Source: Polycladomyces zharkentensis | Lineage (GTDB): Bacteria > Bacillota > Bacilli > Thermoactinomycetales > JIR-001 | Direction: 5' to 3' | DNA: 64,000 nt | Assembly (NCBI RefSeq): GCF_016938855.1 | Contig: NZ_JAFHAP010000008.1 | Span: 186,280-250,279 of the forward strand | Part shown: positions 1 to 64,000 of the stretch, piece after piece | Layout of the letters: each line of letters begins with the position of its first letter | Numbering within the stretch: the first letter of the stretch is position 1 | Notes under the pieces: model-generated | What the model was told of the DNA's origin: nothing | Database searches by the model: none | What the model saw: only the letters and a program-made list of their open reading frames with translations | Position numbers and translations under genes: made by a program

Positions 1-6
1 GTCATG

Positions 7-22
7 TGGCATGGCTTTTGCG
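7..22 (+). promoter_or_regulatory. Candidate sigma-54 (-24/-12) promoter
   Basis: TGGCATGGCTTTTGC fits the sigma-54 pattern: GG and GC dinucleotides exactly ten bases apart, within TGGCA and TTGC. It resembles the element at 6679-6694. What follows is only the tail of a broken thiolase, so the promoter may be a relic of a deleted operon start. It could also be chance, since the upstream sequence is outside the window. Confidence 0.4.
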
Positions 23-69
23 TGAAAAAGGGAGCGGGAGGTGCGAAACGGTGAGAGGTTGCTGGATAG

Positions 70-342
70 TCGGAGCGGGCAGGTTTGACGATGGACGAAA
101 TTGACTTGGTCGAATTGAACGAGGCTTTTGCCGCCCAGGCGGTGGTGTGCATGCGCGAATGAAACATACCCACAGAAAAATGCCATGTGAACGGTGGTCC
201 CATTGCGATCGGCCCCCATTGGGAAGCACGCGGTTTTCTACTGTACGAGATGAAACGCCGCCAAGTCCGTTATGGATTGGTGACCATGTGCATCGGAGTG
301 GGACAAGGAATCGCCATCATTGTGGAACGAATAGAAAGTGAA
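70..342 (+). pseudogene. Thiolase (acetyl-CoA acyltransferase) C-terminal remnant
   Basis: The translation from 91 reads [16 protein letters not shown], the conserved thiolase stretch before the catalytic His motif, and stops at a TGA near 160. In another frame from 187 it continues as NGGPIAIG, followed by a damaged GHPLGASG motif and the C-terminal Cys motif TMCIGVG. At least two frameshifts and loss of the N-terminal two thirds make this a pseudogene. The intact thiolase at 43622-44776 shows what the motifs should look like. It begins a run of broken beta-oxidation genes. Confidence 0.85.
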
Positions 343-352
343 AGGAGGGAGG

Positions 353-478
353 ATCGGTATCGGCGGTGCGGGAGTGATGGGGAGGGAGATTGTTTGGGTG
401 AAGACCGGACAGGGCGTTTACCGGTACGATGAGCGGGGACGGCGCATTCCCTGCAAAGAAGAAGAGCTTGCAAAGTGA
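353..478 (+). pseudogene. 3-hydroxyacyl-CoA dehydrogenase remnant (internal deletion)
   Basis: One open frame of 41 codons joins the two ends of a 3-hydroxyacyl-CoA dehydrogenase. IGIGGAGVMGREI matches the N-terminal NAD-binding glycine loop. It runs directly into KTGQGVYRYDERGRRIP, the usual C-terminal KTGKGFY motif. About 240 residues between them are missing. A GGAGG precedes it. Its TGA stop overlaps the GTG start of the next acyl-CoA dehydrogenase, so the original operon spacing survives the internal deletion. Confidence 0.8.
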
Positions 479-1638
479 GGGTGAGCGTATTGGAACTTGT
501 GGTCAAACCCGAAATCCGGCAGCTGCAGACAGTGGTCAGGGATTTTGTGAAGGAAGTGGTCGAACCGGTCGCGCAGATGATTGAAGAAGAAGACCGTATT
601 CCTGAGGATGTCGTGGAGCAAGCAAAGGAACTGGGATTGTTCGGTCTTTCCATTCCCGAGGAATACGGTGGGTTGGGCCTGAATATGACGGAGAAGTGCC
701 TTTTGTTGGAGGAACTCGGAAAAACCCATAACGGTTTCACCAGTCTCATCGGCGCTCACACCGGTATCGGAACCGTCGGAATCGTGGAGTTGGGAACGGA
801 AGAACAGAAGCAGCGGTTCCTGCCGAAAATGGCGACGGGAGAATGGATCGGTGCGTTTGCTCTGTCCGAACCCGAGGCGGGATCGCATGCGGCCAACCTG
901 CGCACCCGTGCTGAACGCAAGGGGGATTGCTATGTGCTAAACGGGATGAAACACTTTATCACCAACGGTCCGGAAGCCCGTGTGATCACCGTCATGGCCA
1001 GTACCGATCCCGCCAAGGGTGCCAAGGGGATCACCTCCTTTTTGGTGGAAAGTGATTTCCCGGGGTTCAGTCGAGGTCCGTCGGATGTGAAAATGGGACT
1101 ACGTGGTTCCCACACCTGCCAGTTGTTTTTCGAGGAATGCGAGGTGCCGGTGGCAAACCGCCTGGGAGCGGAGGGAGAAGGGTATGTTAACGCATTGAAA
1201 ATCCTGGCCAACGGTCGGGCCTCACTGGCCGCCCGCTGCCTGGGGTCTTGCGAGAAATTGTTGGAACTTTCCATGGATTACGCCATGCAGCGGAAACAAT
1301 TCGGAAAACCCATCTTTGAGAATCAGGCCATCCAACACATGTTGGCGGACATGTATCTGGAGATTGAAACGTTGAGGAGCTTTTTGTATCGGGTGACTGC
1401 CATGGTGGATCAGGGGAAGAAAGTCATCAAGGAATCGGCGGCGGTGAAATTGTATGCTTCGGAGGTGTACAATCGCATCGCGGATCGGGCGGTACAGATT
1501 TTCGGCGGAATGGGTTACATGAAAGAGTTTCCGGTGGAGCGGTTTTACCGGGACGCCCGAATTACGCGGATCTATGAAGGGACGTCGGAAATTCAGCGCA
1601 ACATCATTGCCGCGCAATTGAAGAAGGAATACGTCTGA
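475..1638 (+). CDS. Acyl-CoA dehydrogenase
   Basis: A 387-residue FAD-dependent acyl-CoA dehydrogenase of normal family length, oxidising an acyl-CoA to the trans-2-enoyl-CoA. Visible landmarks are the N-terminal helical domain, the LSEPEAGSHA flavin-binding signature near residue 123, the second-domain beta region, FGGMGYMKEFPVERFYRD, and IYEGTSEIQRN, whose Glu is the usual catalytic base. The start is GTG at 475 or 481; neither has a clear Shine-Dalgarno, and the 475 GTG overlaps the upstream pseudogene stop. Substrate chain length cannot be read from sequence. It is one of four acyl-CoA dehydrogenases in the window and is surrounded by broken partners, so its pathway may be incomplete here. 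Confidence 0.9.
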   Translation: MRVSVLELVVKPEIRQLQTVVRDFVKEVVEPVAQMIEEEDRIPEDVVEQAKELGLFGLSIPEEYGGLGLNMTEKCLLLEELGKTHNGFTSLIGAHTGIGTVGIVELGTEEQKQRFLPKMATGEWIGAFALSEPEAGSHAANLRTRAERKGDCYVLNGMKHFITNGPEARVITVMASTDPAKGAKGITSFLVESDFPGFSRGPSDVKMGLRGSHTCQLFFEECEVPVANRLGAEGEGYVNALKILANGRASLAARCLGSCEKLLELSMDYAMQRKQFGKPIFENQAIQHMLADMYLEIETLRSFLYRVTAMVDQGKKVIKESAAVKLYASEVYNRIADRAVQIFGGMGYMKEFPVERFYRDARITRIYEGTSEIQRNIIAAQLKKEYV

Positions 1639-1802
1639 TGGGGAGGAACAAAAAGATGCCGGCCATCCGACAATTCGTCTCCGGGTCTGCCTTCGTCGGC
1701 AGGGCAGCCCGAGGAACGGGGATGTGGTCAACGTGGGGATCGTTGCTGTTGGATGAGCCGTTTCCGGGGAGCAAATCCGGTCATTGATATACAAGCCGGG
1801 GT

Positions 1803-2002
1803 TTGATTGATGAGATCGAGCAGTACGAGAAACTGACCATTGCTGTGGTCAACGGTTATTCGTTGGGGGGAGGATGTGAGTTGACCATGGCATGCGATCT
1901 GCGGATTGCACAGGAAAATGCCAAGTTGGCTTTCCGGAGCTCAGTTTGTCCATTATTCCGGGAGCGGGCGGAACCCAGCGGTTGGCTCGCCTGGTGGGAT
2001 AA
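1803..2002 (+). pseudogene. Enoyl-CoA hydratase remnant
   Basis: The frame from 1803 encodes [20 protein letters not shown], the crotonase oxyanion-hole motif including the first catalytic Glu. It then shifts frame near 1940; in the other frame the sequence resumes as [18 protein letters not shown] and ends at TAA 2000-2002. The N-terminal half and the C-terminal domain are both missing. No recognisable coding was found in 1640-1800. AAGGAG at the end of the remnant serves as the ribosome site of the next gene. Confidence 0.85.
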
Positions 2003-2014
2003 GGAGTGAATCGC

Positions 2015-3226
2015 ATGTTTGACTTCTCATATTCGGAAGACCAATTGTCTGTCAAGAAGCTGGTACGTAAATTCGTGGATCGGGAAATCATGCCGAACAT
2101 CGAAAAATGGGATGCAGAGCAACACTTTGAAGCCAGCATCATCGATAAATTGGCAGCTCTCGGACTCATGGGTGTCTGCATCCCGGAACAGTACGGTGGC
2201 CAAGGCATGGACTACATCACCTTTGCCATTGTCTGTTCCGAACTGGAGCGCGGAGACACCGCCTTCCGAACACTCGTCTCCGTTCACACGGCGCTGAACA
2301 GCATGACGCTGTTGCAATGGGGAGATGAATTTCAGAAAGAAAAGTATTTGAAGCCACAGGCGCAAGGGAAGAAAGTGGGTGCCTTTGGTTTAACGGAACC
2401 GAATGCCGGGTCCGATGTGGCCGCCATTCAGACCCGGGCCATCAAGGATGGGGACTCCTACATTTTAAATGGGAGTAAAACCTGGATCTCTCTGTGCGAT
2501 GTCGCCGATCATTTCCTGATCTTTGCCAAAACCTCTCCGGATCAAGGACACCGTGGAATCTCCTGCTTCATCGTGGAACGGGCCTATCCCGGGGTCACAA
2601 CCCGTGGATTCAAGAATAAACTGGGCATCCGCGCCGGGAATACGGGTGAAATTTTCATGGAGGACGTACGCGTCCCTGCTGAGAATCTCGTAGGTGAAGA
2701 GGGCGAAGGTTTCAAAATAGCCATGTCCGCTTTGGATAACGGACGCTTCAGTGTTGCCGCCGGGGCTGTCGGATTGATTGACGCCTGTATCGAAGCGAGC
2801 GTCAAGTATACCCATGAACGGGAAACCTTCGGGCAATCCATCGGGAAACATCAACTGGTTCAGCAAATGATCGCCAAAATGGTGGCAGGCTACGAAGCCT
2901 CCAAACTTCTGGTTTACCGAGTCGGCTGGATGAAAAACAAAGGGATCCGCAATACCCGGGAAACTTCCCTCGCCAAATGGGTCGCTTGTGATGCCGCATT
3001 CAATGCTGCCGTGGATGCGGTCCAAATTCACGGGGCCAACGGCTATTCCCATGAGTTCCCGGTAGAGCGGTATATGAGAAACGCAAAAGCCCTCGTTATT
3101 TATGAAGGAACCAGAGAGATTCATCAAGTGATGCAAGCAGAATACGCATTGGGTTACCGAAAAGACAAGGAACTCCGCAAAAATCTGCCCTCCTGGCCAT
3201 TTAAAGAGGCGAAGAAACCGGTCTAG
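2015..3226 (+). CDS. Acyl-CoA dehydrogenase
   Basis: A 403-residue acyl-CoA dehydrogenase. The ATG at 2015 is chosen over the GTG at 2006 because AAGGAG (2001-2006) sits eight bases before it. Motifs seen are LTEPNAGSDVAAIQTRA (flavin and substrate loop), QIHGANGYSHEFPVERYMR, and IYEGTREIHQ with the catalytic Glu. The IYEGTREIH form and overall look resemble the glutaryl-CoA and short-chain acyl-CoA dehydrogenase branch, but the substrate is not established. A Lys-rich tail of about 25 residues extends beyond the usual end. It follows an enoyl-CoA hydratase relic and precedes an esterase. Confidence 0.9.
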   Translation: MFDFSYSEDQLSVKKLVRKFVDREIMPNIEKWDAEQHFEASIIDKLAALGLMGVCIPEQYGGQGMDYITFAIVCSELERGDTAFRTLVSVHTALNSMTLLQWGDEFQKEKYLKPQAQGKKVGAFGLTEPNAGSDVAAIQTRAIKDGDSYILNGSKTWISLCDVADHFLIFAKTSPDQGHRGISCFIVERAYPGVTTRGFKNKLGIRAGNTGEIFMEDVRVPAENLVGEEGEGFKIAMSALDNGRFSVAAGAVGLIDACIEASVKYTHERETFGQSIGKHQLVQQMIAKMVAGYEASKLLVYRVGWMKNKGIRNTRETSLAKWVACDAAFNAAVDAVQIHGANGYSHEFPVERYMRNAKALVIYEGTREIHQVMQAEYALGYRKDKELRKNLPSWPFKEAKKPV

Positions 3227-3271
3227 GCCAATCGGCTTGATCCCATCAGTAAAAGGAAAGAGGTATATACA

Positions 3272-4159
3272 ATGGCAACCTTCAAAGAAAAAACGCTGGC
3301 AGCCATTATTCGATGGAGAGCGAAGTCGCAGATGGCCAAGTATGCTCTACGTCCTTCAACCGTTCCGAAGGTGCAGTTTGAAGAGCGGTTTGTTCCGACA
3401 CCTGTGGGTGACTCCCGCGTACTCGTGTACCGGCCACTTCGTTCGTCTGAAGGATCATTACCGGTCTATGTCAATTTTCATGGGGGCGGCTTCATACTTG
3501 GCAGTGCGGAAATGGACGACGTATGGTGTCGCGTGATTGCCGACCGGGCGGATTGTGTGGTTGTGAATGTGGATTATCGGTTGGCGCCGGAGCATCCATT
3601 TCCCACTGCTCTGGAGGAAGGTTACGGCGTCATCAGATGGATGTACGACCAACCTGGGCAGTTGGGGATCAACAGGGAGCGGATTGCGGTTGGCGGTCAC
3701 AGCGCCGGCGGCAATTTGGCTGCCGCGATTTGCCTCCTTGCACGCGAACGAAGCGAATTTCCAATCACATTGCAAATATTGGACTATCCGCCGCTTGATC
3801 TGGCGACCGATCCTTATGAGAAACCGACGCATCCTCAAGCCATCCCACCATGGTTGGCCGCCATTTTCAACGGCTGTTACCTGCCGTCACCGGAGCAGGC
3901 GCGCAACCCGCTCGCCTCGCCGATTTATGCGGAGTCACTGGCGGGGTTGCCTTCCGCTCTCATCATCACGGCGGAGTTCGATTCTCTAGCCCCGGAAGCA
4001 GAGCGGTATGCGCAGCGGCTAAGAGAAGCAGGCATAGCTGTGAGTCACAAACGCTACGAAGGTGCCGTTCACGGGTTTACACACTCCGGCCCATTGGAAT
4101 TGGCGGAAGATGCTTGGGAGCTCATCATCACCCATTTACAGCAAGCATTTGGAAAGTAA
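3272..4159 (+). CDS. Alpha/beta-hydrolase esterase, hormone-sensitive lipase family
   Basis: A 295-residue carboxylesterase or lipase. HGGG at residues 70-73 forms the HSL-family oxyanion hole. GHSAGG holds the nucleophile Ser144, with Asp237 (EFDSLAPE) and His267 (AVHGFTH) completing the triad. There is no signal peptide, so it should be cytoplasmic. GGAAAGAGG precedes the ATG by seven bases. Placed among acyl-CoA dehydrogenases and a thioesterase, it probably releases an acid from an ester or lactone that feeds the pathway, but this is inference from position. Confidence 0.88.
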   Translation: MATFKEKTLAAIIRWRAKSQMAKYALRPSTVPKVQFEERFVPTPVGDSRVLVYRPLRSSEGSLPVYVNFHGGGFILGSAEMDDVWCRVIADRADCVVVNVDYRLAPEHPFPTALEEGYGVIRWMYDQPGQLGINRERIAVGGHSAGGNLAAAICLLARERSEFPITLQILDYPPLDLATDPYEKPTHPQAIPPWLAAIFNGCYLPSPEQARNPLASPIYAESLAGLPSALIITAEFDSLAPEAERYAQRLREAGIAVSHKRYEGAVHGFTHSGPLELAEDAWELIITHLQQAFGK

Positions 4160-4207
4160 AGTCCAAATCCTGTCAACGACAAAAAGGGAAAAAGGGGGGA
4201 TTGATCC

Positions 4208-4597
4208 ATGTTTGTCACGAGGATTCGTCCGCGTGTATCCGAGACAGATGGAGTCGGTCACATCAATAACACGACCATTCCGATTTGGTTTGAATCAGGT
4301 CGCGATGAAATTTTTCGTTTATTCACACCTGATTTGTCATTTCAGAATTGGAAATTGGTCTTGGTGAACATGAACATAGACTTTGTAAAAGAAACTTTCT
4401 ATGGTCGGGAAGTGGAGATACAAACGTGGATCAAGAAAATTGGCAATACAAGTTTTCAAATACAGGAGGAGTTGTATCAAGACAATGAATTGCGAGCGCG
4501 GGGAGAGTGCACATACGTCCATTACAATTTTGTGGAGCAAAAACCGGAACCAATTCCGCCGCACATTCGGATACAACTGGAGCAACATCTTCGCTGA
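4208..4597 (+). CDS. Hot-dog acyl-CoA thioesterase (4HBT/YbgC type)
   Basis: A 129-residue single hot-dog domain protein. RPRVSETDGVGHINNTTIPIW matches the YbgC/4-hydroxybenzoyl-CoA thioesterase signature, in which the Asp of the usual [ST]-D-x-x-GHVNN motif is catalytic. Here the motif is SETDGVGHINN. Length and layout are normal. GGGGGGA lies six to seven bases before the ATG. It would hydrolyse an acyl-CoA to free acid plus CoA. Its base composition is slightly more AT-rich than its neighbours. Confidence 0.85.
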   Translation: MFVTRIRPRVSETDGVGHINNTTIPIWFESGRDEIFRLFTPDLSFQNWKLVLVNMNIDFVKETFYGREVEIQTWIKKIGNTSFQIQEELYQDNELRARGECTYVHYNFVEQKPEPIPPHIRIQLEQHLR

Positions 4598-4624
4598 ACG
4601 GGTTCAGATAGATCCTGAATTACC

Positions 4625-4852
4625 GATCGGCTGGAGGATGAGGATACGGCAGATCTTGTCATCGAAGCAATGTCGGAAAGATTTGACGCCAATTGGACGA
4701 ATTGGCCAAACCAGGGGCGATTCCGGCAAGCAACACTTTGTCTCTGGAAACGGTGATCACAAAAACATCCCGTTTTATGGTTGACCCAGTCCGAAAATGG
4801 GTTTCGTCATGATTCGAGTCATTTACGTGCCGGAAATCCACGGAAGGATATG
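4625..4852 (+). pseudogene. 3-hydroxyacyl-CoA dehydrogenase internal fragment
   Basis: From 4629 one frame reads LEDEDTADLVIEAMSE. After a frameshift near 4678 another frame reads QLDELAKPGAIPASNTLSLE. Both match consecutive parts of the NAD-binding domain of 3-hydroxyacyl-CoA dehydrogenases (the DADLVIEAVPE and KPGAILASNTSSLSI regions). The N-terminal glycine loop and the whole C-terminal domain are absent. This second broken hydroxyacyl-CoA dehydrogenase is separate from the remnant at 353-478. Confidence 0.75.
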
Positions 4853-4880
4853 ACGAACCTCATAAAGGAGGGACTTTCAA

Positions 4881-6005
4881 ATGAAAATTCGCGCCGCCGT
4901 TCTGTATGAAATGAACCTGCCGTCTCCTTACAAGGACAGTCGGCCGCTTCGAATCGAAACGCTCGACCTTGACCCGCCCAAAGTGGGCGAAGTGCTGATT
5001 CGCATACGTGCCGCCGGTTTGTGCCATTCGGACCTGTCCGTCATTAACGGCAGCCGGCCCCGTCCGATGCCGATGGCGCTGGGTCACGAAGCAGCCGGTG
5101 AGGTCGTGGAAGTGGGGCCTGGTGTAACCGACCTCCGACCTGGCGATCATGTGGTCTGCGCCTTTGTGCCCAGTTGCGGACATTGCCTTCCTTGCCAGGA
5201 AGGACGTCCGGCCCTCTGTGAACCCGGCGGTGCTGCCAACAGCGCGGGGACCCTGCTGTCCGGGGAAAGAAGGTTACACAAAGACGGGATGGATATTCAT
5301 CACCATCTGGGCATATCGGGATTTGCGGAGTATGCGGTCGTAACAAGAAACTCCTTGATCAAGGTTGACCCGGAAGTGCCGTTTGATGAAGTCGCAGTCT
5401 TCGGGTGTGCTGTGATGACCGGAGTGGGAGCCGTGGTCAATACCGCCCGCGTCCCGGTGGGCAGCAGTGTGGCCGTTGTCGGTCTGGGCGGAGTCGGCCT
5501 GAGCGCCGTACTTGGCGCCCTCGTGGCTGGAGCAAGGCGCATCATCGCTGTGGATGTCAATCCCGCAAAGCTTCAGATGGCACTGGAACTGGGGGCCACC
5601 GACGCATTTGACGCACGTGATCCGGAAGTGGTGCAACTGATTCGCGCGGCTACCGATGGCGGTGTGGAATTCGCATTTGAAACCGCCGGTGCAGTGCCTG
5701 CCATGCAGACTGCTTTCGCCATCACGCGTCGCGGTGGCACAACCGTCACGGCTGGACTGCCTCATCCGGAACACCATTTTTCTTTCCCGCACGTCCTGCT
5801 CACCGCTGAAGAGCGAACCATCAAGGGGTCTTACGTTGGAAGCTGTGTTCCGGCACGCGACATTCCTCGTTTGATCGAGCTGTACAAGCAGGGGCGCTTA
5901 CCGGTCAACCGGTTACTGACTGATCGCCTGCGTCTTGAGGATATCAATGAAGGATTTGATCGACTGAATCGCGGTGAGGTTTCACGGCTTGTTGTCATGA
6001 TGTAG
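4881..6005 (+). CDS. Zinc-dependent alcohol dehydrogenase (MDR family)
   Basis: A 374-residue medium-chain dehydrogenase. GLCHSDLS carries the catalytic-zinc Cys and GHEAAGEV the catalytic-zinc His. CGHCLPCQEGRPALC supplies the four structural-zinc cysteines. The Rossmann loop VVGLGGVGLSAVLG indicates NAD(P) binding. AAAGGAGGGA stands about seven bases before the ATG. It oxidises a primary or secondary alcohol or reduces an aldehyde or ketone; the substrate is unknown. It ends the first catabolic region and is followed directly by an IS605-type remnant. Confidence 0.9.
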   Translation: MKIRAAVLYEMNLPSPYKDSRPLRIETLDLDPPKVGEVLIRIRAAGLCHSDLSVINGSRPRPMPMALGHEAAGEVVEVGPGVTDLRPGDHVVCAFVPSCGHCLPCQEGRPALCEPGGAANSAGTLLSGERRLHKDGMDIHHHLGISGFAEYAVVTRNSLIKVDPEVPFDEVAVFGCAVMTGVGAVVNTARVPVGSSVAVVGLGGVGLSAVLGALVAGARRIIAVDVNPAKLQMALELGATDAFDARDPEVVQLIRAATDGGVEFAFETAGAVPAMQTAFAITRRGGTTVTAGLPHPEHHFSFPHVLLTAEERTIKGSYVGSCVPARDIPRLIELYKQGRLPVNRLLTDRLRLEDINEGFDRLNRGEVSRLVVMM

Positions 6006-6042
6006 GTGTGTAAACATTTTGACGCGAAGCAGAAGGATGACT

Positions 6043-6449
6043 TTAACAGTCCACACGTCTGAAGGTGTGGGATTCCTGGGTCGTTGGCGTCCACAGTCCG
6101 TTTCCGCTTTGGACAACGCCCGGTGTTTAGAGGTGTGATTTCACCCCGTCCCATGCAGTTCTGCAGCAATGCTGCACGCATGGGCGGCGTACCTGCGACC
6201 AACGGAAGTGCCCGTGGTATTACCGGTACGCCGGTTCCTCCTGACTCACGCTCACGGTTTTACCCGGTGGGAGTCTTCGTCACCAGAACCATCTGTCATG
6301 CCGTACAAAATCCTAATGACAGCAGCATGAGCACAGCTCGATGACTATGCCAACATTTCGTGTTGGGCCCCTGACAATTCCCATGAAGGGGATAACGGAC
6401 AAAACTGTCTTTCATCCCACGATTCAAACCGCTTCCGACAGCCATTTCT
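6043..6449 (-). mobile_element. IS200/IS605-type decayed element (PATE-like), copy A
   Basis: Read on the minus strand, the element starts right after TTTAC (6454-6450) with AGAAATGGCTGTC, a left end it shares with copies at 31458-31578 and 34638-35081. It contains degenerate sequence resembling the 3' end of a tnpB gene, shared with copy C through ACGGGCACTTCCGTTGGTCG and AGAACTGCATGGGA. It ends in a hairpin, CCCACACCTTCAGACGTGTGG, just after GAAT. There is no tnpA and no usable tnpB frame. Insertion 3' of a TTAC-like target fits known IS608 behaviour; the family assignment is by eye. Confidence 0.65.
6047..6170 (-). ncRNA. Possible omega-RNA (TnpB guide RNA) scaffold relic
   Basis: In IS605-family elements the right end overlapping the tnpB 3' end is transcribed as omega-RNA, ending in a hairpin followed by the guide taken from flanking DNA. 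Here the conserved block and terminal hairpin (6051-6071) are present and match copy C. The next bases on this strand (TGTTAAAGTCATCC...) would be the guide. No TnpB is encoded nearby, so function is doubtful. Confidence 0.35.
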
Positions 6450-6549
6450 GTAAAGATGATTTGGTTACATGAAAGATATGGATTCTTTCTTTTGGATGAT
6501 CCCTCGTTTCGAAAAACCACTTGGTAGGATCTCTTTTGTAAACAAAATT

Positions 6550-6566
6550 TGTTTCCATATGAAACA
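6550..6566. promoter_or_regulatory. Palindrome, candidate enhancer site for a sigma-54 activator
   Basis: TGTTTCCATATGAAACA is a perfect palindrome of two TGTTTC half-sites with a five-base centre. It lies about 115 bases upstream of the sigma-54 promoter at 6679, the typical distance for an activator binding site. The obvious candidate ligand is the regulator encoded at 22799-24205; this link is inferred. Confidence 0.5.
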
Positions 6567-6678
6567 CAACAATATACTTAACCGCGCTGCATTTCTGTGC
6601 TCACCGTTTGACGTTGCGCTTTCTGTGTATATTTAACATAATTTTCTGTTAATAACTCCTTGAACGCTGCATCGATAC

Positions 6679-6694
6679 TGGCATTCATCTTGCA
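6679..6694 (+). promoter_or_regulatory. Sigma-54 (-24/-12) promoter of the 6.9-16.7 kb operon
   Basis: TGGCATTCATCTTGCA has GG and GC ten bases apart and good TGGCA and TTGCA boxes. Transcription would start near 6705, leaving a leader of about 155 bases before the dehydrogenase at 6862. The window encodes a sigma-54-dependent activator, which makes this assignment more credible. Confidence 0.65.
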
Positions 6695-6861
6695 TATATA
6701 TTGGGTTGAGTGAAATGGACGTCCCCCAACCCACTTATCTCCGGTGGGTGAAGGAGTGAAGGGCCGCCTGATATGTTCCGCGTACTTCCTTGTCGGAAGC
6801 GGAAAGATTCTCTGGCGGAGCTGCAGGGTCGGTAAACCATGGGAGAAAGGGATGGAGACTG

Positions 6862-8064
6862 ATGGACTTCGCGTATTCCGGTCGGGTGAAGGAGTATCAA
6901 GAACGGTTGCTTCGCTTTATGGAGGAGGTGGTGTACCCGGCGGAAAGGATTTATGTGGAACAGCTGCGGGAAAGCCCCACGCGGTGGGTCGTCCCGCCGG
7001 TGATGGAGGAGATGAAAGCGAAGGCCAAAGAGGCCGGACTGTGGAACCTGTTTCTGCCGGAGAGCGACAAAGGGGCGGGTTTAAGCAATTTGGAATACGC
7101 CCCCCTGTGCGAGATCATGGGACGCTCTCCCATCGCCCCCGAGGTGTTTAACTGCTCCGCCCCGGACACGGGCAACATGGAGGTCTTGGAGCGATATGGG
7201 ACCGAGGAGCAGAAGGAGAAGTGGCTCATTCCCCTGTTAAACGGGGAGATCCGTTCGTGCTTTTCCATGACGGAACCGGATGTGGCCTCTTCAGATGCCA
7301 CCAACATCCAGACCAGCATTCGCCGTGACGGAGACGAGTATGTGATCAACGGGCGGAAGTGGTGGTCCTCCGGTGCCGGCGATCCCCGGTGCAAAGTGGC
7401 CATTGTGATGGGCAAGAGTAATCCCGATGCGCCCAAGTACCAACAGCATTCGATGATCATCGTCCCTCTGGATACCCCGGGAGTGCGCATTGAGCGGATG
7501 CTGCCGGTGTTTGGTTACGATGACGCCCCTCACGGCCACGCGGAGATCACCTTTGACAATGTACGCGTGCCGGCCTCCAACATCATCTGGGGAGAAGGCA
7601 AGGGATTTGCCATCGCCCAGGGCCGCTTGGGACCGGGAAGGATTCACCACTGCATGCGCCTGATCGGGGCGGCGGAGCGCGCCTTGGAACTGATGGTTCG
7701 CCGCGTCAAAGAGCGGGTGGCATTCGGCAAACCCTTGTCTGAGCAAGGGGTGATCCGGGAGTGGATCGCCGACTCCCGCATCGAGATTGAACAAGCTCGC
7801 CTGCTGACGCTGAAAGCAGCGTACATGATGGATATCGCGGGCAACAAAGTGGCGAAAAAGGAGATCGCCATGATTAAAGTGGTTGCTCCCAACATGGCTC
7901 TCAAAGTCATCGACCGTGCCATTCAGGCCTTCGGTGCCGCCGGTGTCAGCGAAGATGTTCCTCTCGCCTTCATGTGGGCCAATGCCCGTACCCTGCGTTT
8001 GGCTGACGGCCCCGACGAGGTGCACCGCCGGGCCATAGCCCGCATGGAGTTAAGTGATGAGTGA
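6862..8064 (+). CDS. Acyl-CoA dehydrogenase, ACAD10/11 (FadE2)-like
   Basis: A 400-residue acyl-CoA dehydrogenase whose start is set at MDFAYSGRV (ATG 6862), the point where family similarity begins. [19 protein letters not shown] is the variant flavin loop typical of the ACAD10/11 branch rather than the LTEPxAGSD of ordinary members. At the C-terminus, [16 protein letters not shown] replaces the usual YEGTSEIQR, as in that branch. Known members act together with an APH-fold kinase on 4-hydroxyacyl-CoAs, and such a kinase is encoded at 10517. It is the first gene after the sigma-54 promoter. The specific substrate here is inferred. Confidence 0.88.
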
Positions 8065-8074
8065 CAAGGGGAAA

Positions 8075-8786
8075 GACCACGGGGAAGACGATTACGGACG
8101 CCACTCCCGATGACTGTGGCCGGAATCCCAAATTTATTAAGTATTGCCGAGTGGACAGAGGTCAATATCGCCTGTTTCACCGGATACTACGACGAGCGTT
8201 AAAAGGGACACCCAACCTGCTTGAAGATCTACAGTTTTCGGATGTGGAGCAGGAAATCTGCGAGATGTGATCAAGCAGAACGCCGAGGGGATCGGTAAAA
8301 CCGGCCTTTGACAAGAACGCCATGACGGATGATGAGCATGTTCTTCCGGACGGCGACCTAAGCACAACGGGTGACGGGGGGAGCCAGCGGAAGTCCTTGT
8401 TGTCGAAGAGGCGGGTCCCAGCCCATCCTCATCGATCACATGGACGGGAACACCGATGGAGATACCACATCCGCGTCCGGAAGACGGGTTGTTCCGTTGC
8501 CTTTGACCGCATGGGCATGCAGGGTTGGTCGGGGTGCCGTTGGATTCCGAGAAACTCGTCGTCCTTGCTCATAGGTTACGAGATGACACGGTGAACGTTG
8601 TCCCCCGGTCTGGCCGGAGGAGTTGGCCAAATCGCAGGAAAACAGGTACAACATCATTCCGCACTTGAAGGAGAAAAGGTTCCCGAGGGGCAGATCGATC
8701 AGATCTTTGTGAAAAACCCGGCGCAGATGTTCGGCGTCAACAAAGGTGCAATTGTAGCCGAAACCTCCCCCCGTATCCGGGGATAA
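8075..8786 (+). pseudogene. Phosphotriesterase-family hydrolase/lactonase remnant
   Basis: Fragments in different frames line up in order with the phosphotriesterase homology family. These are DATPDDCGRNP then, shifted, TEVNIACFTGYYDER (the GVNIVCSTGYY region); next PILIDHMDGNTDGD (the IGHxDGNxDxxY region); then GCSVAFDRMGMQG (the YVGFDRxG motif); and finally EGQIDQIFVKNPAQMFGV (the C-terminal DxxVxNPxRxF motif). Several frameshifts and deletions break it, and no single frame exceeds 100 codons. Some family members are lactonases opening gamma-lactones to 4-hydroxy acids, which would suit this operon. It lies between the dehydrogenase and an SDR. Confidence 0.75.
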
Positions 8787-8823
8787 CTTTCTATTCCATT
8801 GCAGAAAAACGGAGGTTCTAGCG

Positions 8824-9579
8824 ATGCGGTTAAAGGGAAAAGTGGCGATTGTCACCGGCGGGGCAAACGGGATCGGCCGCGCCGCCGCCAAAGAGCTGAT
8901 CCGGGAGGGGGCCAAGGTGGTAGTGGCGGATCTTGACCGGGCCAACGGTGAGCGGACGGTGGCCGAGATTGAAGCCGAAGGGGGATCTGCCCGCTTCTTC
9001 CAGGCAGACATCTCGCAATACGACAGTGTGAAGGTGTTGGTTCAGGATACTCTCCGCCATTTCGGCAAGTTGGACATCATGTTCAACAACGCCGGTGTCG
9101 TCAATCGGCGTGAGTCCCTTTTGGATTTGCCGGTAGAAGAGTATCACCGTACCGTGGAAGTCAATCAGCACGGGGTTTTCTACGGGATCAAGGCGGCGGG
9201 AAACGCGATGAAGGAAAACGGAGGCGTCATCATCAACACCGCCTCCATTTACGGCTTTATCGCCGACCGTAAATATTTCCCCTACCATGCAAGCAAGGGC
9301 GCGGTAGTGATGATGACCAAAGCGGCTGCCTTGGAGCTGGCCCCCTACAACATCCGCGTCGTAGCCATCGCGCCGGGGCTGGTGGATACGGAGATCGTGA
9401 AGCCGTTGAAAGCGCGCTCTGAAGTTTGGCAAGCGGTGGAAAAAGCACATATGCGCGGCAGGGCGGGGAATCCCGTGGAAGTGGCCAAGGTGGTGGCATT
9501 TCTTGCCAGCGATGACGCTTCCTTTGTCAACGGATCCGTCCTGTTTGTCGACGACGGCGCGGTCGCCTTTAAACGATGA
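8824..9579 (+). CDS. Short-chain dehydrogenase/reductase
   Basis: A 251-residue classical SDR. TGGANGIGRA is the NAD(P)-binding loop, NNAG follows at about residue 90, and the catalytic Ser-Tyr-Lys set appears in NTASIYG and YHASKGA. VADLDRANGE after beta-2 carries an Asp, suggesting NAD(H) preference. GGAGG lies eight bases before the ATG. It probably oxidises a hydroxyacyl intermediate of the operon's pathway, though SDR specificity cannot be read from sequence. The 183 bases downstream, to the next gene, hold no recognisable coding. Confidence 0.88.
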   Translation: MRLKGKVAIVTGGANGIGRAAAKELIREGAKVVVADLDRANGERTVAEIEAEGGSARFFQADISQYDSVKVLVQDTLRHFGKLDIMFNNAGVVNRRESLLDLPVEEYHRTVEVNQHGVFYGIKAAGNAMKENGGVIINTASIYGFIADRKYFPYHASKGAVVMMTKAAALELAPYNIRVVAIAPGLVDTEIVKPLKARSEVWQAVEKAHMRGRAGNPVEVAKVVAFLASDDASFVNGSVLFVDDGAVAFKR

Positions 9580-9762
9580 AACAGGAAGGACGAGACGGAG
9601 GAAGAGATGATCATGCACGGAGCGGATGGCGAATACAAGTACCCAGGGAGATCTTTCTGAATGAATGGCCCCCAAGACGGCAACGGGCAATTTCTTCGCC
9701 GGCGGCTCACAGACATGGCGAGGAAGGAAGCATGGAAGCAGCAAATACGTAACAGGAGCTGA

Positions 9763-10527
9763 ATGCATTTGGCAAAGAAGATGCGTGTTTGGCTGAAAAA
9801 AGAAGAGATTGATGCCGCCAGGCTGACGGGGGCAACGGCCGTCGTCATGGATGTTCTCCTGGCGACAACGACGCTTCTTGCCATCATTGAGGCTGGCGCC
9901 CGCAGGATCTTGCCCGCCGGCAGCCTGGAGGAGGCGCATCGTTTGGCGGATGAACTGGCATCCCCCCTTCTCCTGACCGGAGGGGAGGAGGGTGGCGTCA
10001 TTGTCGACGGATTCGATTGCGGCCCTTTTCCCGATGAATATCCCGCGGAAAAAGTGAAAGGAAAAGATGTCATCTATCTCACCACCAACGGCACCCGGGC
10101 GATTCACCGCGCCAAAACTGCTGACGAGCTGTTGATCGCCTGCCTTCGCAACGCTCCCGCGGTAGCCCGTTACTTGCAGAAGGTAGAGACCGAAACCGTC
10201 TGGCTGATCTGTGCCGGCTCTCAGGGGTGGGTTTCCCTGGAAGATACCTTGTGCGCCGCCGTCATTTTGGCGGAGATGGACCTGACCGGGTGGGATTTGG
10301 ACGATACCAGCCTGTTGCTGCAGCAATTGGGCGTCAGCCACCGGGGAGACATCCCTTCCCTTTTGAAAAAAGGTCGGGTAGGCCGGTGGTTTGAACGAGA
10401 AGGGCTGACCCACGTCTTCCGTCATACGGGGGAGGTAGGGGCCAGTAATACCTTGGTCTTCTTACAAGACGGGCTGCTTGTACCGCTACAAAGCAAAGTG
10501 GGTTGGAGGGAAGCACATGGAAGATAA
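9763..10527 (+). CDS. comB: ComB-family phosphatase (2-phosphosulfolactate phosphatase-like)
   Basis: A 254-residue protein matching the ComB family: VVMDVLLATTTLLAIIEAGA near the N-terminus, TGGEEGG, FDCGPFPDEYP, TTNGTRAI, CAGSQGWVSLEDTLCAA. Known ComB is a Mg-dependent phosphatase acting on 2-phosphosulfolactate in coenzyme M synthesis. Bacterial homologues are common outside that pathway and mostly uncharacterised. No other coenzyme M gene is present. The gene overlaps the kinase gene by 11 bases, so the two are probably translationally coupled. A role removing or recycling a phosphorylated intermediate made by the kinase is conceivable but unproven. AGGAG precedes ATG 9763 closely; ATG 9781 is an alternative. 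Confidence 0.8.
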   Translation: MHLAKKMRVWLKKEEIDAARLTGATAVVMDVLLATTTLLAIIEAGARRILPAGSLEEAHRLADELASPLLLTGGEEGGVIVDGFDCGPFPDEYPAEKVKGKDVIYLTTNGTRAIHRAKTADELLIACLRNAPAVARYLQKVETETVWLICAGSQGWVSLEDTLCAAVILAEMDLTGWDLDDTSLLLQQLGVSHRGDIPSLLKKGRVGRWFEREGLTHVFRHTGEVGASNTLVFLQDGLLVPLQSKVGWREAHGR

Positions 10528-11578
10528 GACGATTCCCGTTCGCGAAGGGGAGGAATTTGACCGGGAAAAGGTGGCTCGTTTCTTAAGGGAACACATCGAC
10601 GGCCTGGCGGATGTCCCCATGGAAGTACGGCAGTATCCCACCGGGGCTTCCAACCTGACCTATTTCATCCGGATCGGGGAGTGGGAAGCGGTGCTGCGTC
10701 GTCCTCCCTTGGGTCCGTTGCCGCCCAAGGCCCACGACATGGAGCGGGAAGCAATGCTGCTGGAGAAGCTGCATCCAGTATTTCCTCTGGCACCGAAGCC
10801 TTATGTCATCTGCCGGGATGTTTCCGTCTTGGGAGCAGTCTTTTATGTAATGGAACATCGGCGGGGTGTCGTCATCGATGATGCTTTTCCCCCGGAGGTG
10901 AAGCCGACACCGGATCTCTGCCGGCGGATTTCCGAAGCGATGGTGGACACCTTGGTGAAGCTCCATGACATCGATTGGCGGGAAGCGGGGTTGGCCTCCA
11001 TGGGACGTCCCACGGGATTTTTGGCGCGGCAAGTGAAGGGGTGGATCACGCGGTATGAAAAGGCGAAGACCGACGAAATCCCAGAAGTGGCGCCCCTCGT
11101 CCGCTGGCTGTCGGAAAACGTGCCTGAGAGTCCCGCTCCGACGGTGATCCACAACGATTACAAGCTGAACAACATCCTGTGGGATGCGGAGGATGCGGCT
11201 CAACCTGTGGCGGTGCTGGATTGGGAGATGACCACCATCGGCGATCCCCTCTTTGACCTGGCTGTGGCTTTAAGTTACTGGGTACAGCCGGACGATCCCG
11301 AGGAGCTGACCCGTGTGTTGCCCACGGTAACCACCTGCCCCGGCTTTGTCTCCCGGGAGGAATTGATTGAGCGATATGCCCAAAAGAGCGGACGTGACCT
11401 TTCTTCCCTGCACTTTTACATGACTTTCGCCTATTTCAAAAATGCGGTGATCCTGCAGCAGATCTACGCCCGCTGGAAAAGGGGGCAGACGAAGGATAAG
11501 CGGTTTGCCTCCTTCGGAGAGTGGGTGCGCCATCTGATCCGACACGCCGATGGCTTGGCCCGGGCTGGAAAACGGTAG
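10517..11578 (+). CDS. APH-fold kinase, ACAD10/11 N-domain/LvaA-like
   Basis: A 353-residue aminoglycoside-phosphotransferase-fold protein. The start at ATG 10517 is set by GGAGGG six bases upstream. Residues 212-219, HNDYKLNN, form the Brenner catalytic loop (Asp214 as base, Asn219 for Mg), and DWE at 235-237 is the metal-binding DFG equivalent. VLRRPPLGPLPPKAHDMERE is typical of the ACAD10/11 kinase domain, which phosphorylates the 4-hydroxyl of 4-hydroxyacyl-CoA before the dehydrogenase-like partner removes it. That partner is the product of 6862-8064. Antibiotic resistance is an unlikely role in this context. Confidence 0.85.
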   Translation: MEDKTIPVREGEEFDREKVARFLREHIDGLADVPMEVRQYPTGASNLTYFIRIGEWEAVLRRPPLGPLPPKAHDMEREAMLLEKLHPVFPLAPKPYVICRDVSVLGAVFYVMEHRRGVVIDDAFPPEVKPTPDLCRRISEAMVDTLVKLHDIDWREAGLASMGRPTGFLARQVKGWITRYEKAKTDEIPEVAPLVRWLSENVPESPAPTVIHNDYKLNNILWDAEDAAQPVAVLDWEMTTIGDPLFDLAVALSYWVQPDDPEELTRVLPTVTTCPGFVSREELIERYAQKSGRDLSSLHFYMTFAYFKNAVILQQIYARWKRGQTKDKRFASFGEWVRHLIRHADGLARAGKR

Positions 11579-11625
11579 TCCAGAAAAAATCCAAATATAA
11601 ATATAAGGCAGAAAGGGGCCTGACC

Positions 11626-12408
11626 ATGTTTGAAACGATCCTTTTTGAGAAAGAGGAAGGGTTGGCAACGATCACACTGAACCGTCCCCAGGCGCTGAAC
11701 GCTTTTGACGAGCAAATGCATGAAGAGATCTATCAAGCGGTGAACCTGGCGGCCGGGGATGCCGATGTCCGCTGTATCCTGCTGACGGGGAGCGGCCGGG
11801 GGTTCAGCGCCGGTGCAGACATCAAAGTGATCAAGGAGGCAACCGGGGAAGTGGATCTCGGGGAATATCTCAGGAAGACCTATAACCGACTCTTGCTCAG
11901 AATCCAGGAAATCGAAAAGCCCTTTGTTGCCGCCCTTCACGGACCGGTCTACGGGGCGGGCTTAGGCGTGGCTCTCGCTTGCGACTTTCGCATCGCCGCC
12001 CCCAGTTCCAAATACTGCATGGCTTTTATCAACATCGGCTTGGTTCCCGATGCCGCCACCTCTTTCTTCCTTCCCCGGATAATCGGATTGGGCCGGGCGT
12101 TGGAGATGACTATGACCGGGGAGCCGGTGGACGCTGAGGAAGCGTACCGCATCGGTTTGGTCAACAAAGTGGTGGCGGAGGAGGAGTTGGTCAAAGAGGC
12201 GAAAGCTTTCGCACGGCGCTTGACACAGGCTCCCACCAAAGCCCTCGGCTTGAGCAAAAGGATGTTGTGGCAAAGCTTTGAAAGCGACCTGGCCACTGCT
12301 CTGAACCGGGAAGCCGAGTTCCAGGCGGCTTGCGGCAGGTCAGCGGATCACAAGGAAGCGATCGCCGCTTTTTTCGAGAAACGGAAGCCCAACTTTATCG
12401 GTAAGTGA
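11626..12408 (+). CDS. Enoyl-CoA hydratase/isomerase, PaaG-like
   Basis: A 260-residue crotonase. GRGFSAGADIK and GPVYGAGLGVALACDF form the oxyanion hole. The first catalytic Glu of hydratases is absent (GVALACD instead of GCELAMACD), and the second position reads NIGLVPDAATSFFLPR, as in PaaG-type isomerases that use an Asp. Isomerase activity is therefore more likely than hydration. GAAAGGGG is the ribosome site. It follows the kinase after a short AT-rich gap of about 45 bases. Confidence 0.85.
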   Translation: MFETILFEKEEGLATITLNRPQALNAFDEQMHEEIYQAVNLAAGDADVRCILLTGSGRGFSAGADIKVIKEATGEVDLGEYLRKTYNRLLLRIQEIEKPFVAALHGPVYGAGLGVALACDFRIAAPSSKYCMAFINIGLVPDAATSFFLPRIIGLGRALEMTMTGEPVDAEEAYRIGLVNKVVAEEELVKEAKAFARRLTQAPTKALGLSKRMLWQSFESDLATALNREAEFQAACGRSADHKEAIAAFFEKRKPNFIGK

Positions 12409-12420
12409 GGAGGAATCATC

Positions 12421-13179
12421 ATGCGATTGAAGGATCGCGTCGCCTTTATCACCGGGGCCGGACGGGGGATCGGCAAAGCGATTGCCCGGCGTTTTGCCCG
12501 AGAAGGAGCCAAGGTGTGCTTGACGGATATCGATGAGGCAGGAGTGTACACTTCTGCTGAAGAGCTGGAAAAGGAGGGGCTTACGGTATTTGCCGTCCGG
12601 GTGGACGTCACAGACCGCGGCCAAGTGGAGGCGGCCGTCGAGGAGACGGTGAATCGCTACGGCCGCTTGGATATCCTGGTGAACAACGCCGGGGTGATCC
12701 GGGACAACCTCCTCTTTAAGATGAGCGACGAGGATTGGGAGACGGTGATGAATGTTCATCTGAAGGGAGCGTTTTACTGCAGCAGGGCGGCTCAGAAGTA
12801 TATGGTGGAGCAAAAGTACGGTCGCATCATCAACATCTCCTCCACCTCCGCCTTGGGAAACAGAGGTCAAGCCAACTACGCCGCCGCCAAGGCGGGCCTG
12901 CAAGGATTCACCAAGACCTTGGCCATCGAGTTGGGGAAATTTGGCATTACCTGCAACGCCGTCGCCCCCGGATTTATCGATACCGAGATGACCCGGGCGA
13001 CGGCGGCTCGAATCGGGGTGGATTTCGACCAGCTCTTGGAGATGTGGGTGAAGGAGATTCCGGTAGGAAGAGTCGGAAAACCGGAGGATATCGCCACTGC
13101 TTGCCTTTTCTTCGCTTCGGAAGAGGCATCTTATGTCAACGGACAGGTGCTGTACGTAGCCGGAGGACCCAAAGATTGA
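12421..13179 (+). CDS. Short-chain dehydrogenase, FabG-like
   Basis: A 252-residue SDR with the TGAGRGIGKAIA cofactor loop, NNAGVIRDNLLFKM, and a catalytic SSTSALGN...YAAAK set. The overall pattern matches 3-oxoacyl-ACP/3-hydroxyacyl-CoA dehydrogenases. LTDIDEAG after beta-2 suggests NAD. GAGGAATCATC precedes the ATG. It probably performs the 3-hydroxyacyl oxidation step after MaoC hydration in this operon. Confidence 0.88.
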   Translation: MRLKDRVAFITGAGRGIGKAIARRFAREGAKVCLTDIDEAGVYTSAEELEKEGLTVFAVRVDVTDRGQVEAAVEETVNRYGRLDILVNNAGVIRDNLLFKMSDEDWETVMNVHLKGAFYCSRAAQKYMVEQKYGRIINISSTSALGNRGQANYAAAKAGLQGFTKTLAIELGKFGITCNAVAPGFIDTEMTRATAARIGVDFDQLLEMWVKEIPVGRVGKPEDIATACLFFASEEASYVNGQVLYVAGGPKD

Positions 13180-13196
13180 TCCGCGAGGTGAGTCCC

Positions 13197-13646
13197 ATGT
13201 GGCAACACTTGATCGGAAAGCGTTCCGAGCCGGTGACCAACTGGGTGGAGCGGGGAGCGGTAAAGCGATTTGCCGAATCGATTCAGGATTTGAATCCGCT
13301 CTATTTTGACGAGGGAGAGGCAAGAAAGAGCCGTTGGGGGCGGTTGATCGCCCCGCCCACCTTTCCGATGACTTTTGACTACGGACGGATCGAGGGGTTG
13401 AGCCTGCCGGAGAGCGGGTTGATCCACGGCGATCAGACCTTCCGATACCGCCGCCCCCTCTTTGTCGGGGAAGAGGTCTCCTGCTACACGGTGTTAAAGG
13501 ATGTGACCGAGAAAAAGGGGAAAAGCGGCCATCTCACCTTTCTGGTCTTTGACCGGATCGGGGAAGACCGGGAAGGTGAGCCCATCTTTACCGCAACCAC
13601 GACGGTGGTGGTCACCGAAGCGGTGAAAAGGGGGATAGCGGGATGA
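13197..13646 (+). CDS. MaoC-like N-terminal dehydratase domain protein (FAS1_DH type)
   Basis: A 149-residue hot-dog protein. The start is ATG 13197 (MWQHLIGK), after GCGAGGTGAG. FAESIQDLNPLYFDE, APPTFPMTFDY and the later HGDQTFRYRRPLFVGEE fit the N-terminal, non-catalytic half of two-part MaoC hydratases. It overlaps the next gene by four bases (ATGA), and that gene encodes the catalytic half. The two should form a heteromeric R-specific enoyl-CoA hydratase. Confidence 0.82.
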   Translation: MWQHLIGKRSEPVTNWVERGAVKRFAESIQDLNPLYFDEGEARKSRWGRLIAPPTFPMTFDYGRIEGLSLPESGLIHGDQTFRYRRPLFVGEEVSCYTVLKDVTEKKGKSGHLTFLVFDRIGEDREGEPIFTATTTVVVTEAVKRGIAG

Positions 13647-14065
13647 AACCGGTCGCGTTAACGTGGCAAAAAGGGCAAGAGCTGCCGGCAGTGACACTGC
13701 CGCCGGTAACGAGGTTGCAGCTGATCAAATACGCCGGGGCTTCCGGGGATTTCAACCCGATTCACACCATCGACGAAGCGGCCGAACAAGCTGGCTTGCC
13801 CGGGGTGATTGCCCACGGGATGCTGACCATGGCCACCATGGCGCGCCTGTTTACCCCTTATTTGGACCAGGGGTTTATTCAGCGCTTTTACACCCGGTTT
13901 GCAGGCATGGTCTTCGTTGGTGACGCGCTCACCATCAGCGGCAAAGTCGTCGAAACCCAATACACAGAGGAGGGAGAGCTCGTCACCTTCGACGTTTTTG
14001 CCAAAAACCAAAAAGGGCAGGTTGTCGCCAAGGGCAGTGTCGATTTTCTCGTCTTCAGGGATTAG
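13643..14065 (+). CDS. MaoC-like R-specific enoyl-CoA hydratase, catalytic half
   Basis: A 140-residue MaoC hot-dog protein. YAGASGDFNPIHTIDEAAEQAG contains the catalytic Asp and His of the hydratase-2 motif (D-x-N-P-x-H), and GVIAHGMLTMATM follows as expected. It overlaps 13197-13646 by four bases and would pair with it. It hydrates trans-2-enoyl-CoA to the (R)-3-hydroxyacyl-CoA. Confidence 0.86.
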   Translation: MKPVALTWQKGQELPAVTLPPVTRLQLIKYAGASGDFNPIHTIDEAAEQAGLPGVIAHGMLTMATMARLFTPYLDQGFIQRFYTRFAGMVFVGDALTISGKVVETQYTEEGELVTFDVFAKNQKGQVVAKGSVDFLVFRD

Positions 14066-14071
14066 AAAAAC

Positions 14072-14101
14072 GCAGGTGATGGGTTGAGCCATCGCCTGCT
14101 T
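14072..14101 (+). terminator. Hairpin after the MaoC pair (possible attenuator)
   Basis: GCAGGTGATGG / CCATCGCCTGC form an 11-base stem around a six-base loop. Only a weak T-run (TTCC) follows, so it may dampen rather than stop transcription into the SDR and ligase genes. Confidence 0.45.
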
Positions 14102-14171
14102 CCATACTTGTTGGGATTCCCGGGTAAGCGGATACTTCTAATTGCCAACCAACTGGGATGGGGTGATAAAG

Positions 14172-14945
14172 TTGACCGTATTCGATTTATTTCGTTTGGA
14201 CGGAAAAGTCGCCATCGTGACTGGCGGAGGAAGGGGATTGGGGCAGCAGATTGCCCAAGCCTATGTGGAAGCCGGCGCGAAAGTCGTGCTCTGTTCTCGA
14301 AGGGTGGAGAACTGTGAACAAGTGAAATCTGAACTGGAGGCACAGGGGGGAGAGGCTGTTGCGCTTCCCTTGGATGTCACCCATCCTGACTCGGTGAACG
14401 AAGTCGTCGCCAAGACCATCGAACGCTTCGGCCGCATCGATATCTTGGTCAACAATTCCGGTACCTCTTGGGGCGCGCCGGCTTTTGACATGCCCTATGA
14501 AGCGTGGCAAAAGGTGATCCAAACCAACCTGACAGGCACATTCCTGATGTCTCAGGCCGTCGGCCGTCACATGCGCGATCAGGGGGGCGGCAAGATCATC
14601 AACATTGCGTCTGTGGCCGGATTGCGAGGCTCTGAGCCGGAGGCATTGGACGCGGTCGGTTACAATGCAAGCAAAGGCGGGGTGATCACGCTGACCAAAG
14701 ATCTGGCTGTGAAATGGGCTCGCTACAACATTTGTGTCAACGCGATCGCACCCGGTTTTTTTCCCACGAAGATGACGAAAGTCGTGCTGGAACGCGGTTA
14801 CGACCGGATTATCGAGGCTACGCCCCTCCGACGGGTCGGGGGAGAACGTGATCTGCAAGGAGCGGCCCTTTATTTCGCATCGGCGGCCTCCGATTTCGTC
14901 ACTGGGCAGATCCTCGCGGTCGATGGTGGTTCAATGGCGAAATAG
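14172..14945 (+). CDS. Short-chain dehydrogenase (gluconate 5-dehydrogenase-like)
   Basis: About 257 residues if started at TTG 14172, which has GGGGTGA five bases upstream; GTG 14163 and TTG 14142 are alternatives. The protein begins with LTVFDLFRLDGKVAIVTGGG, a start like those of gluconate 5-dehydrogenase-type SDRs. GGGRGLGQQIA is the cofactor loop, NNSGTSWGAP follows, and SVAGLRG...YNASKGG gives the Ser-Tyr-Lys set. LCSRRVENCE after beta-2 has Arg residues, favouring NADP. Its substrate is not determinable; being next to an acyl-CoA ligase, it may be the 3-oxo reductase or dehydrogenase of the pathway. Confidence 0.85.
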   Translation: MTVFDLFRLDGKVAIVTGGGRGLGQQIAQAYVEAGAKVVLCSRRVENCEQVKSELEAQGGEAVALPLDVTHPDSVNEVVAKTIERFGRIDILVNNSGTSWGAPAFDMPYEAWQKVIQTNLTGTFLMSQAVGRHMRDQGGGKIINIASVAGLRGSEPEALDAVGYNASKGGVITLTKDLAVKWARYNICVNAIAPGFFPTKMTKVVLERGYDRIIEATPLRRVGGERDLQGAALYFASAASDFVTGQILAVDGGSMAK

Positions 14946-15012
14946 CCTGTAGGTAAAAGTCAAGTGCTTCAGAATGGGAACGATGGTTCCAACATTCAAG
15001 GTGAGGTGTGAA

Positions 15013-16689
15013 ATGATGACGGAGCGCCATTTTCAGTTCTGGCCGAAACGTCTGCCAACCACACTGACCATCCCGGAGACGACCATATACGACAACCTTG
15101 AGGTTTCTGCCCGGCGTTACCCGCAAAAGACTGCCATCCATTACTATGGAAACACCATTTCCTATCGAAAACTGTGTGATGAAGCGAATGCGCTCGCAGG
15201 GTATCTTCAGACAGAACTGGGCGTGGCAAAAGGTGACAGGGTCGTTCTTTACATGCAGAACTCGCCGCAATACATTGTTGCCTTTTACGCCATCCTGCGT
15301 GCGAACGCGGTGGTAGTCCCGATCAACCCCATGAATACCACGGATGAATTGGCGTTCTATGTCACAGATTGCGGTGCAAAGGTAGCCATCATCGGTCAGG
15401 AACTGTATGAACGGATCGCCCCCGTTTTGCAGAAAGGCGTTCTCAAACATCTCATTGTCGCTGCGTATTCGGATTATTTACCCGGAACGGTCGAATATGA
15501 ACTGCCAGAGGCGGTAGCTGCTGCCCGGCGTGACATCGACAACACTGCGGTGACATCCTGGAACGAAGCACTGGCCGGAGGATATCGACCGGGTCCGATT
15601 GAAGCGGGGGCGGATGACTTGGCGGTACTCCCGTATACGTCGGGGACGACCGGTAAGCCGAAGGGCTGCATCCACACGCACCGGACGGTCCAGGCGAACA
15701 TCGTCGGCAGTTGTGCTTGGTATCAGCTCACCCCGAATGCCACCATTTTGGCGACGCTGCCTTTATTTCACGTGACCGGTTTGCAACACAGTATGAATGC
15801 GCCGATTTACGCAGGCAGCACAATCGTGCTCTTAACCCGCTGGCATCGGAATGTTGCGGCTCAGTTGATTGAGCGGGCAAAGTGCACGCACTGGACAAAC
15901 ATCGCGACAATGGTGGTGGATTTTCTGGCAAACCCCAATTTGTCCAAATACCGTCTCCATTCGATGTGCCTCATCGGGGGTGGAGGAGCGCCCCTGCCGA
16001 AAGCAGTGGGAGAGAAGTTGTACCAGTTGACGGGGATTCGCTACGTCGAAGGGTACGGATTATCCGAGACGATGGCACAGACTCATTTCAATCCACTGGA
16101 TCGTCCAAAACTGCAGTGCGTCGGGGTTCCGTCCTTCGACGTCGATGCACGCGTTGTCGATCCCGAAACCCTGCGGGAACTCGGCCCGGGTGAAGAAGGG
16201 GAGATTGTCGTGCGCGGGCCACAGGTGTTTAAAGGATACTGGAATCGTCCGGAGGAAAACAACAAGGCTTTCGTCGAGATCGATGGGAAGACGTTTTTCC
16301 GCACAGGCGACATCGGCAAATACGACGAGGAAGGTTATTTCTTTATCATCGATCGCCTCAAGCGCATGATCAATGCTGCCGGGTTCAAAGTATGGCCTGC
16401 GGAGGTTGAATCCATCCTGTACAAACATCCCGCTGTGGAGCATGCGTGCGTCATCGGCGCACCTGATGATCGCCGCGGCGAGACGGTGAAAGCGTTTATC
16501 GTCCTGAAAGAGACAGCGGTGGGCACTGTCACGGAAAAAGACATCATTGTCTGGTCCAAGGGACAGATGGCAGAGTACAAATACCCTCGTATCGTGGAGA
16601 TTGTTCGCTCTCTTCCCATGTCTGGAAGCGGTAAAATCCTCTGGCGGGTGCTGCAGGAAGAAGAACTGAAAAAGCAAAAACAAGCATGA
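15013..16689 (+). CDS. AMP-forming acyl-CoA ligase
   Basis: 558 residues, within the ANL superfamily range. The start is ATG 15013 or 15016, after AGGTGTGA. YTSGTTGKPKGCIHTH is the P-loop motif near residue 200. YGLSETMAQTHFNP, FRTGDIGKYDEEGYFFIIDR and the C-terminal SGKILWRVL Lys motif are all intact. It activates a free acid to its acyl-CoA and would feed the dehydrogenase, kinase and MaoC genes upstream. Chain-length preference is unknown. It is the last gene before a truncated sigma-54 regulator copy. Confidence 0.9.
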   Translation: MMTERHFQFWPKRLPTTLTIPETTIYDNLEVSARRYPQKTAIHYYGNTISYRKLCDEANALAGYLQTELGVAKGDRVVLYMQNSPQYIVAFYAILRANAVVVPINPMNTTDELAFYVTDCGAKVAIIGQELYERIAPVLQKGVLKHLIVAAYSDYLPGTVEYELPEAVAAARRDIDNTAVTSWNEALAGGYRPGPIEAGADDLAVLPYTSGTTGKPKGCIHTHRTVQANIVGSCAWYQLTPNATILATLPLFHVTGLQHSMNAPIYAGSTIVLLTRWHRNVAAQLIERAKCTHWTNIATMVVDFLANPNLSKYRLHSMCLIGGGGAPLPKAVGEKLYQLTGIRYVEGYGLSETMAQTHFNPLDRPKLQCVGVPSFDVDARVVDPETLRELGPGEEGEIVVRGPQVFKGYWNRPEENNKAFVEIDGKTFFRTGDIGKYDEEGYFFIIDRLKRMINAAGFKVWPAEVESILYKHPAVEHACVIGAPDDRRGETVKAFIVLKETAVGTVTEKDIIVWSKGQMAEYKYPRIVEIVRSLPMSGSGKILWRVLQEEELKKQKQA

Positions 16690-16724
16690 GGAAGAAGCGT
16701 TTCCCCCCGCTCGTTGATATTATT

Positions 16725-17395
16725 CAGAATGAATGAAAAAATAAAACGGAAATGTATCAGCTCTTCCGAGGAGGTAGATGGGTAAAAACAGCAGGTTTTG
16801 CTAAAAAACTGGTTCAGCATCTTGGACCATTTGGATGAGATTTTCCCGTTTATCGGCAACGATACGGAGATCCTTCATGCCAACAGTGCCTATTCCCGGC
16901 TGATTGGCGTCCCCAGGGATCAGGTGATTGGCAGGCGTTTATCCGACATCGAGCCCAAAGCCCGGATCATCGAGGTGCTGGAGTCGGAGTGGCCGGTCTA
17001 TCACGATTACTCCTATATCGAATCCGTGGGCATGGATATCGGGTAATAGTTTTCCCGTCTACGCCGAAGAGAAAAAGTAGGGTAGGTTGGTATTTTCCCC
17101 CGGTTTCGCTGTTTTCTGCCGACTCCCCCCGTATGGTGCAAGAAGGAAAAGGCGGCCGGCAACGTGCGGGAACTGCAAAGCTGTATCGAGTACATGTACG
17201 CCCTCTCCGAAGGGCATCTTCTGGATGTTCAGCACCTGCCGCAGCACATCTGGGAGTCGGTCAAAGGCAACCAGAACGCCATTGGTGAGTGCAGAGAAGA
17301 AACCCCGGCTCTTTCCTTGAAAAAGGAAGCCTCTTCCAAAGCAAACCTGAAAGAGGTCGTGGAGCAGGTGGAAAAAGAAATGATTATCAAGGACC
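16725..17395 (+). pseudogene. Gutted copy of the sigma-54 activator at 22799
   Basis: Sequence 16730-17060 is nearly identical to 22745-23065 (leader plus PAS domain). Sequence 17160-17390 is nearly identical to 23872-24105 (end of the AAA+ domain and linker). The AAA+ core with Walker A, GAFTGA and Walker B is deleted, a stop follows MDIG at 17045, and the C-terminal Fis-type helix-turn-helix is missing. The start codon region is altered too: ATGGGCAAG has become ATGGGTAAA in a shifted context. No functional activator can result. It probably arose from a duplication flanking 17.4-22.7 kb followed by deletion. Confidence 0.9.
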
Positions 17396-17420
17396 GTTCC
17401 TTTGAGGAACGGATTTTTTT
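17394..17420 (+). terminator. Rho-independent terminator
   Basis: CCGTTCC-TTTGA-GGAACGG followed by ATTTTTTT. It closes the regulator pseudogene and insulates the germination operon. Confidence 0.85.
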
Positions 17421-17503
17421 ATCCTTTTGTTTCCCGGTTGTGTTTTCTTTTTTTTGCTTTAGTACAAAATAATGGATAGATATCGAAGGGGGAGCTGTCA
17501 TCC

Positions 17504-19075
17504 ATGTCTGGGTTCAGAGGATTTCGCAGGCGCAGAAAACGGAAGAACAGCGGAAGTGATCCGGTTATTCCCAGTTCGGGGGAAGGTTTGCAGGTCGCCC
17601 TCCATCCCGAACTGGAGAAAAACCGCCGGGTGATGAAGGATTTGTTCGAACGGTGTGACGATGTCACATTCCGTCCATTCCGGATCGGAAAGGAAATCGA
17701 GGCGGAAATCGTCTACATCGATAACATGGCCGACATCGAGGAACTGAACGATCATGCCCTGGCTCCCTTGATGAAAGCCTCCCTCACCCGTCCGGAGGAG
17801 ATCGAAGGGTTCTTTCGGGAAGAGCTGCCCATTGTCTCCGCCAAACCGGTTCAAACCTTTGAGGAGTGTGTCAAGCATGTGGCGTCCGGCGATCCCGTAC
17901 TGTTCATTGACGGATGGGACCGGGCACTGAACCTGGGGCTGCAAAAATGGGAGAAGCGGGGGATCAGCGAGCCGGAAGGCGAACCGGTGATCCGAGGCTC
18001 CAAGGAGGGATTCATCGAGTCGGCCTTGTCGAACACCGCCCTGTTGCGCCGCAGAATCCAGAGTCCTCAATTGAAAATGGAGGAAATGCGGCTGGGCCGT
18101 TATACCCAAACCCGGGTCATCGTCGCGTACATCGAGGGAATTGTCAACCAAGGCGTGCTGGACGAGGTGAAACGGCGGCTGGAGCGGATCGATATCGACG
18201 GGGTCTTGGAATCCGGGTATATCGAGGAACTGATCGAGGACAACCCCTACTCGCCGTTTCCCCAGATGAACGTCACCGAACGGGTCGATACGGTGGCCGC
18301 CGACTTGTTGTCGGGACGGGTCGCCATCATTACGGACGGATCGCCCGAGGTGATGACCATGCCCCTCAACTTCCCGACGCTTTTGCAGGCCGCGGAGGAT
18401 TACTATGTCCGTTTCACTTATGCCACAGCCGTCCGTTGGCTGCGATACCTGCTGTTTTTCTTCTCCCTGACCGCTCCGTCCTTTTACGTGGCCACGATCA
18501 CCTTTCACCCGGAAGCGGTGCCCACGGAGCAGCTCTTCAACTTCGCGGCGGCCCGGGAAAAGATTCCCCTCCCGACCATCGTAGAAGCGTTGTTGATGGA
18601 GATTGCCTTTGAGGCGTTGCGGGAGGCCGGCCTCCGCCTGCCGAAAATTGTCGGTCCCGCCGTCTCCATCGTGGGCGCGTTGATTATCGGGGAAGCGGCG
18701 GTAACGGCGGGACTGGTCTCCGCTCCGGTGGTAATCGTCGTGGCGATCACCGGGATCGCTTCGTTCTCCATTCCCCGATATGCGTTGGGGTTTAGCATGC
18801 GCGTTCTCCGCTTTCCCCTGTTGATCCTGTCGGGGTCCTTCGGCATGGTCGGCTTTTCCCTGGGGCTGATCGCCCTTGCGGTCCATTTGGCTACGCTCCG
18901 TTCCTTCGGCGCGCCGTATCTCGCCCCCCTCGCACCGTTCCGGCCCAAGGAACTGAAGGATGCCCTCTGGCGGTCCCCGTGGTGGAAGATGAATCAGCGT
19001 CCGCGTCTATCCCCCAACGAATACCGGCAGTCGTCGGACCAAAAACCGGGGCCGGAGCAAGGAGGGGAGAGATGA
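17504..19075 (+). CDS. GerA-family spore germination receptor, A subunit
   Basis: 523 residues, normal for GerAA-type proteins. A long soluble N-terminal region (FERCDDVTFRPFRIG, then FIDGWDRALNL, NTALLRRRIQSP) is followed by VIVAYIEGIVNQGVLDEVK. A membrane region from about residue 300 contains DYYVRF and ALLMEIAFEALREAGLRLP, both GerA hallmarks. It sits in the spore inner membrane as part of a nutrient germinant receptor. GGGGGAG precedes the ATG. It overlaps the B subunit by four bases. The Lys- and Arg-rich N-terminus is usual. Confidence 0.93.
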   Translation: MSGFRGFRRRRKRKNSGSDPVIPSSGEGLQVALHPELEKNRRVMKDLFERCDDVTFRPFRIGKEIEAEIVYIDNMADIEELNDHALAPLMKASLTRPEEIEGFFREELPIVSAKPVQTFEECVKHVASGDPVLFIDGWDRALNLGLQKWEKRGISEPEGEPVIRGSKEGFIESALSNTALLRRRIQSPQLKMEEMRLGRYTQTRVIVAYIEGIVNQGVLDEVKRRLERIDIDGVLESGYIEELIEDNPYSPFPQMNVTERVDTVAADLLSGRVAIITDGSPEVMTMPLNFPTLLQAAEDYYVRFTYATAVRWLRYLLFFFSLTAPSFYVATITFHPEAVPTEQLFNFAAAREKIPLPTIVEALLMEIAFEALREAGLRLPKIVGPAVSIVGALIIGEAAVTAGLVSAPVVIVVAITGIASFSIPRYALGFSMRVLRFPLLILSGSFGMVGFSLGLIALAVHLATLRSFGAPYLAPLAPFRPKELKDALWRSPWWKMNQRPRLSPNEYRQSSDQKPGPEQGGER

Positions 19076-20196
19076 AGATGAGAGAAGGAACAGGGATGAT
19101 CGAGCGGGGACGCATCAGTGCCGGCCAGATGGCCCTGATCTTGTACGTTGGCTGTGTCGGTGTCAAGATTCTGACCGCGCCCCATCTGGCGGCCAAGTGG
19201 GCGGGACAGGACATGTGGCTGACTCCCCTGGTGGCGGCCTTCAGCGGCGTCTCTTTTTATGTTGCACTCAAGCTCCACCGGCGGTTTCCCGGGGAGACGA
19301 TCATCCAGTACAGTCCCCGGATTCTCGGCTGGTTCGGCAAGGGGATCGCCCTGCTCTATTGGATCGTCTACATCCATGCCTGCTCCTTCGTGCTCCGGTA
19401 TTATGCGGAGCTTGTGACTGGCGTGTTTTTGCCGGAGACGCCCGCGGCGGTGGTGATGGGCGGAATGGCCTTGGTCTGTGCGGCCGCCGTCCGGGGCGGG
19501 TTGGAGACCATTGTCCGTACTGCCCAATTCCTCACCGTGCCGGCCTTCACCGTCTTGGCGATCCTTGCGGTTTTGTCGTCGACGGAGTGGGATGTCAAGA
19601 ACCTCTTTCCGATTCTGGAGCACGGAGTCGGTCCTGTGGTGAGAGGGGCGGTGAACCCGTCGATCTGGTACAGCGAATACTTTTTGGCCGCTTTTCTGCT
19701 GCCCTACGTGAAGGAACAGGACAAAGCGGGACGATGGGGTGCCGTCTCCGTCTTCGGGTCGGTGTTGACTCTGCTAGTGTTCGATCTGATCGCCGTGTTT
19801 GTGTTGGGAAACCAATCAGCGACCTTCCTCTATCCGCTCTTTGAAACGTTCCGGCTCATCAGTCTGGCGGGTTTTTTTGAACACATCGATGCCTTTTTGC
19901 TGGCGATGTGGTTGACCATCATCTTCGCCAAGATCTGTCTTTTCCAATACGTCGCCGTTCTGGGATCCGCCCAGTGGCTGGGTCTGTCCGACTACAAACC
20001 CCTGTCGCTGCCCATCGCCTTCATCCTGGTCGCCTTCAGCATCTGGACCGCGCCGAATCTCTCCTTTTTGAACCGGTTCCTCGATGGGGAAGGCGTGTTC
20101 TACAGCCACCTGGTGCAGGTGGTGATACCCTTGGGGCTGCTGGCGGTGGCGGGGATCCGGAAAGTAAAGGGGACGCGGAAGGAGGGGAGGGCATGA
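19072..20196 (+). CDS. GerA-family spore germination receptor, B subunit (permease)
   Basis: 374 residues, mostly hydrophobic with about ten predicted membrane segments, matching the GerAB/amino-acid permease family: ISAGQMALILYVGCVGVKIL, then ALKLHRRFPGETIIQYSP, the usual early motif. The start at ATG 19072 overlaps the A-subunit stop (ATGA) and has GGAGGGG upstream. The subunit binds the germinant in characterised receptors; its ligand here is unknown. Confidence 0.92.
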   Translation: MKMREGTGMIERGRISAGQMALILYVGCVGVKILTAPHLAAKWAGQDMWLTPLVAAFSGVSFYVALKLHRRFPGETIIQYSPRILGWFGKGIALLYWIVYIHACSFVLRYYAELVTGVFLPETPAAVVMGGMALVCAAAVRGGLETIVRTAQFLTVPAFTVLAILAVLSSTEWDVKNLFPILEHGVGPVVRGAVNPSIWYSEYFLAAFLLPYVKEQDKAGRWGAVSVFGSVLTLLVFDLIAVFVLGNQSATFLYPLFETFRLISLAGFFEHIDAFLLAMWLTIIFAKICLFQYVAVLGSAQWLGLSDYKPLSLPIAFILVAFSIWTAPNLSFLNRFLDGEGVFYSHLVQVVIPLGLLAVAGIRKVKGTRKEGRA

Positions 20197-21362
20197 TGAG
20201 AGCGGGCCACCTGAAGGGAGCCGGGAAAAAGGCCTTGTGCCTGTTGCTGATAGTCTCCCTCCCGATCCTCCCCGGTTGCTGGGACCGGAAGGAATTAAAC
20301 GAGATCGCCCTGATCCGGGCCGTTGGAATCGACCGGACAGAGGACGGGCAGATCGAAGTGACGATCCTGCAAGCGATTCCCGTGCGCGCCGGCACGGAGA
20401 GCGGAGGAGGGGGAGGCGGACAGCAGCAAATAATCCTTTCCGCACGGGGCATCACCATCCCCGAAGCGAAAGCCAAATTGCAGGAAAAAATGGGCCGGCG
20501 CATTTTCACGGGCCACCAAGAAGTGGTTGTGTTGGGGAAGCGGCTGGCCAAAACGGGGATTCGGGAAGCGCTGGATTTCTTTGCGCGCTTTCCCGGGTTC
20601 AGGAAGGATGCCTTTCTGTTCGTGTCCAAAGGTACGCCGAAGGAGATCTTCGAGACCGTTGTGCCGGGGGAATCCACCGCCACGGAAAACCTTTATAAGA
20701 TGGTGAGATTGGAGCGGGCGGTCGACATGACCATCATGCGGGTGCTGCAGGAGATGTCCGGTGACGCGGAAGCCACGGTCATCCCCATGGTAATGAAGGT
20801 GAACGACACCACTCTGGCCCTGAATGGCGCCGCCGTCTTCCGGGGGGATAAAATGGTGGATCACCTGGATCGGAAAGCGGAAGAAGGGCTGTTGTGGATT
20901 CGGAATGAATTTACCTCCAGGATTATCAACACCCGTCTCCCGGGGGAAAGGGGATATGTCTCCCTGGAAGTGACCAAGTCGGAGGCCGAGCTGATCCCCA
21001 AGATCGAAGAGAAGAAACGGCGGATCCTCCTGAAGGTGACCGCCGAGGACGATGTGCAATTTAACGGCACCCGCCTGTCTCTGTACAATCCGTCGAACGT
21101 CGACCGGGTCGCCCGGGCGATGGAGCGGATCGTTCGGGACCGTCTCCGCTGGACAGTGGAAAAAATGCAGAAAAAAGCCCGGGCGGACGTCCTCGGGTTC
21201 GCCGGGGCGTTCCACCGGGAATACCCCGAGGAGTGGGACAAGATGAAGGATCGCTGGAATGAGCAGGTGTTTCCCCGGTTGGAAGTGGACATCCAGGTCC
21301 GTGTGCACATCCGCCGGCCCGGGATAACCGACCGACCGGCAGGCCTGCCGGAGGAGAGGTGA
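20193..21362 (+). CDS. GerA-family spore germination receptor, C subunit (lipoprotein)
   Basis: 389 residues. The N-terminal signal peptide ends in a lipobox LPILPGC, with the lipidated Cys at about residue 29, followed by WDRKELNEIALIRAVGIDRT, the GerAC signature. FTGHQEVVVLGKRLAKTGI and the C-terminal GFAGAFHREYPEEWDKMKD are also family hallmarks. ATG 20193 overlaps the B-subunit stop by four bases. A Gly-rich stretch (GGGGGG) lies near residue 70. Confidence 0.92.
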   Translation: MMRAGHLKGAGKKALCLLLIVSLPILPGCWDRKELNEIALIRAVGIDRTEDGQIEVTILQAIPVRAGTESGGGGGGQQQIILSARGITIPEAKAKLQEKMGRRIFTGHQEVVVLGKRLAKTGIREALDFFARFPGFRKDAFLFVSKGTPKEIFETVVPGESTATENLYKMVRLERAVDMTIMRVLQEMSGDAEATVIPMVMKVNDTTLALNGAAVFRGDKMVDHLDRKAEEGLLWIRNEFTSRIINTRLPGERGYVSLEVTKSEAELIPKIEEKKRRILLKVTAEDDVQFNGTRLSLYNPSNVDRVARAMERIVRDRLRWTVEKMQKKARADVLGFAGAFHREYPEEWDKMKDRWNEQVFPRLEVDIQVRVHIRRPGITDRPAGLPEER

Positions 21363-21368
21363 AGCGGC

Positions 21369-21599
21369 GTGAATTGGGCAAAGGTGTTGGCGGCCACGGT
21401 GGTCAGCGTGCTGATCGTGCTGTTCGAGTGGCCGAAAATCAACCGGGGGCGTAAAAAGGAGAAGGCGGCCCTGTTGGTGTTCACCGCCATCGGGTGGGGA
21501 TTGTGGCTGTTGCTCATCTATTTCCCGGACTTGCCAGGTCCCACTCATTTCGTGCAGAATTTGTTGCGCCCCCTCGGCAGGATGTTGTCGGGCGAGTGA
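21369..21599 (+). CDS. Small membrane protein of the germination operon
   Basis: 76 residues starting at GTG 21369, six bases after the C-subunit stop, with GAGGTGAAGCGG upstream. Two hydrophobic segments (about residues 4-20 and 36-55) are separated by a very basic loop NRGRKKEKAA. It resembles the short fourth proteins (GerD-like or GerQ-like small partners) often attached to gerA-type operons, but no family is recognised. Its position argues for a role in receptor assembly or modulation. Confidence 0.7.
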   Translation: MNWAKVLAATVVSVLIVLFEWPKINRGRKKEKAALLVFTAIGWGLWLLLIYFPDLPGPTHFVQNLLRPLGRMLSGE

Positions 21600-21763
21600 G
21601 AGGGGTTGTCCCGTCAAGGCCGCCAAGGGGGAAACAGTGTAGTCTATCCCGTGGAACTTGAATTGATTACGAAATAAATCTGGGTCGACACCACATCATC
21701 GACAAGGCGTTCTCCCATTTATCTGACGCTGGTCACCTCCACCCTTCGCATCAACCGCACCGG

Positions 21764-21788
21764 AAAAAGCTCCGTCCCGGGAGCTTTA
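21764..21788 (-). terminator. Terminator hairpin
   Basis: AAAGCTCC and GGGAGCTTT pair around GTCC. On the minus strand the stem is followed by a T-run (TTTTTCC), placing it after the broken epimerase gene. It could also act on the plus strand after the germination operon. Confidence 0.6.
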
Positions 21789-22670
21789 TTATGCATTCAT
21801 GAAGCGGTCGGAATATGTCCTCAAGGTATGACGGTAGGGTTTCAGATCCCGGATGATCCGGTTGATTTCATCCTGTAGGGAGGAAGGTCGCCCTGGAAGA
21901 AGCATTTCTTTGAACCATCCACATCTGATGGGTTTCGTTTTCTTTCCGCGGGTTGGGCAGTGACCGGATGTCCACTTGGATCCCTTCCCTGCGCCCCGCT
22001 TCTTTAACTGAATGGGCAAGATCTTTGGGCTGATCAGCATCGTTGCCTGATTGTATACGTGGAAACCGCCGTCCGCCGGCAGTTCGACGGTCCGGACCAG
22101 GGAACGGATGGCGTCATCCAGGGTGATCATCGGCTTCTTCTGTTCCCCTTTCCCATACACCGTAATCGGGAACCCCGCAAGAGCCTGGGCACAGAAGCGG
22201 TTGGCCACAACCCCGAAATAGAAATCGAAATTGAACCGCGTGTCCAGAAGGGGGTCCATGCGGGTTTCTTCGGTCTGCGTACCGAATACGATCGAGGTGC
22301 GGACATCGGTTACGGTGAGCCCCCACATCCGGGATGCCAGAAAGAGGTTGTTGATGTCGTTCGCTTTGCTCATGTGATACCAGGATGTGGCCATTCCCGC
22401 ATAAGGGATGATGTCTCTCCCGTCTTGGGTCTCGACGGTCAAGAAGCCTTCTGGAATGGTGAAATTGGGAGCCCCGTGAACCCCGGTGGTCGTCGTTTCA
22501 ATAAAATGGGTGGATAGGAGGTTCGACTGTTTCAACCCCCAAAGAAGGTTTCGGCACATCCGGTTGTTGTTTTCCTGAGTGTAATCGGCCGGCATGCCGT
22601 TGATGTGCGAAATGGTGCTGCGGGTTGGGCAGAGGTATGGAGGATCACCCGGGGCTTGAATGTTTCGAGT
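21789..22670 (-). pseudogene. UDP-sulfoquinovose synthase-like NAD-dependent epimerase, broken
   Basis: The frame from 22595 carries a long stretch typical of the SqdB/SQD1 family: TTTTGVHGAPNF, YHMSKANDINNLFLASRMWG (with the YxxxK dyad), TDVRTSIVFGTQTEETRMDP, FDFYFGVVANRFCAQAL and VYGKGEQKKPMITLDDAIRS. The N-terminal dinucleotide-binding domain is lost; only FKPRVILHTSAQ-like traces remain upstream in another frame, to about 22670. Near 22000 the frame shifts: a neighbouring frame reads SPKDLAHSVKEAGRREGIQV. The intact family makes UDP-sulfoquinovose or related sugars. Confidence 0.82.
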
Positions 22671-22798
22671 TTTGGTTGACGAAATCCCGGTCAGGTCCCA
22701 TCCCCTCTGCTGCTGGAATGTTATACCTCATGTTGACTCTATTCAGAATGAATGAAAAAATAAAAACAACAACGTATCAGCTCTTCCGGGGGGAAAAG

Positions 22799-24205
22799 AT
22801 GGGCAAGAGCCAGCAGGTTTTGCTAAAAAACTGGTTCAGTATCTTGGATCATTTGGATGAGATTTTCCTGTTTATCGGCAACGATACGGAGATCCTTCAT
22901 GCCAACAGTGCCTATTCCCGGCTGATTGGCGTCCCCAGGAATAAGGTGATTGGCAGGCGTTTATCCGACATCGAGCCCAAAGCCCGGATCATCGAGGTGT
23001 TGGAGTCGGAGCGGCCGGTCTATCACGATTACTCCTATATCGAATCCGTTGGAATGGATATCGTGGGCAATAGTTTTCCCGTTTACGACGAAGAAGGGGA
23101 AAAAGTCGGAGCAATCGGCATTTTTCGTCCAGTTTCCCTGTTTTCCGCCGACTCCTCCCTCCCGTCGCCCCCCGTATGGTGCAAGAAGGAAAAAGCGGTG
23201 GAGGGAGAGGACCCCTTCAGTCGATTGATCGGCGAGAGCCGTGAGTTGAAAAATGTGATTTACATCGCAAAAAAGGTGGCCCAGACGGATACCACCGTGC
23301 TCCTCAGAGGAGAGACCGGGGTAGGGAAAGAGGTGTTTGCAAAGGCGATTCATGAAGCCAGCCCCTTCTCTGACGGCCCTTTTGTCGCACTCAATATGGC
23401 TTCCATCCCGGAGACCCTGATCGAATCAGAGCTTTTCGGCTATGAGGCCGGCGCATTCACAGGAGCACAAAAGGGAGGTAAGCCTGGTCTGATTGAGCAG
23501 GCTGAGGGCGGAACGCTGTTTTTGGATGAAATCGGAGAAATCAGCCCCATACTCCAATCCAAGCTGCTTCGGGTGCTTCAGGAGCGGGAAGTGATCCGGG
23601 TAGGGGGGACCAAAGCCCGCTCTGTCCGCTTCCGTCTCATCGCCGCCACCAATCGCAACCTGGAGTCCATGGTGGAAAATGGGAAGTTCCGCCCCGATTT
23701 TTACTATCGGATCAGCGTGATCCCCATCCACCTCCCGCCCCTCAGGGAACGTGCTTCCGATGTACTCCTGTTAGCCGAGCACTTCAAGCGGCAACTGGAG
23801 GAACGACATGGTCGGCAGAAAGCCTTTTCTCCACGGGTCCTGGACATGATTAAACAGTATTCCTGGCCCGGCAACGTGAGGGAACTGCAAAGCTGTATCG
23901 AGTACATGTACGTCCTCTCCGAAGGGCAGCTTCTGGATGTTCAGCACCTGCCGCAGCACATCTGGGAGTCGGTCAAAGGCAACCAGAACGCCATTGGTGA
24001 GTGCAGAGAAGAAACCCCGGCTCCTTCCTTGAAAAAGGAAGCCCCTGCCAAAGCAAACCTGAAAGAGGTCGTGGAGCAGGTGGAAAAAGAAATGATCATC
24101 AAGGCCCTGCGGGAATCCAGGACCAAGACGGAAGCCATCCAACGTCTGGGTATGAGCCGCAAGGGATTCTATATGAAGCTGAAAAAATATCAGCTTACCT
24201 TCTGA
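22799..24205 (+). CDS. Sigma-54-dependent transcriptional activator (PAS, AAA+, Fis-type HTH)
   Basis: 468 residues from ATG 22799 (MGKSQQVLLKNW), after a GGGGGAAAAG site. Domains in order: a PAS sensor (about 15-120), the AAA+ domain (about 145-375) with Walker A GETGVGKE, the sigma-54-contact loop GAFTGAQ, Walker B GGTLFLDEIGE and arginine-finger region FRPDFYYRISVIPIHLPPLRER, then a linker and a C-terminal helix-turn-helix (TEAIQRLGMSRKGFYMKLKK). PAS sensing implies a small-ligand signal, perhaps an acyl-CoA or acid. The sigma-54 promoter at 6679 is a likely target. A disabled copy lies at 16725-17395. Confidence 0.93.
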   Translation: MGKSQQVLLKNWFSILDHLDEIFLFIGNDTEILHANSAYSRLIGVPRNKVIGRRLSDIEPKARIIEVLESERPVYHDYSYIESVGMDIVGNSFPVYDEEGEKVGAIGIFRPVSLFSADSSLPSPPVWCKKEKAVEGEDPFSRLIGESRELKNVIYIAKKVAQTDTTVLLRGETGVGKEVFAKAIHEASPFSDGPFVALNMASIPETLIESELFGYEAGAFTGAQKGGKPGLIEQAEGGTLFLDEIGEISPILQSKLLRVLQEREVIRVGGTKARSVRFRLIAATNRNLESMVENGKFRPDFYYRISVIPIHLPPLRERASDVLLLAEHFKRQLEERHGRQKAFSPRVLDMIKQYSWPGNVRELQSCIEYMYVLSEGQLLDVQHLPQHIWESVKGNQNAIGECREETPAPSLKKEAPAKANLKEVVEQVEKEMIIKALRESRTKTEAIQRLGMSRKGFYMKLKKYQLTF

Positions 24206-24363
24206 GTATCGAGGAAACTACTTTGTGTATGAGATGACCTGGAAAATCCTTTTCGTTGCAGTCAATGGATGGGCTTCATTTCCTGCAAGAAAGGATGGTC
24301 GGATTGAACAGTCTCGATTGATTCAGTTTGGGAGGAAAAACGGCGATAGTTGTCGACGAAACC

Positions 24364-24394
24364 ATAGCCGATCCCCTTAGCGGCGATCGGCTAT
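24364..24394. terminator. Hairpin between convergent genes
   Basis: ATAGCCGATC and GATCGGCTAT form a perfect 10-base stem. It is well placed to end both the activator gene and the opposing DUF1259 relic. Confidence 0.6.
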
Positions 24395-24405
24395 ATGTAT
24401 TCTTA

Positions 24406-24865
24406 TTAGGATTTTGTCGCTTGAATAGCTGCTTTCACTGTCCGGGCAAGATCTCTCATGTTCCCGATTCCCTGGAAATGTAAATAAATGATGCGTGGTT
24501 TTTCATGAATCCAGTGATTGTGTATCGCAGAAATCTATATTTCCTTTACGGAACGTATCCAATACTGAAGTTACTTCGCTTTCAAGCAGTGAAAACTCTC
24601 CCATCACCACTGTTTTTCCGTTTGTTTGTTCAAATGTGGCGATAAACTCCAACTCCATTGTTTCCGGGGATAGTTTGATTCCTTTGTAAGTAATGGGGAT
24701 ATTACGCGCAATTTCCACCTTGCAAACCCCATTCTCCACTTTGGCTTTCGTACCAAAAATTTGCTCAAGGACCTTGCAGTTGGTTTCCTCATTTCCATCA
24801 ATCTGTTGCATGGGGAGAAAAAGGATGATGAAACAAGCCATCCAAATAAAAATGATTTTCTTCAT
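24406..24865 (-). pseudogene. DUF1259 (LppY/LpqO) family secreted protein, frameshifted
   Basis: The first 115 codons encode a signal peptide (MKKIIFIWMACFIILFLP) and a DUF1259 core: VLEQIFGTKAKVENGVCKVE, YKGIKLSPETMELEFIATFE, VVMGEFSLLESEVTSVL. After GNI at about 24530 a single-base frameshift intervenes; the next frame reads ISAIHNHWIHEKPRIIYLHF and ARTVKAAIQATKS before TAA at 24406. That is the expected family ending, with its His-rich motif. One indel therefore breaks an otherwise complete gene of about 150 codons. It could be real decay or a sequencing error. Confidence 0.78.
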
Positions 24866-25214
24866 ATAGACCCACCCGGCATTTTGTTTGACTTATATCC
24901 TAACCATGTGGATTCTTGGTTATTCGAAACATCTACCAGTCCGGGTTTGGAAATCGGGATCAATGTTTCCACAAAAACATCATCAATGAGACTTACAATA
25001 TAATGTTGTGAGTGGCAGTTAGGAGGGAAACATTTTGCGTTTCAAAGGAGAGCCGGTGAGGAGCGTCGTTGAGACAATTGTAAAAACAGGATAGTTTCGC
25101 CGTACGGTCTCTTTTGCATCTTGGTGGTATTCTTTTTTAGCTGTAGCGATGTCCCTCTATCCCAAAAAGACTTTAAAAATAGAAAATTAATTAAATAATG
25201 GAGGCGTTCCTTTC
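24866..25214. other. AT-rich intergenic region
   Basis: No open frame of note. It holds the start region of the DUF1259 relic (GGGTGGGTCTATATG on the minus strand) and the leader of the Imm6 gene, with GGAGG at 25200-25204. No clear promoter box pair was found. Confidence 0.5.
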
Positions 25215-25718
25215 ATGGAATGGATCATGAATGTGAATACAGATGCGAGAGTGGCTTATTTATTGACATTAACAGAAAAAGTGATGGATCAAATAGACCA
25301 TGAAGAAGGGTATCATCAGGCGGGAAAAACGATCGACATGTGTTGGGAGTGGGTAGAAGAAAAGAAATATAGTGGAGATGAGCTTTATCTTATGTTAGAT
25401 AACGAAGACGATGGTGGGGTTAGTATTTATGAGCTGTTGACTGATGACCCTCAACAAGAGAGGATATGGTTATGTATCATTGATGCAATTGCATATACAA
25501 TATGGCAAGCATATAAACATGAAAATGATGAATATTTACCACAGCCCATTGAGACTGTCGATGATGATACGATTGATGAGTTTATTACAAATATAAGGAA
25601 AATACATGGATATAATGAAAACTGGGAGAGCATTCTGAAGCAATATTTACTGGATCATTATTCGCCAGAAAGTAGTAATAAAAAAATATTTAGATCTGAA
25701 ATAATGAATAAGATTTAA
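25215..25718 (+). CDS. Imm6-family immunity protein (orphan)
   Basis: 167 residues, acidic, AT-rich and clearly different in composition from its surroundings. ARVAYLLTLTEKVMDQI, MCWEWVEEKKYSGDELYLML and ICIIDAIAYTIWQAY-like helices match the Imm6 family, which protects against toxins of contact-dependent or polymorphic toxin systems. GGAGG lies about 10 bases before ATG 25215. No toxin gene is nearby. A shortened divergent paralogue lies at 26257-26577 on the other strand. It is either a remnant of a toxin locus or a stand-alone immunity gene protecting against neighbours. Confidence 0.75.
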   Translation: MEWIMNVNTDARVAYLLTLTEKVMDQIDHEEGYHQAGKTIDMCWEWVEEKKYSGDELYLMLDNEDDGGVSIYELLTDDPQQERIWLCIIDAIAYTIWQAYKHENDEYLPQPIETVDDDTIDEFITNIRKIHGYNENWESILKQYLLDHYSPESSNKKIFRSEIMNKI

Positions 25719-25744
25719 TTTAGTCGTGACTTATTCACTGGGAC

Positions 25745-26160
25745 CATTGTTTGTAGTGCCCAACCACAGTTGGAAGGATGGTTTGGTGCAGCGGAAGATA
25801 CCGAGGAATTAAGGCACGCGTATTTGTAAGCTTATCAGGCACGGGAAGCAAACAATCAGGAAATAAATCAAATACGCACGATGAAATGATTTGAAAATGG
25901 TGGTCAAAGACGCGCTAATGCACACGGCGCAGCTGATCTCGATTTCCACATGGCACTTGCGCAAATAGCCTTAAAGCGGTAAGACTTTCTGTGCAACGAC
26001 TTTTCCATACGTCACATGTACGCCATATTGAACCTTATGGTGATCTAAAGGCCGGCTATGAAACTTATGAACGCTTGGTGGAAGCGATTGCTGCACGGGA
26101 CGAAGTCAAGGTAAATGGACTGTTTGGAAATGATGTTTGCTCGTAGCAAACGTTTGATCT
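25745..26160 (+). pseudogene. GntR-family (FCD domain) regulator remnant
   Basis: Pieces in several frames fit an FCD ligand-binding domain. AAEDTEELRHAY then AYQAREANNQEIN resembles the helix before the FCD, DLDFHMALAQIAL matches its D-x-x-FHxALA motif, and YERLVEAIAARDEVKVN matches the EHxxIxxAIxxRD motif. Stops interrupt at about 25829 and 25970. The DNA-binding domain is missing. Confidence 0.55.
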
Positions 26161-26256
26161 CCGAGCAAATGGGGGAGCGAATGGACACTTAAGGATTATC
26201 TCCTTTACTCAGGGACAAGCCTTCTTTCAGGCTAATTCGACACATTCAAATCTGAC

Positions 26257-26577
26257 TCAAAATCTCATCAAACTGATCAATGGTTGATCACTTTCCATTT
26301 CCAGGATTTGCGGAACATCATCTGCCTTTTCATATTGATAGGCTTGCCATATCGCGTAACATACTGCATCCATGATACAAAACAAGACGAACTTGGCTTG
26401 AGGATTTTCTTTTATTTCATCATATCCTTCAATCAAAATTAACCCATCATCTTCATCATTGAACCTCTCATAAAGTTCGTCTCCACTATGTTTTTTCTCT
26501 TCCACCCATTCCCAGCAAGTCAAGGTTAATAAATAAGCTACTTTTGCATCTGTATTTACATTCTTGTACCACTCCAT
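26257..26577 (-). pseudogene. Imm6-family immunity protein with internal deletion
   Basis: The frame from ATG 26577 (MEWYKNVNTDAKVAYLLTLT) is close to the Imm6 gene at 25215 but jumps straight to CWEWVEEKKHSGDEL, losing the roughly 23 residues EKVMDQID...IDM in between. The C-terminus is also shorter. GGAAGGGG precedes the ATG. The in-frame deletion makes a working immunity protein doubtful, though it could still be expressed. Confidence 0.7.
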
Positions 26578-26861
26578 AATGAAAACCCCTTCCCGGATGG
26601 TCATGTTTATATTGTTGTCCATTTTTTACTACAAAGAAAGGTTTCTTAGCATCTTTGTTCTCTCTTTCATCTGATGATCGGCCGGCATGGTTCAGTCTAT
26701 TTCACCGCATAAGTTACGTCACTTCTTGTTAACGTGGCTCAAAAGTAGGGGATATCCAGCCTATTCTGGACATGCAAGCCGTAAGTCGCTTGAGGTGTAA
26801 ATGTTAGCCATTAACGATGTTCAGGATGAATATGAACGCGTCATCCCCGAGGTTCCTGAAT

Positions 26862-26900
26862 AAACACAAAATGACTTGAGAATCGAAACTCAAGTCATTT
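26862..26900 (-). terminator. Rho-independent terminator of the LysE-family gene
   Basis: ATGACTTGAG and CTCAAGTCAT form a perfect stem, and on the minus strand it is followed by TTTTGTGTTT. It lies about 90 bases after the exporter stop codon. Confidence 0.75.
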
Positions 26901-26989
26901 GGGAATATGAAATCAAACGTTCTCTCAACCTCTTAAAAAGTACCGGGCTTGCGGGAACCAACCCGGAGAGCCATGTCCACAAAATACCT

Positions 26990-27616
26990 TTAGCCGGTAT
27001 TAGCGCCCCAAAACAATTGATAAATGAGATATAAGGCTACGCCCCAAATAATCAACGCAGACAACTTGTTGATTTTACCAACAATCGTACCGGTACGATC
27101 GATGTTCCCAACGATTCTTCCAGCTATAGCCAGTCCGAAAAACCAAGCCCATGAAACAAATATGCATGCCAGGGTGAAAGCCATCTTTTCTGTTCCTGTA
27201 TAACTTAGAGAGTTGGTTCCAATCACTCCTACAGTATCTAAAATAGCATGAGGATTCAATAGGGAAACCGAAGCAGCAAATGCAATTTGCTTTTTAGGTG
27301 AAACTTCCTCTTCGCGATGACTTGGAGAGCCCCCATGGGAACGCCACACTGACAAACCCATATACAAGAGAAAGAAAATACCGATACCAAATAATACAAA
27401 TTGCAACCATGAAACAGTTAATATGACAAAAGAAACACCCAGTACAGCGGCAACAATTAATAAGGTGTCGCAAATGGAAGCTGTAATGATAACAGGCAGT
27501 ACTCTTAAGAAACGAGATTGTACTGCTCCTTGGTTAAACACAAACACATTTTGTGCTCCAAGCGGAATGATCAAACCAAATGCCAATACCAAACCATGTA
27601 AAGTCGCGCCGATCAT
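26990..27616 (-). CDS. LysE/ArgO-family amino-acid exporter
   Basis: 208 residues from ATG 27616, which has AGGAGG eight bases upstream. Six hydrophobic segments fit the LysE topology. GLVLAFGLIIPLGAQNVFVFNQGA is the family's N-terminal signature, and SLLNPHAILDTVGVIG is the conserved NPxxxxD loop. It should export basic or other amino acids across the membrane. It is a single-gene unit with its own terminator. Confidence 0.9.
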   Translation of the reverse strand: MIGATLHGLVLAFGLIIPLGAQNVFVFNQGAVQSRFLRVLPVIITASICDTLLIVAAVLGVSFVILTVSWLQFVLFGIGIFFLLYMGLSVWRSHGGSPSHREEEVSPKKQIAFAASVSLLNPHAILDTVGVIGTNSLSYTGTEKMAFTLACIFVSWAWFFGLAIAGRIVGNIDRTGTIVGKINKLSALIIWGVALYLIYQLFWGANTG

Positions 27617-27749
27617 TTTCACATCCTCCTATATCAAAAGGAACAGAAGCGATATTGTATGATTGTGATCGTTTCAATACGATCCAAAGCGAATATGATA
27701 TGGTCTTAAAGCGAAAAAAGGTCGTCTTGCCAAGGCGACCTTCAATTCC

Positions 27750-27975
27750 CGTCATCGCCTTATATCCAAGAACTCGATCATGAGATCCCGCGCTCCAACA
27801 GCAGGTGAACCATCATCCTCCAGCAAAGCTGCTTCGTATGTTTTGCTATTTCGTGAGGTAACCATCTGTACCACTTCCAACTCCGGATGTCGGGATCATG
27901 CCAAGACAAATTGTTGACCGGCCATTCCCGTTGCACCAACAATGGCCGTTTTTCACTTCGTCACATTGATCCCTC
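27750..27975 (-). pseudogene. Aspartate-semialdehyde dehydrogenase N-terminal remnant
   Basis: On the minus strand, KTAIVGATGMAGQQFVLA at the start matches the GATGxVGQ loop of Asd. After a frameshift, PELEVVQMVTSRNSKTYEAAL continues the expected beta-2 and following region. It then ends, and the rest of the roughly 340-residue enzyme is missing. Stops and frame changes show it is dead. Confidence 0.65.
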
Positions 27976-28669
27976 CAGTGCCATACAGGAAATTCATACA
28001 ACAATATTATTATAATTATTTAATAAAGAACAATAAAAATGTTTGATAGATATCATTACAAAAAGCGATGGTCAGGAAACAGTTAAGCTGGTTATGCATG
28101 TTTTCCCGGTTCTCAAATGATGCAAAGACGAACGCGACGGTGAAAAAGTTTCATCTCACGGCGAAAGCGGGAGTCTTAAAACTGAAGAATGTTGGAGAAT
28201 ACGTGAACTGTGAACGGGTCCTCTCCAGAACCGGAGATCCGCATGCAAAAAGGTGACCGTGTTGTCGTTGTCTTAGTAACTTTAGTCAATCACAGAGAGG
28301 GCACATATCCCATCCATTTTGGGTTTCATGCGTGAACCGATGAGGAAAGTGCGTGTCCGAAGCGATCGAGTCATCGTGTATGTTCACCAACGGTAAATAA
28401 TGGATAATATTCTGTTATTTACATTTGAGTGAATTTCACTTATGTGTTAGTATAATGGATCTGATGAAAGCACTGTAACCCTTGTGGTGTGATCATCAAA
28501 TGGAAGTCGTAATGAAATAATATGAGAAACGAAAAAAGGTGAGTTTCTGCGATCACACAAACTGACGAGAGCAACGAGTATTGTGGTACAAGCTGAAAAG
28601 AGATACGATGGGTGGCCACCTGGCCAACTTCCTAACGCCTATAAAAATATGGGAGAGGGGGGAGAAAAG
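27976..28669. other. Intergenic region upstream of the SpoU methyltransferase
   Basis: AT-rich, with no recognisable gene. TTAGTATAAT (TATAAT at 28451-28456) is a plausible extended -10 box for the downstream gene; its -35 is unclear. Short open frames near 28068-28256 look non-coding. Confidence 0.4.
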
Positions 28670-29443
28670 TTGCGAGTATCAACTCAAAAGTCCGGGAAAG
28701 AAAATGATTTGATCCAAATGCTGTTGGAAACAGGTTTATTGCAGGAAAAAGAGCGCTGGATATGGGAGATGATCCAGCCTGAGCGATTGATGCGGTTGTA
28801 TCAGGTGTTGAATCAACGTACAAGATATATCTCGGTTTTGCTTGAAGCTGTTGATGACGGACACAACCAAGCAGCGGTTCTGCGGACGGCGGATGCCTTT
28901 GGCATCCAGAATATCTCCGTTGTCACCGGGAATAAACCGTTTGAACCGAGCAAGAAGATTACTCAAGGTTCCCATAAATGGCTGACGATCAGAAAGAAGC
29001 CCGATCTGCAAACGGCGATAAAAGATTTGAAGTCGGAGGGTTATCAAATCTACGCCACATATCTTGGGGATGATGCTGTTCCGATCGGGGAAATCGACCT
29101 TTCCAAGCCCACCGTGCTCATTTTCGGCAACGAGCACAAGGGAATCTCGAAGGAAGCAGCCAACCTGGCGGATGGGAAATTCTATATTCCCATGTATGGC
29201 TTTGTGCAAAGTTTCAACATCTCCGTAGCAGCGGCGCTTGCCTTGCAGGAAGTAACGAAACGGGCCCGTGAGATAGCCGGAGATCGCTATGGTCTGACCG
29301 ACGAGGAGAAACGGGAGTTGCTGCTGGAATGGATCATGAAAACGCTTCGGCCACAAGTCCGGAAAAAGGTGCAAAAGAAATTGGAGATGTCAAGGCAAAC
29401 GCCTGCCAACCAAAAAAGCAGCGTCCACAGGTTAACCGGCTGA
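28670..29443 (+). CDS. trmH: SpoU-type tRNA/rRNA ribose methyltransferase (TrmH-like)
   Basis: 257 residues from TTG 28670, chosen because GGGGGGAG stands seven bases before it. The three SpoU knot motifs are present: NQAAVLRTADAFGI (motif 1), TVLIFGNEHKGIS (motif 2) and IPMYGFVQSFNISVAAALAL (motif 3). It methylates a ribose 2'-OH using S-adenosylmethionine. The arrangement resembles TrmH (tRNA Gm18), but exact target assignment is uncertain. The C-terminal tail is Lys- and Gln-rich. It is transcribed alone and ends at the hairpin 29477-29518. Confidence 0.85.
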   Translation: MRVSTQKSGKENDLIQMLLETGLLQEKERWIWEMIQPERLMRLYQVLNQRTRYISVLLEAVDDGHNQAAVLRTADAFGIQNISVVTGNKPFEPSKKITQGSHKWLTIRKKPDLQTAIKDLKSEGYQIYATYLGDDAVPIGEIDLSKPTVLIFGNEHKGISKEAANLADGKFYIPMYGFVQSFNISVAAALALQEVTKRAREIAGDRYGLTDEEKRELLLEWIMKTLRPQVRKKVQKKLEMSRQTPANQKSSVHRLTG

Positions 29444-29476
29444 TAAACCATGGGCTGGATGTTTCCATCCCCAATG

Positions 29477-29518
29477 AATAACGGCTCTTTCGCTTAATCG
29501 CGAACAGAGCCGTTATTT
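29477..29518. terminator. Bidirectional terminator
   Basis: AATAACGGCTCT and AGAGCCGTTATT form a long stem, extended by a TTCGC/GCGAA pair with a one-base bulge. It lies between the convergent methyltransferase and M42 peptidase genes, with T-rich flanks on both sides. Confidence 0.85.
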
Positions 29519-29531
29519 CCATCTATACGAC

Positions 29532-30611
29532 TTAGTATTGATGGAGACGTTCCACAGTCGTGAGATCCAGCTTTTTCACCAGCGCGGTCAGCAATTGAAC
29601 CAGCTGTTCCAAGTCATCTTCATGAATAATGGAAGTGTGGCTGTGGATATACCGTGACGGAATCCCTACGGAAATCGTCGGTACACCTTGATGGTGTAAA
29701 TGAATGCGGCCGGCATCGGTGGCACCGCGGTCGATACTCTCATACTGCAATGGGATATCCAGCTCTTTTGCCGTATCCCTGAGCATCTGGAGCAAGCCGC
29801 GGTGTGCAATGTGCAGTGCATCGTAAATGACGACCAGCGGACCCTTTCCCAGATGACAGGGAGCTTGATCCGGCGAGGTGCCCGGTATGTCTCCGCCCAA
29901 CCCCACATCGATCACGATGGCGACGTCCGGGTCCACCACGGCTGCGGAGGTTCCGGCACCGCGAATGCCCACTTCTTCCATGACCGTTCCCACCGCATAC
30001 AGGGTGCCCGGTAACTCCTTCTGATCCAACCTGCGCATCACTTCCACGGCTACCGCGCAGCCCATTCGGTTGTCCATTGCTTTGGCCAACCAATACTTCG
30101 GATTGGCCATCACCGTAAACGGCGAGTGGGGGACGATGGGATCGCCGGGACGAACCCCCATGGCTTCGGCTTCGTTCCGGTCCGCCACCCCGATATCGAT
30201 AAACAGATCCTTGAGTTCCACCGCTTCCTTACGTTTGGCGGGCGGGAGCGAATGGGGAGGCTGCGAGCCGATGACCCCCAGCAATGTACCTTGCTGAGTC
30301 CGAACTTCAACGCGCTGGGCCGGCAACACTTGGCTCCACCATCCGCCCAACGGTTGAAACTTCAAATAGCCTTCGTCGGTGATCCGGGTCACCATCCAAC
30401 CCACTTCATCCAAATGTCCGGCCAACATCACCCGCGGTCGATCCTGCGTCCCCCGTTTTTCGGCAATCAGGGAACCGAGGTTGTCGGTGGTGATGTGATC
30501 GGCATGGGGTTCGACCCATTTCCGCATCACATCGCGTACCGGTTGCTCGTATCCTGATGGACCGAATGCTTCCGTCAGTTCTTTTAACATGACTTTCAAT
30601 GATGCTTGCAT
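29532..30611 (-). CDS. M42-family metallo-aminopeptidase
   Basis: 359 residues from ATG 30611 (MQASLKVMLKELTEAFGPSG), with AAGGAG upstream. The di-metal ligands of M42 enzymes are visible: AGHLDEVG (His), KAMDNRMG (bridging Asp), TVMEEVGIRG (catalytic Glu and metal Glu), IVIDVG (Asp) and the late RYIHSHTS (His). These cytosolic tetrahedral enzymes trim short peptides from the N-terminus. A paralogue of about the same size is encoded on the opposite strand at 31605-32672, and a regulator gene lies directly upstream. Confidence 0.92.
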   Translation of the reverse strand: MQASLKVMLKELTEAFGPSGYEQPVRDVMRKWVEPHADHITTDNLGSLIAEKRGTQDRPRVMLAGHLDEVGWMVTRITDEGYLKFQPLGGWWSQVLPAQRVEVRTQQGTLLGVIGSQPPHSLPPAKRKEAVELKDLFIDIGVADRNEAEAMGVRPGDPIVPHSPFTVMANPKYWLAKAMDNRMGCAVAVEVMRRLDQKELPGTLYAVGTVMEEVGIRGAGTSAAVVDPDVAIVIDVGLGGDIPGTSPDQAPCHLGKGPLVVIYDALHIAHRGLLQMLRDTAKELDIPLQYESIDRGATDAGRIHLHHQGVPTISVGIPSRYIHSHTSIIHEDDLEQLVQLLTALVKKLDLTTVERLHQY

Positions 30612-30739
30612 CTCCGGTTCTCCTTTTTTACAGATTGGCATCATCAATATATGCGTCGACATATGGCACAAGGATTCCATTGCAGATGTTGATGACGATT
30701 TCATCATATCCTGTCAGAGACGGATGGACAACCGGTTTG

Positions 30740-31072
30740 CTAACGACTGGTTTCCACAGGACGCCATTGTTGGATCACCGAGCGGATGTCGTCCACCTTC
30801 TTCCAATATGCTTCCATCGTCGACCGACCTTTGGGTGTGATCCGGATGGTGGTTTGTGGAATTTTTTTGCGAATGAAGTGTTTGTCCACTTCAATCAGAC
30901 CTGCTTCTTCCAATTTGGACAGGTGACACGACAGGTTTCCTTTTGTCAACCCGGTCAGTTCCTGTAAAAACAGGAACTCCGCTATAGTACAGGCATACAG
31001 AGCGGACATGATCGCCAGGCGGGCAGGCTCGTGCACGGTTTTGTCCAAACGCGCCAGTTCCTTGAAGGGCAT
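30740..31072 (-). CDS. Winged-helix transcriptional regulator
   Basis: 110 residues from ATG 31072, with GAGGTGAT upstream. HEPARLAIMSALYACTIAEFLFLQELTGLTKGNLSCHLSKLEEAGLIEV is an ArsR/MarR-like winged-helix core, with the recognition helix at TKGNLSCHLSKLEEAG. ITPKGRSTMEAYWKKV at the end is the typical wing and dimer helix. No metal-binding cysteine pair is seen, so it is probably not an ArsR metal sensor. It is transcribed in the same direction as the M42 gene below it, which may be its target. Confidence 0.82.
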   Translation of the reverse strand: MPFKELARLDKTVHEPARLAIMSALYACTIAEFLFLQELTGLTKGNLSCHLSKLEEAGLIEVDKHFIRKKIPQTTIRITPKGRSTMEAYWKKVDDIRSVIQQWRPVETSR

Positions 31073-31235
31073 CAAGGGGGATCACCTCGAAATAAATGGA
31101 AGATCTTTGTTTCATCATATAAGACAGATCAATTCATATCAACAACCGGTCTACACTACAAACCAAATGCAAAAAACAATTGGGCTGAAAGCCCGTAATT
31201 TCCCATACTTTGATATAATCAAAGCGGATGCCCGC

Positions 31236-31406
31236 TCAATCGACAAAACGAATGCGATCCAGTTGCTGTCGAAGCTGTCCGCGGATCGATTGCAAATAAG
31301 CCTGGCGAAGCTGGGCTTGTTCGCGCTTTTCCTCCGGGGTTAAGCCTTCATTTTTTTGCTTGCGGGCCAATTCGTTAATGCGTTGAATCATTTCTTTGGT
31401 AATCAC
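31236..31406 (-). CDS. DUF896 (YnzC/UPF0291) family small protein
   Basis: A 56-codon gene. VITKEMIQRINELARKQKN followed by GLTPEEKREQAQLRQAYL and IRGQLRQQLDRI is the DUF896 pattern, a small helical hairpin protein widespread in Firmicutes and linked in Bacillus to the SOS-regulated yneA operon. The start is GTG 31406 with GAGGAG about eight bases upstream. Here it sits alone between a regulator and an M42 peptidase. The molecular role of the family is not established. Confidence 0.85.
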   Translation of the reverse strand: MITKEMIQRINELARKQKNEGLTPEEKREQAQLRQAYLQSIRGQLRQQLDRIRFVD

Positions 31407-31457
31407 GTCACTCACTCCTCTTTACACACTTTACCGGAAGTCGCGATGGATGGCAAG

Positions 31458-31578
31458 TCATTCGTGTATGCCCCAACAATCCCCGTGAAGGGGATCACGG
31501 GCAAAGCATCATCCCACAATGCAAATACCCAAAGGGTACTTCCTATGGACGCCCGCGGGCTTTTTGACAGCCATTTCT
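31458..31578 (-). mobile_element. IS605-type left-end fragment, copy B
   Basis: Read on the minus strand it begins after TTTAC (31583-31579) with AGAAATGGCTGTC, as copy A does. It contains the hairpin-rich block CGTCCATAGGAAGTACCC seen in copy C, then GTGGGATGA and a CCCCTTCACGGGG stem shared with copy A. Similarity stops near 31458, so only the left end survives. It lies just upstream of the M42 gene at 31605 and could affect its leader. Confidence 0.65.
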
Positions 31579-31604
31579 GTAAATGGAGAAAGGATGACGA
31601 ACCA

Positions 31605-32672
31605 ATGATTCAATGGGAACTGTTTCGAGAACTGACACAGACACCTGCAGCACCCGGTTTTGAACAGGAATTGCGCCGGGTGATACGCAAACACCTGGAA
31701 CCGCTGGCCGATGAGGTTGTGCAGGACCGGTTGGGCAGCGTGTTCGGCGTCAAGCGGGGTGACGAGGAACACCCCCGGGTGATGGTGGCTGGACATATGG
31801 ATGAAGTAGCCATGATGATCACCCGCATCACCGAAGATGGCTTTCTCAAATTCCAACCGTTGGGCGGATGGTGGAGCCAAGTGATGCTGGCGCAACGGGT
31901 GGAGATCATCAATGAAAAAGGAGAGCGAATCCCCGGTGTGATCGGCTCCGTGCCGCCTCATCTGTTGGATGTGGAAGCGCGTAAAAAGCCGGTGGACATT
32001 CAGAAAATGTTTATCGACATTGGTGCACGGGACAGGGATGAAGTCGAATCGCTGGGTATTCAGCCCGGTGATGCAGCCGTTCCTGTCTGTCCTTATGTGG
32101 AAATGGCCACCGGCAGACGGATCATGACCAAAGCGTGGGATAACCGCTTTGGTTGCGGGATGGCGATCGAGCTGTTGCGGGAACTGAAAGGCACTCCCCA
32201 CCCCAATACCGTTTATGCGGGTGCCACCGTTCTGGAAGAGGTGGGCGCCCGCGGAGCGAAAACATCCGCCCAGATGATCGAACCGGATGTGTTTTTTGCC
32301 GTGGATGCAGGTCCGGCCGGGGATACACCCGGAGTGCGCGACGGATTCGGCAAACTCGGCAAAGGGGTGGTCATCCGCATCTTCGACCGGACGATGGTCA
32401 CGCTTCCCGGTATGCGGGAGTTTTTGCTGGATACGGCGGAGTCAGAAGGGATTCCGTACCAGTTTTTCGTTTCCCAAGGGGGAACGGATGCCGGCCAAGC
32501 GCACCTGACAGGAAAAGGCGTGCCCTCCGCGGCGGTGGGCATCGTTGCTCGTTACATCCATTCCCATGCGTCCGTGATCGATAAAGAGGATGTGGAAGCG
32601 GCCAAGCAATTTTTGGTAGCGCTTGTCAAACGTCTTGACAAGTCTGCGCTGGAGTCGATCCGTGGGCATTGA
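31605..32672 (+). CDS. M42-family metallo-aminopeptidase
   Basis: 355 residues from ATG 31605 (MIQWELFRELTQTPAAPGFE). Longer open sequence upstream is the IS605 left-end fragment, not protein. Metal and catalytic motifs: AGHMDEVA (His), KAWDNRFG (bridging Asp), TVLEEVGARG (Glu pair), FAVDAG (Asp) and RYIHSHAS (His). It is a paralogue of the product of 29532-30611, with strong local identity such as LKFQPLGGWWSQV. It likely trims peptides in the cytosol. Confidence 0.92.
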   Translation: MIQWELFRELTQTPAAPGFEQELRRVIRKHLEPLADEVVQDRLGSVFGVKRGDEEHPRVMVAGHMDEVAMMITRITEDGFLKFQPLGGWWSQVMLAQRVEIINEKGERIPGVIGSVPPHLLDVEARKKPVDIQKMFIDIGARDRDEVESLGIQPGDAAVPVCPYVEMATGRRIMTKAWDNRFGCGMAIELLRELKGTPHPNTVYAGATVLEEVGARGAKTSAQMIEPDVFFAVDAGPAGDTPGVRDGFGKLGKGVVIRIFDRTMVTLPGMREFLLDTAESEGIPYQFFVSQGGTDAGQAHLTGKGVPSAAVGIVARYIHSHASVIDKEDVEAAKQFLVALVKRLDKSALESIRGH

Positions 32673-32798
32673 CGACGACAGATACCGGTTCACTCCTTGG
32701 AAATTCGAAATAGGCTACAGGGATTTGGGAATCTCTGGAGAACCCTACAGTAACCTCCCTGTTGCCGGCTCGGATTGTCCGGAAAGGAGATGAATCGG

Positions 32799-33797
32799 TT
32801 GTTGATCATCAATGTGTTGTTGGTGGCGCTGGGGATAACGATCGTGCTGTCCCCGGTGGTCATCCCCATTCTTCGCCGTTTGAAATTCGGCCAAAGCATC
32901 CGGGAAGAAGGACCACAGGGACACCTGAAGAAGGCGGGAACCCCGACGATGGGCGGTGTGATCTTTCTCACGGCGATCGTGCTGACCGTCATTCCGTTCA
33001 GTCAGCATTGGCTGAAAAGACTGGTCAACGCCGACGTGTTTTTTCTTTTGTTCGCCACCCTGGGCTATGGCATTTTGGGGTTTCTGGACGATTACATCAA
33101 AGTGGTGATGAAACGCAATTTGGGGTTGACCGCTCGCCAAAAGTTGTTGGGTCAGCTTTTCATCGGGCTGGTTTTGTTCTGGGTGTTGTTGGAAGTGCGG
33201 GTATTTCACCCCAACACGATCGGGTACATCTTTTCCGTTGGCGTACCGGGAACGGACTGGATCATCCACTTGAACTGGCTGTATCTTCCGCTGTTGTTGT
33301 TTATCATGATCGCCACTTCCAACGCTGTTAATCTGACAGACGGCCTGGACGGGTTGTTGGCGGGAACTGCTGTGGCCGCCTACACTGCCTATGCCGTGAT
33401 CGGCTGGGTGCAAAGCAATCTGGCCGTGGTTCTGTTTGCAGTGGCCGTGATCGGGGCGTTGCTCGGGTTTTTGGCGTTTAACGCGCATCCGGCCAAAGTG
33501 TTTATGGGAGACACGGGCTCATTGGCGCTGGGAGGCGGATTGGCGGCATTGTCCGTCATCACCAAAACGGAATTGCTTTTACCGATTATCGGTGCGGTTT
33601 TTGTGGCGGAAGCCTTGTCCGTTATTTTGCAGGTGATTTCGTTCAAATGGCGGGGCAGACGCATTTTCCGCATGAGTCCGTTACACCACCATTTTGAGCT
33701 TTGCGGATGGTCCGAGTGGAAGGTGGTGGTCGTTTTCTGGATGGCTGGATGGATGTTCGCGGTGGCGGGGATCTATCTGGAGGTGTTCGTGAGATAA
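32799..33797 (+). CDS. mraY: Phospho-N-acetylmuramoyl-pentapeptide transferase (MraY), stand-alone
   Basis: About 332 residues if started at TTG 32799, nine bases after AAAGGAG; ATG 32790 touches that site and is less likely. Around ten membrane segments. LRRLKFGQSIREEGPQGHLKKAGTPTMGG, DDYIKV, NLTDGLDGL, and the HHHFEL loop with GWSEWKVV are the MraY signatures, with catalytic Asp residues and the His loop intact. It transfers phospho-MurNAc-pentapeptide to undecaprenyl phosphate (lipid I). It is not in a dcw cluster; no other murein gene is nearby, so it may be a second copy. Confidence 0.92.
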   Translation: MLIINVLLVALGITIVLSPVVIPILRRLKFGQSIREEGPQGHLKKAGTPTMGGVIFLTAIVLTVIPFSQHWLKRLVNADVFFLLFATLGYGILGFLDDYIKVVMKRNLGLTARQKLLGQLFIGLVLFWVLLEVRVFHPNTIGYIFSVGVPGTDWIIHLNWLYLPLLLFIMIATSNAVNLTDGLDGLLAGTAVAAYTAYAVIGWVQSNLAVVLFAVAVIGALLGFLAFNAHPAKVFMGDTGSLALGGGLAALSVITKTELLLPIIGAVFVAEALSVILQVISFKWRGRRIFRMSPLHHHFELCGWSEWKVVVVFWMAGWMFAVAGIYLEVFVR

Positions 33798-34604
33798 ATG
33801 TTGTACCACCGGGATATCGGGTCCGGCATGCCGGTTCTGATGCTGCACGGATTCGGTCTGGATCACCGGTCGATGATGGGATATATGGAGCCGTTGTTTC
33901 AGAAACGGAACGGTTGGCGCAGAATCTATGCCGATTTGCCGGGAATGGGAAGAACCGGGGAGCTGGACGGGATCGAATGTGCGGACGACTTGTTGGGGGC
34001 CATTTTGTCGCTGATCGATGAGACCATCGGGGACCAAGCTTTTCTGATCGCGGGAGAATCCTACGGTGGCTATCTGGCACGGGGCGTTTTGGCCAAAAGG
34101 ATCTCTCAAGTGGCCGGGATGCTCCTCGTCTGTCCGGTTGTAGAACCCGACAAAAGCAAACGAACTCTGCCGGAGCGGACCGTTTTGTATCGCGACGAAT
34201 GCTTTGTGGCCACGTTGACTGACGAAGTGAAGGAGATGTGGGAATCCATTGCCGTGATTCAAGATCGAAAACATTGGGAGATGATGAAACGAGAGCTTCT
34301 TCCCGGTGAGGAATTATCCCGTTTGCACACCCGTTTTTTGGCCAAGATCAAACGGAACTACGCTTTCAACTTCAACCCGGACTTGTTGGATTCCCCTTTC
34401 GGTCACCCGGTGCTGATCGTAACCGGCCGACAAGATCACATTACCGGTTTCCACGATGCGTGGTCCCTGGTGAAAATGTATCCACGAGCCAGTTTTGCCG
34501 TGCTTGACGGCGCAGGACACAATTTGTCCATTGAGCAACGAGAGACGTTGCGTGTGCTGATTGGGGATTGGTTGGATCGGGTGATGAAATGCAACACGGT
34601 TTGA
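33798..34604 (+). CDS. Alpha/beta-hydrolase
   Basis: 268 residues, with ATG 33798 directly abutting the mraY stop. LHGFGLDHRSM supplies the oxyanion HG motif, IAGESYGGYLARGV holds the nucleophile Ser (GESYGG), and the distal Asp (GRQDHI) and His (GAGHNLSIE) complete the triad. The family includes proline iminopeptidase-like and other small-molecule hydrolases. The zero spacing suggests co-translation with MraY, but a functional tie to cell-wall synthesis is unproven. Confidence 0.85.
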   Translation: MLYHRDIGSGMPVLMLHGFGLDHRSMMGYMEPLFQKRNGWRRIYADLPGMGRTGELDGIECADDLLGAILSLIDETIGDQAFLIAGESYGGYLARGVLAKRISQVAGMLLVCPVVEPDKSKRTLPERTVLYRDECFVATLTDEVKEMWESIAVIQDRKHWEMMKRELLPGEELSRLHTRFLAKIKRNYAFNFNPDLLDSPFGHPVLIVTGRQDHITGFHDAWSLVKMYPRASFAVLDGAGHNLSIEQRETLRVLIGDWLDRVMKCNTV

Positions 34605-34637
34605 ATAGCAAATCCAAAATGGCGGAAACCTATTTAC

Positions 34638-35081
34638 AGAAACTGCCGCCTAAAAGCCCACGGCGACCATAGGAAGTACCCTTGGGGTATTTTAATCGTG
34701 GGATGAAAGGCGGCGTTGCTCGGAATCCCCCTTGTGGAACGTATGAGCGGTGCTCATCCCACTGGTTATGGGTTCCGTTCCTTAAAAACGTTATGGTATG
34801 GGGTTCCAGCGGCGAATCAGTCTCTCCCGCTGGGTAAAACCATAAGAGTGAAAAAAGGAACTGGGACACTGGTAATACCACGGGCACTTCCGTTGGTCGC
34901 AGGTGTCCCGCCCATGCGGGTACATACAGCCCAGCTGTAGAACTGCATGGGATGGGCTGATGAGACAGCCCTGAACTTGGGAGTTGTCCGAAACAGAAAT
35001 GGACTGAGGACGTGAACTACCCAAGAATCCCACGGCGACCATAGGGAGTGCCTGTGGTACTTCAGCCGTGTGGAGTCTCAA
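34638..35081 (+). mobile_element. IS200/IS605-type decayed element (PATE-like), copy C
   Basis: The most complete of three related remnants, about 444 bases. It starts after TTTAC (34633-34637) and ends at TCAA (35078-35081), matching IS608-like cleavage sites. The left end folds strongly: GCCGCC/GGCGGC outside, CCCACG/CGTGGG inside, and GTACCC/GGGTAT in the middle. An internal open frame ends in GTGTLVIPRALPLVAG and VHTAQL, resembling a TnpB C-terminal tail. The right end has a second CCCACGGC...GCCGTGTGG hairpin. No transposase is encoded. Confidence 0.7.
34940..35081 (+). ncRNA. Possible omega-RNA scaffold relic
   Basis: This block is shared with copy A (AGAACTGCATGGGA, GTTGTCC, GGACTG-GGACG, GAATCCCAC) and ends in a stable hairpin at 35031-35073 at the element's right boundary, where TnpB guide RNAs end. 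The flanking bases would be the guide. Expression and function are unknown without a partner TnpB in the genome. Confidence 0.35.
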
Positions 35082-35117
35082 CATCAACAAACCCCCCAAT
35101 GATGAATATGGGGGGTT
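35082..35117 (-). terminator. Rho-independent terminator of the MFS gene
   Basis: AACCCCCC and GGGGGGTT form an eight-base stem. On the minus strand it is followed by TGTTGATGTT, 17 bases after the transporter stop. Confidence 0.7.
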
Positions 35118-35133
35118 CTGCAAGCAGAGAAGT

Positions 35134-36342
35134 TTAATGTTTGGCGGAAACAGACGGGCCCTGTTTTCCATGTGCAAGAACAAAGGTGAGGAGCAATGCC
35201 AACAACAGCATCGTACCGATCATGGAGATAACGCCGTCCCATCCGAATCGGCTCCAAAAGAGACCGCCGCTGGTACCCATCACACTGGAACCGAGATAGT
35301 AGAAGAGCAGATACAACGACATGGCTTGCGTTTTGTACCGGTGTGCCTGTTTCCCCACCCAGCTGCTCACAACTGAGTGGCTGCCAAAGAAGCCGAACGT
35401 GAACAAGGCTACACCCGTGATTTTGACAACCAAATGCGGGTTGATCGTCAGTACGGCACCCAACAACATGATGCCAATCCCGTACCACAAAACGGTGGAG
35501 CGTCGGAACCGGTCGGCCAATCGTCCCATCCACGCGGAGCTGAATGTGCCGACCAGATAGACGATAAAGATCAACCCGACACTGGTTTGGCTCAAATCAT
35601 AAGGGGGTGCCATCAACGGATAACCGATGTAGTTGTATAAGGTGACAAAACCGCCCATCAGCAAAAATCCGATACCATAAAGACAAATAAGTGCAGGATC
35701 TTTTAAGTTACGCAACAATGATGACCACAGCCGACGCCAAGTGGTCCGTTTCGGAGAAAAATGGTGCGAATCCGGCAAGTTGCGCCAAAACCACAAACTG
35801 ATTAGTATACCGATCACACCCATAACGCCCAGTGCCACATGCCAGGAAAACTTCTCCGTCAGCCACCCTACCACCAGACGACCCGTCAATCCTCCCAATG
35901 CACTGCCGCCGACATAGATGCCCATCACACGCCCCATGTTTTTGGGATGAAATTCCTCATTCACATAGACCATGGCGATCGCAGGAAACCCGGCAAGTAC
36001 GATCCCCTGCAACGCACGAATCACCAGTAACAACGAGAAGCTGGGGCTGAATGCGGCCAAGATCGACAAAATCGCGGAGAGCATCAGCGAAACCGTCATG
36101 ATGGGTTTGCGCCCTTTCGATTCGGATACCACCGAGATGATCAGCATGCATACCGCAAGGGCGCCGGTTGTCAGCGACAGCGACAGGCTGGCCGATGCGG
36201 GTGAGACGTGAAACTGTTTTGCCAACAGTGGAATCAACGGCTGTGTACTGTATAGCGATGCGAACGTGACAAAGCTGCCTAAAAACAGGGCGGAAATTGC
36301 TTTTCCATAGTCATTGCTTCCTCTTTCGATATAATCATCCAC
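35134..36342 (-). CDS. MFS transporter (YnfM/YybF-like)
   Basis: 402 residues with 12 predicted membrane segments. SLYSTQPLIPLLAKQFHVSP at the first helix is typical of the YnfM/Bcr-related exporters, and ESKGRKPIMT is the MFS loop 2-3 motif. The second half carries GRLADRFRRST. It probably exports a drug-like or metabolic compound. It is divergent from the LysR gene at 36478, the usual regulator arrangement. Confidence 0.88.
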   Translation of the reverse strand: MDDYIERGSNDYGKAISALFLGSFVTFASLYSTQPLIPLLAKQFHVSPASASLSLSLTTGALAVCMLIISVVSESKGRKPIMTVSLMLSAILSILAAFSPSFSLLLVIRALQGIVLAGFPAIAMVYVNEEFHPKNMGRVMGIYVGGSALGGLTGRLVVGWLTEKFSWHVALGVMGVIGILISLWFWRNLPDSHHFSPKRTTWRRLWSSLLRNLKDPALICLYGIGFLLMGGFVTLYNYIGYPLMAPPYDLSQTSVGLIFIVYLVGTFSSAWMGRLADRFRRSTVLWYGIGIMLLGAVLTINPHLVVKITGVALFTFGFFGSHSVVSSWVGKQAHRYKTQAMSLYLLFYYLGSSVMGTSGGLFWSRFGWDGVISMIGTMLLLALLLTFVLAHGKQGPSVSAKH

Positions 36343-36402
36343 TGTGTGTCATCCCTTCCAACGACTCTAAATCATGACCTGATTCACTGTATCATCTTAC
36401 GC

Positions 36403-36431
36403 TTGACAGCTCATATTGTCCAATTTATTAT
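36403..36431 (+). promoter_or_regulatory. Sigma-A promoter of the LysR gene
   Basis: TTGACA, a 17-base spacer, then TATTAT. It lies 47 bases before the LysR start, inside the 135-base divergent region shared with the MFS transporter. Confidence 0.65.
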
Positions 36432-36477
36432 TTGCATGAGTTTCATGCGTTTTGGTTATGGATTGGAGGGGATGTAC

Positions 36478-37353
36478 ATGGAGTGGCAACAGCTGGAATA
36501 CTTTCAAACGGTTGCACGGGAGCAGCATTTTACCCGTGCCGCAAAAAAGCTTGCCATCTCCCAACCGGCACTGAGCCGCTCGATCGCCCGGTTGGAAGAA
36601 GAATTGGGAGTTCCGCTGTTTGAGAGGTCCGGCCGTTCCATTCGCCTCAATCGTTATGGAGAGATGTTTTTGGAGCAAGTGGATGCCGCTCTCGGTCTGA
36701 TAAACGAAGGCGTGCAAAAACTGCGGGACATGGTGGACCCTGAGCGGGGTACGGTGTCGCTGGCGTTCCTGCATACTTTGGGAACACATTTGGTACCGGA
36801 TTTATTGGGTTCTTTTCGAAAGGAACACCCGCACATTCAGTTCCAATTGTTCCAAGACGCCTCTTCCGTTCTGTTTGAGCGGTTAAAGGCAGGGGAATTG
36901 GATCTGTGCCTGTCGTCCGGACCCGTAAAAATGTCGGGTGTGGTGTGGGAAGAATTGTTTCGGGACGAGTTGTACGTGATTGTTCCCGAACACCATCCAT
37001 TGGCCGATCGGGACGAAATCAACCTGTGGGAAATTGCGGACGAACCGTTTATCTCCCTGAAGAAGGGATACGGTTTGCGCGCATTGACCGACCGACTGTG
37101 CCGACAAGCGGGATTTACGCCGAACATCACGTTTGAGGGAGAAGAGGTGACCACTGTGGCCGGTCTGGTTTCCGCCGGGTTGGGGGTGGCGCTCATTCCG
37201 GAAACCGGAGGGGAAGATATGCGACAAATCCGGCGCTTACATGTGAGATCCCCGCATTGTCAGCGTGTGATCGGGATCGCGTGGGTGGAAGGGAGGTACC
37301 TGTCTCCGGCCGCGAAGTTGTTTCGCCAGTTTGTGTTGGACCATTTTCGGTGA
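36478..37353 (+). CDS. LysR-family transcriptional regulator
   Basis: 291 residues from ATG 36478 (MEWQQLEYFQTVAREQHFTRAA...), with GGAGGGG six bases upstream; the longer frame from 36346 has no ribosome site. The N-terminal winged helix-turn-helix (FTRAAKKLAISQPALSRSIARLEEELG) is followed by a periplasmic-binding-like effector domain. It probably controls the divergent MFS gene; the effector is unknown. Confidence 0.9.
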   Translation: MEWQQLEYFQTVAREQHFTRAAKKLAISQPALSRSIARLEEELGVPLFERSGRSIRLNRYGEMFLEQVDAALGLINEGVQKLRDMVDPERGTVSLAFLHTLGTHLVPDLLGSFRKEHPHIQFQLFQDASSVLFERLKAGELDLCLSSGPVKMSGVVWEELFRDELYVIVPEHHPLADRDEINLWEIADEPFISLKKGYGLRALTDRLCRQAGFTPNITFEGEEVTTVAGLVSAGLGVALIPETGGEDMRQIRRLHVRSPHCQRVIGIAWVEGRYLSPAAKLFRQFVLDHFR

Positions 37354-37360
37354 GGAATGG

Positions 37361-37393
37361 TCGGGCAAGTGAGCTGAAACCCATCTTGCCCGA
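37361..37393 (+). terminator. Hairpin after the LysR gene
   Basis: TCGGGCAAG and CTTGCCCGA form a nine-base stem with a 15-base loop. The following CAAAACC is poor in T, so termination strength is uncertain. The remaining bases to 37650 hold no recognisable gene. Confidence 0.4.
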
Positions 37394-37650
37394 CAAAACC
37401 TTGGGTATCATTTCTAACACTCTCATACACTCTTCCGGTATGCAGCGGATACTTATGGAGGGTTGGATCTCCGGTTTGCCGAAGCTCGTACAAATGTGGA
37501 ACGAATACAGGATATGGTGCCATAGGAATTCACGCTTATGGTACAGGGAACGGCGAAGTGTATCATCATGGCCCTCGACTGTGGCCATATGCTGCAGCCG
37601 TTCTACTTGATTTTGCCCATTATGAGTGATCGTCGTGAGGAGGTGTACCA

Positions 37651-38073
37651 GTGTGTTGGCTGAGGTGTTTCCTTGTGATTTTTTTGATGGGCTCCGTTAT
37701 GGGTTGTGTACAGGATGATAATCAACCATCACAACATAGCCAACAACCCACTAAGCACATACAGGAACCACCAAACACTGAACAACCAACACCTTCCGAG
37801 GAAAGAGAAATCGTGAAGTTGTCAGGCAAGGTAGAAGATACAGAAGGGAAACCGATTCAAGATGTTGCCATTCTCCCTGAACCCCAATTCAAGCTGAAAT
37901 ACCCTTGGAAGGAAATCGGCTATCTTACAAGTAAAAAAGGGACATACACGGTGTCTTTGGAACCAGGCCCGTACAAGATCACAACCAAAAAAAGCGGATA
38001 TGAAATTCAGACCAAAAGAGTCATGGTGAAGGAAAATACCGTAGTGAACTTTGAGCTCAAAAGAGAAAAATGA
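37651..38073 (+). CDS. Lipoprotein with carboxypeptidase regulatory-like domain
   Basis: 140 residues from GTG 37651, with GGAGGTG upstream. The signal peptide ends in the lipobox GSVMGC, so it should be anchored on the outside of the membrane. A Gln/Pro/Thr-rich linker (residues 22-55) is followed by a beta-sandwich domain (KLSGKVEDTEGKPIQDVAIL, then GTYTVSLEPGPYKITTKKSGYE) typical of carboxypeptidase regulatory-like folds. The function is unknown. It is AT-richer than its neighbours. Confidence 0.8.
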   Translation: MCWLRCFLVIFLMGSVMGCVQDDNQPSQHSQQPTKHIQEPPNTEQPTPSEEREIVKLSGKVEDTEGKPIQDVAILPEPQFKLKYPWKEIGYLTSKKGTYTVSLEPGPYKITTKKSGYEIQTKRVMVKENTVVNFELKREK

Positions 38074-38189
38074 TATTTATCTAAAATAAAATGAGACTTG
38101 ATCATCCCAAAATCAGCACATAGACAGGTATCAAACTAACCGATATAAACCCGCAAATGAAAAAGACCTCCTTATGGGTATTGGGGGGG

Positions 38190-38212
38190 AGAGGGGAACC
38201 CCTCTATTTTTT
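38190..38212 (+). terminator. Rho-independent terminator
   Basis: AGAGGGG and CCCCTCT pair around AA, followed by ATTTTTT. It lies about 115 bases after the lipoprotein gene. Confidence 0.75.
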
Positions 38213-38280
38213 CTGGGGGTGTGGATGTTTTCCTTCGTTTCCCATCTTAGGAGGGACGACGACGATTCACGAAATGGGGA

Positions 38281-38307
38281 GCCACTCTGGAAAATGAGTG
38301 GTTTTTT
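38281..38307 (+). terminator. Second terminator-like hairpin
   Basis: CCACTC and GAGTGG are followed by TTTTTT. Two terminators within 100 bases insulate the TetR/fatty-acid operon. The rest of 38308-38544 shows no gene. Confidence 0.7.
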
Positions 38308-38544
38308 GTCTTGAAAACGAACGTTTTTGAGACTTTCCGACGAAGCCCCTTGTGTTGCCGCCAACAGGCTTTATTTCGGTCTCAAAAGTCATTATCAAAC
38401 TCAATGTATCAATAGTGACCATTTATGGTAACTACTTTACCCCTGGTGAGAGCTCCAAAATGCTCATTGAAAACATCGCGCATAAATTATTAATCAATTT
38501 TAAATAAGCAGAACGGATTGACAATTGGGTTCAACTATTCTACA

Positions 38545-38564
38545 ATACCAGTACGTACTGGTAT
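38545..38564. promoter_or_regulatory. Perfect 20-base palindrome, TetR operator candidate
   Basis: ATACCAGTACGTACTGGTAT is a perfect inverted repeat 20 bases before the TetR start codon, the classic position for autoregulation. It shares the TACC-GTAC core with the palindrome at 39229-39246. Confidence 0.75.
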
Positions 38565-38584
38565 CAATCAGGGAGTGATCGATC

Positions 38585-39214
38585 GTGCAACCTTTACTTT
38601 TCACCACCAAGATGCCGCAACATGCCCGGGACAAGATTCTGTTTGCCGCTCTGCAGCTCTTCACCTCCAAAGGGTTTCAGGAAACATCCATCCTGGAAGT
38701 GGTGGAGACGGCCCGGGTCTCCAAAACCACCTTTTACAACTTTTTCCGCAACAAAGAGGAACTCCTCGTCCGCTTGTTCGAGCAGCTGGCAGAAGAGATC
38801 CTGGATGAGGTGAAACGGGCTGTACGCGAGGAGAAACAGGCCACTTACAAAGGGTTTGCCGGAATTCGTCGATACCTCCAACTGTGCACAGAACGGGATT
38901 CCGTCGCCCGTCTGTTGTTGATCACAGCCGCCGGTGTGAGTGGGGAAGTGGAGGCGGTGCGCCGGAAGGCACATGCCCGCTTTGCCCGCCTGATTCAACG
39001 GACGGCACTGGAGGTCATGCCGGAAAAGGTTTCGGAAGCAGAAATCGAGGTGGTGTCCAAGGCGATGGTAGGGGCGGTCAATGAAGTGGTGATCCAGCGG
39101 GTGGCCGATGGATCGGAAGAAATGGACATCGATCATCTGGCCCGGCTGCTGAATCGGATTGTGGTGAGCTCCTTCACGAATCTGACCGTGGGGCGCCCCA
39201 CTCCGTCAAAGTAG
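38585..39214 (+). CDS. TetR/AcrR-family regulator of the fatty-acid operon
   Basis: 209 residues from GTG 38585; ATG 38612 is an alternative. The N-terminal helix-turn-helix reads ILFAALQLFTSKGFQETSILEVVETARVSKTTFYNFFRNKEELL. The C-terminal ligand domain is helical. It precedes the acyl-CoA dehydrogenase, LACS and thiolase genes. The general arrangement matches FadR-type TetR repressors of Bacillales that release DNA on binding long-chain acyl-CoA, which is the likely role here. Operator candidates flank it at 38545 and 39229. Confidence 0.88.
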   Translation: MQPLLFTTKMPQHARDKILFAALQLFTSKGFQETSILEVVETARVSKTTFYNFFRNKEELLVRLFEQLAEEILDEVKRAVREEKQATYKGFAGIRRYLQLCTERDSVARLLLITAAGVSGEVEAVRRKAHARFARLIQRTALEVMPEKVSEAEIEVVSKAMVGAVNEVVIQRVADGSEEMDIDHLARLLNRIVVSSFTNLTVGRPTPSK

Positions 39215-39228
39215 TCGGATGATCCCTG

Positions 39229-39246
39229 ATGCATACCGGTACGCAT
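39229..39246. promoter_or_regulatory. Second TetR operator candidate
   Basis: ATGCATACCGGTACGCAT is a near-perfect palindrome (one mismatched pair), 23 bases before the acyl-CoA dehydrogenase gene. Its TACCGGTAC core resembles the 38545 operator. Confidence 0.6.
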
Positions 39247-39269
39247 GAGAATTGAAGGGAGGCGTGACC

Positions 39270-40439
39270 ATGTTTACCCGGCAGGGACAGCAGTCTTCCT
39301 TGTGTTTTCAACTTTCCCCGGAACAGGAAGAGTTGCGTAAGTGGGCACACGGATTTGCAGAGAAGGAGATTCGTCCGGTGGCTGCGGAGTACGACGAGCG
39401 GGAAGAGTTTCCCATGGAAGTGTTCAGAAAGGCAGCCAAAGCAGGCTTGACCAGTTTTGCCTGCCCCGAGGAGTACGGTGGCGGCGGGTTGACCAGTGTG
39501 ATGGCCGCTTGTCTCATTAATGAGGAACTGTTCTGGGGATGTGCCGGCATCGCCACTTCCATCTCGGCGATCGGACTCGCAGGTCTCCCCATCTACTACA
39601 TGGGGACCGAAGAGCAAAAGAAAAAGTGGCTCCCCTATCTCTGTGATCCGGAAAATCCCCGTCTGGGCGCCATGGCGCTGACGGAACCGGGGGCTGGCTC
39701 CGATGTGAAGGCGATCCAGACAAGGGCGGTGTTGGACGGGGACGAGTGGGTTCTCAACGGCCGTAAATGTTTCATCACCAATGGCGGAATCGCCGATCTT
39801 TACGTGATTTTCGCCAAAACAGACCCGGATGCGGGCTATCACGGGGTGTCTGCCTTCATCGTTCCCGGAGATACGCCGGGGCTGTCGGGAGGCAAGAAGG
39901 AGCGGAAGATGGGGATTCGCGCTTCCCACACCGGCGATGTCATTCTGGAGGATGTCAGGGTTCCCAGGGAAAACCTGCTCGGTGAGGAGAACATGGCATT
40001 CTTCGGGGCGATGAAAATGCTGGAGTATTCCCGTCCTGCAGTGGCCGCCGCAGCGGTCGGCGTAGCCCGGGCCGCATACGAATATGCATTGGAGTATGCC
40101 AAGCAGCGGGTGCAGTTTGGTCGGCCGATCATCAAAAACCAGGCTATCGCCTTTATGTTGGCGGATATGAAAACCAAGATTGATGCAGCCCGGTTGCTGA
40201 CATGGAGAGCGGCGGATTTGGCGGACCGGGGAGAGTCCTGCGCTGTGGAAGGGAGCATGGCCAAAGCCTTTGCGGCGGAGACGGCCATGGAGGTAACCAC
40301 CAATGCGGTGCAAATTCTGGGCGGTTATGGCTACATGCGGGATTATCCGGTGGAAAAATGGATGCGGGATGCCAAGATTCTGTCCATCTATGAAGGGACA
40401 ACTCAAATTCAGAAAAAAGTGATTTCCGCTGGATTATAA
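39270..40439 (+). CDS. Acyl-CoA dehydrogenase
   Basis: 389 residues from ATG 39270, with AAGGGAGG seven bases upstream. ALTEPGAGSDVKAIQTRA is the flavin loop, QILGGYGYMRDYPVEKWMRD the dimer and flavin contact region, and IYEGTTQIQKK holds the catalytic Glu. Everything is intact and of normal length. As the first structural gene of the TetR-controlled operon, it performs the first oxidation of fatty acyl-CoA beta-oxidation. Confidence 0.93.
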   Translation: MFTRQGQQSSLCFQLSPEQEELRKWAHGFAEKEIRPVAAEYDEREEFPMEVFRKAAKAGLTSFACPEEYGGGGLTSVMAACLINEELFWGCAGIATSISAIGLAGLPIYYMGTEEQKKKWLPYLCDPENPRLGAMALTEPGAGSDVKAIQTRAVLDGDEWVLNGRKCFITNGGIADLYVIFAKTDPDAGYHGVSAFIVPGDTPGLSGGKKERKMGIRASHTGDVILEDVRVPRENLLGEENMAFFGAMKMLEYSRPAVAAAAVGVARAAYEYALEYAKQRVQFGRPIIKNQAIAFMLADMKTKIDAARLLTWRAADLADRGESCAVEGSMAKAFAAETAMEVTTNAVQILGGYGYMRDYPVEKWMRDAKILSIYEGTTQIQKKVISAGL

Positions 40440-40474
40440 AACATTTTCATTAATCAAAAAAATAGGAGGAATTC

Positions 40475-40834
40475 ATGATGAGCAATCGTTACAGTGCCGA
40501 CATGAAAACGGCTGAGGTGTTTCAGGAAATCGAGAAGCGAATCAATGAGAATCCCAAACCTGTTGAAGGAATTGAAAGCGTTTACCAGTTTGAGTTGAGC
40601 GGGGACGACGGAGCAACCTACCAGCTGCACCTGTCCAACGGTACCGCCAAAGTGGTGGAGGGGCCGACGGATTCCGCCGATTGCACGTTGCAGATGGACG
40701 CCAAGGATTTTAAAGACATGCTGTTGGGCAATTTGAACGGAACGGCGGCATTCATGACCGGGAAGCTGAAGATCAAAGGCGATATGAGCAAGGCGATCAA
40801 GCTGCAGACCATTCTCAGCAAATACGAAGTATGA
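40475..40834 (+). CDS. SCP2 sterol-carrier domain protein
   Basis: 119 residues; ATG 40475 or 40478 after AGGAGGAATTC. FELSGDDGATYQLHLSNGTAKVVEG, ADCTLQMDAKDFKDMLLGNLNGTAAFMTGKLKIKGDM is a full SCP2 fold, a lipid-binding pocket domain. In beta-oxidation operons such proteins are thought to bind or shuttle fatty acyl-CoA. It is transcribed between the dehydrogenase and the acyl-CoA synthetase. Confidence 0.9.
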   Translation: MMSNRYSADMKTAEVFQEIEKRINENPKPVEGIESVYQFELSGDDGATYQLHLSNGTAKVVEGPTDSADCTLQMDAKDFKDMLLGNLNGTAAFMTGKLKIKGDMSKAIKLQTILSKYEV

Positions 40835-40895
40835 CGACGGGGCCGGGGTGAGGGAGAAGCCGTACGAGGTTCACCATGATGGGAGGCCGGTGTCC

Positions 40896-42740
40896 ATGAA
40901 GCCGAATAATCTGCTGGACATGGTACGGCGAACGGTAAACAATTTTCCGGACAAAACGGCATTGATGTACAAAAACGACGGGCTGTACAAGGGCATCACC
41001 TACCGCCAACTGTGGGAACAGATACGGGATACAGCTGCAGGGCTGGCCCGTCTCGGATTGCGGAGCGGGGATAAAGTGGCTCTCATCTCCGAGAACCATC
41101 CCTATTGGCCGGTGACGGATTTGGCTGTCGCCAGCCTGGGCGGGGTGAGTGTGCCGGTGTATCCGACGTTGCCTGCGGATCAGGTGGCCTTCATCCTGAA
41201 AAACGCGGATTGCCGGATGGCCGTGGTCGAGGACGAAGATCAGCTGGAAAAAATCCGGGATTACAGAACGGAACTGACACACATCGTGATCATGAAACCG
41301 GGTCCGGGTTTCACTGGGGATCAAGGTATTCTCACTTTTGATACTTTACTGAAGGAAGGCGCCGCGCATCCCCTGGAGAATTGGGAGAAAGAGCTGAATC
41401 GGATCGGCCGCGATCATCTGGTCACAATCATTCACACTTCCGGTACGACCGGCCGCCCCAAAGGCGTGATGCTCACTCACGGCAATTTCTTGGCCAACAT
41501 GGAGGGGGTTCATTTCTGGTGTCTGGAAGTGCGCCCCGATGATGTGTTTCTCTCTTATCTCCCCCTGTCTCACGTCTTTGAGCGAATGGCAGGGCAATAC
41601 ATCCCTTTCTCCGTGGGGGCGACGATTGCTTACGCGGAAAATGTCAACACCATTCAGGAGAATTTGCAGGAAGTCAAACCCACGGTGATGACCAGCGTAC
41701 CCCGTCTGTTTGAAAAGGTGTACGCCCGGGTTCAGGAACAGGTCAATGCGGGAACACCGTTGCGGCGCAAGATTTTCGATTGGGCGATCCGGGTGGGGAT
41801 GGAGCGGTATGAATACTATTTGCGCACCCCCATTGACGAACTCCTGCTGGGGGACGGTATGCCTCCGAAGTTGAAACGGCAATGGAAGATCGCCGAACGT
41901 CTCGTCTACCGTAAGGTAAAAGAACGCCTCGGCGGGAGGATCAGGGGGATGGTCTCCGGCGGAGCGCCGCTTAACCCGGAGATCGCCCGATTCTTTTGGG
42001 CGATCAACCTGCCGGTACTGGAAGGGTATGGTATGACGGAGACGGCTCCCGTGATCGCGACCAATCCGATGGTTCGAACGAAGATCGGCACGGTGGGAAA
42101 ACCGCTGCCCAACTTGGAAGTACGCATCGCTGACGACGGGGAAGTGCTGGTCAAGGGACCCAACGTGATGCAGGGATACTACAAAAACCCGGAAGCCACC
42201 AACGAACAGATTCGGGACGGATGGTTGCACACGGGGGACCTGGGGGAGCTGGACGAGGACGGGTACCTGAAAATCATTGACCGCAAGAAAAACCTGATCA
42301 TCTTGTCCACCGGAAAAAACCTTGCTCCTCAACCCGTTGAAAACGCCATCAACAACAGTCCCTACATCGCCCAGTCCGTCCTGATCGGCCACGGGCGCAA
42401 GTACGTGATCGCTTTGGTGGTGCCCGACTTTGAGAATCTGGAGCCTTGGGCCCGGAAACAAGGATGGCCCACCGAATCCCGGGAAGCGTTGGTCCGCCGC
42501 GCCGAGGTGAAAGAGTTGCTGCAACGAGAGGTACAACGGCTGACTGCCGGTTTTGCCTCCTACGAGCAGCCGAAAAAAGTGCTCGTGGCGGAAAAGGAAT
42601 GGACCGTCGAAGACGGTGAGCTCACGCCTACCCTCAAGGTGCGGGTGAAGGAAATCGAGAAGCGGTACCGGGAAGCCATTGATCGGGCTTACGACGAAGA
42701 GACGCCGTCGAAAACGGAAATGGCCACGGTACAAGCTTAA
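40896..42740 (+). CDS. Long-chain acyl-CoA synthetase (AMP-forming)
   Basis: 614 residues from ATG 40896, with GGGAGG nine bases upstream; the frame is open back to GTG 40848. IIHTSGTTGRPKGVMLTH is the P-loop, YLPLSHVFERMAGQY, GYGMTETAPVIATNP and LHTGDLGELDEDGYLKIIDRKK follow, and the late insert LAPQPVENAINNSPYIAQSV is characteristic of the LACS (FAA1/ACSL) branch of about 600 residues. It activates long-chain fatty acids for the operon's beta-oxidation enzymes. Confidence 0.92.
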   Translation: MKPNNLLDMVRRTVNNFPDKTALMYKNDGLYKGITYRQLWEQIRDTAAGLARLGLRSGDKVALISENHPYWPVTDLAVASLGGVSVPVYPTLPADQVAFILKNADCRMAVVEDEDQLEKIRDYRTELTHIVIMKPGPGFTGDQGILTFDTLLKEGAAHPLENWEKELNRIGRDHLVTIIHTSGTTGRPKGVMLTHGNFLANMEGVHFWCLEVRPDDVFLSYLPLSHVFERMAGQYIPFSVGATIAYAENVNTIQENLQEVKPTVMTSVPRLFEKVYARVQEQVNAGTPLRRKIFDWAIRVGMERYEYYLRTPIDELLLGDGMPPKLKRQWKIAERLVYRKVKERLGGRIRGMVSGGAPLNPEIARFFWAINLPVLEGYGMTETAPVIATNPMVRTKIGTVGKPLPNLEVRIADDGEVLVKGPNVMQGYYKNPEATNEQIRDGWLHTGDLGELDEDGYLKIIDRKKNLIILSTGKNLAPQPVENAINNSPYIAQSVLIGHGRKYVIALVVPDFENLEPWARKQGWPTESREALVRRAEVKELLQREVQRLTAGFASYEQPKKVLVAEKEWTVEDGELTPTLKVRVKEIEKRYREAIDRAYDEETPSKTEMATVQA

Positions 42741-42779
42741 ATGATTGATTATTCATTCAGAGGATGGGAGGGAAGATGG

Positions 42780-43610
42780 ATGACGTATTCGCTGGAAGGA
42801 AAAGTGGCATTGGTGACGGGTGCCTCCCGGGGATTGGGCCGTGCGGATGCGCTTGCCTTGGCCAGGGCGGGAGCTGACGTGGTGATTACGGATATCCTCT
42901 TGGAAAGCGAAAATAACGAAGAAATCGCCGAAACATACGGGCCGATCAGCCAAGTGATGCAATCCACCGGTGTCGTTTATGCCGAAAAAACGGCGGAAGA
43001 GATCCGCAAAATGGGACGGCGTTCCATGGCCATCCGCATGGATGTGACCGATCGGGAGCAAGTGGCGGAAGTGTTCCGCCTCGTGAAGGAGGAGATGGGG
43101 GGGATCCACATTCTCATCAACAACGCGGGGACATTGGATCACGTTTCCCAGATCGAACATCAGAATGACGCCTTTTGGGAACGGGATCTGAAAGTCAATC
43201 TGACCGGCGCCTACAACACCACCAAGGCCGTCTGGCCGATCATGAAGGAGCAAAAGTGGGGACGGATCATCAACATGGCTTCCGTGGCCGGCACGCTGGG
43301 TGGTTTCGGTCAGGCGAGCTACTCCGCCACCAAAGCGGGAATTTTGGGGTTCACCAAGAGCATGGCCTTGGAGGGGGCGCGCTACAACATCACCGTGAAT
43401 GCGATCGTTCCGGGGATTATCAACACCGAGGCCTTCCAGATGATCAATCCCAAGATGAAGGAGCGAATGATCCAGCGCACCGCTTTCAAACGGCCGGGAG
43501 AACCGGAGGATATCGCCCATGCGATTTGTTTCCTGGCCTCGGATCACGCTCGCTACATCACCGGGATCGAACTGAACGTCTCCGGCGGAATCGAACTGTT
43601 CACCTTTTAG
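42780..43610 (+). CDS. SDR-family 3-hydroxyacyl-CoA dehydrogenase-like
   Basis: 276 residues from ATG 42780, with GGGAGGGAAG upstream. TGASRGLGRADA is the NAD loop, NNAGTLDHVS follows, and MASVAGTLGGFGQASYSATKAG contains the Ser-Tyr-Lys set. An insert of about 25 residues near position 40-65 (LESENNEEIAETYGP) distinguishes it from FabG. It likely replaces a classical 3-hydroxyacyl-CoA dehydrogenase, which is absent from this operon. Confidence 0.87.
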   Translation: MTYSLEGKVALVTGASRGLGRADALALARAGADVVITDILLESENNEEIAETYGPISQVMQSTGVVYAEKTAEEIRKMGRRSMAIRMDVTDREQVAEVFRLVKEEMGGIHILINNAGTLDHVSQIEHQNDAFWERDLKVNLTGAYNTTKAVWPIMKEQKWGRIINMASVAGTLGGFGQASYSATKAGILGFTKSMALEGARYNITVNAIVPGIINTEAFQMINPKMKERMIQRTAFKRPGEPEDIAHAICFLASDHARYITGIELNVSGGIELFTF

Positions 43611-43621
43611 GAGGGATCGGG

Positions 43622-44776
43622 ATGAAGCAGGACAGGGACGCCGTGATCCTGGATGCCGTCCGGACGCCGATGGGGCGAAAAAAGGGAATGCTGAGCCGGA
43701 CGCGGCCTGATGAGATGGCGGCGCACGTGTTGTCCGGGATCGTGGAACGAAACGGTATCGATCCGGGGGCGGTGGAGGATGTCAAAATGGGCTGTGTCAC
43801 CCAGATCGGGGAACAGGGGTACAACATCGGCCGACTCGCCGCTCTGATTGCCGGGTTTCCGGTGGAGGTGTGTGGGGTCAGTTCCAATCGGATGTGCGGT
43901 TCCAGTCTGGAGACGCTGAATCAGGCGGCGCACGAAGTGATGGCGGGGATGGGAGACCTGTTCATTGCCGCCGGGGTGGAGAGTATGAGCCGTGTTCCCA
44001 TGGGCAGCGACGGGGGCAACTTCAGCGAAAAACTGACGGACCGGTATACGATCATCCCCCAGGGTTTTTCCGCGGAGATGATCGCCTCCCGGTGGGGGTT
44101 GTCCCGGGAAGAGCTGGATTCTTTTTCCTATGAAAGTCACCAAAAAGCGATAAAGGCGAGACGGGAAGGGCGTTTCGACAACGAAATCCTGCCCATTGAA
44201 GTGGAGGATGAAAGCGGAAACATCCGACGCATGGAAGTCGACGAGACTCCCCGGGAGGATACCGATCTGCAAAAGATGGCCGCGTTGGAACCTTCGTTTC
44301 AGGCCGACGGCGTCGTCACCCCCGGTAACTCCAGCCAGATCTCCGACGGTGCCGCCGCCGTTCTCATCGCTTCCCGCAAAAAGGCGAAGGAGCTGGGCAT
44401 CCGCCCCCGGGCCCGCATTGTGGCCACCGCCACTGCGGGTGTGGACCCGACGATCATGCTGACCGGCGTGATCCCGGCGACGGAGAAGGTGTTGAAAAAA
44501 GCGGGACTGCAGATGGAGGACATCGATCTTTTCGAAGTGAATGAAGCTTTCGCCTCCGTGGTGCTGGCTTGGCAACGTGAAACCGGTGCCCCGTGGGAAA
44601 AAGTGAATGTCAACGGCGGGGCGATCGCCCTGGGCCACCCCCTCGGGGCCAGCGGTGCCCGAATCACAGCCACGTTGGTCAATGAGATGGAGCGGCGGAA
44701 ATCCCGTTTCGGCCTGATTACCATGTGTATCGGTTTTGGAATGGCCATCGCCACCATCCTGGAGCGGGAGGAGTAA
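43622..44776 (+). CDS. Acetyl-CoA acyltransferase (thiolase)
   Basis: 384 residues from ATG 43622, with AGGAGGGATCGGG upstream. The active-site nucleophile Cys is in NRMCGSSLETL, GHPLGASGARI holds the catalytic His, and TMCIGFGMAI the second Cys. Length and order are standard for the degradative thiolase. It cleaves 3-oxoacyl-CoA to acetyl-CoA plus a shortened acyl-CoA. This intact copy contrasts with the thiolase remnant at 70-342. Confidence 0.93.
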   Translation: MKQDRDAVILDAVRTPMGRKKGMLSRTRPDEMAAHVLSGIVERNGIDPGAVEDVKMGCVTQIGEQGYNIGRLAALIAGFPVEVCGVSSNRMCGSSLETLNQAAHEVMAGMGDLFIAAGVESMSRVPMGSDGGNFSEKLTDRYTIIPQGFSAEMIASRWGLSREELDSFSYESHQKAIKARREGRFDNEILPIEVEDESGNIRRMEVDETPREDTDLQKMAALEPSFQADGVVTPGNSSQISDGAAAVLIASRKKAKELGIRPRARIVATATAGVDPTIMLTGVIPATEKVLKKAGLQMEDIDLFEVNEAFASVVLAWQRETGAPWEKVNVNGGAIALGHPLGASGARITATLVNEMERRKSRFGLITMCIGFGMAIATILEREE

Positions 44777-44781
44777 GGGAC

Positions 44782-45558
44782 ATGTGGAAGCATTTTTTGG
44801 TGGAAAAACGAGATTTCGTCACCACGGTCACCATCAACCGCCCTCCCTACAACACCTTGAGTGTGGGCACATTGGAGGAGTTGGGCCGGATTCTGGACAA
44901 CCTGGAAGCGGATGAGGAAACACGGGTGATTCTGCTGACGGGGAGCGGGGATCGCGCTTTTTCCGCCGGAGCTGACATGACGGAGTTCGGCCAGGCGGAA
45001 GGGGGGCCCGAGGCAACCATCCGCAAAGTGCACACCTTGTTCCAGCGCATGGAGCACTTTCCGAAACCGATTATCGCCGTGATCAACGGCTACGCGCTGG
45101 GCGGAGGATGTGAGCTGCAAATGGCCTGCCATCTGGCAGTGGCCTCGGATCAGGCACGGCTGGGTCTCCCGGAAGTCAAACGGGGCATTCTCCCCGGTTA
45201 CGGCGGAACCCAGCGCATGGCGCGTCTGATTGGAAAACGACGGGCGCTCTATTACATGCTGCGGGGGGAACACATCTCTGCCGAAGAGGCGAAAAGCTGC
45301 GGTCTGATCAATGAAATCTTCCCTCACGACCAACTCCGTGAAAAAGCCTTTGAGCTGGCCGCCTCCATGGCCCGGGGCTCCGCGCCTTTGGCGATGCGGG
45401 GGATTATTCGGGCTGTGGGGCGGGGATTGGAACAATCCCTGGAGGAAGGATTGGCCTTGGAAACGGAAGAAATGATGAAGGTGGTCGTTTCCGAGGATGC
45501 CGCCGAAGGGATTCAGGCATTCTTCAGCAAACGGGAACCGGAATTCAGGGGAAGGTAG
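44782..45558 (+). CDS. Enoyl-CoA hydratase
   Basis: 258 residues from ATG 44782, five bases after the thiolase stop, with GAGGAGTAAGGGA upstream. Both catalytic Glu residues are present: NGYALGGGCELQMACHL (first Glu) and LPEVKRGILPGYGGTQRMARL (second Glu region). It hydrates trans-2-enoyl-CoA to (S)-3-hydroxyacyl-CoA. It is the last gene of the beta-oxidation operon; its stop codon lies in the terminator stem. Confidence 0.92.
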   Translation: MWKHFLVEKRDFVTTVTINRPPYNTLSVGTLEELGRILDNLEADEETRVILLTGSGDRAFSAGADMTEFGQAEGGPEATIRKVHTLFQRMEHFPKPIIAVINGYALGGGCELQMACHLAVASDQARLGLPEVKRGILPGYGGTQRMARLIGKRRALYYMLRGEHISAEEAKSCGLINEIFPHDQLREKAFELAASMARGSAPLAMRGIIRAVGRGLEQSLEEGLALETEEMMKVVVSEDAAEGIQAFFSKREPEFRGR

Positions 45559-45572
45559 TCTCCTTCCCCTTT
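45548..45572. terminator. Bidirectional terminator overlapping stop codons
   Basis: GGGGAAGG and CCTTCCCC pair around a six-base loop that contains the hydratase stop codon, followed by TTTCATT. The convergent oxidoreductase gene ends within 14 bases, so one hairpin serves both operons. Confidence 0.75.
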
Positions 45573-46612
45573 CATTCAAACGAAATGACGCGTTTTTCCC
45601 GATGGCTCCGTATGGCACATTCGATTACCTTGATCACGTCACGGGCTTCTTCAGCGGTGACAGGTGCCGGTTTTTCCGACCGGATGGCCTCGACGATCCC
45701 TTCATAATAAGCGTGATAGGTTCCCGGCAGGGTTTCTACCCGTCCTTTTACCGATAATCCACCGATCTCCACGGTGAGTTCCCCGTCATGCTCTTCCTGA
45801 CCTACTCCGTATCCCTGATCCCCGGGAACGATTCCCCGTTTCAACTGGTCTTCCTGCGGGTCCAGTCCGTATTTGACGAAACTTCCTTTCTCTCCGTGAA
45901 TCTGAAAACGCGGACCTTCCCCTCGGACCAGCGATCCGGAATGCAAGACGACCTTTAACCGTCCATAATCCAACACCAGGTGGAAATAATCCACGATTTG
46001 GGCTCCTGTCCGTTGCGCCGCCAAGTCGGCCCAGACGGTTCGGGGCGGTCCGAAGAGTACCAACGCTTGGTCGATCAGGTGGGAACCCAGGTCGTACAAA
46101 GTACCCGCACCCGGGATGTCGTGCTCCCGCCAGCGGTCGCGCACTTTCGGCCGATAACGGTCATAGTGGGCCTCATACAGGGCGAGTTCCCCCAGGCACT
46201 CCGATTCGATCAACCGTCGAACAGTGAGGAAATCGTTATCCCAACGACGGTTATGGTACACGCTGAGCACAACACGGTGTTTTCGTGCCAGATCGATCAG
46301 TTCGTCCGCTTCTTCCGTGGTAATGGTGAAGGGCTTTTCCACCACCACATGTTTGCCTGCCGTGATCGCCTCCTTGGCGTACGGATGATGGAGGGTGTTG
46401 GGGGTAGCCACCACGACCAAGTCAATGTCCTGTCGTGCCAACAGCTGATCCGTCGTGGAAACGACGTCCACATCCGGAAGATCGCGCAGCACTTTGTCCG
46501 GGTTGGAGGAAACGACGGCAGCCAACTCCACCCCTTTTACCCGCCGGATCAACGGGGCATGAAACACCTTGCCCGACAAACCGTAGCCGATCAAGCCCAC
46601 TCGAATGGTCAT
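45572..46612 (-). CDS. Gfo/Idh/MocA-family oxidoreductase
   Basis: 346 residues from ATG 46612 (MTIRVGLIGYGLSGKVFHAP), with AGGAGGAG upstream. GLIGYGLSG is the dinucleotide-binding loop, VVVEKPFTITTEEADELIDL holds the EKP motif with the catalytic-region Lys, and GSHLIDQAL gives the conserved D-x-G-S-H-x-x-D/Q pattern. It oxidises or reduces a sugar, inositol or related polyol with NAD(P). It overlaps the DeoR gene by four bases, so the regulator probably controls it. Confidence 0.9.
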   Translation of the reverse strand: MTIRVGLIGYGLSGKVFHAPLIRRVKGVELAAVVSSNPDKVLRDLPDVDVVSTTDQLLARQDIDLVVVATPNTLHHPYAKEAITAGKHVVVEKPFTITTEEADELIDLARKHRVVLSVYHNRRWDNDFLTVRRLIESECLGELALYEAHYDRYRPKVRDRWREHDIPGAGTLYDLGSHLIDQALVLFGPPRTVWADLAAQRTGAQIVDYFHLVLDYGRLKVVLHSGSLVRGEGPRFQIHGEKGSFVKYGLDPQEDQLKRGIVPGDQGYGVGQEEHDGELTVEIGGLSVKGRVETLPGTYHAYYEGIVEAIRSEKPAPVTAEEARDVIKVIECAIRSHREKRVISFE

Positions 46613-47379
46613 CTGCTTTCTCCTCCTGCGATCAACATTTGTACGTCGTGTTGTTCCAATAGCTTTCGAAACACATCGTCCGGCTGCTGTTCCGTCACGA
46701 TGAAGTCGATGTCTTCCCAGGAACAGACGGAATGAAACAGGGTCTTTCCAAACTTGGTGGCGTCCGCCAACACCACGGTCCGGTCCGCACGCCGGATCAT
46801 TTCCCGTTTGACGAATGCTTCTTCCGGATTTGCACTGGTCAACCCCTCTTCCGACAACCCGCATGCGCCGAGAAACAGCCAGTCCACCCGGTACTGGCGG
46901 AGCATCTCCACGGTTTGCGTACCGACGATGTTTCGGTGCCAGGGATTCAGTTGTCCACCCAGCAAATAGACGGTGGCCCGACCGCTTTTGGCCAGTGTGT
47001 CGGCGATATCGATTGAATTGGTCACGGCAATCAAATCGCGGACATAGACCGCTTCCGCCGCACACTGAACGGTGGTGGAAGCGTCAAACAGCACGTGATC
47101 ACCGTCGCGGATCAACGCGGCAGCCGTCCGACCGATCGCCCGCTTGGCTTCGTGATGGACACGGTCTTCATAGTGAATGGCCTCATGGGTCAATGGCGGA
47201 CGGATGGCGCCTCCCCGGACACGGACGATCATGCGGTCTTCTTCCAGCTTGACCAGATCGCGCCTGGCCGTATCGCGCGAAACACCAAATCGTTCGCAGA
47301 TCTGCTCAATACTGATCTTCCCGTGTTGCTTCAGGTGTTCCACAATTGCCAACAACCGCTCTTCCTGTGTCAAACGCAT
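46609..47379 (-). CDS. DeoR/GlpR-family transcriptional repressor
   Basis: 256 residues from ATG 47379. The N-terminal helix-turn-helix (KISIEQICERFGVSRDTARRDLVKLEEDRMIVRVRGGAI) precedes a sugar-phosphate-binding domain with FDASTTVQCAAEAV and FLGACGLSEEGLTS motifs. It is the first gene of a two-gene operon with the downstream Gfo/Idh/MocA enzyme and likely responds to a phosphorylated sugar. TATAAT at 47408-47413 on this strand is a possible -10 box. Confidence 0.9.
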   Translation of the reverse strand: MRLTQEERLLAIVEHLKQHGKISIEQICERFGVSRDTARRDLVKLEEDRMIVRVRGGAIRPPLTHEAIHYEDRVHHEAKRAIGRTAAALIRDGDHVLFDASTTVQCAAEAVYVRDLIAVTNSIDIADTLAKSGRATVYLLGGQLNPWHRNIVGTQTVEMLRQYRVDWLFLGACGLSEEGLTSANPEEAFVKREMIRRADRTVVLADATKFGKTLFHSVCSWEDIDFIVTEQQPDDVFRKLLEQHDVQMLIAGGESR

Positions 47380-48176
47380 CCCCTTTCATTAAAATTACGT
47401 GCGTTATTATAAGTGTAATCCTTAAATACCCGGTGTACAAGCATAATGATTAGACCGGATGCTATCGTAAGATTACCTTTACAATCAAATAAATCTGTTA
47501 CACTGACAGCAATTAACATAAATCACACTCGATGCCGTTTCTGATGTAGGAGGCCTGACCCCAAAATCTATCTTATGATGGAAAAGGGTGCCTTCTTATG
47601 ATGTTAAAACATCTGGTTAATGTTACAACAGCGATCAATTAGAACACCTTTTGGTAATTCATCTGCGACACCTAGTAGTCGCTACCTTCGTAATTAACAG
47701 AAAATTATACCATCACAATATCTTGGTCACTTCCCCACACTTGTCAATAAATTTTTCATCGACATAATGTTGTAAAAATGTTAATTTAACTGCCTGAGGG
47801 AGTGAAGTGGCATCAAATAGTTATGAGAAAAGGACGGTTAATTTTCATGTCGTTCTTCCAGACTTGTGAATGAACAGCTTATTTACCAGAACATCATAGT
47901 CAATTCTTGTTATTATGATTTCTATTTATTAAAATGAAATTAGACTGAGTCGATCATTTTTCTATTTGTTTGCTGTAAGTATCTTTTTGATCGGCTGCTT
48001 TCTAACGGTCTGTATTATAGATTGGGCAATATTATAATGCTACAGGAGGATCGATTGATTGTCTTGATTGTTGTTGGCGTGTTTATCGGAGACATATCTT
48101 TGAATTGCTCATTTATAATGAGAGAAAATATTTGAATACCGTTTATACAAACAAGAAAATTTAAAGAAGTGGTGGG
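47380..48176. other. AT-rich left edge of the defence island
   Basis: About 800 bases, markedly AT-rich against its GC-richer left flank. No open frame above 60 codons and no recognisable RNA. The composition switch begins near 47400. TATTATAAT-like boxes occur around 48030, and GGAGG occurs at about 48045 without a convincing gene after it. It may carry the island promoter and old insertion scars. Confidence 0.5.
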
Positions 48177-50570
48177 ATGATGGATTTAAGTAAATTGGTT
48201 AAAGGTGACACACACTTGGTTCATCCTCTGTTTGAGGTTTTGTTAAAATATAAAGCAACTCCCAAATCCCCCAAAACGGTCATTTTAGTTCCAAGAAGAT
48301 TTGATATTGCGGTTTGGTTGGGCATTTGGGATGCAGCGTGGGAACGATATAAACATGGCAAAGGTCTGGATATCGACGGCTTGTCATTCAAAAGAGGACA
48401 GAAGTTGTTAGTAAACAATGTTGTATGCGAGTTTGTATCAATTAACCATACAGCCGGTGAGATTACACTTTCTGTAAGAAATCCAAAAAAGAGAAGGGGG
48501 ATTCATACAATCCCCTTGAAAAAAATTTTCAGATTGTATCCTGTGAAGGATGAAGCGGCTTTGACCGTCGCAACAACGTTGATCAATGATCCCGTATCTA
48601 ATGAAAAACTGATTTTGGACGAAAATATTCCAATTCATACAGCGATTATCACAAGTGTAAAATCATTTAAAGAAGCATGGAGCAAATTGAAACATTTTGA
48701 CATTGCATCTTGTGCAATACTTGATAAGGAGGGAAATATTGTAGATATCGATATTCATTCAAAGCAAATGTTGAACGATCTCATTGTTTCCAGTGATGTT
48801 CATCGATTTTACAGCTATTTAGATTCAGATAATCCGTTGCCCAATCACCTGATTATTGATGGATCCAAACATGTGTTGGACGATCGGTCTCAGTTTGAAG
48901 ATATGGTATTGGAAAAAGGTATCCCTGTGACAGTATTGGTTGAACATGGCGAGCGAAAACATGTTCGTTTTTTTCGCGATTTGGGATTTGAGGTTGTCAT
49001 GGACAACAAATGGTTAAATGAATTAAAATTACCCAGATCAGACAAATTTGAATACATCAACCGAACGTTCAAAATCTCCCGTAAGATTCGGATTGAACCC
49101 ATTGTTTTAGAGAACGAAAATCTTTCAAAGTCATTTGAAACCCTTCGTCGTGATGTAAGACATCTGGGCGGGAAAGTCAATGATCTGCGTTCTGAGGCAG
49201 CTATGTATCTTTACTTCATGGCGTTATCCATTACCCCGACGGATTATTTCAGTGAGCGTTTGTCCGAAATCAGAAGAATACTTGGTTCGGACAAGTCACT
49301 GAATGAATTGACTTCTGCTATGGAGTTATTGGAAAACGAGGAATACAGGCTGAGTCAAGAAAATGAAAAGATCAAATATTTAAAGGCTTTACTTTTGACA
49401 TATCCGACCGATAAAATTGGTGTTGTAGTAAAAAATAAACAGGAATTTTTGAAATGTAAAGAGTATTGGGAAGGGTTTTTTCAAAAAAAGGGATTGAAAA
49501 AAGTAGAGATCGTCACTCCCAATTTATTGACGTCAGGATACCGGTACTATGACAAATTGTTTGTGGCAGGATATTTGGGATATAAAGAAATGTACCGATT
49601 GATCACTTCTTATTCCTGCAACGATCTGACGATCCTTTTATGGGACCATGAGATGAAAACTTATTTTCGGACATTTTATCACAGGATCGCCAAAGTTTTT
49701 TCTAAGCGTATTGTCTGGAAAAAACAAGAGGAACTAACAGAGAAAATTCCAACCGCAGAAGAATTAAAAGAAACCTTGCAACTCGAGCCGGACAAAATTG
49801 AGTCCAGATGCTTCCAGGGCAAGTACTTTAAAAAATACTTGACGAGTGACAGAAATCTTGCAGAAAAGGCATTTCTTGTCGAGTTTGAAGACGGATATCG
49901 AGCTTTTTTCACTCAAACTTATCCATTATACAAGGTGATTGACGAGGGTGATGATCTTGAGGATCATTCCTTCAAAGAGATTGAGGCGTCTGAACTGAAA
50001 CAAGGGGACAAGGTCATCTTTGTCAAGTCCTGCCCTGACAAAATCAAAGATATTGTTGACAATTATCTTGAAAGAAACAACAATCTTGATCTCAGAATAA
50101 CGGCAAAGCTCTGGCAAAACGCTCTGCAAGTAAAATTTGAAGAAAAGAACAGAAATCTTGACGAACTGTTCAAGCTTTTGAAGCAACACGGTTTGAAACG
50201 AACCAAAGTTACCGTAAGTAACTGGCTGAGAAAGCAAATGATCGGACCGGCCCAACTGGACGATATAGATATCATTGCCAAGGCAACTGAGTATATGCCT
50301 CTCGTATCCAAGATCAGAGAAGTGAAGGAAGCGATTGTCAAACTGAAATCTGCTCACATCCAAGCTTCATACATATTGGCAAAACAAGTGCTGACTGAAA
50401 TCAAGAAACATTACGGTGAGTCTGCCGTTACGCTGGAATCGGGTTCGAGAACGGGAATGCATCAATATCTCATCGTAAAGCGGGTTGTCAAATTATTAGC
50501 GAATGTAAGAAGATCTTATGTCAACAAAATTTTAGAAATCAAAAATGGGGTGGAAATATGGCACGGATGA
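48177..50570 (+). CDS. drmE: DISARM DrmE-like protein
   Basis: 797 residues, AT-rich, ATG 48177 or 48180. No catalytic motif is obvious. The N-terminal TVILVPRRFDIAVWLGIWDAA, a central IGVVVKNKQEFLKCKEYWE block and a late small barrel-like stretch (EIEASELKQGDKVIFVK) suggest degenerate helicase-like domains followed by a helical C-terminus. Size, lack of known domains and position upstream of drmA and drmB match DrmE, the class 2 DISARM subunit of unknown role. The identity is by context and general likeness rather than a defining motif. It overlaps the next gene by 13 bases, so the four genes to 57505 are one operon. Confidence 0.7.
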   Translation: MMDLSKLVKGDTHLVHPLFEVLLKYKATPKSPKTVILVPRRFDIAVWLGIWDAAWERYKHGKGLDIDGLSFKRGQKLLVNNVVCEFVSINHTAGEITLSVRNPKKRRGIHTIPLKKIFRLYPVKDEAALTVATTLINDPVSNEKLILDENIPIHTAIITSVKSFKEAWSKLKHFDIASCAILDKEGNIVDIDIHSKQMLNDLIVSSDVHRFYSYLDSDNPLPNHLIIDGSKHVLDDRSQFEDMVLEKGIPVTVLVEHGERKHVRFFRDLGFEVVMDNKWLNELKLPRSDKFEYINRTFKISRKIRIEPIVLENENLSKSFETLRRDVRHLGGKVNDLRSEAAMYLYFMALSITPTDYFSERLSEIRRILGSDKSLNELTSAMELLENEEYRLSQENEKIKYLKALLLTYPTDKIGVVVKNKQEFLKCKEYWEGFFQKKGLKKVEIVTPNLLTSGYRYYDKLFVAGYLGYKEMYRLITSYSCNDLTILLWDHEMKTYFRTFYHRIAKVFSKRIVWKKQEELTEKIPTAEELKETLQLEPDKIESRCFQGKYFKKYLTSDRNLAEKAFLVEFEDGYRAFFTQTYPLYKVIDEGDDLEDHSFKEIEASELKQGDKVIFVKSCPDKIKDIVDNYLERNNNLDLRITAKLWQNALQVKFEEKNRNLDELFKLLKQHGLKRTKVTVSNWLRKQMIGPAQLDDIDIIAKATEYMPLVSKIREVKEAIVKLKSAHIQASYILAKQVLTEIKKHYGESAVTLESGSRTGMHQYLIVKRVVKLLANVRRSYVNKILEIKNGVEIWHG

Positions 50571-52279
50571 TCCCTGATATTTATGACAAAAATTTGCGAA
50601 GCCAAGGGGAAAAAGAGGTATTTGAACTTTTTAAAAATGCTCCGGAAACAGATGACTGGGTTGTTTTGCACTCTTTGGGGATTTCGCGTCATGTTAAGAG
50701 ATTATACGGAGAAATTGACTTTGTGGTCTTGGCACCGAATTTGGGGATATTTTGTTTGGAAGTGAAGTCCGGAGGCGTTAAAAGAGAGAACGGGTTGTGG
50801 ATTTTCACAAATCGACAGAGAAAATCATTCAAAAAAACGGTGGGACCTTTTGAACAGGCGAGGGACGGCATGTTCAGTCTGATGAAAGCAGTGGAAAGCC
50901 GTTTCGGTAAGTATGATCGTCTGGGAAACTTGCTTTTTGGCTTCGGCGTGATGTTCACGGATATAGAATTTCGGGAAAGCGGCCCGGACATGGAGCAGTG
51001 GCAAGTTTATGATTTGCGCAGCAAAAACAAACCGGTCACCGAATATATCAAACGTTTGCATGAGAATACAAAAAAGCTGTTGGAGCAGAAAGGCATATCG
51101 CGATTATTGCCAAACAAAAAGGATATCGACAAGTTAGTATCCTTTTTGAGAAAGGATTTTGACATCATTATTCCAATGTGGCACAGAGAAAAAACGGCTG
51201 AAAACGAAATCATTCGCCTTACTGAAGAACAGTATGCTTGTTTGGACGGAATACAATTCAACAAGCGGGTGTTGTTCGAAGGCGGAGCAGGAACCGGGAA
51301 AACCATGTTGGCTGTTGAATCTGCGAGAAGAAGTGCATTAGATGATCAAAGAGTTTTGTTCTTGTGTTACAATAACTTGCTTGCGGATGAGCTCAGAAAA
51401 AGCTTTTCGGATCAGCACATGGTAACGGTATCCACTTTTCACGGGTATCTGAGAACGATATGCAAACGGGATCATTTGAATGAAAGACATCCTGACTTTT
51501 TTACGCGAATTTTGCCGGAGAAAGCATTTGAAAATATTGTTGAATTCGGTTTGGAACCGTACGACAAGTTAATTTTGGATGAAGGACAAGACCTGATCCG
51601 TGAAAATTACCTCGATGTTTTGGATTTGTTGATCAAAGGAGGATTGAAAGAGGGAGAGTGGCAGATATTCTGTGATTTGAAATATCAGTCCATCTACAGT
51701 GATCAGAGTCGAGAAGTAATGTTGAATCTTCTTGCGAACAGAGCTCAATTTGCCTCTTTCAGATTAACGAAAAATTGCAGAAATACGAGATATATTGCAG
51801 AGCATGCCCTGATTTTGTCACGTGCTGACAAGGATGCCTACAGAGTAAGTGAAGTTGATGGTCTTCCGGTGGATTATTACTTCTTCGATGATGAAAATGA
51901 TATGTGCCACAAGGTCATGAGTGTATGGAAAAAATTAAGAGGTGAAGGGGTAATCACGGATTCTTTGACTATTCTGTCTCCCAGAAGATGGGTGAATTCC
52001 GCTTTGACCAAGGTTTCCGGGCATGGTTTGAAAATACACGATTTGACGACCCGACTTCCCAAGTCTGACGGCAGTGTCGGATTCAGCACCATTCATGCAT
52101 TCAAAGGACTGGAAAACAAGTATATCTTTATCGTTGATCTCGATGATCTTGATTCGGACAGGATCAGAGAACTGTTGTATGTAGGGATGACCAGGGCTAA
52201 ACTCGGTTTGTTTTTGTTCATCAAATCAGACTTGAAGGAGACTTGGAGTGAGATTTTTCTGAGGAGGGTTCTGCAATGA
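50558..52279 (+). CDS. NERD nuclease-UvrD-like SF1 helicase fusion
   Basis: 573 residues. N-terminal NERD domain (about 15-130): QGEKEVFELF, then GEIDFVVLAPNLGIFCLEVKSGG, giving the E-D-ExK restriction-like nuclease residues. SF1 helicase motifs follow: Walker A FEGGAGTGKTMLA (about 240), LFLCYNNLLA (Ia), LILDEGQDL (II, about 340), KNCRNTRYIA (IV), FSTIHAFKGLE (V) and LLYVGMTRAKL (VI). It should unwind and perhaps cut DNA. It occupies the place where other DISARM loci carry the DrmC phospholipase-D-type protein. It overlaps drmE by 13 and drmA by 4 bases. Confidence 0.88.
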   Translation: MARMIPDIYDKNLRSQGEKEVFELFKNAPETDDWVVLHSLGISRHVKRLYGEIDFVVLAPNLGIFCLEVKSGGVKRENGLWIFTNRQRKSFKKTVGPFEQARDGMFSLMKAVESRFGKYDRLGNLLFGFGVMFTDIEFRESGPDMEQWQVYDLRSKNKPVTEYIKRLHENTKKLLEQKGISRLLPNKKDIDKLVSFLRKDFDIIIPMWHREKTAENEIIRLTEEQYACLDGIQFNKRVLFEGGAGTGKTMLAVESARRSALDDQRVLFLCYNNLLADELRKSFSDQHMVTVSTFHGYLRTICKRDHLNERHPDFFTRILPEKAFENIVEFGLEPYDKLILDEGQDLIRENYLDVLDLLIKGGLKEGEWQIFCDLKYQSIYSDQSREVMLNLLANRAQFASFRLTKNCRNTRYIAEHALILSRADKDAYRVSEVDGLPVDYYFFDDENDMCHKVMSVWKKLRGEGVITDSLTILSPRRWVNSALTKVSGHGLKIHDLTTRLPKSDGSVGFSTIHAFKGLENKYIFIVDLDDLDSDRIRELLYVGMTRAKLGLFLFIKSDLKETWSEIFLRRVLQ

Positions 52280-55200
52280 GACATAAGATTATTGATTTTC
52301 TCAAAAGGGAATTGATTGGCCCCGATCCGATCTCCCCTTTTGTACAGAGTAATGGAGAGGAGGTTTTGTTTGAGCCTCCCAGGCAAAGATATGGGGCCGC
52401 AATCCTCTTCCCGCAGGGCTCTGTCATGGATGATTCCGAAAGGTTGTCTGAAAAAGAATTGACTTCGCTGAACGAGAAAGATGAAGAGGAATATACAGAA
52501 GAGGCCGTTGACAGGACAAACATCAGGTTCGGAAACGATTATGAAGGCGAAGAAGAGGCTTATGATGACGTTGTCAATCTCTCCAATGCTTATTTCCCGT
52601 CCGCAATCGGTTTGAGCTGTTTCATGGAACTCCCTGCGGATGGTGTGGTTGTACATGTTCACGCAGGAAGATATAAAACCGGGAGTTTCCCATGGAGGGA
52701 TCAAAACGGCAATGAAAAAGTGAGAAAGAATGCTTATTTACGAGAAAGTATTGACTCATCCATCCCAATCAATGTTAAACAGCTGCCCCTTCGAGAAAGA
52801 GAAAGCAGAAAATTTCCGGTTGTTTACGAAGGGAAAGAGATCGGTTTGACTGTTTATGTGACCAACCGTTCTGTCATCAAGGGCTGCCATTTGCTCACTT
52901 TTTCCTTGGTCAATGAAATTAAAGGAAAAGCGTCTATTTGGGACAGTGAAAAGTGTTTTTTCCAAGTAAACATGAATATAGAATCCATAAACGGAGAAGC
53001 ATGTTTTCTGCCTTATCCCGAAAACCGGTACATTGCACATGAAGATGATGAAGTAAACAAACTGTTGTACAGAAACCATAAGAGTTATGCCATCGGACAC
53101 GGATGTGCCGCACATTGGGATTTGGAAGAAGGTAAAAAAGGGAGAGTTAAAAGAGTTGAAACAAGCATTCTGCCTTTCTATGAAATGAAACCCATTCTTC
53201 CCGTCCGATTGGAAGATGTTGAATTAAGCATGCTGGATCTGTCCGACTTGAGTAACAACTATGAGAAGGGTGTTAGCAATTTGGAACAGTTGTGTTCCAA
53301 ATATGAAAAATGGATCAAGAAGCAGGAAAAGCAAATCCCACTTCTTATAACGGACTTGCAGGATATAGCAAAAAAGCAAGTTAATAACTGTTACCGCTGT
53401 TTAAACAGGATGAGGGAAGGGATTCAGCTAGTCAAATCCGATGAAAAGGTAATGCAAGCTTTTCAACTTATGAACAAGGCAATGCTTATCCAACAGCTCC
53501 GGTATTCTCTTCCTACCAGAAATTGGAATGAAAATGAGATAATACAGTTCAAAGATATTGATGTGTTAAACAGAAAAACTTGGCCAAAGCAACATCTTGG
53601 AAACTGGCGGCCTTTTCAGATTGCGTTTATCCTGATGAACTTGAAGTCGATAACGGATCCGAACTGCAGCGACAGAAACATGGTCGATATCATCTGGTTC
53701 CCGACAGGTGGGGGGAAAACAGAGGCATACTTGGGGCTCACTGCTTTTTCCATCTTTATGAGACGACTGAAAAACCCTGAGGATTCGGGAACTTCCGTGT
53801 TGATGAGATATACTTTGAGACTGCTGACTGCCCAGCAATTCCAGAGAGCCGCTGCCTTGATCACGGCTTGTGAACGTATCAGGGAAGAAAAGCCAGATTT
53901 ATTGGGCAATGATCGAATAACCATCGGACTTTGGGTCGGAGGAGGTCTTTCTCCCAATACCCGGCAGGAAGCAAAATCCGCGTATTCAGCTTTGGAGAGG
54001 AACGGAACACAGGAGAATCCGTTTGTACTCCTCAAATGTCCGTGGTGCGGAGCACAAATGGGTCCGGTGTCAAGGAAAGGGAAATCAAAAAAATCGGAAA
54101 TCAAGATTGTTGGGTATAAAAAAACAAGAGAAACTGTTGTTTTTCAGTGCGGTGACAAAAAATGTCATTTCTCCGGAAAGGCATTGCCCGTTCTGATAGT
54201 TGACGAAGATATGTACATGGAGCCTCCGTCCTTGGTCATCGCAACGGTGGACAAATTTGCTATGCTGCCTTGGAAACCGGAAGCAAGAGCATTTTTCGGA
54301 TTCAGAGATAACGGGAAAAATGTTTCACCTCCGGACTTGATTATTCAAGATGAGCTGCATCTCATTTCCGGGCCGTTGGGTTCGATGGCGGGACATTACG
54401 AAACTTTGGTGGCGGCTCTATGCAAAAACTCTGAAACAGGAAGAGGCCCGAAAATCATCGCATCCACTGCCACCATCAGCAGGGCCAAAGAGCAGGTTCA
54501 TGCGTTGTACAACTGCGGTCAGGATAATGTCTTTCTGTTCCCTCCACAGTGTCTGGAAGCGGGAGAATCGTTTTTCGCTTATGTGGAACACGATACTGCC
54601 AAAGTTCCCGGACGGATCTACGTGGGGGTACATGCTTCCGGATTGCCGTCGCATGCGACAGCCCAAGTACGAGTGATTTCTGCTCTGAGTCAAGCCGTGA
54701 AGATGCTCGAAGCAGATGATAAAGAAAAAGATCCATATTGGACTATAGTAAACTACTTTAACAGTCTGAGAGAACTCGGACACGCTGCAACGCTTGTTTC
54801 CGCAGACATCAATGAATATATCCGTTCCATGTGGATCCGAAAAAATGTTTTGGGCGACAGTAACAAGAAGAGGATTATTCTCAAAACCATTGAACTGACT
54901 TCAAGGGTAAAATCGAGTGAGATCCCGCAATATTTGCAGGAACTTGAATACAGTTATCCGGGATATGAAGAGCACAAACCCGTCGATATTTGCTTGGCAA
55001 CCAACATGATTTCGGTCGGAATGGATATTCCTCGGCTGGGTTTGATGACAGTAATTGGACAACCAAAGACGACTTCGGAATATATTCAGGCCACAAGCCG
55101 GGTGGGAAGGAGCCAAGACGCTCCCGGACTGGTGGTTGTGATCTACAATACCCAAAAACCCCGGGACCGTTCACAGTATGAGCAATTTTATTCTTACCAC

Positions 55201-55656
55201 GACAAGATTTACTCCCATGTTGAACCGACCAGCGTCACACCGTTTGCCGCCCCGGTCAGAGAACGTGCACTCCATGCGGTGATTACCGGAATTGTTCGTT
55301 TTTTGGGATCGGAAAATTACTTAAAGGGACCCTATCCTCCCCCTGATGAGAAAACAAAACAGTTTGTTTTAAAAACAATTCAGGAAAGAGTGGAACAAAT
55401 TGATCTTAGTGAGTTAGAAGATACAATAAAAATGTTGGAAAAGAGATTTTCCGAGTGGGAAAGGTATCAACCGTTGGAGTATGGTAATCCAATGGGTTCC
55501 ACTCTGAATCAGCCTCTCATGTATCCGTTCGGGATGAAACCTGATATGAAATTAAGAAGAGCGTGGCCCACTCCCACATCCATGAGAAATGTGGATGTTG
55601 AATGCAAGGTTGAAGTGATTTCCAATTACCCGGAAGGAGACGAACAAATTGAATAA
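52276..55656 (+). CDS. drmA: DISARM helicase DrmA
   Basis: 1126 residues. The N-terminus (DFLKRELIGPDPISPF, then PPRQRYGAAILFP) is the DrmA-type start. An SF2 helicase core follows: Walker A WFPTGGGKTEAYLGL (about 475), IIQDELHLISGPLGS (DEXH box, about 690) and a C-terminal QATSRVGRSQ (motif VI, about 937). Four cysteines in CPWCGAQM...CGDKKCHF (about 590-635) probably bind zinc. GAGGAGGG precedes ATG 52276. The known DrmA-DrmB complex binds and restricts incoming phage DNA. The gene overlaps both neighbours. Confidence 0.92.
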   Translation: MRHKIIDFLKRELIGPDPISPFVQSNGEEVLFEPPRQRYGAAILFPQGSVMDDSERLSEKELTSLNEKDEEEYTEEAVDRTNIRFGNDYEGEEEAYDDVVNLSNAYFPSAIGLSCFMELPADGVVVHVHAGRYKTGSFPWRDQNGNEKVRKNAYLRESIDSSIPINVKQLPLRERESRKFPVVYEGKEIGLTVYVTNRSVIKGCHLLTFSLVNEIKGKASIWDSEKCFFQVNMNIESINGEACFLPYPENRYIAHEDDEVNKLLYRNHKSYAIGHGCAAHWDLEEGKKGRVKRVETSILPFYEMKPILPVRLEDVELSMLDLSDLSNNYEKGVSNLEQLCSKYEKWIKKQEKQIPLLITDLQDIAKKQVNNCYRCLNRMREGIQLVKSDEKVMQAFQLMNKAMLIQQLRYSLPTRNWNENEIIQFKDIDVLNRKTWPKQHLGNWRPFQIAFILMNLKSITDPNCSDRNMVDIIWFPTGGGKTEAYLGLTAFSIFMRRLKNPEDSGTSVLMRYTLRLLTAQQFQRAAALITACERIREEKPDLLGNDRITIGLWVGGGLSPNTRQEAKSAYSALERNGTQENPFVLLKCPWCGAQMGPVSRKGKSKKSEIKIVGYKKTRETVVFQCGDKKCHFSGKALPVLIVDEDMYMEPPSLVIATVDKFAMLPWKPEARAFFGFRDNGKNVSPPDLIIQDELHLISGPLGSMAGHYETLVAALCKNSETGRGPKIIASTATISRAKEQVHALYNCGQDNVFLFPPQCLEAGESFFAYVEHDTAKVPGRIYVGVHASGLPSHATAQVRVISALSQAVKMLEADDKEKDPYWTIVNYFNSLRELGHAATLVSADINEYIRSMWIRKNVLGDSNKKRIILKTIELTSRVKSSEIPQYLQELEYSYPGYEEHKPVDICLATNMISVGMDIPRLGLMTVIGQPKTTSEYIQATSRVGRSQDAPGLVVVIYNTQKPRDRSQYEQFYSYHDKIYSHVEPTSVTPFAAPVRERALHAVITGIVRFLGSENYLKGPYPPPDEKTKQFVLKTIQERVEQIDLSELEDTIKMLEKRFSEWERYQPLEYGNPMGSTLNQPLMYPFGMKPDMKLRRAWPTPTSMRNVDVECKVEVISNYPEGDEQIE

Positions 55657-57505
55657 AATCAGACAGAGTCAATTGATCTCTCCATGGGGAATCGGTCAAA
55701 TCGTCAACTTCCCCAATGATGTATCCCTGATGGTGTGTGGTTTGGATGCTTGGGAAAAAACTTATCAATATGCCGAAGACCCGGAAGAATTCAAAATCAG
55801 GGAGGAAAGATTGGAAAAACAATTGGGAGTCAGCCATTTTCGGCTGCCTCCCGATTATCGGGAACGGAAAAAAGATGTTCGAAATTCAAATCTCTCCATT
55901 CCTTTCGTCAACTTTCCCCTTTGGCAATATTGTCCCAGATGCGGCTGGATGACGAAGCGTTCTCCGTTTGGATATGAGAAGAGTTTCTGCATCGGGAATA
56001 AGTACAGTGAAGGACTTTCATGTGATCAGTTGAAAAGACGACCGCGTCTGATACCGGTACGTTTCATTACGGTATGCAGGAAGGGGCATATTGAAGACTT
56101 CCCATTTGAAGAATGGGTTCACAGGGGAGAAAAGTGTAAAAAGGGACGAAGTCAATTGCGGTTGATCGCCGGCAAAAGCAGTACTCTTTCAGGGATTGAG
56201 ATTTCATGCATTTGTGGAGCCAAAAGAAGTATGGCCGGATCCTTTTCGGAAGGGGCGCTTGACAATCTCAAAAAGTGCAGTGGAAACAGGCCATGGTTGG
56301 GAGAAGTGGATGGCAAGGGAAAAGGATGCGGAGAAAGTTTGACGGTTGTTCAACGCGGGGCCTCCAATGTTTATTTTCCGATTGTGAAGAGCGCAATTTT
56401 TCTTCCGGGTTACGGAGAATTTGACACAAAAACGGTAGAAGCGTTTGAACAGATTTGGACAAATTTCAGACCTTCAATTGAAGGATCATCCAAAGAGGCA
56501 TTGAGGACTTTGGTACAGGGGTTTTCCAAACAGTACAATGTCAACGAAGATACACTGTTGAATTTGATTTTCAAGAGATTGGATGAGGTAAAGGGCAGAA
56601 AATCGGTTGAAGAGAAAGAGTCAAGCAGAAACTTGGATGTTGAGATTCGGTTACCGGAATATCAGGCGATATTGATTGGAACAGGAGCAGATGATCAAGA
56701 TTTGTATGTGAAAAAAAGAGATGCAAAAGAGTACGAGTCTGATGTCTCTCAATATTTCAAGCAAGTGTCACTGGTTCATAAACTCAAGGAAACAAGAGTA
56801 TTTATTGGTTTTACGAGATTGGAACCTCCTGACAACAACGATGTAATCAGCCGAAAGTTTGAGCTAGCAAAGAAACCCCTGGATTGGTTGCCTGCCGTTC
56901 AAGTGAGAGGAGAAGGAATTTTCATTGACTTTGACAAGGAGAAATTGGAAGAATGGGCCTCAAGAGATCGTGTCAAAAAAAGGATAGAAAAACTGGAGTC
57001 AAATCTCAAAAAGAAAAAACGTTACCATGGGGATAATTATATATTAAATCCCAAGTTTGTTTTGTTGCATACCTTTGCTCACCTCCTGATCAATCAGCTC
57101 AGTTATGAATGCGGCTACGGCAGTTCCTCACTCAGGGAGAGGATTTATTGCAGCCAAGACGGTTCGGATGAAACCATGAGCGGTATCCTGATCTATACGG
57201 CATCAAACGATTCGGAAGGATCCATGGGTGGTTTGGTCAGGCAAGGTCTTCCGCAACGTTTGGAGAACATTGTTTATTCCGCCATCCACAATGCCAAATG
57301 GTGCTCTGCTGACCCCATCTGTATACAAAGTAATGGTCAGGGTCCTGACTCCTGCAATCTGGCTGCGTGCCACAATTGTACCTTGTTACCTGAAACATCG
57401 TGTGAGTTCGGAAACCGAATTCTTGATCGGGCATTGATTGTGGGAACGGATGACGATGAAAGTGTTGGTTTCTTTTCATCTATGGAGCTTGTGAAACAAT
57501 GGTAG
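55649..57505 (+). CDS. drmB: DISARM DUF1998 protein DrmB
   Basis: 618 residues from TTG 55649, overlapping drmA by eight bases, with AAGGAGA upstream. The start NKIRQSQLISPWGIGQIVNF is typical of DrmB. Several cysteine clusters are seen: YCPRCGW (about 93), FCIGNKYSEGLSC, ISCICGAK and, near the C-terminus, CIQSNGQ...CNLAACHNCTLLPETSC. The C-terminal DUF1998 domain includes LHTFAHLLINQLSYECGYGSSSL and GILIYTASNDSEGSMGGL. DrmB partners the DrmA helicase. Confidence 0.92.
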   Translation: MNKIRQSQLISPWGIGQIVNFPNDVSLMVCGLDAWEKTYQYAEDPEEFKIREERLEKQLGVSHFRLPPDYRERKKDVRNSNLSIPFVNFPLWQYCPRCGWMTKRSPFGYEKSFCIGNKYSEGLSCDQLKRRPRLIPVRFITVCRKGHIEDFPFEEWVHRGEKCKKGRSQLRLIAGKSSTLSGIEISCICGAKRSMAGSFSEGALDNLKKCSGNRPWLGEVDGKGKGCGESLTVVQRGASNVYFPIVKSAIFLPGYGEFDTKTVEAFEQIWTNFRPSIEGSSKEALRTLVQGFSKQYNVNEDTLLNLIFKRLDEVKGRKSVEEKESSRNLDVEIRLPEYQAILIGTGADDQDLYVKKRDAKEYESDVSQYFKQVSLVHKLKETRVFIGFTRLEPPDNNDVISRKFELAKKPLDWLPAVQVRGEGIFIDFDKEKLEEWASRDRVKKRIEKLESNLKKKKRYHGDNYILNPKFVLLHTFAHLLINQLSYECGYGSSSLRERIYCSQDGSDETMSGILIYTASNDSEGSMGGLVRQGLPQRLENIVYSAIHNAKWCSADPICIQSNGQGPDSCNLAACHNCTLLPETSCEFGNRILDRALIVGTDDDESVGFFSSMELVKQW

Positions 57506-57524
57506 ACTCTTCATAGATATAAAG

Positions 57525-57560
57525 CAGTCGGGAAAGCTTTGTCCCGACTGTCTTATTCTT
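57525..57560 (+). terminator. Rho-independent terminator after drmB
   Basis: CAGTCGGGA and TCCCGACTG form a nine-base stem, followed by TCTTATTCTT. It separates the drmE-helicase-drmA-drmB operon from the methyltransferase, which then has its own AT-rich leader (57561-57638). Confidence 0.8.
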
Positions 57561-57638
57561 GGGGAACTTGCGTTCTCATCATGAAACTTATAATTTATAA
57601 TTAACGTAGAAACCGCAGGAGAAAAGAAGGGATCCGAA

Positions 57639-58964
57639 TTGGTTGTCATTGATTTATTTTCCGGAGCCGGTGGCTTGAGCGAAGGATTTCACCGGTTGGG
57701 TTTCAGGTTTGCCGCAAAGGTCGAAAAAGACAAGTGGGCATGTGAGACACTGAAAACGAGGATCATGTATCACTTTTTGGTGAAACAAAAAGATTTGGAT
57801 ACATATTTTACTTATCTTCTTTCATCCGATGATCACAAAAACATTGATATTCACAGAGAGGTCGTTTTTAAGAAACATCCGGATTTGAGAGATTTATTGG
57901 AACTGGTTGTTTTGAACAGAAAATTTGGGAATCCCAATAATGATAAGGAGGCCACTTCAACGACCCAAATTATTCGTGAAATTGACCAGTCTCTTAAACA
58001 ACAGGATATGACAAGCGTGGATTTAATCATCGGTGGCCCTCCTTGTCAAGCATACTCACTGGTCGGAAGAGGGAGGATGAAGGAGCTGGCTGAAAAAGAT
58101 CCTCGCAATTATTTGTTCTATTATTATTTAAATATGGTTAAGTATTATAAACCACGAGTGTTTATCTTCGAAAACGTCCCCGGGATCCTTAGTGCAAAAA
58201 AAGGAAAGGTATTTGAAACGATCAAAGAAGAGTTTGAACGGATCGGTTACAAACTGTTGTCGGGGCCGAACAAGGATGAATTGAAGAATGTGTTGGATTT
58301 CAATGATTACGGGATTCCACAAACCAGAAAGAGAGTGCTTCTGTTCGGATTTCAAAGTCGGTTTGACTACACATACCCGAAATTTGAAAGCCATAAAATT
58401 GTCTGGGAAGATCCCCTTACGACGAAAAATGTATTGTATGATTTGCCTCCGTTGAATCCTGGAGAGGGAAGTGATCATTTTTTCGGCCAATATACGGAAA
58501 TGTCCGGTCATATTTCCGATTTTCAAAGAAAAATGAGAGAGAACAGTATCGGTGTACTGAATCACAAAGCTCGTCCGCTAAGAGAACTCGACAGGGAGAT
58601 TTACCTCATTGCCCTTGAAAAAGCATCCCGGGGTCAACAGCTTCATTATGATGAATTGCCGGAGAGATTGAAAACTCACAAAAATCGTGACTCGTTCACT
58701 GACAGATTCAGAGTTCACCGTGAGGACGGGTTGCCTCATACCGTGGTTGCCCATATAGCCAAAGACGGACATTACAATATTCACCCCGATTTCAAACAGT
58801 GTCGAAGCCTGACGGTCAGAGAAGCAGCCAGAATACAGACATTTCCGGATAACTACAAATTTGAGGGACCTCGAACTGCCCAATTTGTTCAAGTTGGGAA
58901 TGCAGTACCACCGTTGATGTCTGAAATTATCGCTCATTCGATCAAAGAAATGTTGGAAAAGTAA
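57639..58964 (+). CDS. drmMII: DNA cytosine-5 methyltransferase (DrmMII-type)
   Basis: 441 residues from TTG 57639, with AAGGGAT upstream. Motif I DLFSGAGGLSEGF binds S-adenosylmethionine, GGPPCQAYSLVGRGR holds the catalytic Cys (motif IV, about 135), FENVPGI is motif VI, and QTFPDNYKF...QVGNAVPPLMSE are motifs IX-X. An inserted stretch of about 60 residues lies between motifs I and IV. In class 2 DISARM this enzyme marks host DNA so that it is spared. It is separated from drmB by a terminator. Confidence 0.88.
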   Translation: MVVIDLFSGAGGLSEGFHRLGFRFAAKVEKDKWACETLKTRIMYHFLVKQKDLDTYFTYLLSSDDHKNIDIHREVVFKKHPDLRDLLELVVLNRKFGNPNNDKEATSTTQIIREIDQSLKQQDMTSVDLIIGGPPCQAYSLVGRGRMKELAEKDPRNYLFYYYLNMVKYYKPRVFIFENVPGILSAKKGKVFETIKEEFERIGYKLLSGPNKDELKNVLDFNDYGIPQTRKRVLLFGFQSRFDYTYPKFESHKIVWEDPLTTKNVLYDLPPLNPGEGSDHFFGQYTEMSGHISDFQRKMRENSIGVLNHKARPLRELDREIYLIALEKASRGQQLHYDELPERLKTHKNRDSFTDRFRVHREDGLPHTVVAHIAKDGHYNIHPDFKQCRSLTVREAARIQTFPDNYKFEGPRTAQFVQVGNAVPPLMSEIIAHSIKEMLEK

Positions 58965-59015
58965 AATGCAGGTTTGACTCTACTGAATCATATCGATTTC
59001 GGAGGAAAGACGGGT

Positions 59016-59432
59016 ATGGATAAACCGGACCCGATTCGTTCCAAAAATATGAGAGCCATTCGCGGAATGAAAACAAAGTTGGAAGAAGAGGTTGCTAAAG
59101 CTTTGTGGCAACGCGGTGTTCGATTTCGGAGGAATGTGGCGGATTTATATGGCAAGCCCGATATTGCAATCAAGAAATATAAAATAGTGATTTTTATTGA
59201 TTCATGCTTTTGGCATTATTGTCCCGATCACACAACCATCCCGAAAAGAAACAGGGATTTTTGGATCAACAAATTATCAAGAAACAAAGAAAGAGACGAA
59301 GAGGTGACTGAATACTACCGGGAACTTGGATGGAATGTGATTCGTATCTGGGAACACAGATTAAAAGAAGATTTTGATGGGGTTATTGATGAAATTGTCG
59401 AGTGTGTTCGAAATGCAAAAACCAAAGGTTAA
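59016..59432 (+). CDS. vsr: Very short patch repair (Vsr) endonuclease
   Basis: 138 residues from ATG 59016, with GGAGGA ten bases upstream. DPIRSKNMRAIRGMKTKLEEEVAKALWQRG is the family N-terminus, YGKPDIAI carries the catalytic Asp, and FIDSCFWHYCPDH the FWH motif with the metal- or zinc-binding Cys/His. The C-terminal RELGWNVIRIWEH is also standard. Vsr nicks at T:G mismatches made by deamination of 5-methylcytosine, so it is a natural partner of the adjacent methyltransferase, about 50 bases upstream. Confidence 0.9.
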   Translation: MDKPDPIRSKNMRAIRGMKTKLEEEVAKALWQRGVRFRRNVADLYGKPDIAIKKYKIVIFIDSCFWHYCPDHTTIPKRNRDFWINKLSRNKERDEEVTEYYRELGWNVIRIWEHRLKEDFDGVIDEIVECVRNAKTKG

Positions 59433-59802
59433 AAACTATGAATTGACAGCCCACATCGAAATCCCTTCGGTTTCGTTTCGAGTTGTACAGACAAGAATGA
59501 CCGTCATGCATAGTTAGGTCCTAATAATTTATAATTACTCTAAAAAATAAGTGAGCCATGGTGAAAATCCTCGGTTAGTCCCAAATAAGGAGGATTTCAC
59601 ATGGCTCAGTATTATATTGCCGTTATTATTAAAAATAATTGTGCGTCATTCTTGTTTATGAAGGGGACGGCTGCACGAAAAGAATCATCGATATAGAGAA
59701 ACAAACGGGGGAAATCATGAAGAAGGGAACGGATACAGCGGGGTGCCACAGTGAATGAAACGTTTCGGGGAGTCGTCATTCCAGCTCCAAAACAAAAAAT
59801 GA
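59433..59802. other. Right edge of the defence island
   Basis: AT-rich. After the inverted repeat at 59552-59608, ATG 59601 opens MAQYYIAVIIKNN, and after a frameshift CVILVYEGDGCTKRIIDIEK continues in another frame. This could be a small broken gene of unknown family. Normal composition resumes near 59900. Confidence 0.35.
59552..59608. repeat. Long imperfect inverted repeat at the island edge
   Basis: TGAGCCATGGTGAAAATCCT and AGGATTTCACATGGCTCA pair over about 20 bases with two single-base bulges, around a 16-base loop. The right arm contains a good ribosome site and ATG. It could be an insertion scar, a terminator without a T-run or a regulatory hairpin. Confidence 0.6.
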
Positions 59803-59831
59803 TTGACAAATACAAATCATCGGTTTATATT
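59803..59831 (+). promoter_or_regulatory. Sigma-A promoter of the sugar-acid operon
   Basis: TTGACA, a 17-base spacer and TATATT. It lies about 90 bases before the DeoR gene. Confidence 0.75.
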
Positions 59832-59868
59832 GTGAATTAACATATGACAACATAAATAAACAATATCG

Positions 59869-59883
59869 AACATAATCGATGTT
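59869..59883. promoter_or_regulatory. Candidate DeoR operator
   Basis: AACATAATCGATGTT is an inverted repeat (AACAT/ATGTT) about 38 bases after the -10 box and about 40 bases before the DeoR start, a suitable site for autorepression. Upstream repeats of CATA (59840-59853) may add half-sites. Confidence 0.45.
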
Positions 59884-59921
59884 ACTTTTTCACAACCATT
59901 TTGATCAGGAGGACTTGACTC

Positions 59922-60728
59922 ATGTTGTCCGCCGAACGCAGGCAGAAGATCCTGCAGAAAATCGAGCAGGAAGGCGTGGTGGAAATCAACCGTCTGGCCG
60001 AGGAATTCGGCGTTTCGACGATGACGATCCGCCGCGATCTCGATTGTCTGGAAGCAGAACAAAAGATTATCCGCACCCACGGCGGCGCCATGTTGCGTCA
60101 GGACAACTTGCGTGAACATCCTTTCGGTTGGAAGGATGAACGAAACGTGGCAGAGAAGGAGGCGATTGCCCGACTGGCGGTCACCCTGATCGGGGAAGGA
60201 CAGAGCATCATTCTGGATGCCGGATCGACGACGTTGCGCCTGGCTCGGGAGTTGAAGCGGTTTCAAGATTTGTTGCTGGTGACCAACGATATCAAAATCG
60301 CTTCCGAAGTGGTGGATGTACCGGGAATCCGGGTGTTGTTGACAGGAGGGGAATTGAAGCCGCAAATCTACAGTTTGGAAGGCCACTTCAGTTTGGAGAT
60401 GCTGTCTCAGTTGCAGGTGGATACGGCGTTTATCGGTTGTGATGCGTTCGATGCGGAAAAAGGGGCGATGAGCAACAGTTTGTCCAAGGTGGCGATCAAA
60501 CGGGCGATGCTCCACTGCGCTCGTCGACGCATCCTGCTGGCGGATGCGAGCAAGTGCGGTCAACGGGCTCTGGCCACTTTTGCTGTTTGGGATCAATTCC
60601 ACGCGATCGTCACTGATAATCATCTTCCTGTGGAGTTTCAGGAAAAGTGCCAACAGCAGGGAATCGAGGTGCTCGTCGCGGGAAACGGAGGGGAAGTTCA
60701 TGCGGAAACTCGTGGTGATCGCCGATGA
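59922..60728 (+). CDS. DeoR-family regulator of the sugar-acid operon
   Basis: 268 residues from ATG 59922, with GGAGG upstream. Helix-turn-helix: GVVEINRLAEEFGVSTMTIRRDLDCLEAEQKI. The effector domain has ILDAGSTTLRLAREL and AFIGCDAF. It overlaps the DUF1537 kinase gene by 29 bases and likely senses a phosphorylated four-carbon sugar acid. Confidence 0.92.
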   Translation: MLSAERRQKILQKIEQEGVVEINRLAEEFGVSTMTIRRDLDCLEAEQKIIRTHGGAMLRQDNLREHPFGWKDERNVAEKEAIARLAVTLIGEGQSIILDAGSTTLRLARELKRFQDLLLVTNDIKIASEVVDVPGIRVLLTGGELKPQIYSLEGHFSLEMLSQLQVDTAFIGCDAFDAEKGAMSNSLSKVAIKRAMLHCARRRILLADASKCGQRALATFAVWDQFHAIVTDNHLPVEFQEKCQQQGIEVLVAGNGGEVHAETRGDRR

Positions 60729-61923
60729 CATCACCGGCGGCAATGCAACCGGTGTGCTGTTGACCAAACAAGGATGGAAGGTATTAACCGTTCCGGATCA
60801 CCGCGTTTCCATCACGGGTCCGCTGGAGAGGCATGACGCCGTCGTTTGGAACGCGGCTACCCGATTGCTTCCGGCGGAAGAGGCCGGATTGCGTGTCCGC
60901 CGCATGGCAGAACAGGTGATCCCTCACGACGATCGCCCGCTCTTGGCCAAGCGGATCGACAGCACCTTGCGCGGTTCGGTCGGCATGGAGACGGAAGCCG
61001 TATTGCAAGTGATGCCGCCGGAGACGATCGCCGCTGTGGTCCCCGCATTCCCTCAATCCGGTCGGCTCACCAGAGAGGGCGAATTGTTGGTACACGGTGT
61101 GCCGGTCCACCAAACTGAGGCCGGACGCGACCCGTTTACACCGGTAAAGACTTCCCGAGTGGTGGACTGGATCCAATCGCAGACATCTCTTCCGGTGGGA
61201 TTGCTGGAGACGGGGAAATACACGCTGGCAAAAGATATGCGAGTGGCACTCGAGCGTTTGATTGCGCTTGGTTACAAACTGATCGTCTGTGATGCCGAGT
61301 CGGATGAGGATATCGAGAAACTGGCCGAAGCATGGGCGGGATTGAATCTTCCGGTTCTGCCGGTGGACCCTGGTCCGTTCACGGCAGCCTATGCGGCGGC
61401 CAAAAACGCGGAAGGAAAGCGGATACTGCTCGTCTCCGGAAGTCTGGCGGAAACCGCCCGAAAACAATTGGACTATCTGGAGCAATCCTTGCCGGTCGGG
61501 ATGTTGACGGTGAACGTCAACCGATTGACGGACAATGCCCATGACTATACAGCCGAAGTGGCTCACCGTTTGAAAGAGCTGACGGAACGGTTCCAAGTCG
61601 TCGGGTTGCGAACGGATGGGGTGCCGGCAAACCGGTGCGACGGACACACCGTATCCGAATCGGTTGCCCGATTGGTGGTGAATCTGATTCACCGTTATCC
61701 GTTTGACGGGCTGTATCTGTCCGGAGGAGAAGTGGCGTTTACAACACTTCGGGCCATGGAGGTGAGAGGTTTGCAGTTGATGGGAGAGGTTCTTCCACTT
61801 TGTGTGATGGCCAAACTGGTCGGAGGTCCCTTTCAGGGCATGCACATCATCACCAAGGGAGGGTCCGTCGGGGATGATGCGGCGATTTTGACCAGTGTGA
61901 AAGCGCTTTTACGACAGTGTTAA
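60700..61923 (+). CDS. DUF1537-family four-carbon acid-sugar kinase
   Basis: 407 residues from ATG 60700 (MRKLVVIADDITGGNATGVLL), with GGAGGGG upstream. VVIADDITGGNATG is the DUF1537 N-terminal signature, KRIDSTLRGSVGMETEAVL and VPAFPQSGRLTREGELLVHG are conserved, and the C-terminal domain holds LYLSGGEVAF and ITKGGSVGDDAAIL nucleotide-binding loops. Characterised members phosphorylate four-carbon sugar acids such as threonate or erythronate at O-4, and a PdxA2 then oxidises and decarboxylates the product. The exact stereoisomer here is not known. Confidence 0.9.
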   Translation: MRKLVVIADDITGGNATGVLLTKQGWKVLTVPDHRVSITGPLERHDAVVWNAATRLLPAEEAGLRVRRMAEQVIPHDDRPLLAKRIDSTLRGSVGMETEAVLQVMPPETIAAVVPAFPQSGRLTREGELLVHGVPVHQTEAGRDPFTPVKTSRVVDWIQSQTSLPVGLLETGKYTLAKDMRVALERLIALGYKLIVCDAESDEDIEKLAEAWAGLNLPVLPVDPGPFTAAYAAAKNAEGKRILLVSGSLAETARKQLDYLEQSLPVGMLTVNVNRLTDNAHDYTAEVAHRLKELTERFQVVGLRTDGVPANRCDGHTVSESVARLVVNLIHRYPFDGLYLSGGEVAFTTLRAMEVRGLQLMGEVLPLCVMAKLVGGPFQGMHIITKGGSVGDDAAILTSVKALLRQC

Positions 61924-61940
61924 AAGGGAGGAGAATCAAA

Positions 61941-62951
61941 ATGGAGAAAAAACGACCCGTTTTGGGTATCACCATCGGAGATCCGGCGGGCATCGGGCCG
62001 GAAATCACACTCAAAGCGTTGCAGGAGAAAGAATTTTATGAGGCGGCCAAACCTCTCGTCATCGGTTCCATCCCCGTGTTGGAAACGATGCGGGAACGTA
62101 TCGGAAGCCCGCTGCGCTTTCAACGGGTTCACCATCCCAACGAAGGGGTTTACACATACGGCACCGTGGATGTCTTGGATCTGGACAACATACGGATTGA
62201 CGAGTTGCGGATGGGGGAAGTGCAAGCGGATTGCGGGCAGGCGGCGTATGAGTACATCCGCAAAGCAACCGAGTTGGCCCTGAGCGGAGAAATCGATGCG
62301 GTGGTGACGGCGCCGATCAACAAAGAAGCGCTAAAAGCGGCAGGGGTGCCATACATCGGCCACACGGAAATGTTGGCTGATTTGACAAATGCGGAAGAAG
62401 AGATGACGATGTTTGCGGTCGAGAACGTCAAAATATTCTTTCTCACCCGTCATTTGTCATTGGCGGAAGCTTGCCGGAAGATCGGAGATGCGGATTTTGT
62501 CCTGCGCGGCATCCGCCGGTCTTATGCATCCTTGTCCCGTCTCACAGGCGGAACCCCCAAACTGGCGGTCGCGGGACTCAATCCCCATGCAGGTGAAGGG
62601 GGGTTGCTGGGCAGGGAGGAGATTGACGCCATCCAACCAGCGGTGAAACGGGCACAAGCGGAAGGAATGGATGTCGTCGGGCCGATTCCTGCCGACTCTG
62701 TGTTCCATTTTGCGCGAAAAGGGGCGTATCACGCGGTGTTGTCCTTGTACCACGATCAAGGGCATATTGCGGCCAAAATGATCGACTTTGAAAAAACGGT
62801 CTCCATTACGCTGGGGTTGCCCATTCTGCGAACCAGTGTCGACCACGGCACCGCATTTGACATTGCCGGCCGCAATCTCGCCTCGCCAGTCTCGATGATG
62901 GAAGCAATTCGAGCCGCGATCGTTTACGCTGCTCGATATCAAACCGTGTGA
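61941..62951 (+). CDS. pdxA2: PdxA2-family 4-phospho-sugar-acid dehydrogenase
   Basis: 336 residues from ATG 61941, with GGGAGGAG upstream. It is homologous to 4-hydroxythreonine-4-phosphate dehydrogenase: LGITIGDPAGIGPEITLKAL, TAPINKEALKAAG, GHTEMLADLT, GLNPHAGEGGLLGREE and SLYHDQGHIAAKM give the metal-binding His residues. Next to a DUF1537 kinase it is more likely the catabolic PdxA2, which turns 4-phosphothreonate or its isomer into dihydroxyacetone phosphate and CO2, than the vitamin B6 enzyme. Confidence 0.9.
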   Translation: MEKKRPVLGITIGDPAGIGPEITLKALQEKEFYEAAKPLVIGSIPVLETMRERIGSPLRFQRVHHPNEGVYTYGTVDVLDLDNIRIDELRMGEVQADCGQAAYEYIRKATELALSGEIDAVVTAPINKEALKAAGVPYIGHTEMLADLTNAEEEMTMFAVENVKIFFLTRHLSLAEACRKIGDADFVLRGIRRSYASLSRLTGGTPKLAVAGLNPHAGEGGLLGREEIDAIQPAVKRAQAEGMDVVGPIPADSVFHFARKGAYHAVLSLYHDQGHIAAKMIDFEKTVSITLGLPILRTSVDHGTAFDIAGRNLASPVSMMEAIRAAIVYAARYQTV

Positions 62952-63020
62952 AGAAGGGGGAGATCCCCCTTTCGCTGCCTCTTTTGAAAACGTTATCAAT
63001 CCTGTTCGGGAGGGATCATG

Positions 63021-64000
63021 ATGCGCGTGTCAAAGTGGATACGGATCATTCCCGTTGCATTTGTCATGTACATGCTGGCGTACATGGACCGGATCAATGT
63101 CGGCGTCTTGCTGCCGGCAATGCAGAAAGACTTGCACTTGTCCGCTTCGGCGGCGGGGGACATCGCCGGTATTTTTTTCTGGGGCTACATGATCCTGCAG
63201 ATACCGGGCGGTATCTTGGCTACTCGTTGGTCGGCGAGAAAACTGATTTTCATTTTGATGTTGCTGTGGGGATGCGCGGCGACGGCTTCCGGTCTCGTGC
63301 AAACGGAAGCGCAATTGAAATGGGTGCGCTTTTTGCTCGGCGTGGCCGAAGGCGGGGTATGGCCGGCCGTGCTGGTCTTGTTGGCTTCCTGGTTCACCAA
63401 CCGGGAACGGGCGCGGGCCAATGCCGTATGGATGTCGTGTCTCCCGGTTTCAGCGATGTTGATGGCACCCTTATCCGGTATGTTGTTGGAGTACTTTGAC
63501 TGGCGCACCGTCTTTGTGATCGAAGGACTGCCCCCGCTGATCTGGGCTTTCGTCTGGTTGGCGGTGATTAAAGATCGTCCGACCGAAGCGAAATGGATGA
63601 AAGAAGACGAGAGGAAACAGTTGATGGAAGCGTTGCAAAGGGAGCAAAAGCAAGTCCCAACCGGAACGGACGGCTTTGGAAGTGCCCTTCGCAATCCGTT
63701 GGTCTGGGGTTTGGTATTGATGTACTTTTTGTGGATCACCGGTTTTTACGGTTACACGATGTGGGTCCCCAGCGTGGTGGGCACGTTTGCCAAAGATCCC
63801 GCTACCATGGGGTGGTTGACGGCAATCCCGTTCGTCTGTGCATTGGTGGCCATGGTAGTGAACTCTCACTGGTCCGACCGACGGATGAATCGGATTCAGC
63901 ATGTGACGATCCCCTTGCTGATTGCTTCCGCCGCCATGATTGCGGGACAATGGGTGGAATCCCCCTTATGGCAGATGGTTCTGCTGTCCATCACGGCCAT
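63021..64000 (+). CDS. MFS transporter of the sugar-acid cluster (partial)
   Basis: The frame is open from ATG 63021 (or 63018) to the window end, at least 326 residues, so the gene is cut by the window. GGGAGGG lies just upstream. MLAYMDRINVGVLLPAMQKD is the hallmark first helix of the anion:cation symporter family (sugar acids, phthalate), and GVAEGGVWPAVLVLLASWF and MSCLPVSAMLMAPLSG are family motifs. It probably imports the sugar acid used by the upstream kinase and dehydrogenase. Confidence 0.9.
   Translation, partial: MRVSKWIRIIPVAFVMYMLAYMDRINVGVLLPAMQKDLHLSASAAGDIAGIFFWGYMILQIPGGILATRWSARKLIFILMLLWGCAATASGLVQTEAQLKWVRFLLGVAEGGVWPAVLVLLASWFTNRERARANAVWMSCLPVSAMLMAPLSGMLLEYFDWRTVFVIEGLPPLIWAFVWLAVIKDRPTEAKWMKEDERKQLMEALQREQKQVPTGTDGFGSALRNPLVWGLVLMYFLWITGFYGYTMWVPSVVGTFAKDPATMGWLTAIPFVCALVAMVVNSHWSDRRMNRIQHVTIPLLIASAAMIAGQWVESPLWQMVLLSITA

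Follow-up and report, generated by a model that had tools for sequence, protein, structure and literature searches.

Class 1 DISARM is composed of DrmA, DrmB, DrmC, DrmD and DrmMI, class 2 DISARM of DrmA, DrmB, DrmC, DrmE and DrmMII. The PADLOC rule for class 2 demands DrmC (PMC9252829). According to Bravo et al. (2022), DrmC is dispensable and often missing. TALON combines a YprA-family helicase (ARMADA-like) with a NERD-type nuclease and with TPR-CSD and TBP genes; it is described as extremely rare and largely found in Chloroflexota (Bell et al., 2025, PMC12458937). Fusions of NERD and UvrD are filed as PADLOC RTasNERD-Hel (DRT) and C3a187 NERD+UvrD, i.e. in reverse-transcriptase-associated or candidate contexts. 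GajB of the Gabija defence system is a UvrD-like helicase; Gabija is not known to include DrmA or DrmB.

Gene content and borders of the locus

The window, i.e. the whole 64-kb stretch of Polycladomyces zharkentensis DNA that was analysed, carries a locus which, judged from its sequence, quite probably represents a distinct lineage of DISARM-type anti-phage systems. The name NERD-DISARM or candidate class 3 is proposed. Its features are:

47442..59795, no strand: whole island, delimited by blastn borders against two congeners and a GC dip
48177..50570, plus strand: protein of the DrmE family, 797 aa, with a DrmE_C domain and a predicted fold like that of SF2 helicases but lacking Walker A (NF038316 199.7 bits, cut-off 80; PF24957 43.8 bits)
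50558..52279, plus strand: NERD (PD-(D/E)xK nuclease) fused to a UvrD-like SF1 helicase, 573 aa (PF08378 46.1 bits, cut-off 22.1; PF13538 UvrD_C_2)
52276..55656, plus strand: DrmA, YprA-family SF2 helicase, 1126 aa (NF038325 980.2 bits, cut-off 950; GGGKT at residue 478)
55649..57505, plus strand: DrmB, DUF1998/MZB protein, 618 aa (NF038324 510.5 bits, cut-off 240; PF09369)
57639..58964, plus strand: DrmMII, cytosine-5 DNA methyltransferase, 441 aa (PDLC02649 612 bits; PF00145; PCQ at 135, ENV at 178)
58974..59432, plus strand: Vsr very-short-patch repair endonuclease, 152 aa (TIGR00632 132.4 bits, cut-off 97.85; PF03852)

The six genes (48177-59432) occupy a GC-poor block (GC 0.41 vs. 0.51-0.58 in the adjoining 2-kb blocks) that is missing from both congeners. 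In blastn comparisons with either of them, the left match stops at 47441 and the right match begins at 59796; congener G001 has 131 bp between the flanking matches, and G002 has 1381 bp of other DNA in place of the island. The gene cluster is horizontally acquired and probably anti-phage. Segments 47401-48200 and 59401-59830 have no exact word of at least 11 nt in common that could serve as an attachment repeat, no tRNA gene was found in the 64-kb window, and an Rfam scan of 46000-61000 yielded no match.

Broad DISARM features are present: a DrmA passing the equivalog cut-off, a DrmB encoded separately beside it by a gene that overlaps drmA, and a DNA methyltransferase in the operon. The preliminary description of this DNA had called DrmA and DrmB clear, fitted the methyltransferase to DrmMII and reported a Vsr, all of which is borne out by the profile scores listed above. 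It had also placed the locus in class 2 DISARM. DrmA, DrmB, DrmMII and a DrmE-family protein are indeed common to both; however, the locus is without DrmC, its DrmE is a distant family member and NERD-UvrD lies within the operon. Since the PADLOC rule needs DrmC, which was found neither among the PADLOC matches listed nor in the genome, and DrmE scores below the DISARM_DrmE cut-off, the class 2 assignment is unsupported in its present form. With class 1 the locus shares the DrmA-DrmB core and an operon methyltransferase, but it is devoid of DrmC, DrmD and DrmMI; neither of the latter two is among the PADLOC matches listed, where the six products match other models. A YprA-family helicase with a NERD-type nuclease is shared with TALON. 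The window DrmA passes the DISARM cut-off and has a separate DrmB gene beside it, although it might still be ARMADA-like, and the NERD domain is joined to UvrD. Neither TPR-CSD nor TBP domains were detected when the six products were scanned with Pfam. The suggestion of a distinct DISARM subtype finds support: NERD-UvrD is located between DrmE and DrmA, no DrmC is seen, and the layout recurs in many phyla. The locus is a new DISARM variant and probably a third class.

The NERD-UvrD protein

Both halves of the proposed nuclease-helicase fusion with ExK and SF1 motifs are recognised by Pfam, and the motif residues do not vary across an alignment of 91 sequences (window plus 90 relatives of 530-640 aa, score at least 350). 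This alignment has 22 invariant columns including E52, D54, E68, K70, K248, D341, E342 and R546, to which the PD-(D/E)xK and Walker A/B residues belong; the 11 motif positions checked were chosen from the list of invariant columns. The predicted model has a pLDDT of 93.6, and superposition of its helicase core on UvrD gives Z 32.0. RTasNERD-Hel is the best PADLOC model (165.6 bits, residues 1-559) and is placed there among RT-associated systems. It and C3a187 are near full-length homologues, whereas the window locus is DISARM. GajB is a weak match that contains no NERD domain. As described before, the gene overlaps both neighbours: It starts at 50558, ahead of the drmE end at 50570, and ends at 52279, behind the drmA start at 52276. 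NERD-UvrD is likely the effector nuclease.

DrmE

The identification of the 797-residue protein as DrmE stands for the broad DrmE family (NF038316), but not for the DISARM_DrmE equivalog NF038323, for which 53.7 bits are far below the cut-off of 250. The PADLOC DrmE model matches residues 561-730 only (38 bits). Among 43 aligned DrmE proteins (window included), DrmE_fam matches 43, DISARM_DrmE 10 (best E 6.4e-17) and the PADLOC DrmE models 12 and 2 at E 0.001. NF038323 had no match above cut-off in 229 genomes (E 1e-10), with two below it, one of them the window, and none above cut-off in sets of 119 and 98 genomes (E 1e-20); the control genomes of these searches were without match, too, so that the zeros do not establish absence. 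A tblastn search of DrmE against plasmids found nothing at E 0.001.

The predicted DrmE model (pLDDT 83.2) resembles SF2 helicases in structure comparison (Z up to 12.6) with loose overlays (Foldseek TM-scores (query) mostly 0.14-0.27). No Walker A pattern was found in it, and the predicted fold is that of a helicase without this motif. When the DrmE profile was compared with the PDB by sequence, matches were weak only (best E 0.009, fibrinogen; RIG-I about 0.01). The statement that no product contains an HxKxxxxD pair requires correction: DrmE carries one such string at residue 60 and another at residue 194. Across 42 aligned relatives, the first occurs only in L051 and the second in none. 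Because they are poorly conserved and the predicted fold matches helicases, the strings are taken as chance, and a PLD nuclease concealed in DrmE was rejected.

Searches for DrmC

The core nuclease DrmC had been reported missing from the locus, with a drmC outside the window named as an observation that would speak against the proposed subtype. The PADLOC matches listed for the six products include no DrmC model, and DrmC profile NF038319, which does recognise DrmC of three other loci, has 0 matches in the whole own genome, where DrmC in trans is accordingly rejected. A wider survey for DrmC in trans comprised the 48 genomes of 50 NERD-UvrD loci with DrmA, DrmB or DrmE (the other two repeat genomes already included). 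At E 1e-6, NF038319 had some match in 21 of the 48 and exceeded its cut-off of 133 bits in one, G444, whose locus L128 is without DrmE. In G419 (locus L079), a match of 101 bits lies elsewhere in the genome, in a 227-residue frame, and may be a true DrmC, as the confirmed DrmC proteins of L032 and L034 also score below the cut-off (115.5 and 132.5 bits). In G423 (locus L083), a 67-bit match falls into a 189-residue frame. The remaining matches lie mostly (22/26) in frames of 478-555 residues, which are taken for other PLD-superfamily enzymes. The same search of control genomes gave a match in 10/14 and one above cut-off. Some members of the lineage may have DrmC in trans.

Distribution of the layout

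A DISARM branch with a built-in nuclease-helicase and without the usual nuclease is widespread and little catalogued. Among 79 NERD-UvrD loci found by sequence (of 80; L094, without NERD ORF, was dropped), 50 have DrmA, DrmB or DrmE alongside, and no DrmC was seen in these 50, six of whose contigs end before DrmB and would hide any DrmC behind it. The neighbourhood survey suggested in the preliminary description thus finds the layout to recur. The other 29 loci have no adjoining DrmA, DrmB or DrmE, some of their contigs being short. A DrmC profile to which 24 frames in other places score was also run against 72 stretches with NERD-UvrD and DrmA, DrmB or DrmE (window and duplicates included), none of which reached E 1e-4.

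Starting from DrmA, 74 of 75 loci in four phyla were compared (L164 has no DrmA ORF): 20 contain NERD-UvrD only, 23 DrmC only, 31 neither and none both. Here, the weak NERD-UvrD calls L159 and L173 (242 and 194 bits) count as positive, and L036 and L037, two contigs of one genome, both count as "neither". Because 31 of 74 loci have neither gene, four of them with DrmE (L040, L041, L044, L180), a co-encoded nuclease might be dispensable. The Fisher p of 1.3e-4 for exclusivity ignores phylogeny and is not relied on.

Where DrmE, NERD-UvrD and DrmA occur together (47 loci, window included), they follow each other in this order on one strand in 46. Counted with mechanical start codons, both junctions overlap or lie within 30 nt in 44 of the 47, and NERD-UvrD overlaps drmA in 39. 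NERD-UvrD is located upstream of DrmA, whereas DrmC comes after DrmB.

Co-inheritance with DrmA

In a DrmA tree that contains no canonical class 2 DrmA row (DrmA at least 900 aa, score >850 bits; duplicates L037, L074 and L084 dropped), the window falls within a 40-row clade from ten phyla, 39 rows of which have NERD-UvrD. The 67-row side of the tree has 54 NERD rows and no DrmC; DrmC-bearing rows sit in another part. The exclusivity is clade-level, each gene marking its own DrmA clades. Repeated swapping is unsupported by a phylogeny-aware pairing test (DrmA from 750 aa and 550 bits): of 12 independent pairs, a mean of 0.7 showed DrmC changing in the opposite direction, and 0 showed it changing in the same direction. 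The earlier idea of NERD-UvrD in DrmC's place therefore keeps one of its halves, i.e. the two never share a locus of the sample, but gains no recurrent exchange, and because the exclusivity is clade-level, we infer a replacement rather than observe it.

An ordinary class 2 DISARM that has lost drmC, with NERD-UvrD as a neighbour without special role, would explain DrmMII and the DrmE-family protein, both class 2 markers, and agrees with the statement that DrmC is frequently missing (Bravo et al., 2022); the tree also offers no canonical class 2 DrmA for comparison. This is nevertheless quite improbable, as DrmE is below the DISARM_DrmE cut-off and DISARM_DrmE matches far fewer relatives than DrmE_fam, and a broad lineage in which no DrmC is seen is unlike a local loss.

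Distances of DrmA correlate with those of DrmB (Mantel r 0.979), DrmE (0.939) and NERD-UvrD (0.920, 36 loci); for DrmB and NERD-UvrD, 0 of 2000 permutations reach the value. These data bear on the alternative of a hitchhiking NERD-UvrD, an accessory or a second defence module within a DISARM operon, without which DrmAB, DrmE and DrmMII would work via host nucleases. Its occurrence outside DISARM in 29/79 loci, the intermixing of solo and DISARM copies in the NERD-UvrD tree and the four DrmE loci lacking it would fit such a module. Yet the nearly constant gene order, a congruence with DrmA almost equal to that of DrmE and its retention in 39/40 rows of the window's clade make hitchhiking unlikely.

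Proposed mechanism

The best explanation is based on the gene set, the intact motif residues, the conserved order, co-inheritance and the fact that no DrmC was seen; from these we infer the following steps. DrmMII would mark self by methylating host cytosines, and Vsr would repair T:G mismatches left by 5-methylcytosine deamination. DrmA-DrmB would load on incoming phage DNA at ends that are unmethylated or single-stranded and would translocate, which is what has been reported of Serratia DrmAB. The role of scaffold or DNA sensor would fall to DrmE, whose predicted helicase fold has no ATP-binding motif. Co-expressed with the core, NERD-UvrD would unwind and degrade the DNA marked by DrmAB and so do the work that others have suggested for DrmC or for borrowed PLD nucleases. 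Alternatively, the system might be a regulated abortive one whose NERD helicase-nuclease also cuts host DNA once DrmAB is triggered. An AIPR-type (abortive infection) protein is encoded in 17/47 of the loci with all three genes (family identified by Pfam in two), but not among the window's six products, and the presence of DrmMII and Vsr suggests that host DNA is marked as self; this alternative is very improbable. We consider it slightly better than an even guess that a third DISARM class, spanning at least ten phyla, unites the DrmAB motor with DrmE as a catalytically dead SF2 helicase and NERD-UvrD as a live helicase-nuclease in one machine. If so, the genetically encoded effector for DNA degradation that the DISARM mechanism has lacked so far would be NERD-UvrD. 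A DISARM lineage with a co-inherited helicase-nuclease makes the question of how DISARM destroys phage DNA testable by point mutants.

Catalogue coverage

Under a class rule requiring DrmC, such loci would go uncalled. The blind spot extends to DrmE, few of which are matched by the PADLOC models, and to plasmids. NERD-UvrD has a match in 17 plasmid records, and the two copies inspected carry generic names: They are annotated only as NERD domain or AAA family ATPase, helicase-related and DUF1998 proteins.

Gene content of the locus

ORF positions and matches to curated profiles confirm six genes. The coordinates show that the first four form an unbroken chain of overlaps:

48177-59432, plus strand: six products in the order DrmE-family protein, NERD-UvrD, DrmA, DrmB, DrmMII, Vsr
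plus strand: drmE/NERD-UvrD overlap, 13 nt
plus strand: NERD-UvrD/drmA overlap, 4 nt
plus strand: drmA/drmB overlap, 8 nt

DrmA and DrmB, called clear in the preliminary description, both exceed their NCBIfam cut-offs, and the overlap of the NERD-UvrD gene with drmE and drmA is borne out. The proposed DrmE fit stands in part: The protein exceeds the threshold of the broad DrmE family model and stays below that of the DISARM_DrmE equivalog. DrmC models are absent among the matches listed for the six products, and the DrmC model NF038319, which recognises DrmC of three other loci, has no match in the whole genome at E 0.001. This agrees with the earlier view that the locus lacks DrmC.

The GC-poor block 47442-59795 has a GC content of 0.41, adjoining 2-kb blocks 0.51-0.58. 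Both flanks are present in two genomes of the same genus (G001 and G002; 88-91% identity), and the alignment to both stops at 47441 and restarts at 59796. Therefore, the island comprises just this system, and some members of the genus have it while others lack it. In G001 the flanks are 131 bp apart; in G002, 1381 bp of other DNA separate them (L197:12022-13402, GC 0.43). The insertion site itself thus varies in G002 and could be a hotspot for insertions. On the left, the match extends over only about 1.9 kb (starting at about 45563); further left, the congener stretches fetched are unlike the window. The island ends share no repeat, the window contains no tRNA, and a search for known RNAs across 46000-61000 gave no match.

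Recurrence of the layout

A five-sequence NERD-UvrD alignment was used to scan 84,980 species genomes, and the best 80 of 194 confirmed relatives were kept. Among the 79 loci with a usable ORF, 50 have DrmA, DrmB or DrmE beside NERD-UvrD (DrmA in 48, DrmE in 40), and 29 carry it outside such a context. A profile built from three sequences found DrmC in 0/50, with the contig ending before DrmB in six of these. Thus, the layout that was to be sought in drmA-drmB neighbourhoods does recur. An iterated DrmC profile found none at E 1e-4 in the 72 stretches with NERD-UvrD and DrmA, DrmB or DrmE; 24 frames elsewhere reach this threshold. NERD stretches contain six weaker matches (E 0.0002 to 0.016), five of them in frames with 786-1052 aa and the sixth in a 165-aa frame (L093).

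Gene order was counted in all fetched stretches minus three duplicates. NERD-UvrD, DrmA and DrmE occur together in 47, the window included. The one-strand order DrmE, NERD-UvrD, DrmA is found in 46/47, and both junctions overlap or measure <=30 nt in 44/47. Of the 47 NERD-UvrD genes, 39 overlap drmA and 19 overlap drmE. Somewhere in the stretch, 34/47 loci have a C5 methyltransferase, 24/47 Vsr and 17/47 an AIPR-type protein (two by Pfam, extended by phmmer); none of the six window products is AIPR. Clostridial relatives have, directly upstream of DrmE, a gene for an AIPR protein (abortive infection phage resistance; about 680-700 aa):

L059:5261-7369: AIPR gene
L072:5346-7385: AIPR gene

DrmE apparently consists of two separate genes in L040, L041, L165, L178, L181 and L185, with products of about 320-370 and 505-540 aa. 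Neither part is recognised by the DrmE profile used here in L181 and L185; L040 and L041 lack NERD-UvrD.

A second NERD layout lacks DrmE and has the order large helicase-like gene, DrmA, DrmB, NERD-UvrD:

L039:790-15655: second layout; similar order in L138, L157, L177 and L122

The L039 helicase-like gene matches SF1 helicase models, those of the other loci give only a weak profile match. Hsp70-like and coiled-coil-like genes adjoin it in L039, before the layout.

Relationship of NERD-UvrD and DrmC

A survey seeded with DrmA (NF038325, E 1e-30) covered four phyla, each named after its seed locus. The window genome and four known NERD-bearing genomes were left out.

DrmA-positive genomes per phylum
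Window's own phylum: 18/398
Pseudomonadota: 15/398
Actinomycetota: 28/346
Bacteroidota: 16/345

Of 75 loci, one had no DrmA ORF. The remaining 74 have NERD-UvrD only (20), DrmC only (23), neither (31) or both (0).

The DrmA tree (103 rows) has a starred branch that separates 36 rows (16 DrmC, 9 NERD, 11 neither) from 67 (54 NERD, 13 neither, 0 DrmC). The share of NERD rows is not a frequency, since the majority of them stem from the scan seeded with NERD-UvrD. Window DrmA belongs to a 40-row group (support 100*) with NERD-UvrD in 39. In G155, the sole row without it, the contig is broken, and DrmE and NERD-UvrD are located at its opposite end. Named members of this group span ten phyla (midpoint root; many metagenome bins). 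For 36 loci holding all four genes at full length, pairwise tree distances correlate with those of DrmA at r 0.920 for NERD-UvrD, 0.939 for DrmE and 0.979 for DrmB; 0/2000 permutations reached any of these values. Since DrmA and NERD-UvrD distances agree, we read these sequences as pointing to inheritance of NERD-UvrD together with the DISARM core.

The preliminary description proposed that NERD-UvrD replaces DrmC. That the two share no locus in this sample fits this proposal, but the DrmA tree rooted with ten divergent DrmA rows gave no sign of repeated replacement. Hence, NERD-UvrD and DrmC mark different clades.

NERD-UvrD and DrmE proteins

An alignment of 91 NERD-UvrD sequences from DISARM and solo loci has 22 invariant columns. 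Among these are E18, E52, D54, E68, K70 and Q100 in the NERD domain and K248, D341, E342, R408 and R546 in the helicase; therefore, both activities should be live. In the NERD-UvrD model (pLDDT 93.6), residues 220-572 fit UvrD (Z 32.0, rmsd 3.0 over 344 residues).

In the DrmE model (pLDDT 83.2), approximately residues 1-524 resemble SF2 helicases: DDX6 (Z 12.6, 307 residues, rmsd 5.9), RIG-I (Z 12.2, 368 residues, rmsd 7.3) and, by Foldseek, Hel308 (E 1.5e-7). TM-scores on the DrmE query are low, 0.14-0.27 among the 50 Foldseek matches listed, which makes these overlays loose ones. Of 43 aligned DrmE proteins, 0 show a Walker A pattern where it would be expected; L063 alone matches the pattern, at another position and as a stray hit. 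We infer from the model that DrmE of this lineage is probably a catalytically dead SF2 helicase. The preliminary description saw no HxKxxxxD pair in any product, which is wrong in letter, as DrmE has two such strings. They were rejected as PLD nuclease sites, being unconserved and in a predicted helicase-like fold.

Proposed mechanism and classification

Vsr has a known role alongside C5 methyltransferases and would, because of this role, protect methylated sites against deamination damage. DrmMII would mark self DNA. On the best reading, DrmAB would sense unmethylated or 5'-overhang DNA, as Bravo et al. (2022) reported for Serratia DrmAB. DrmE would act as coupler, and NERD-UvrD, most likely the nuclease of the system, would unwind and cut DNA.

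In the sections consulted of Bell et al. (2025; PMC12458937), NERD is named for TALON, many uncharacterised DISARM-like classes are mentioned, and DISARM is said typically to encode a PLD nuclease downstream of the DUF1998 gene, whereas in the window NERD-UvrD precedes DrmA and no DrmC was found. In the consulted part of PMC10952713, NERD is listed for Mokosh type I and Nhi-like. No mention of 'class 3 DISARM', 'DISARM subtype' or 'DISARM variants' was found in the openly licensed papers searched. The assignment to class 2 DISARM is not supported, because no DrmC was found; judged by the features tested, the locus does belong to DISARM in the broad sense. It is a real, conserved, little-catalogued DISARM variant. 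To this extent, the suggested distinct subtype, with its recurrent layout, is retained; the tree gives no support for a repeated substitution of NERD for DrmC.

Other features of the window

Two Imm6-family immunity protein genes are located in a region of low GC content (about 24-28 kb), and two closely spaced genes on opposite strands encode M42 glutamyl aminopeptidases:

25215-25718: Imm6-family immunity protein gene
26257-26622: Imm6-family immunity protein gene
29532-30707 and 31356-32672, opposite strands: M42 glutamyl aminopeptidase genes
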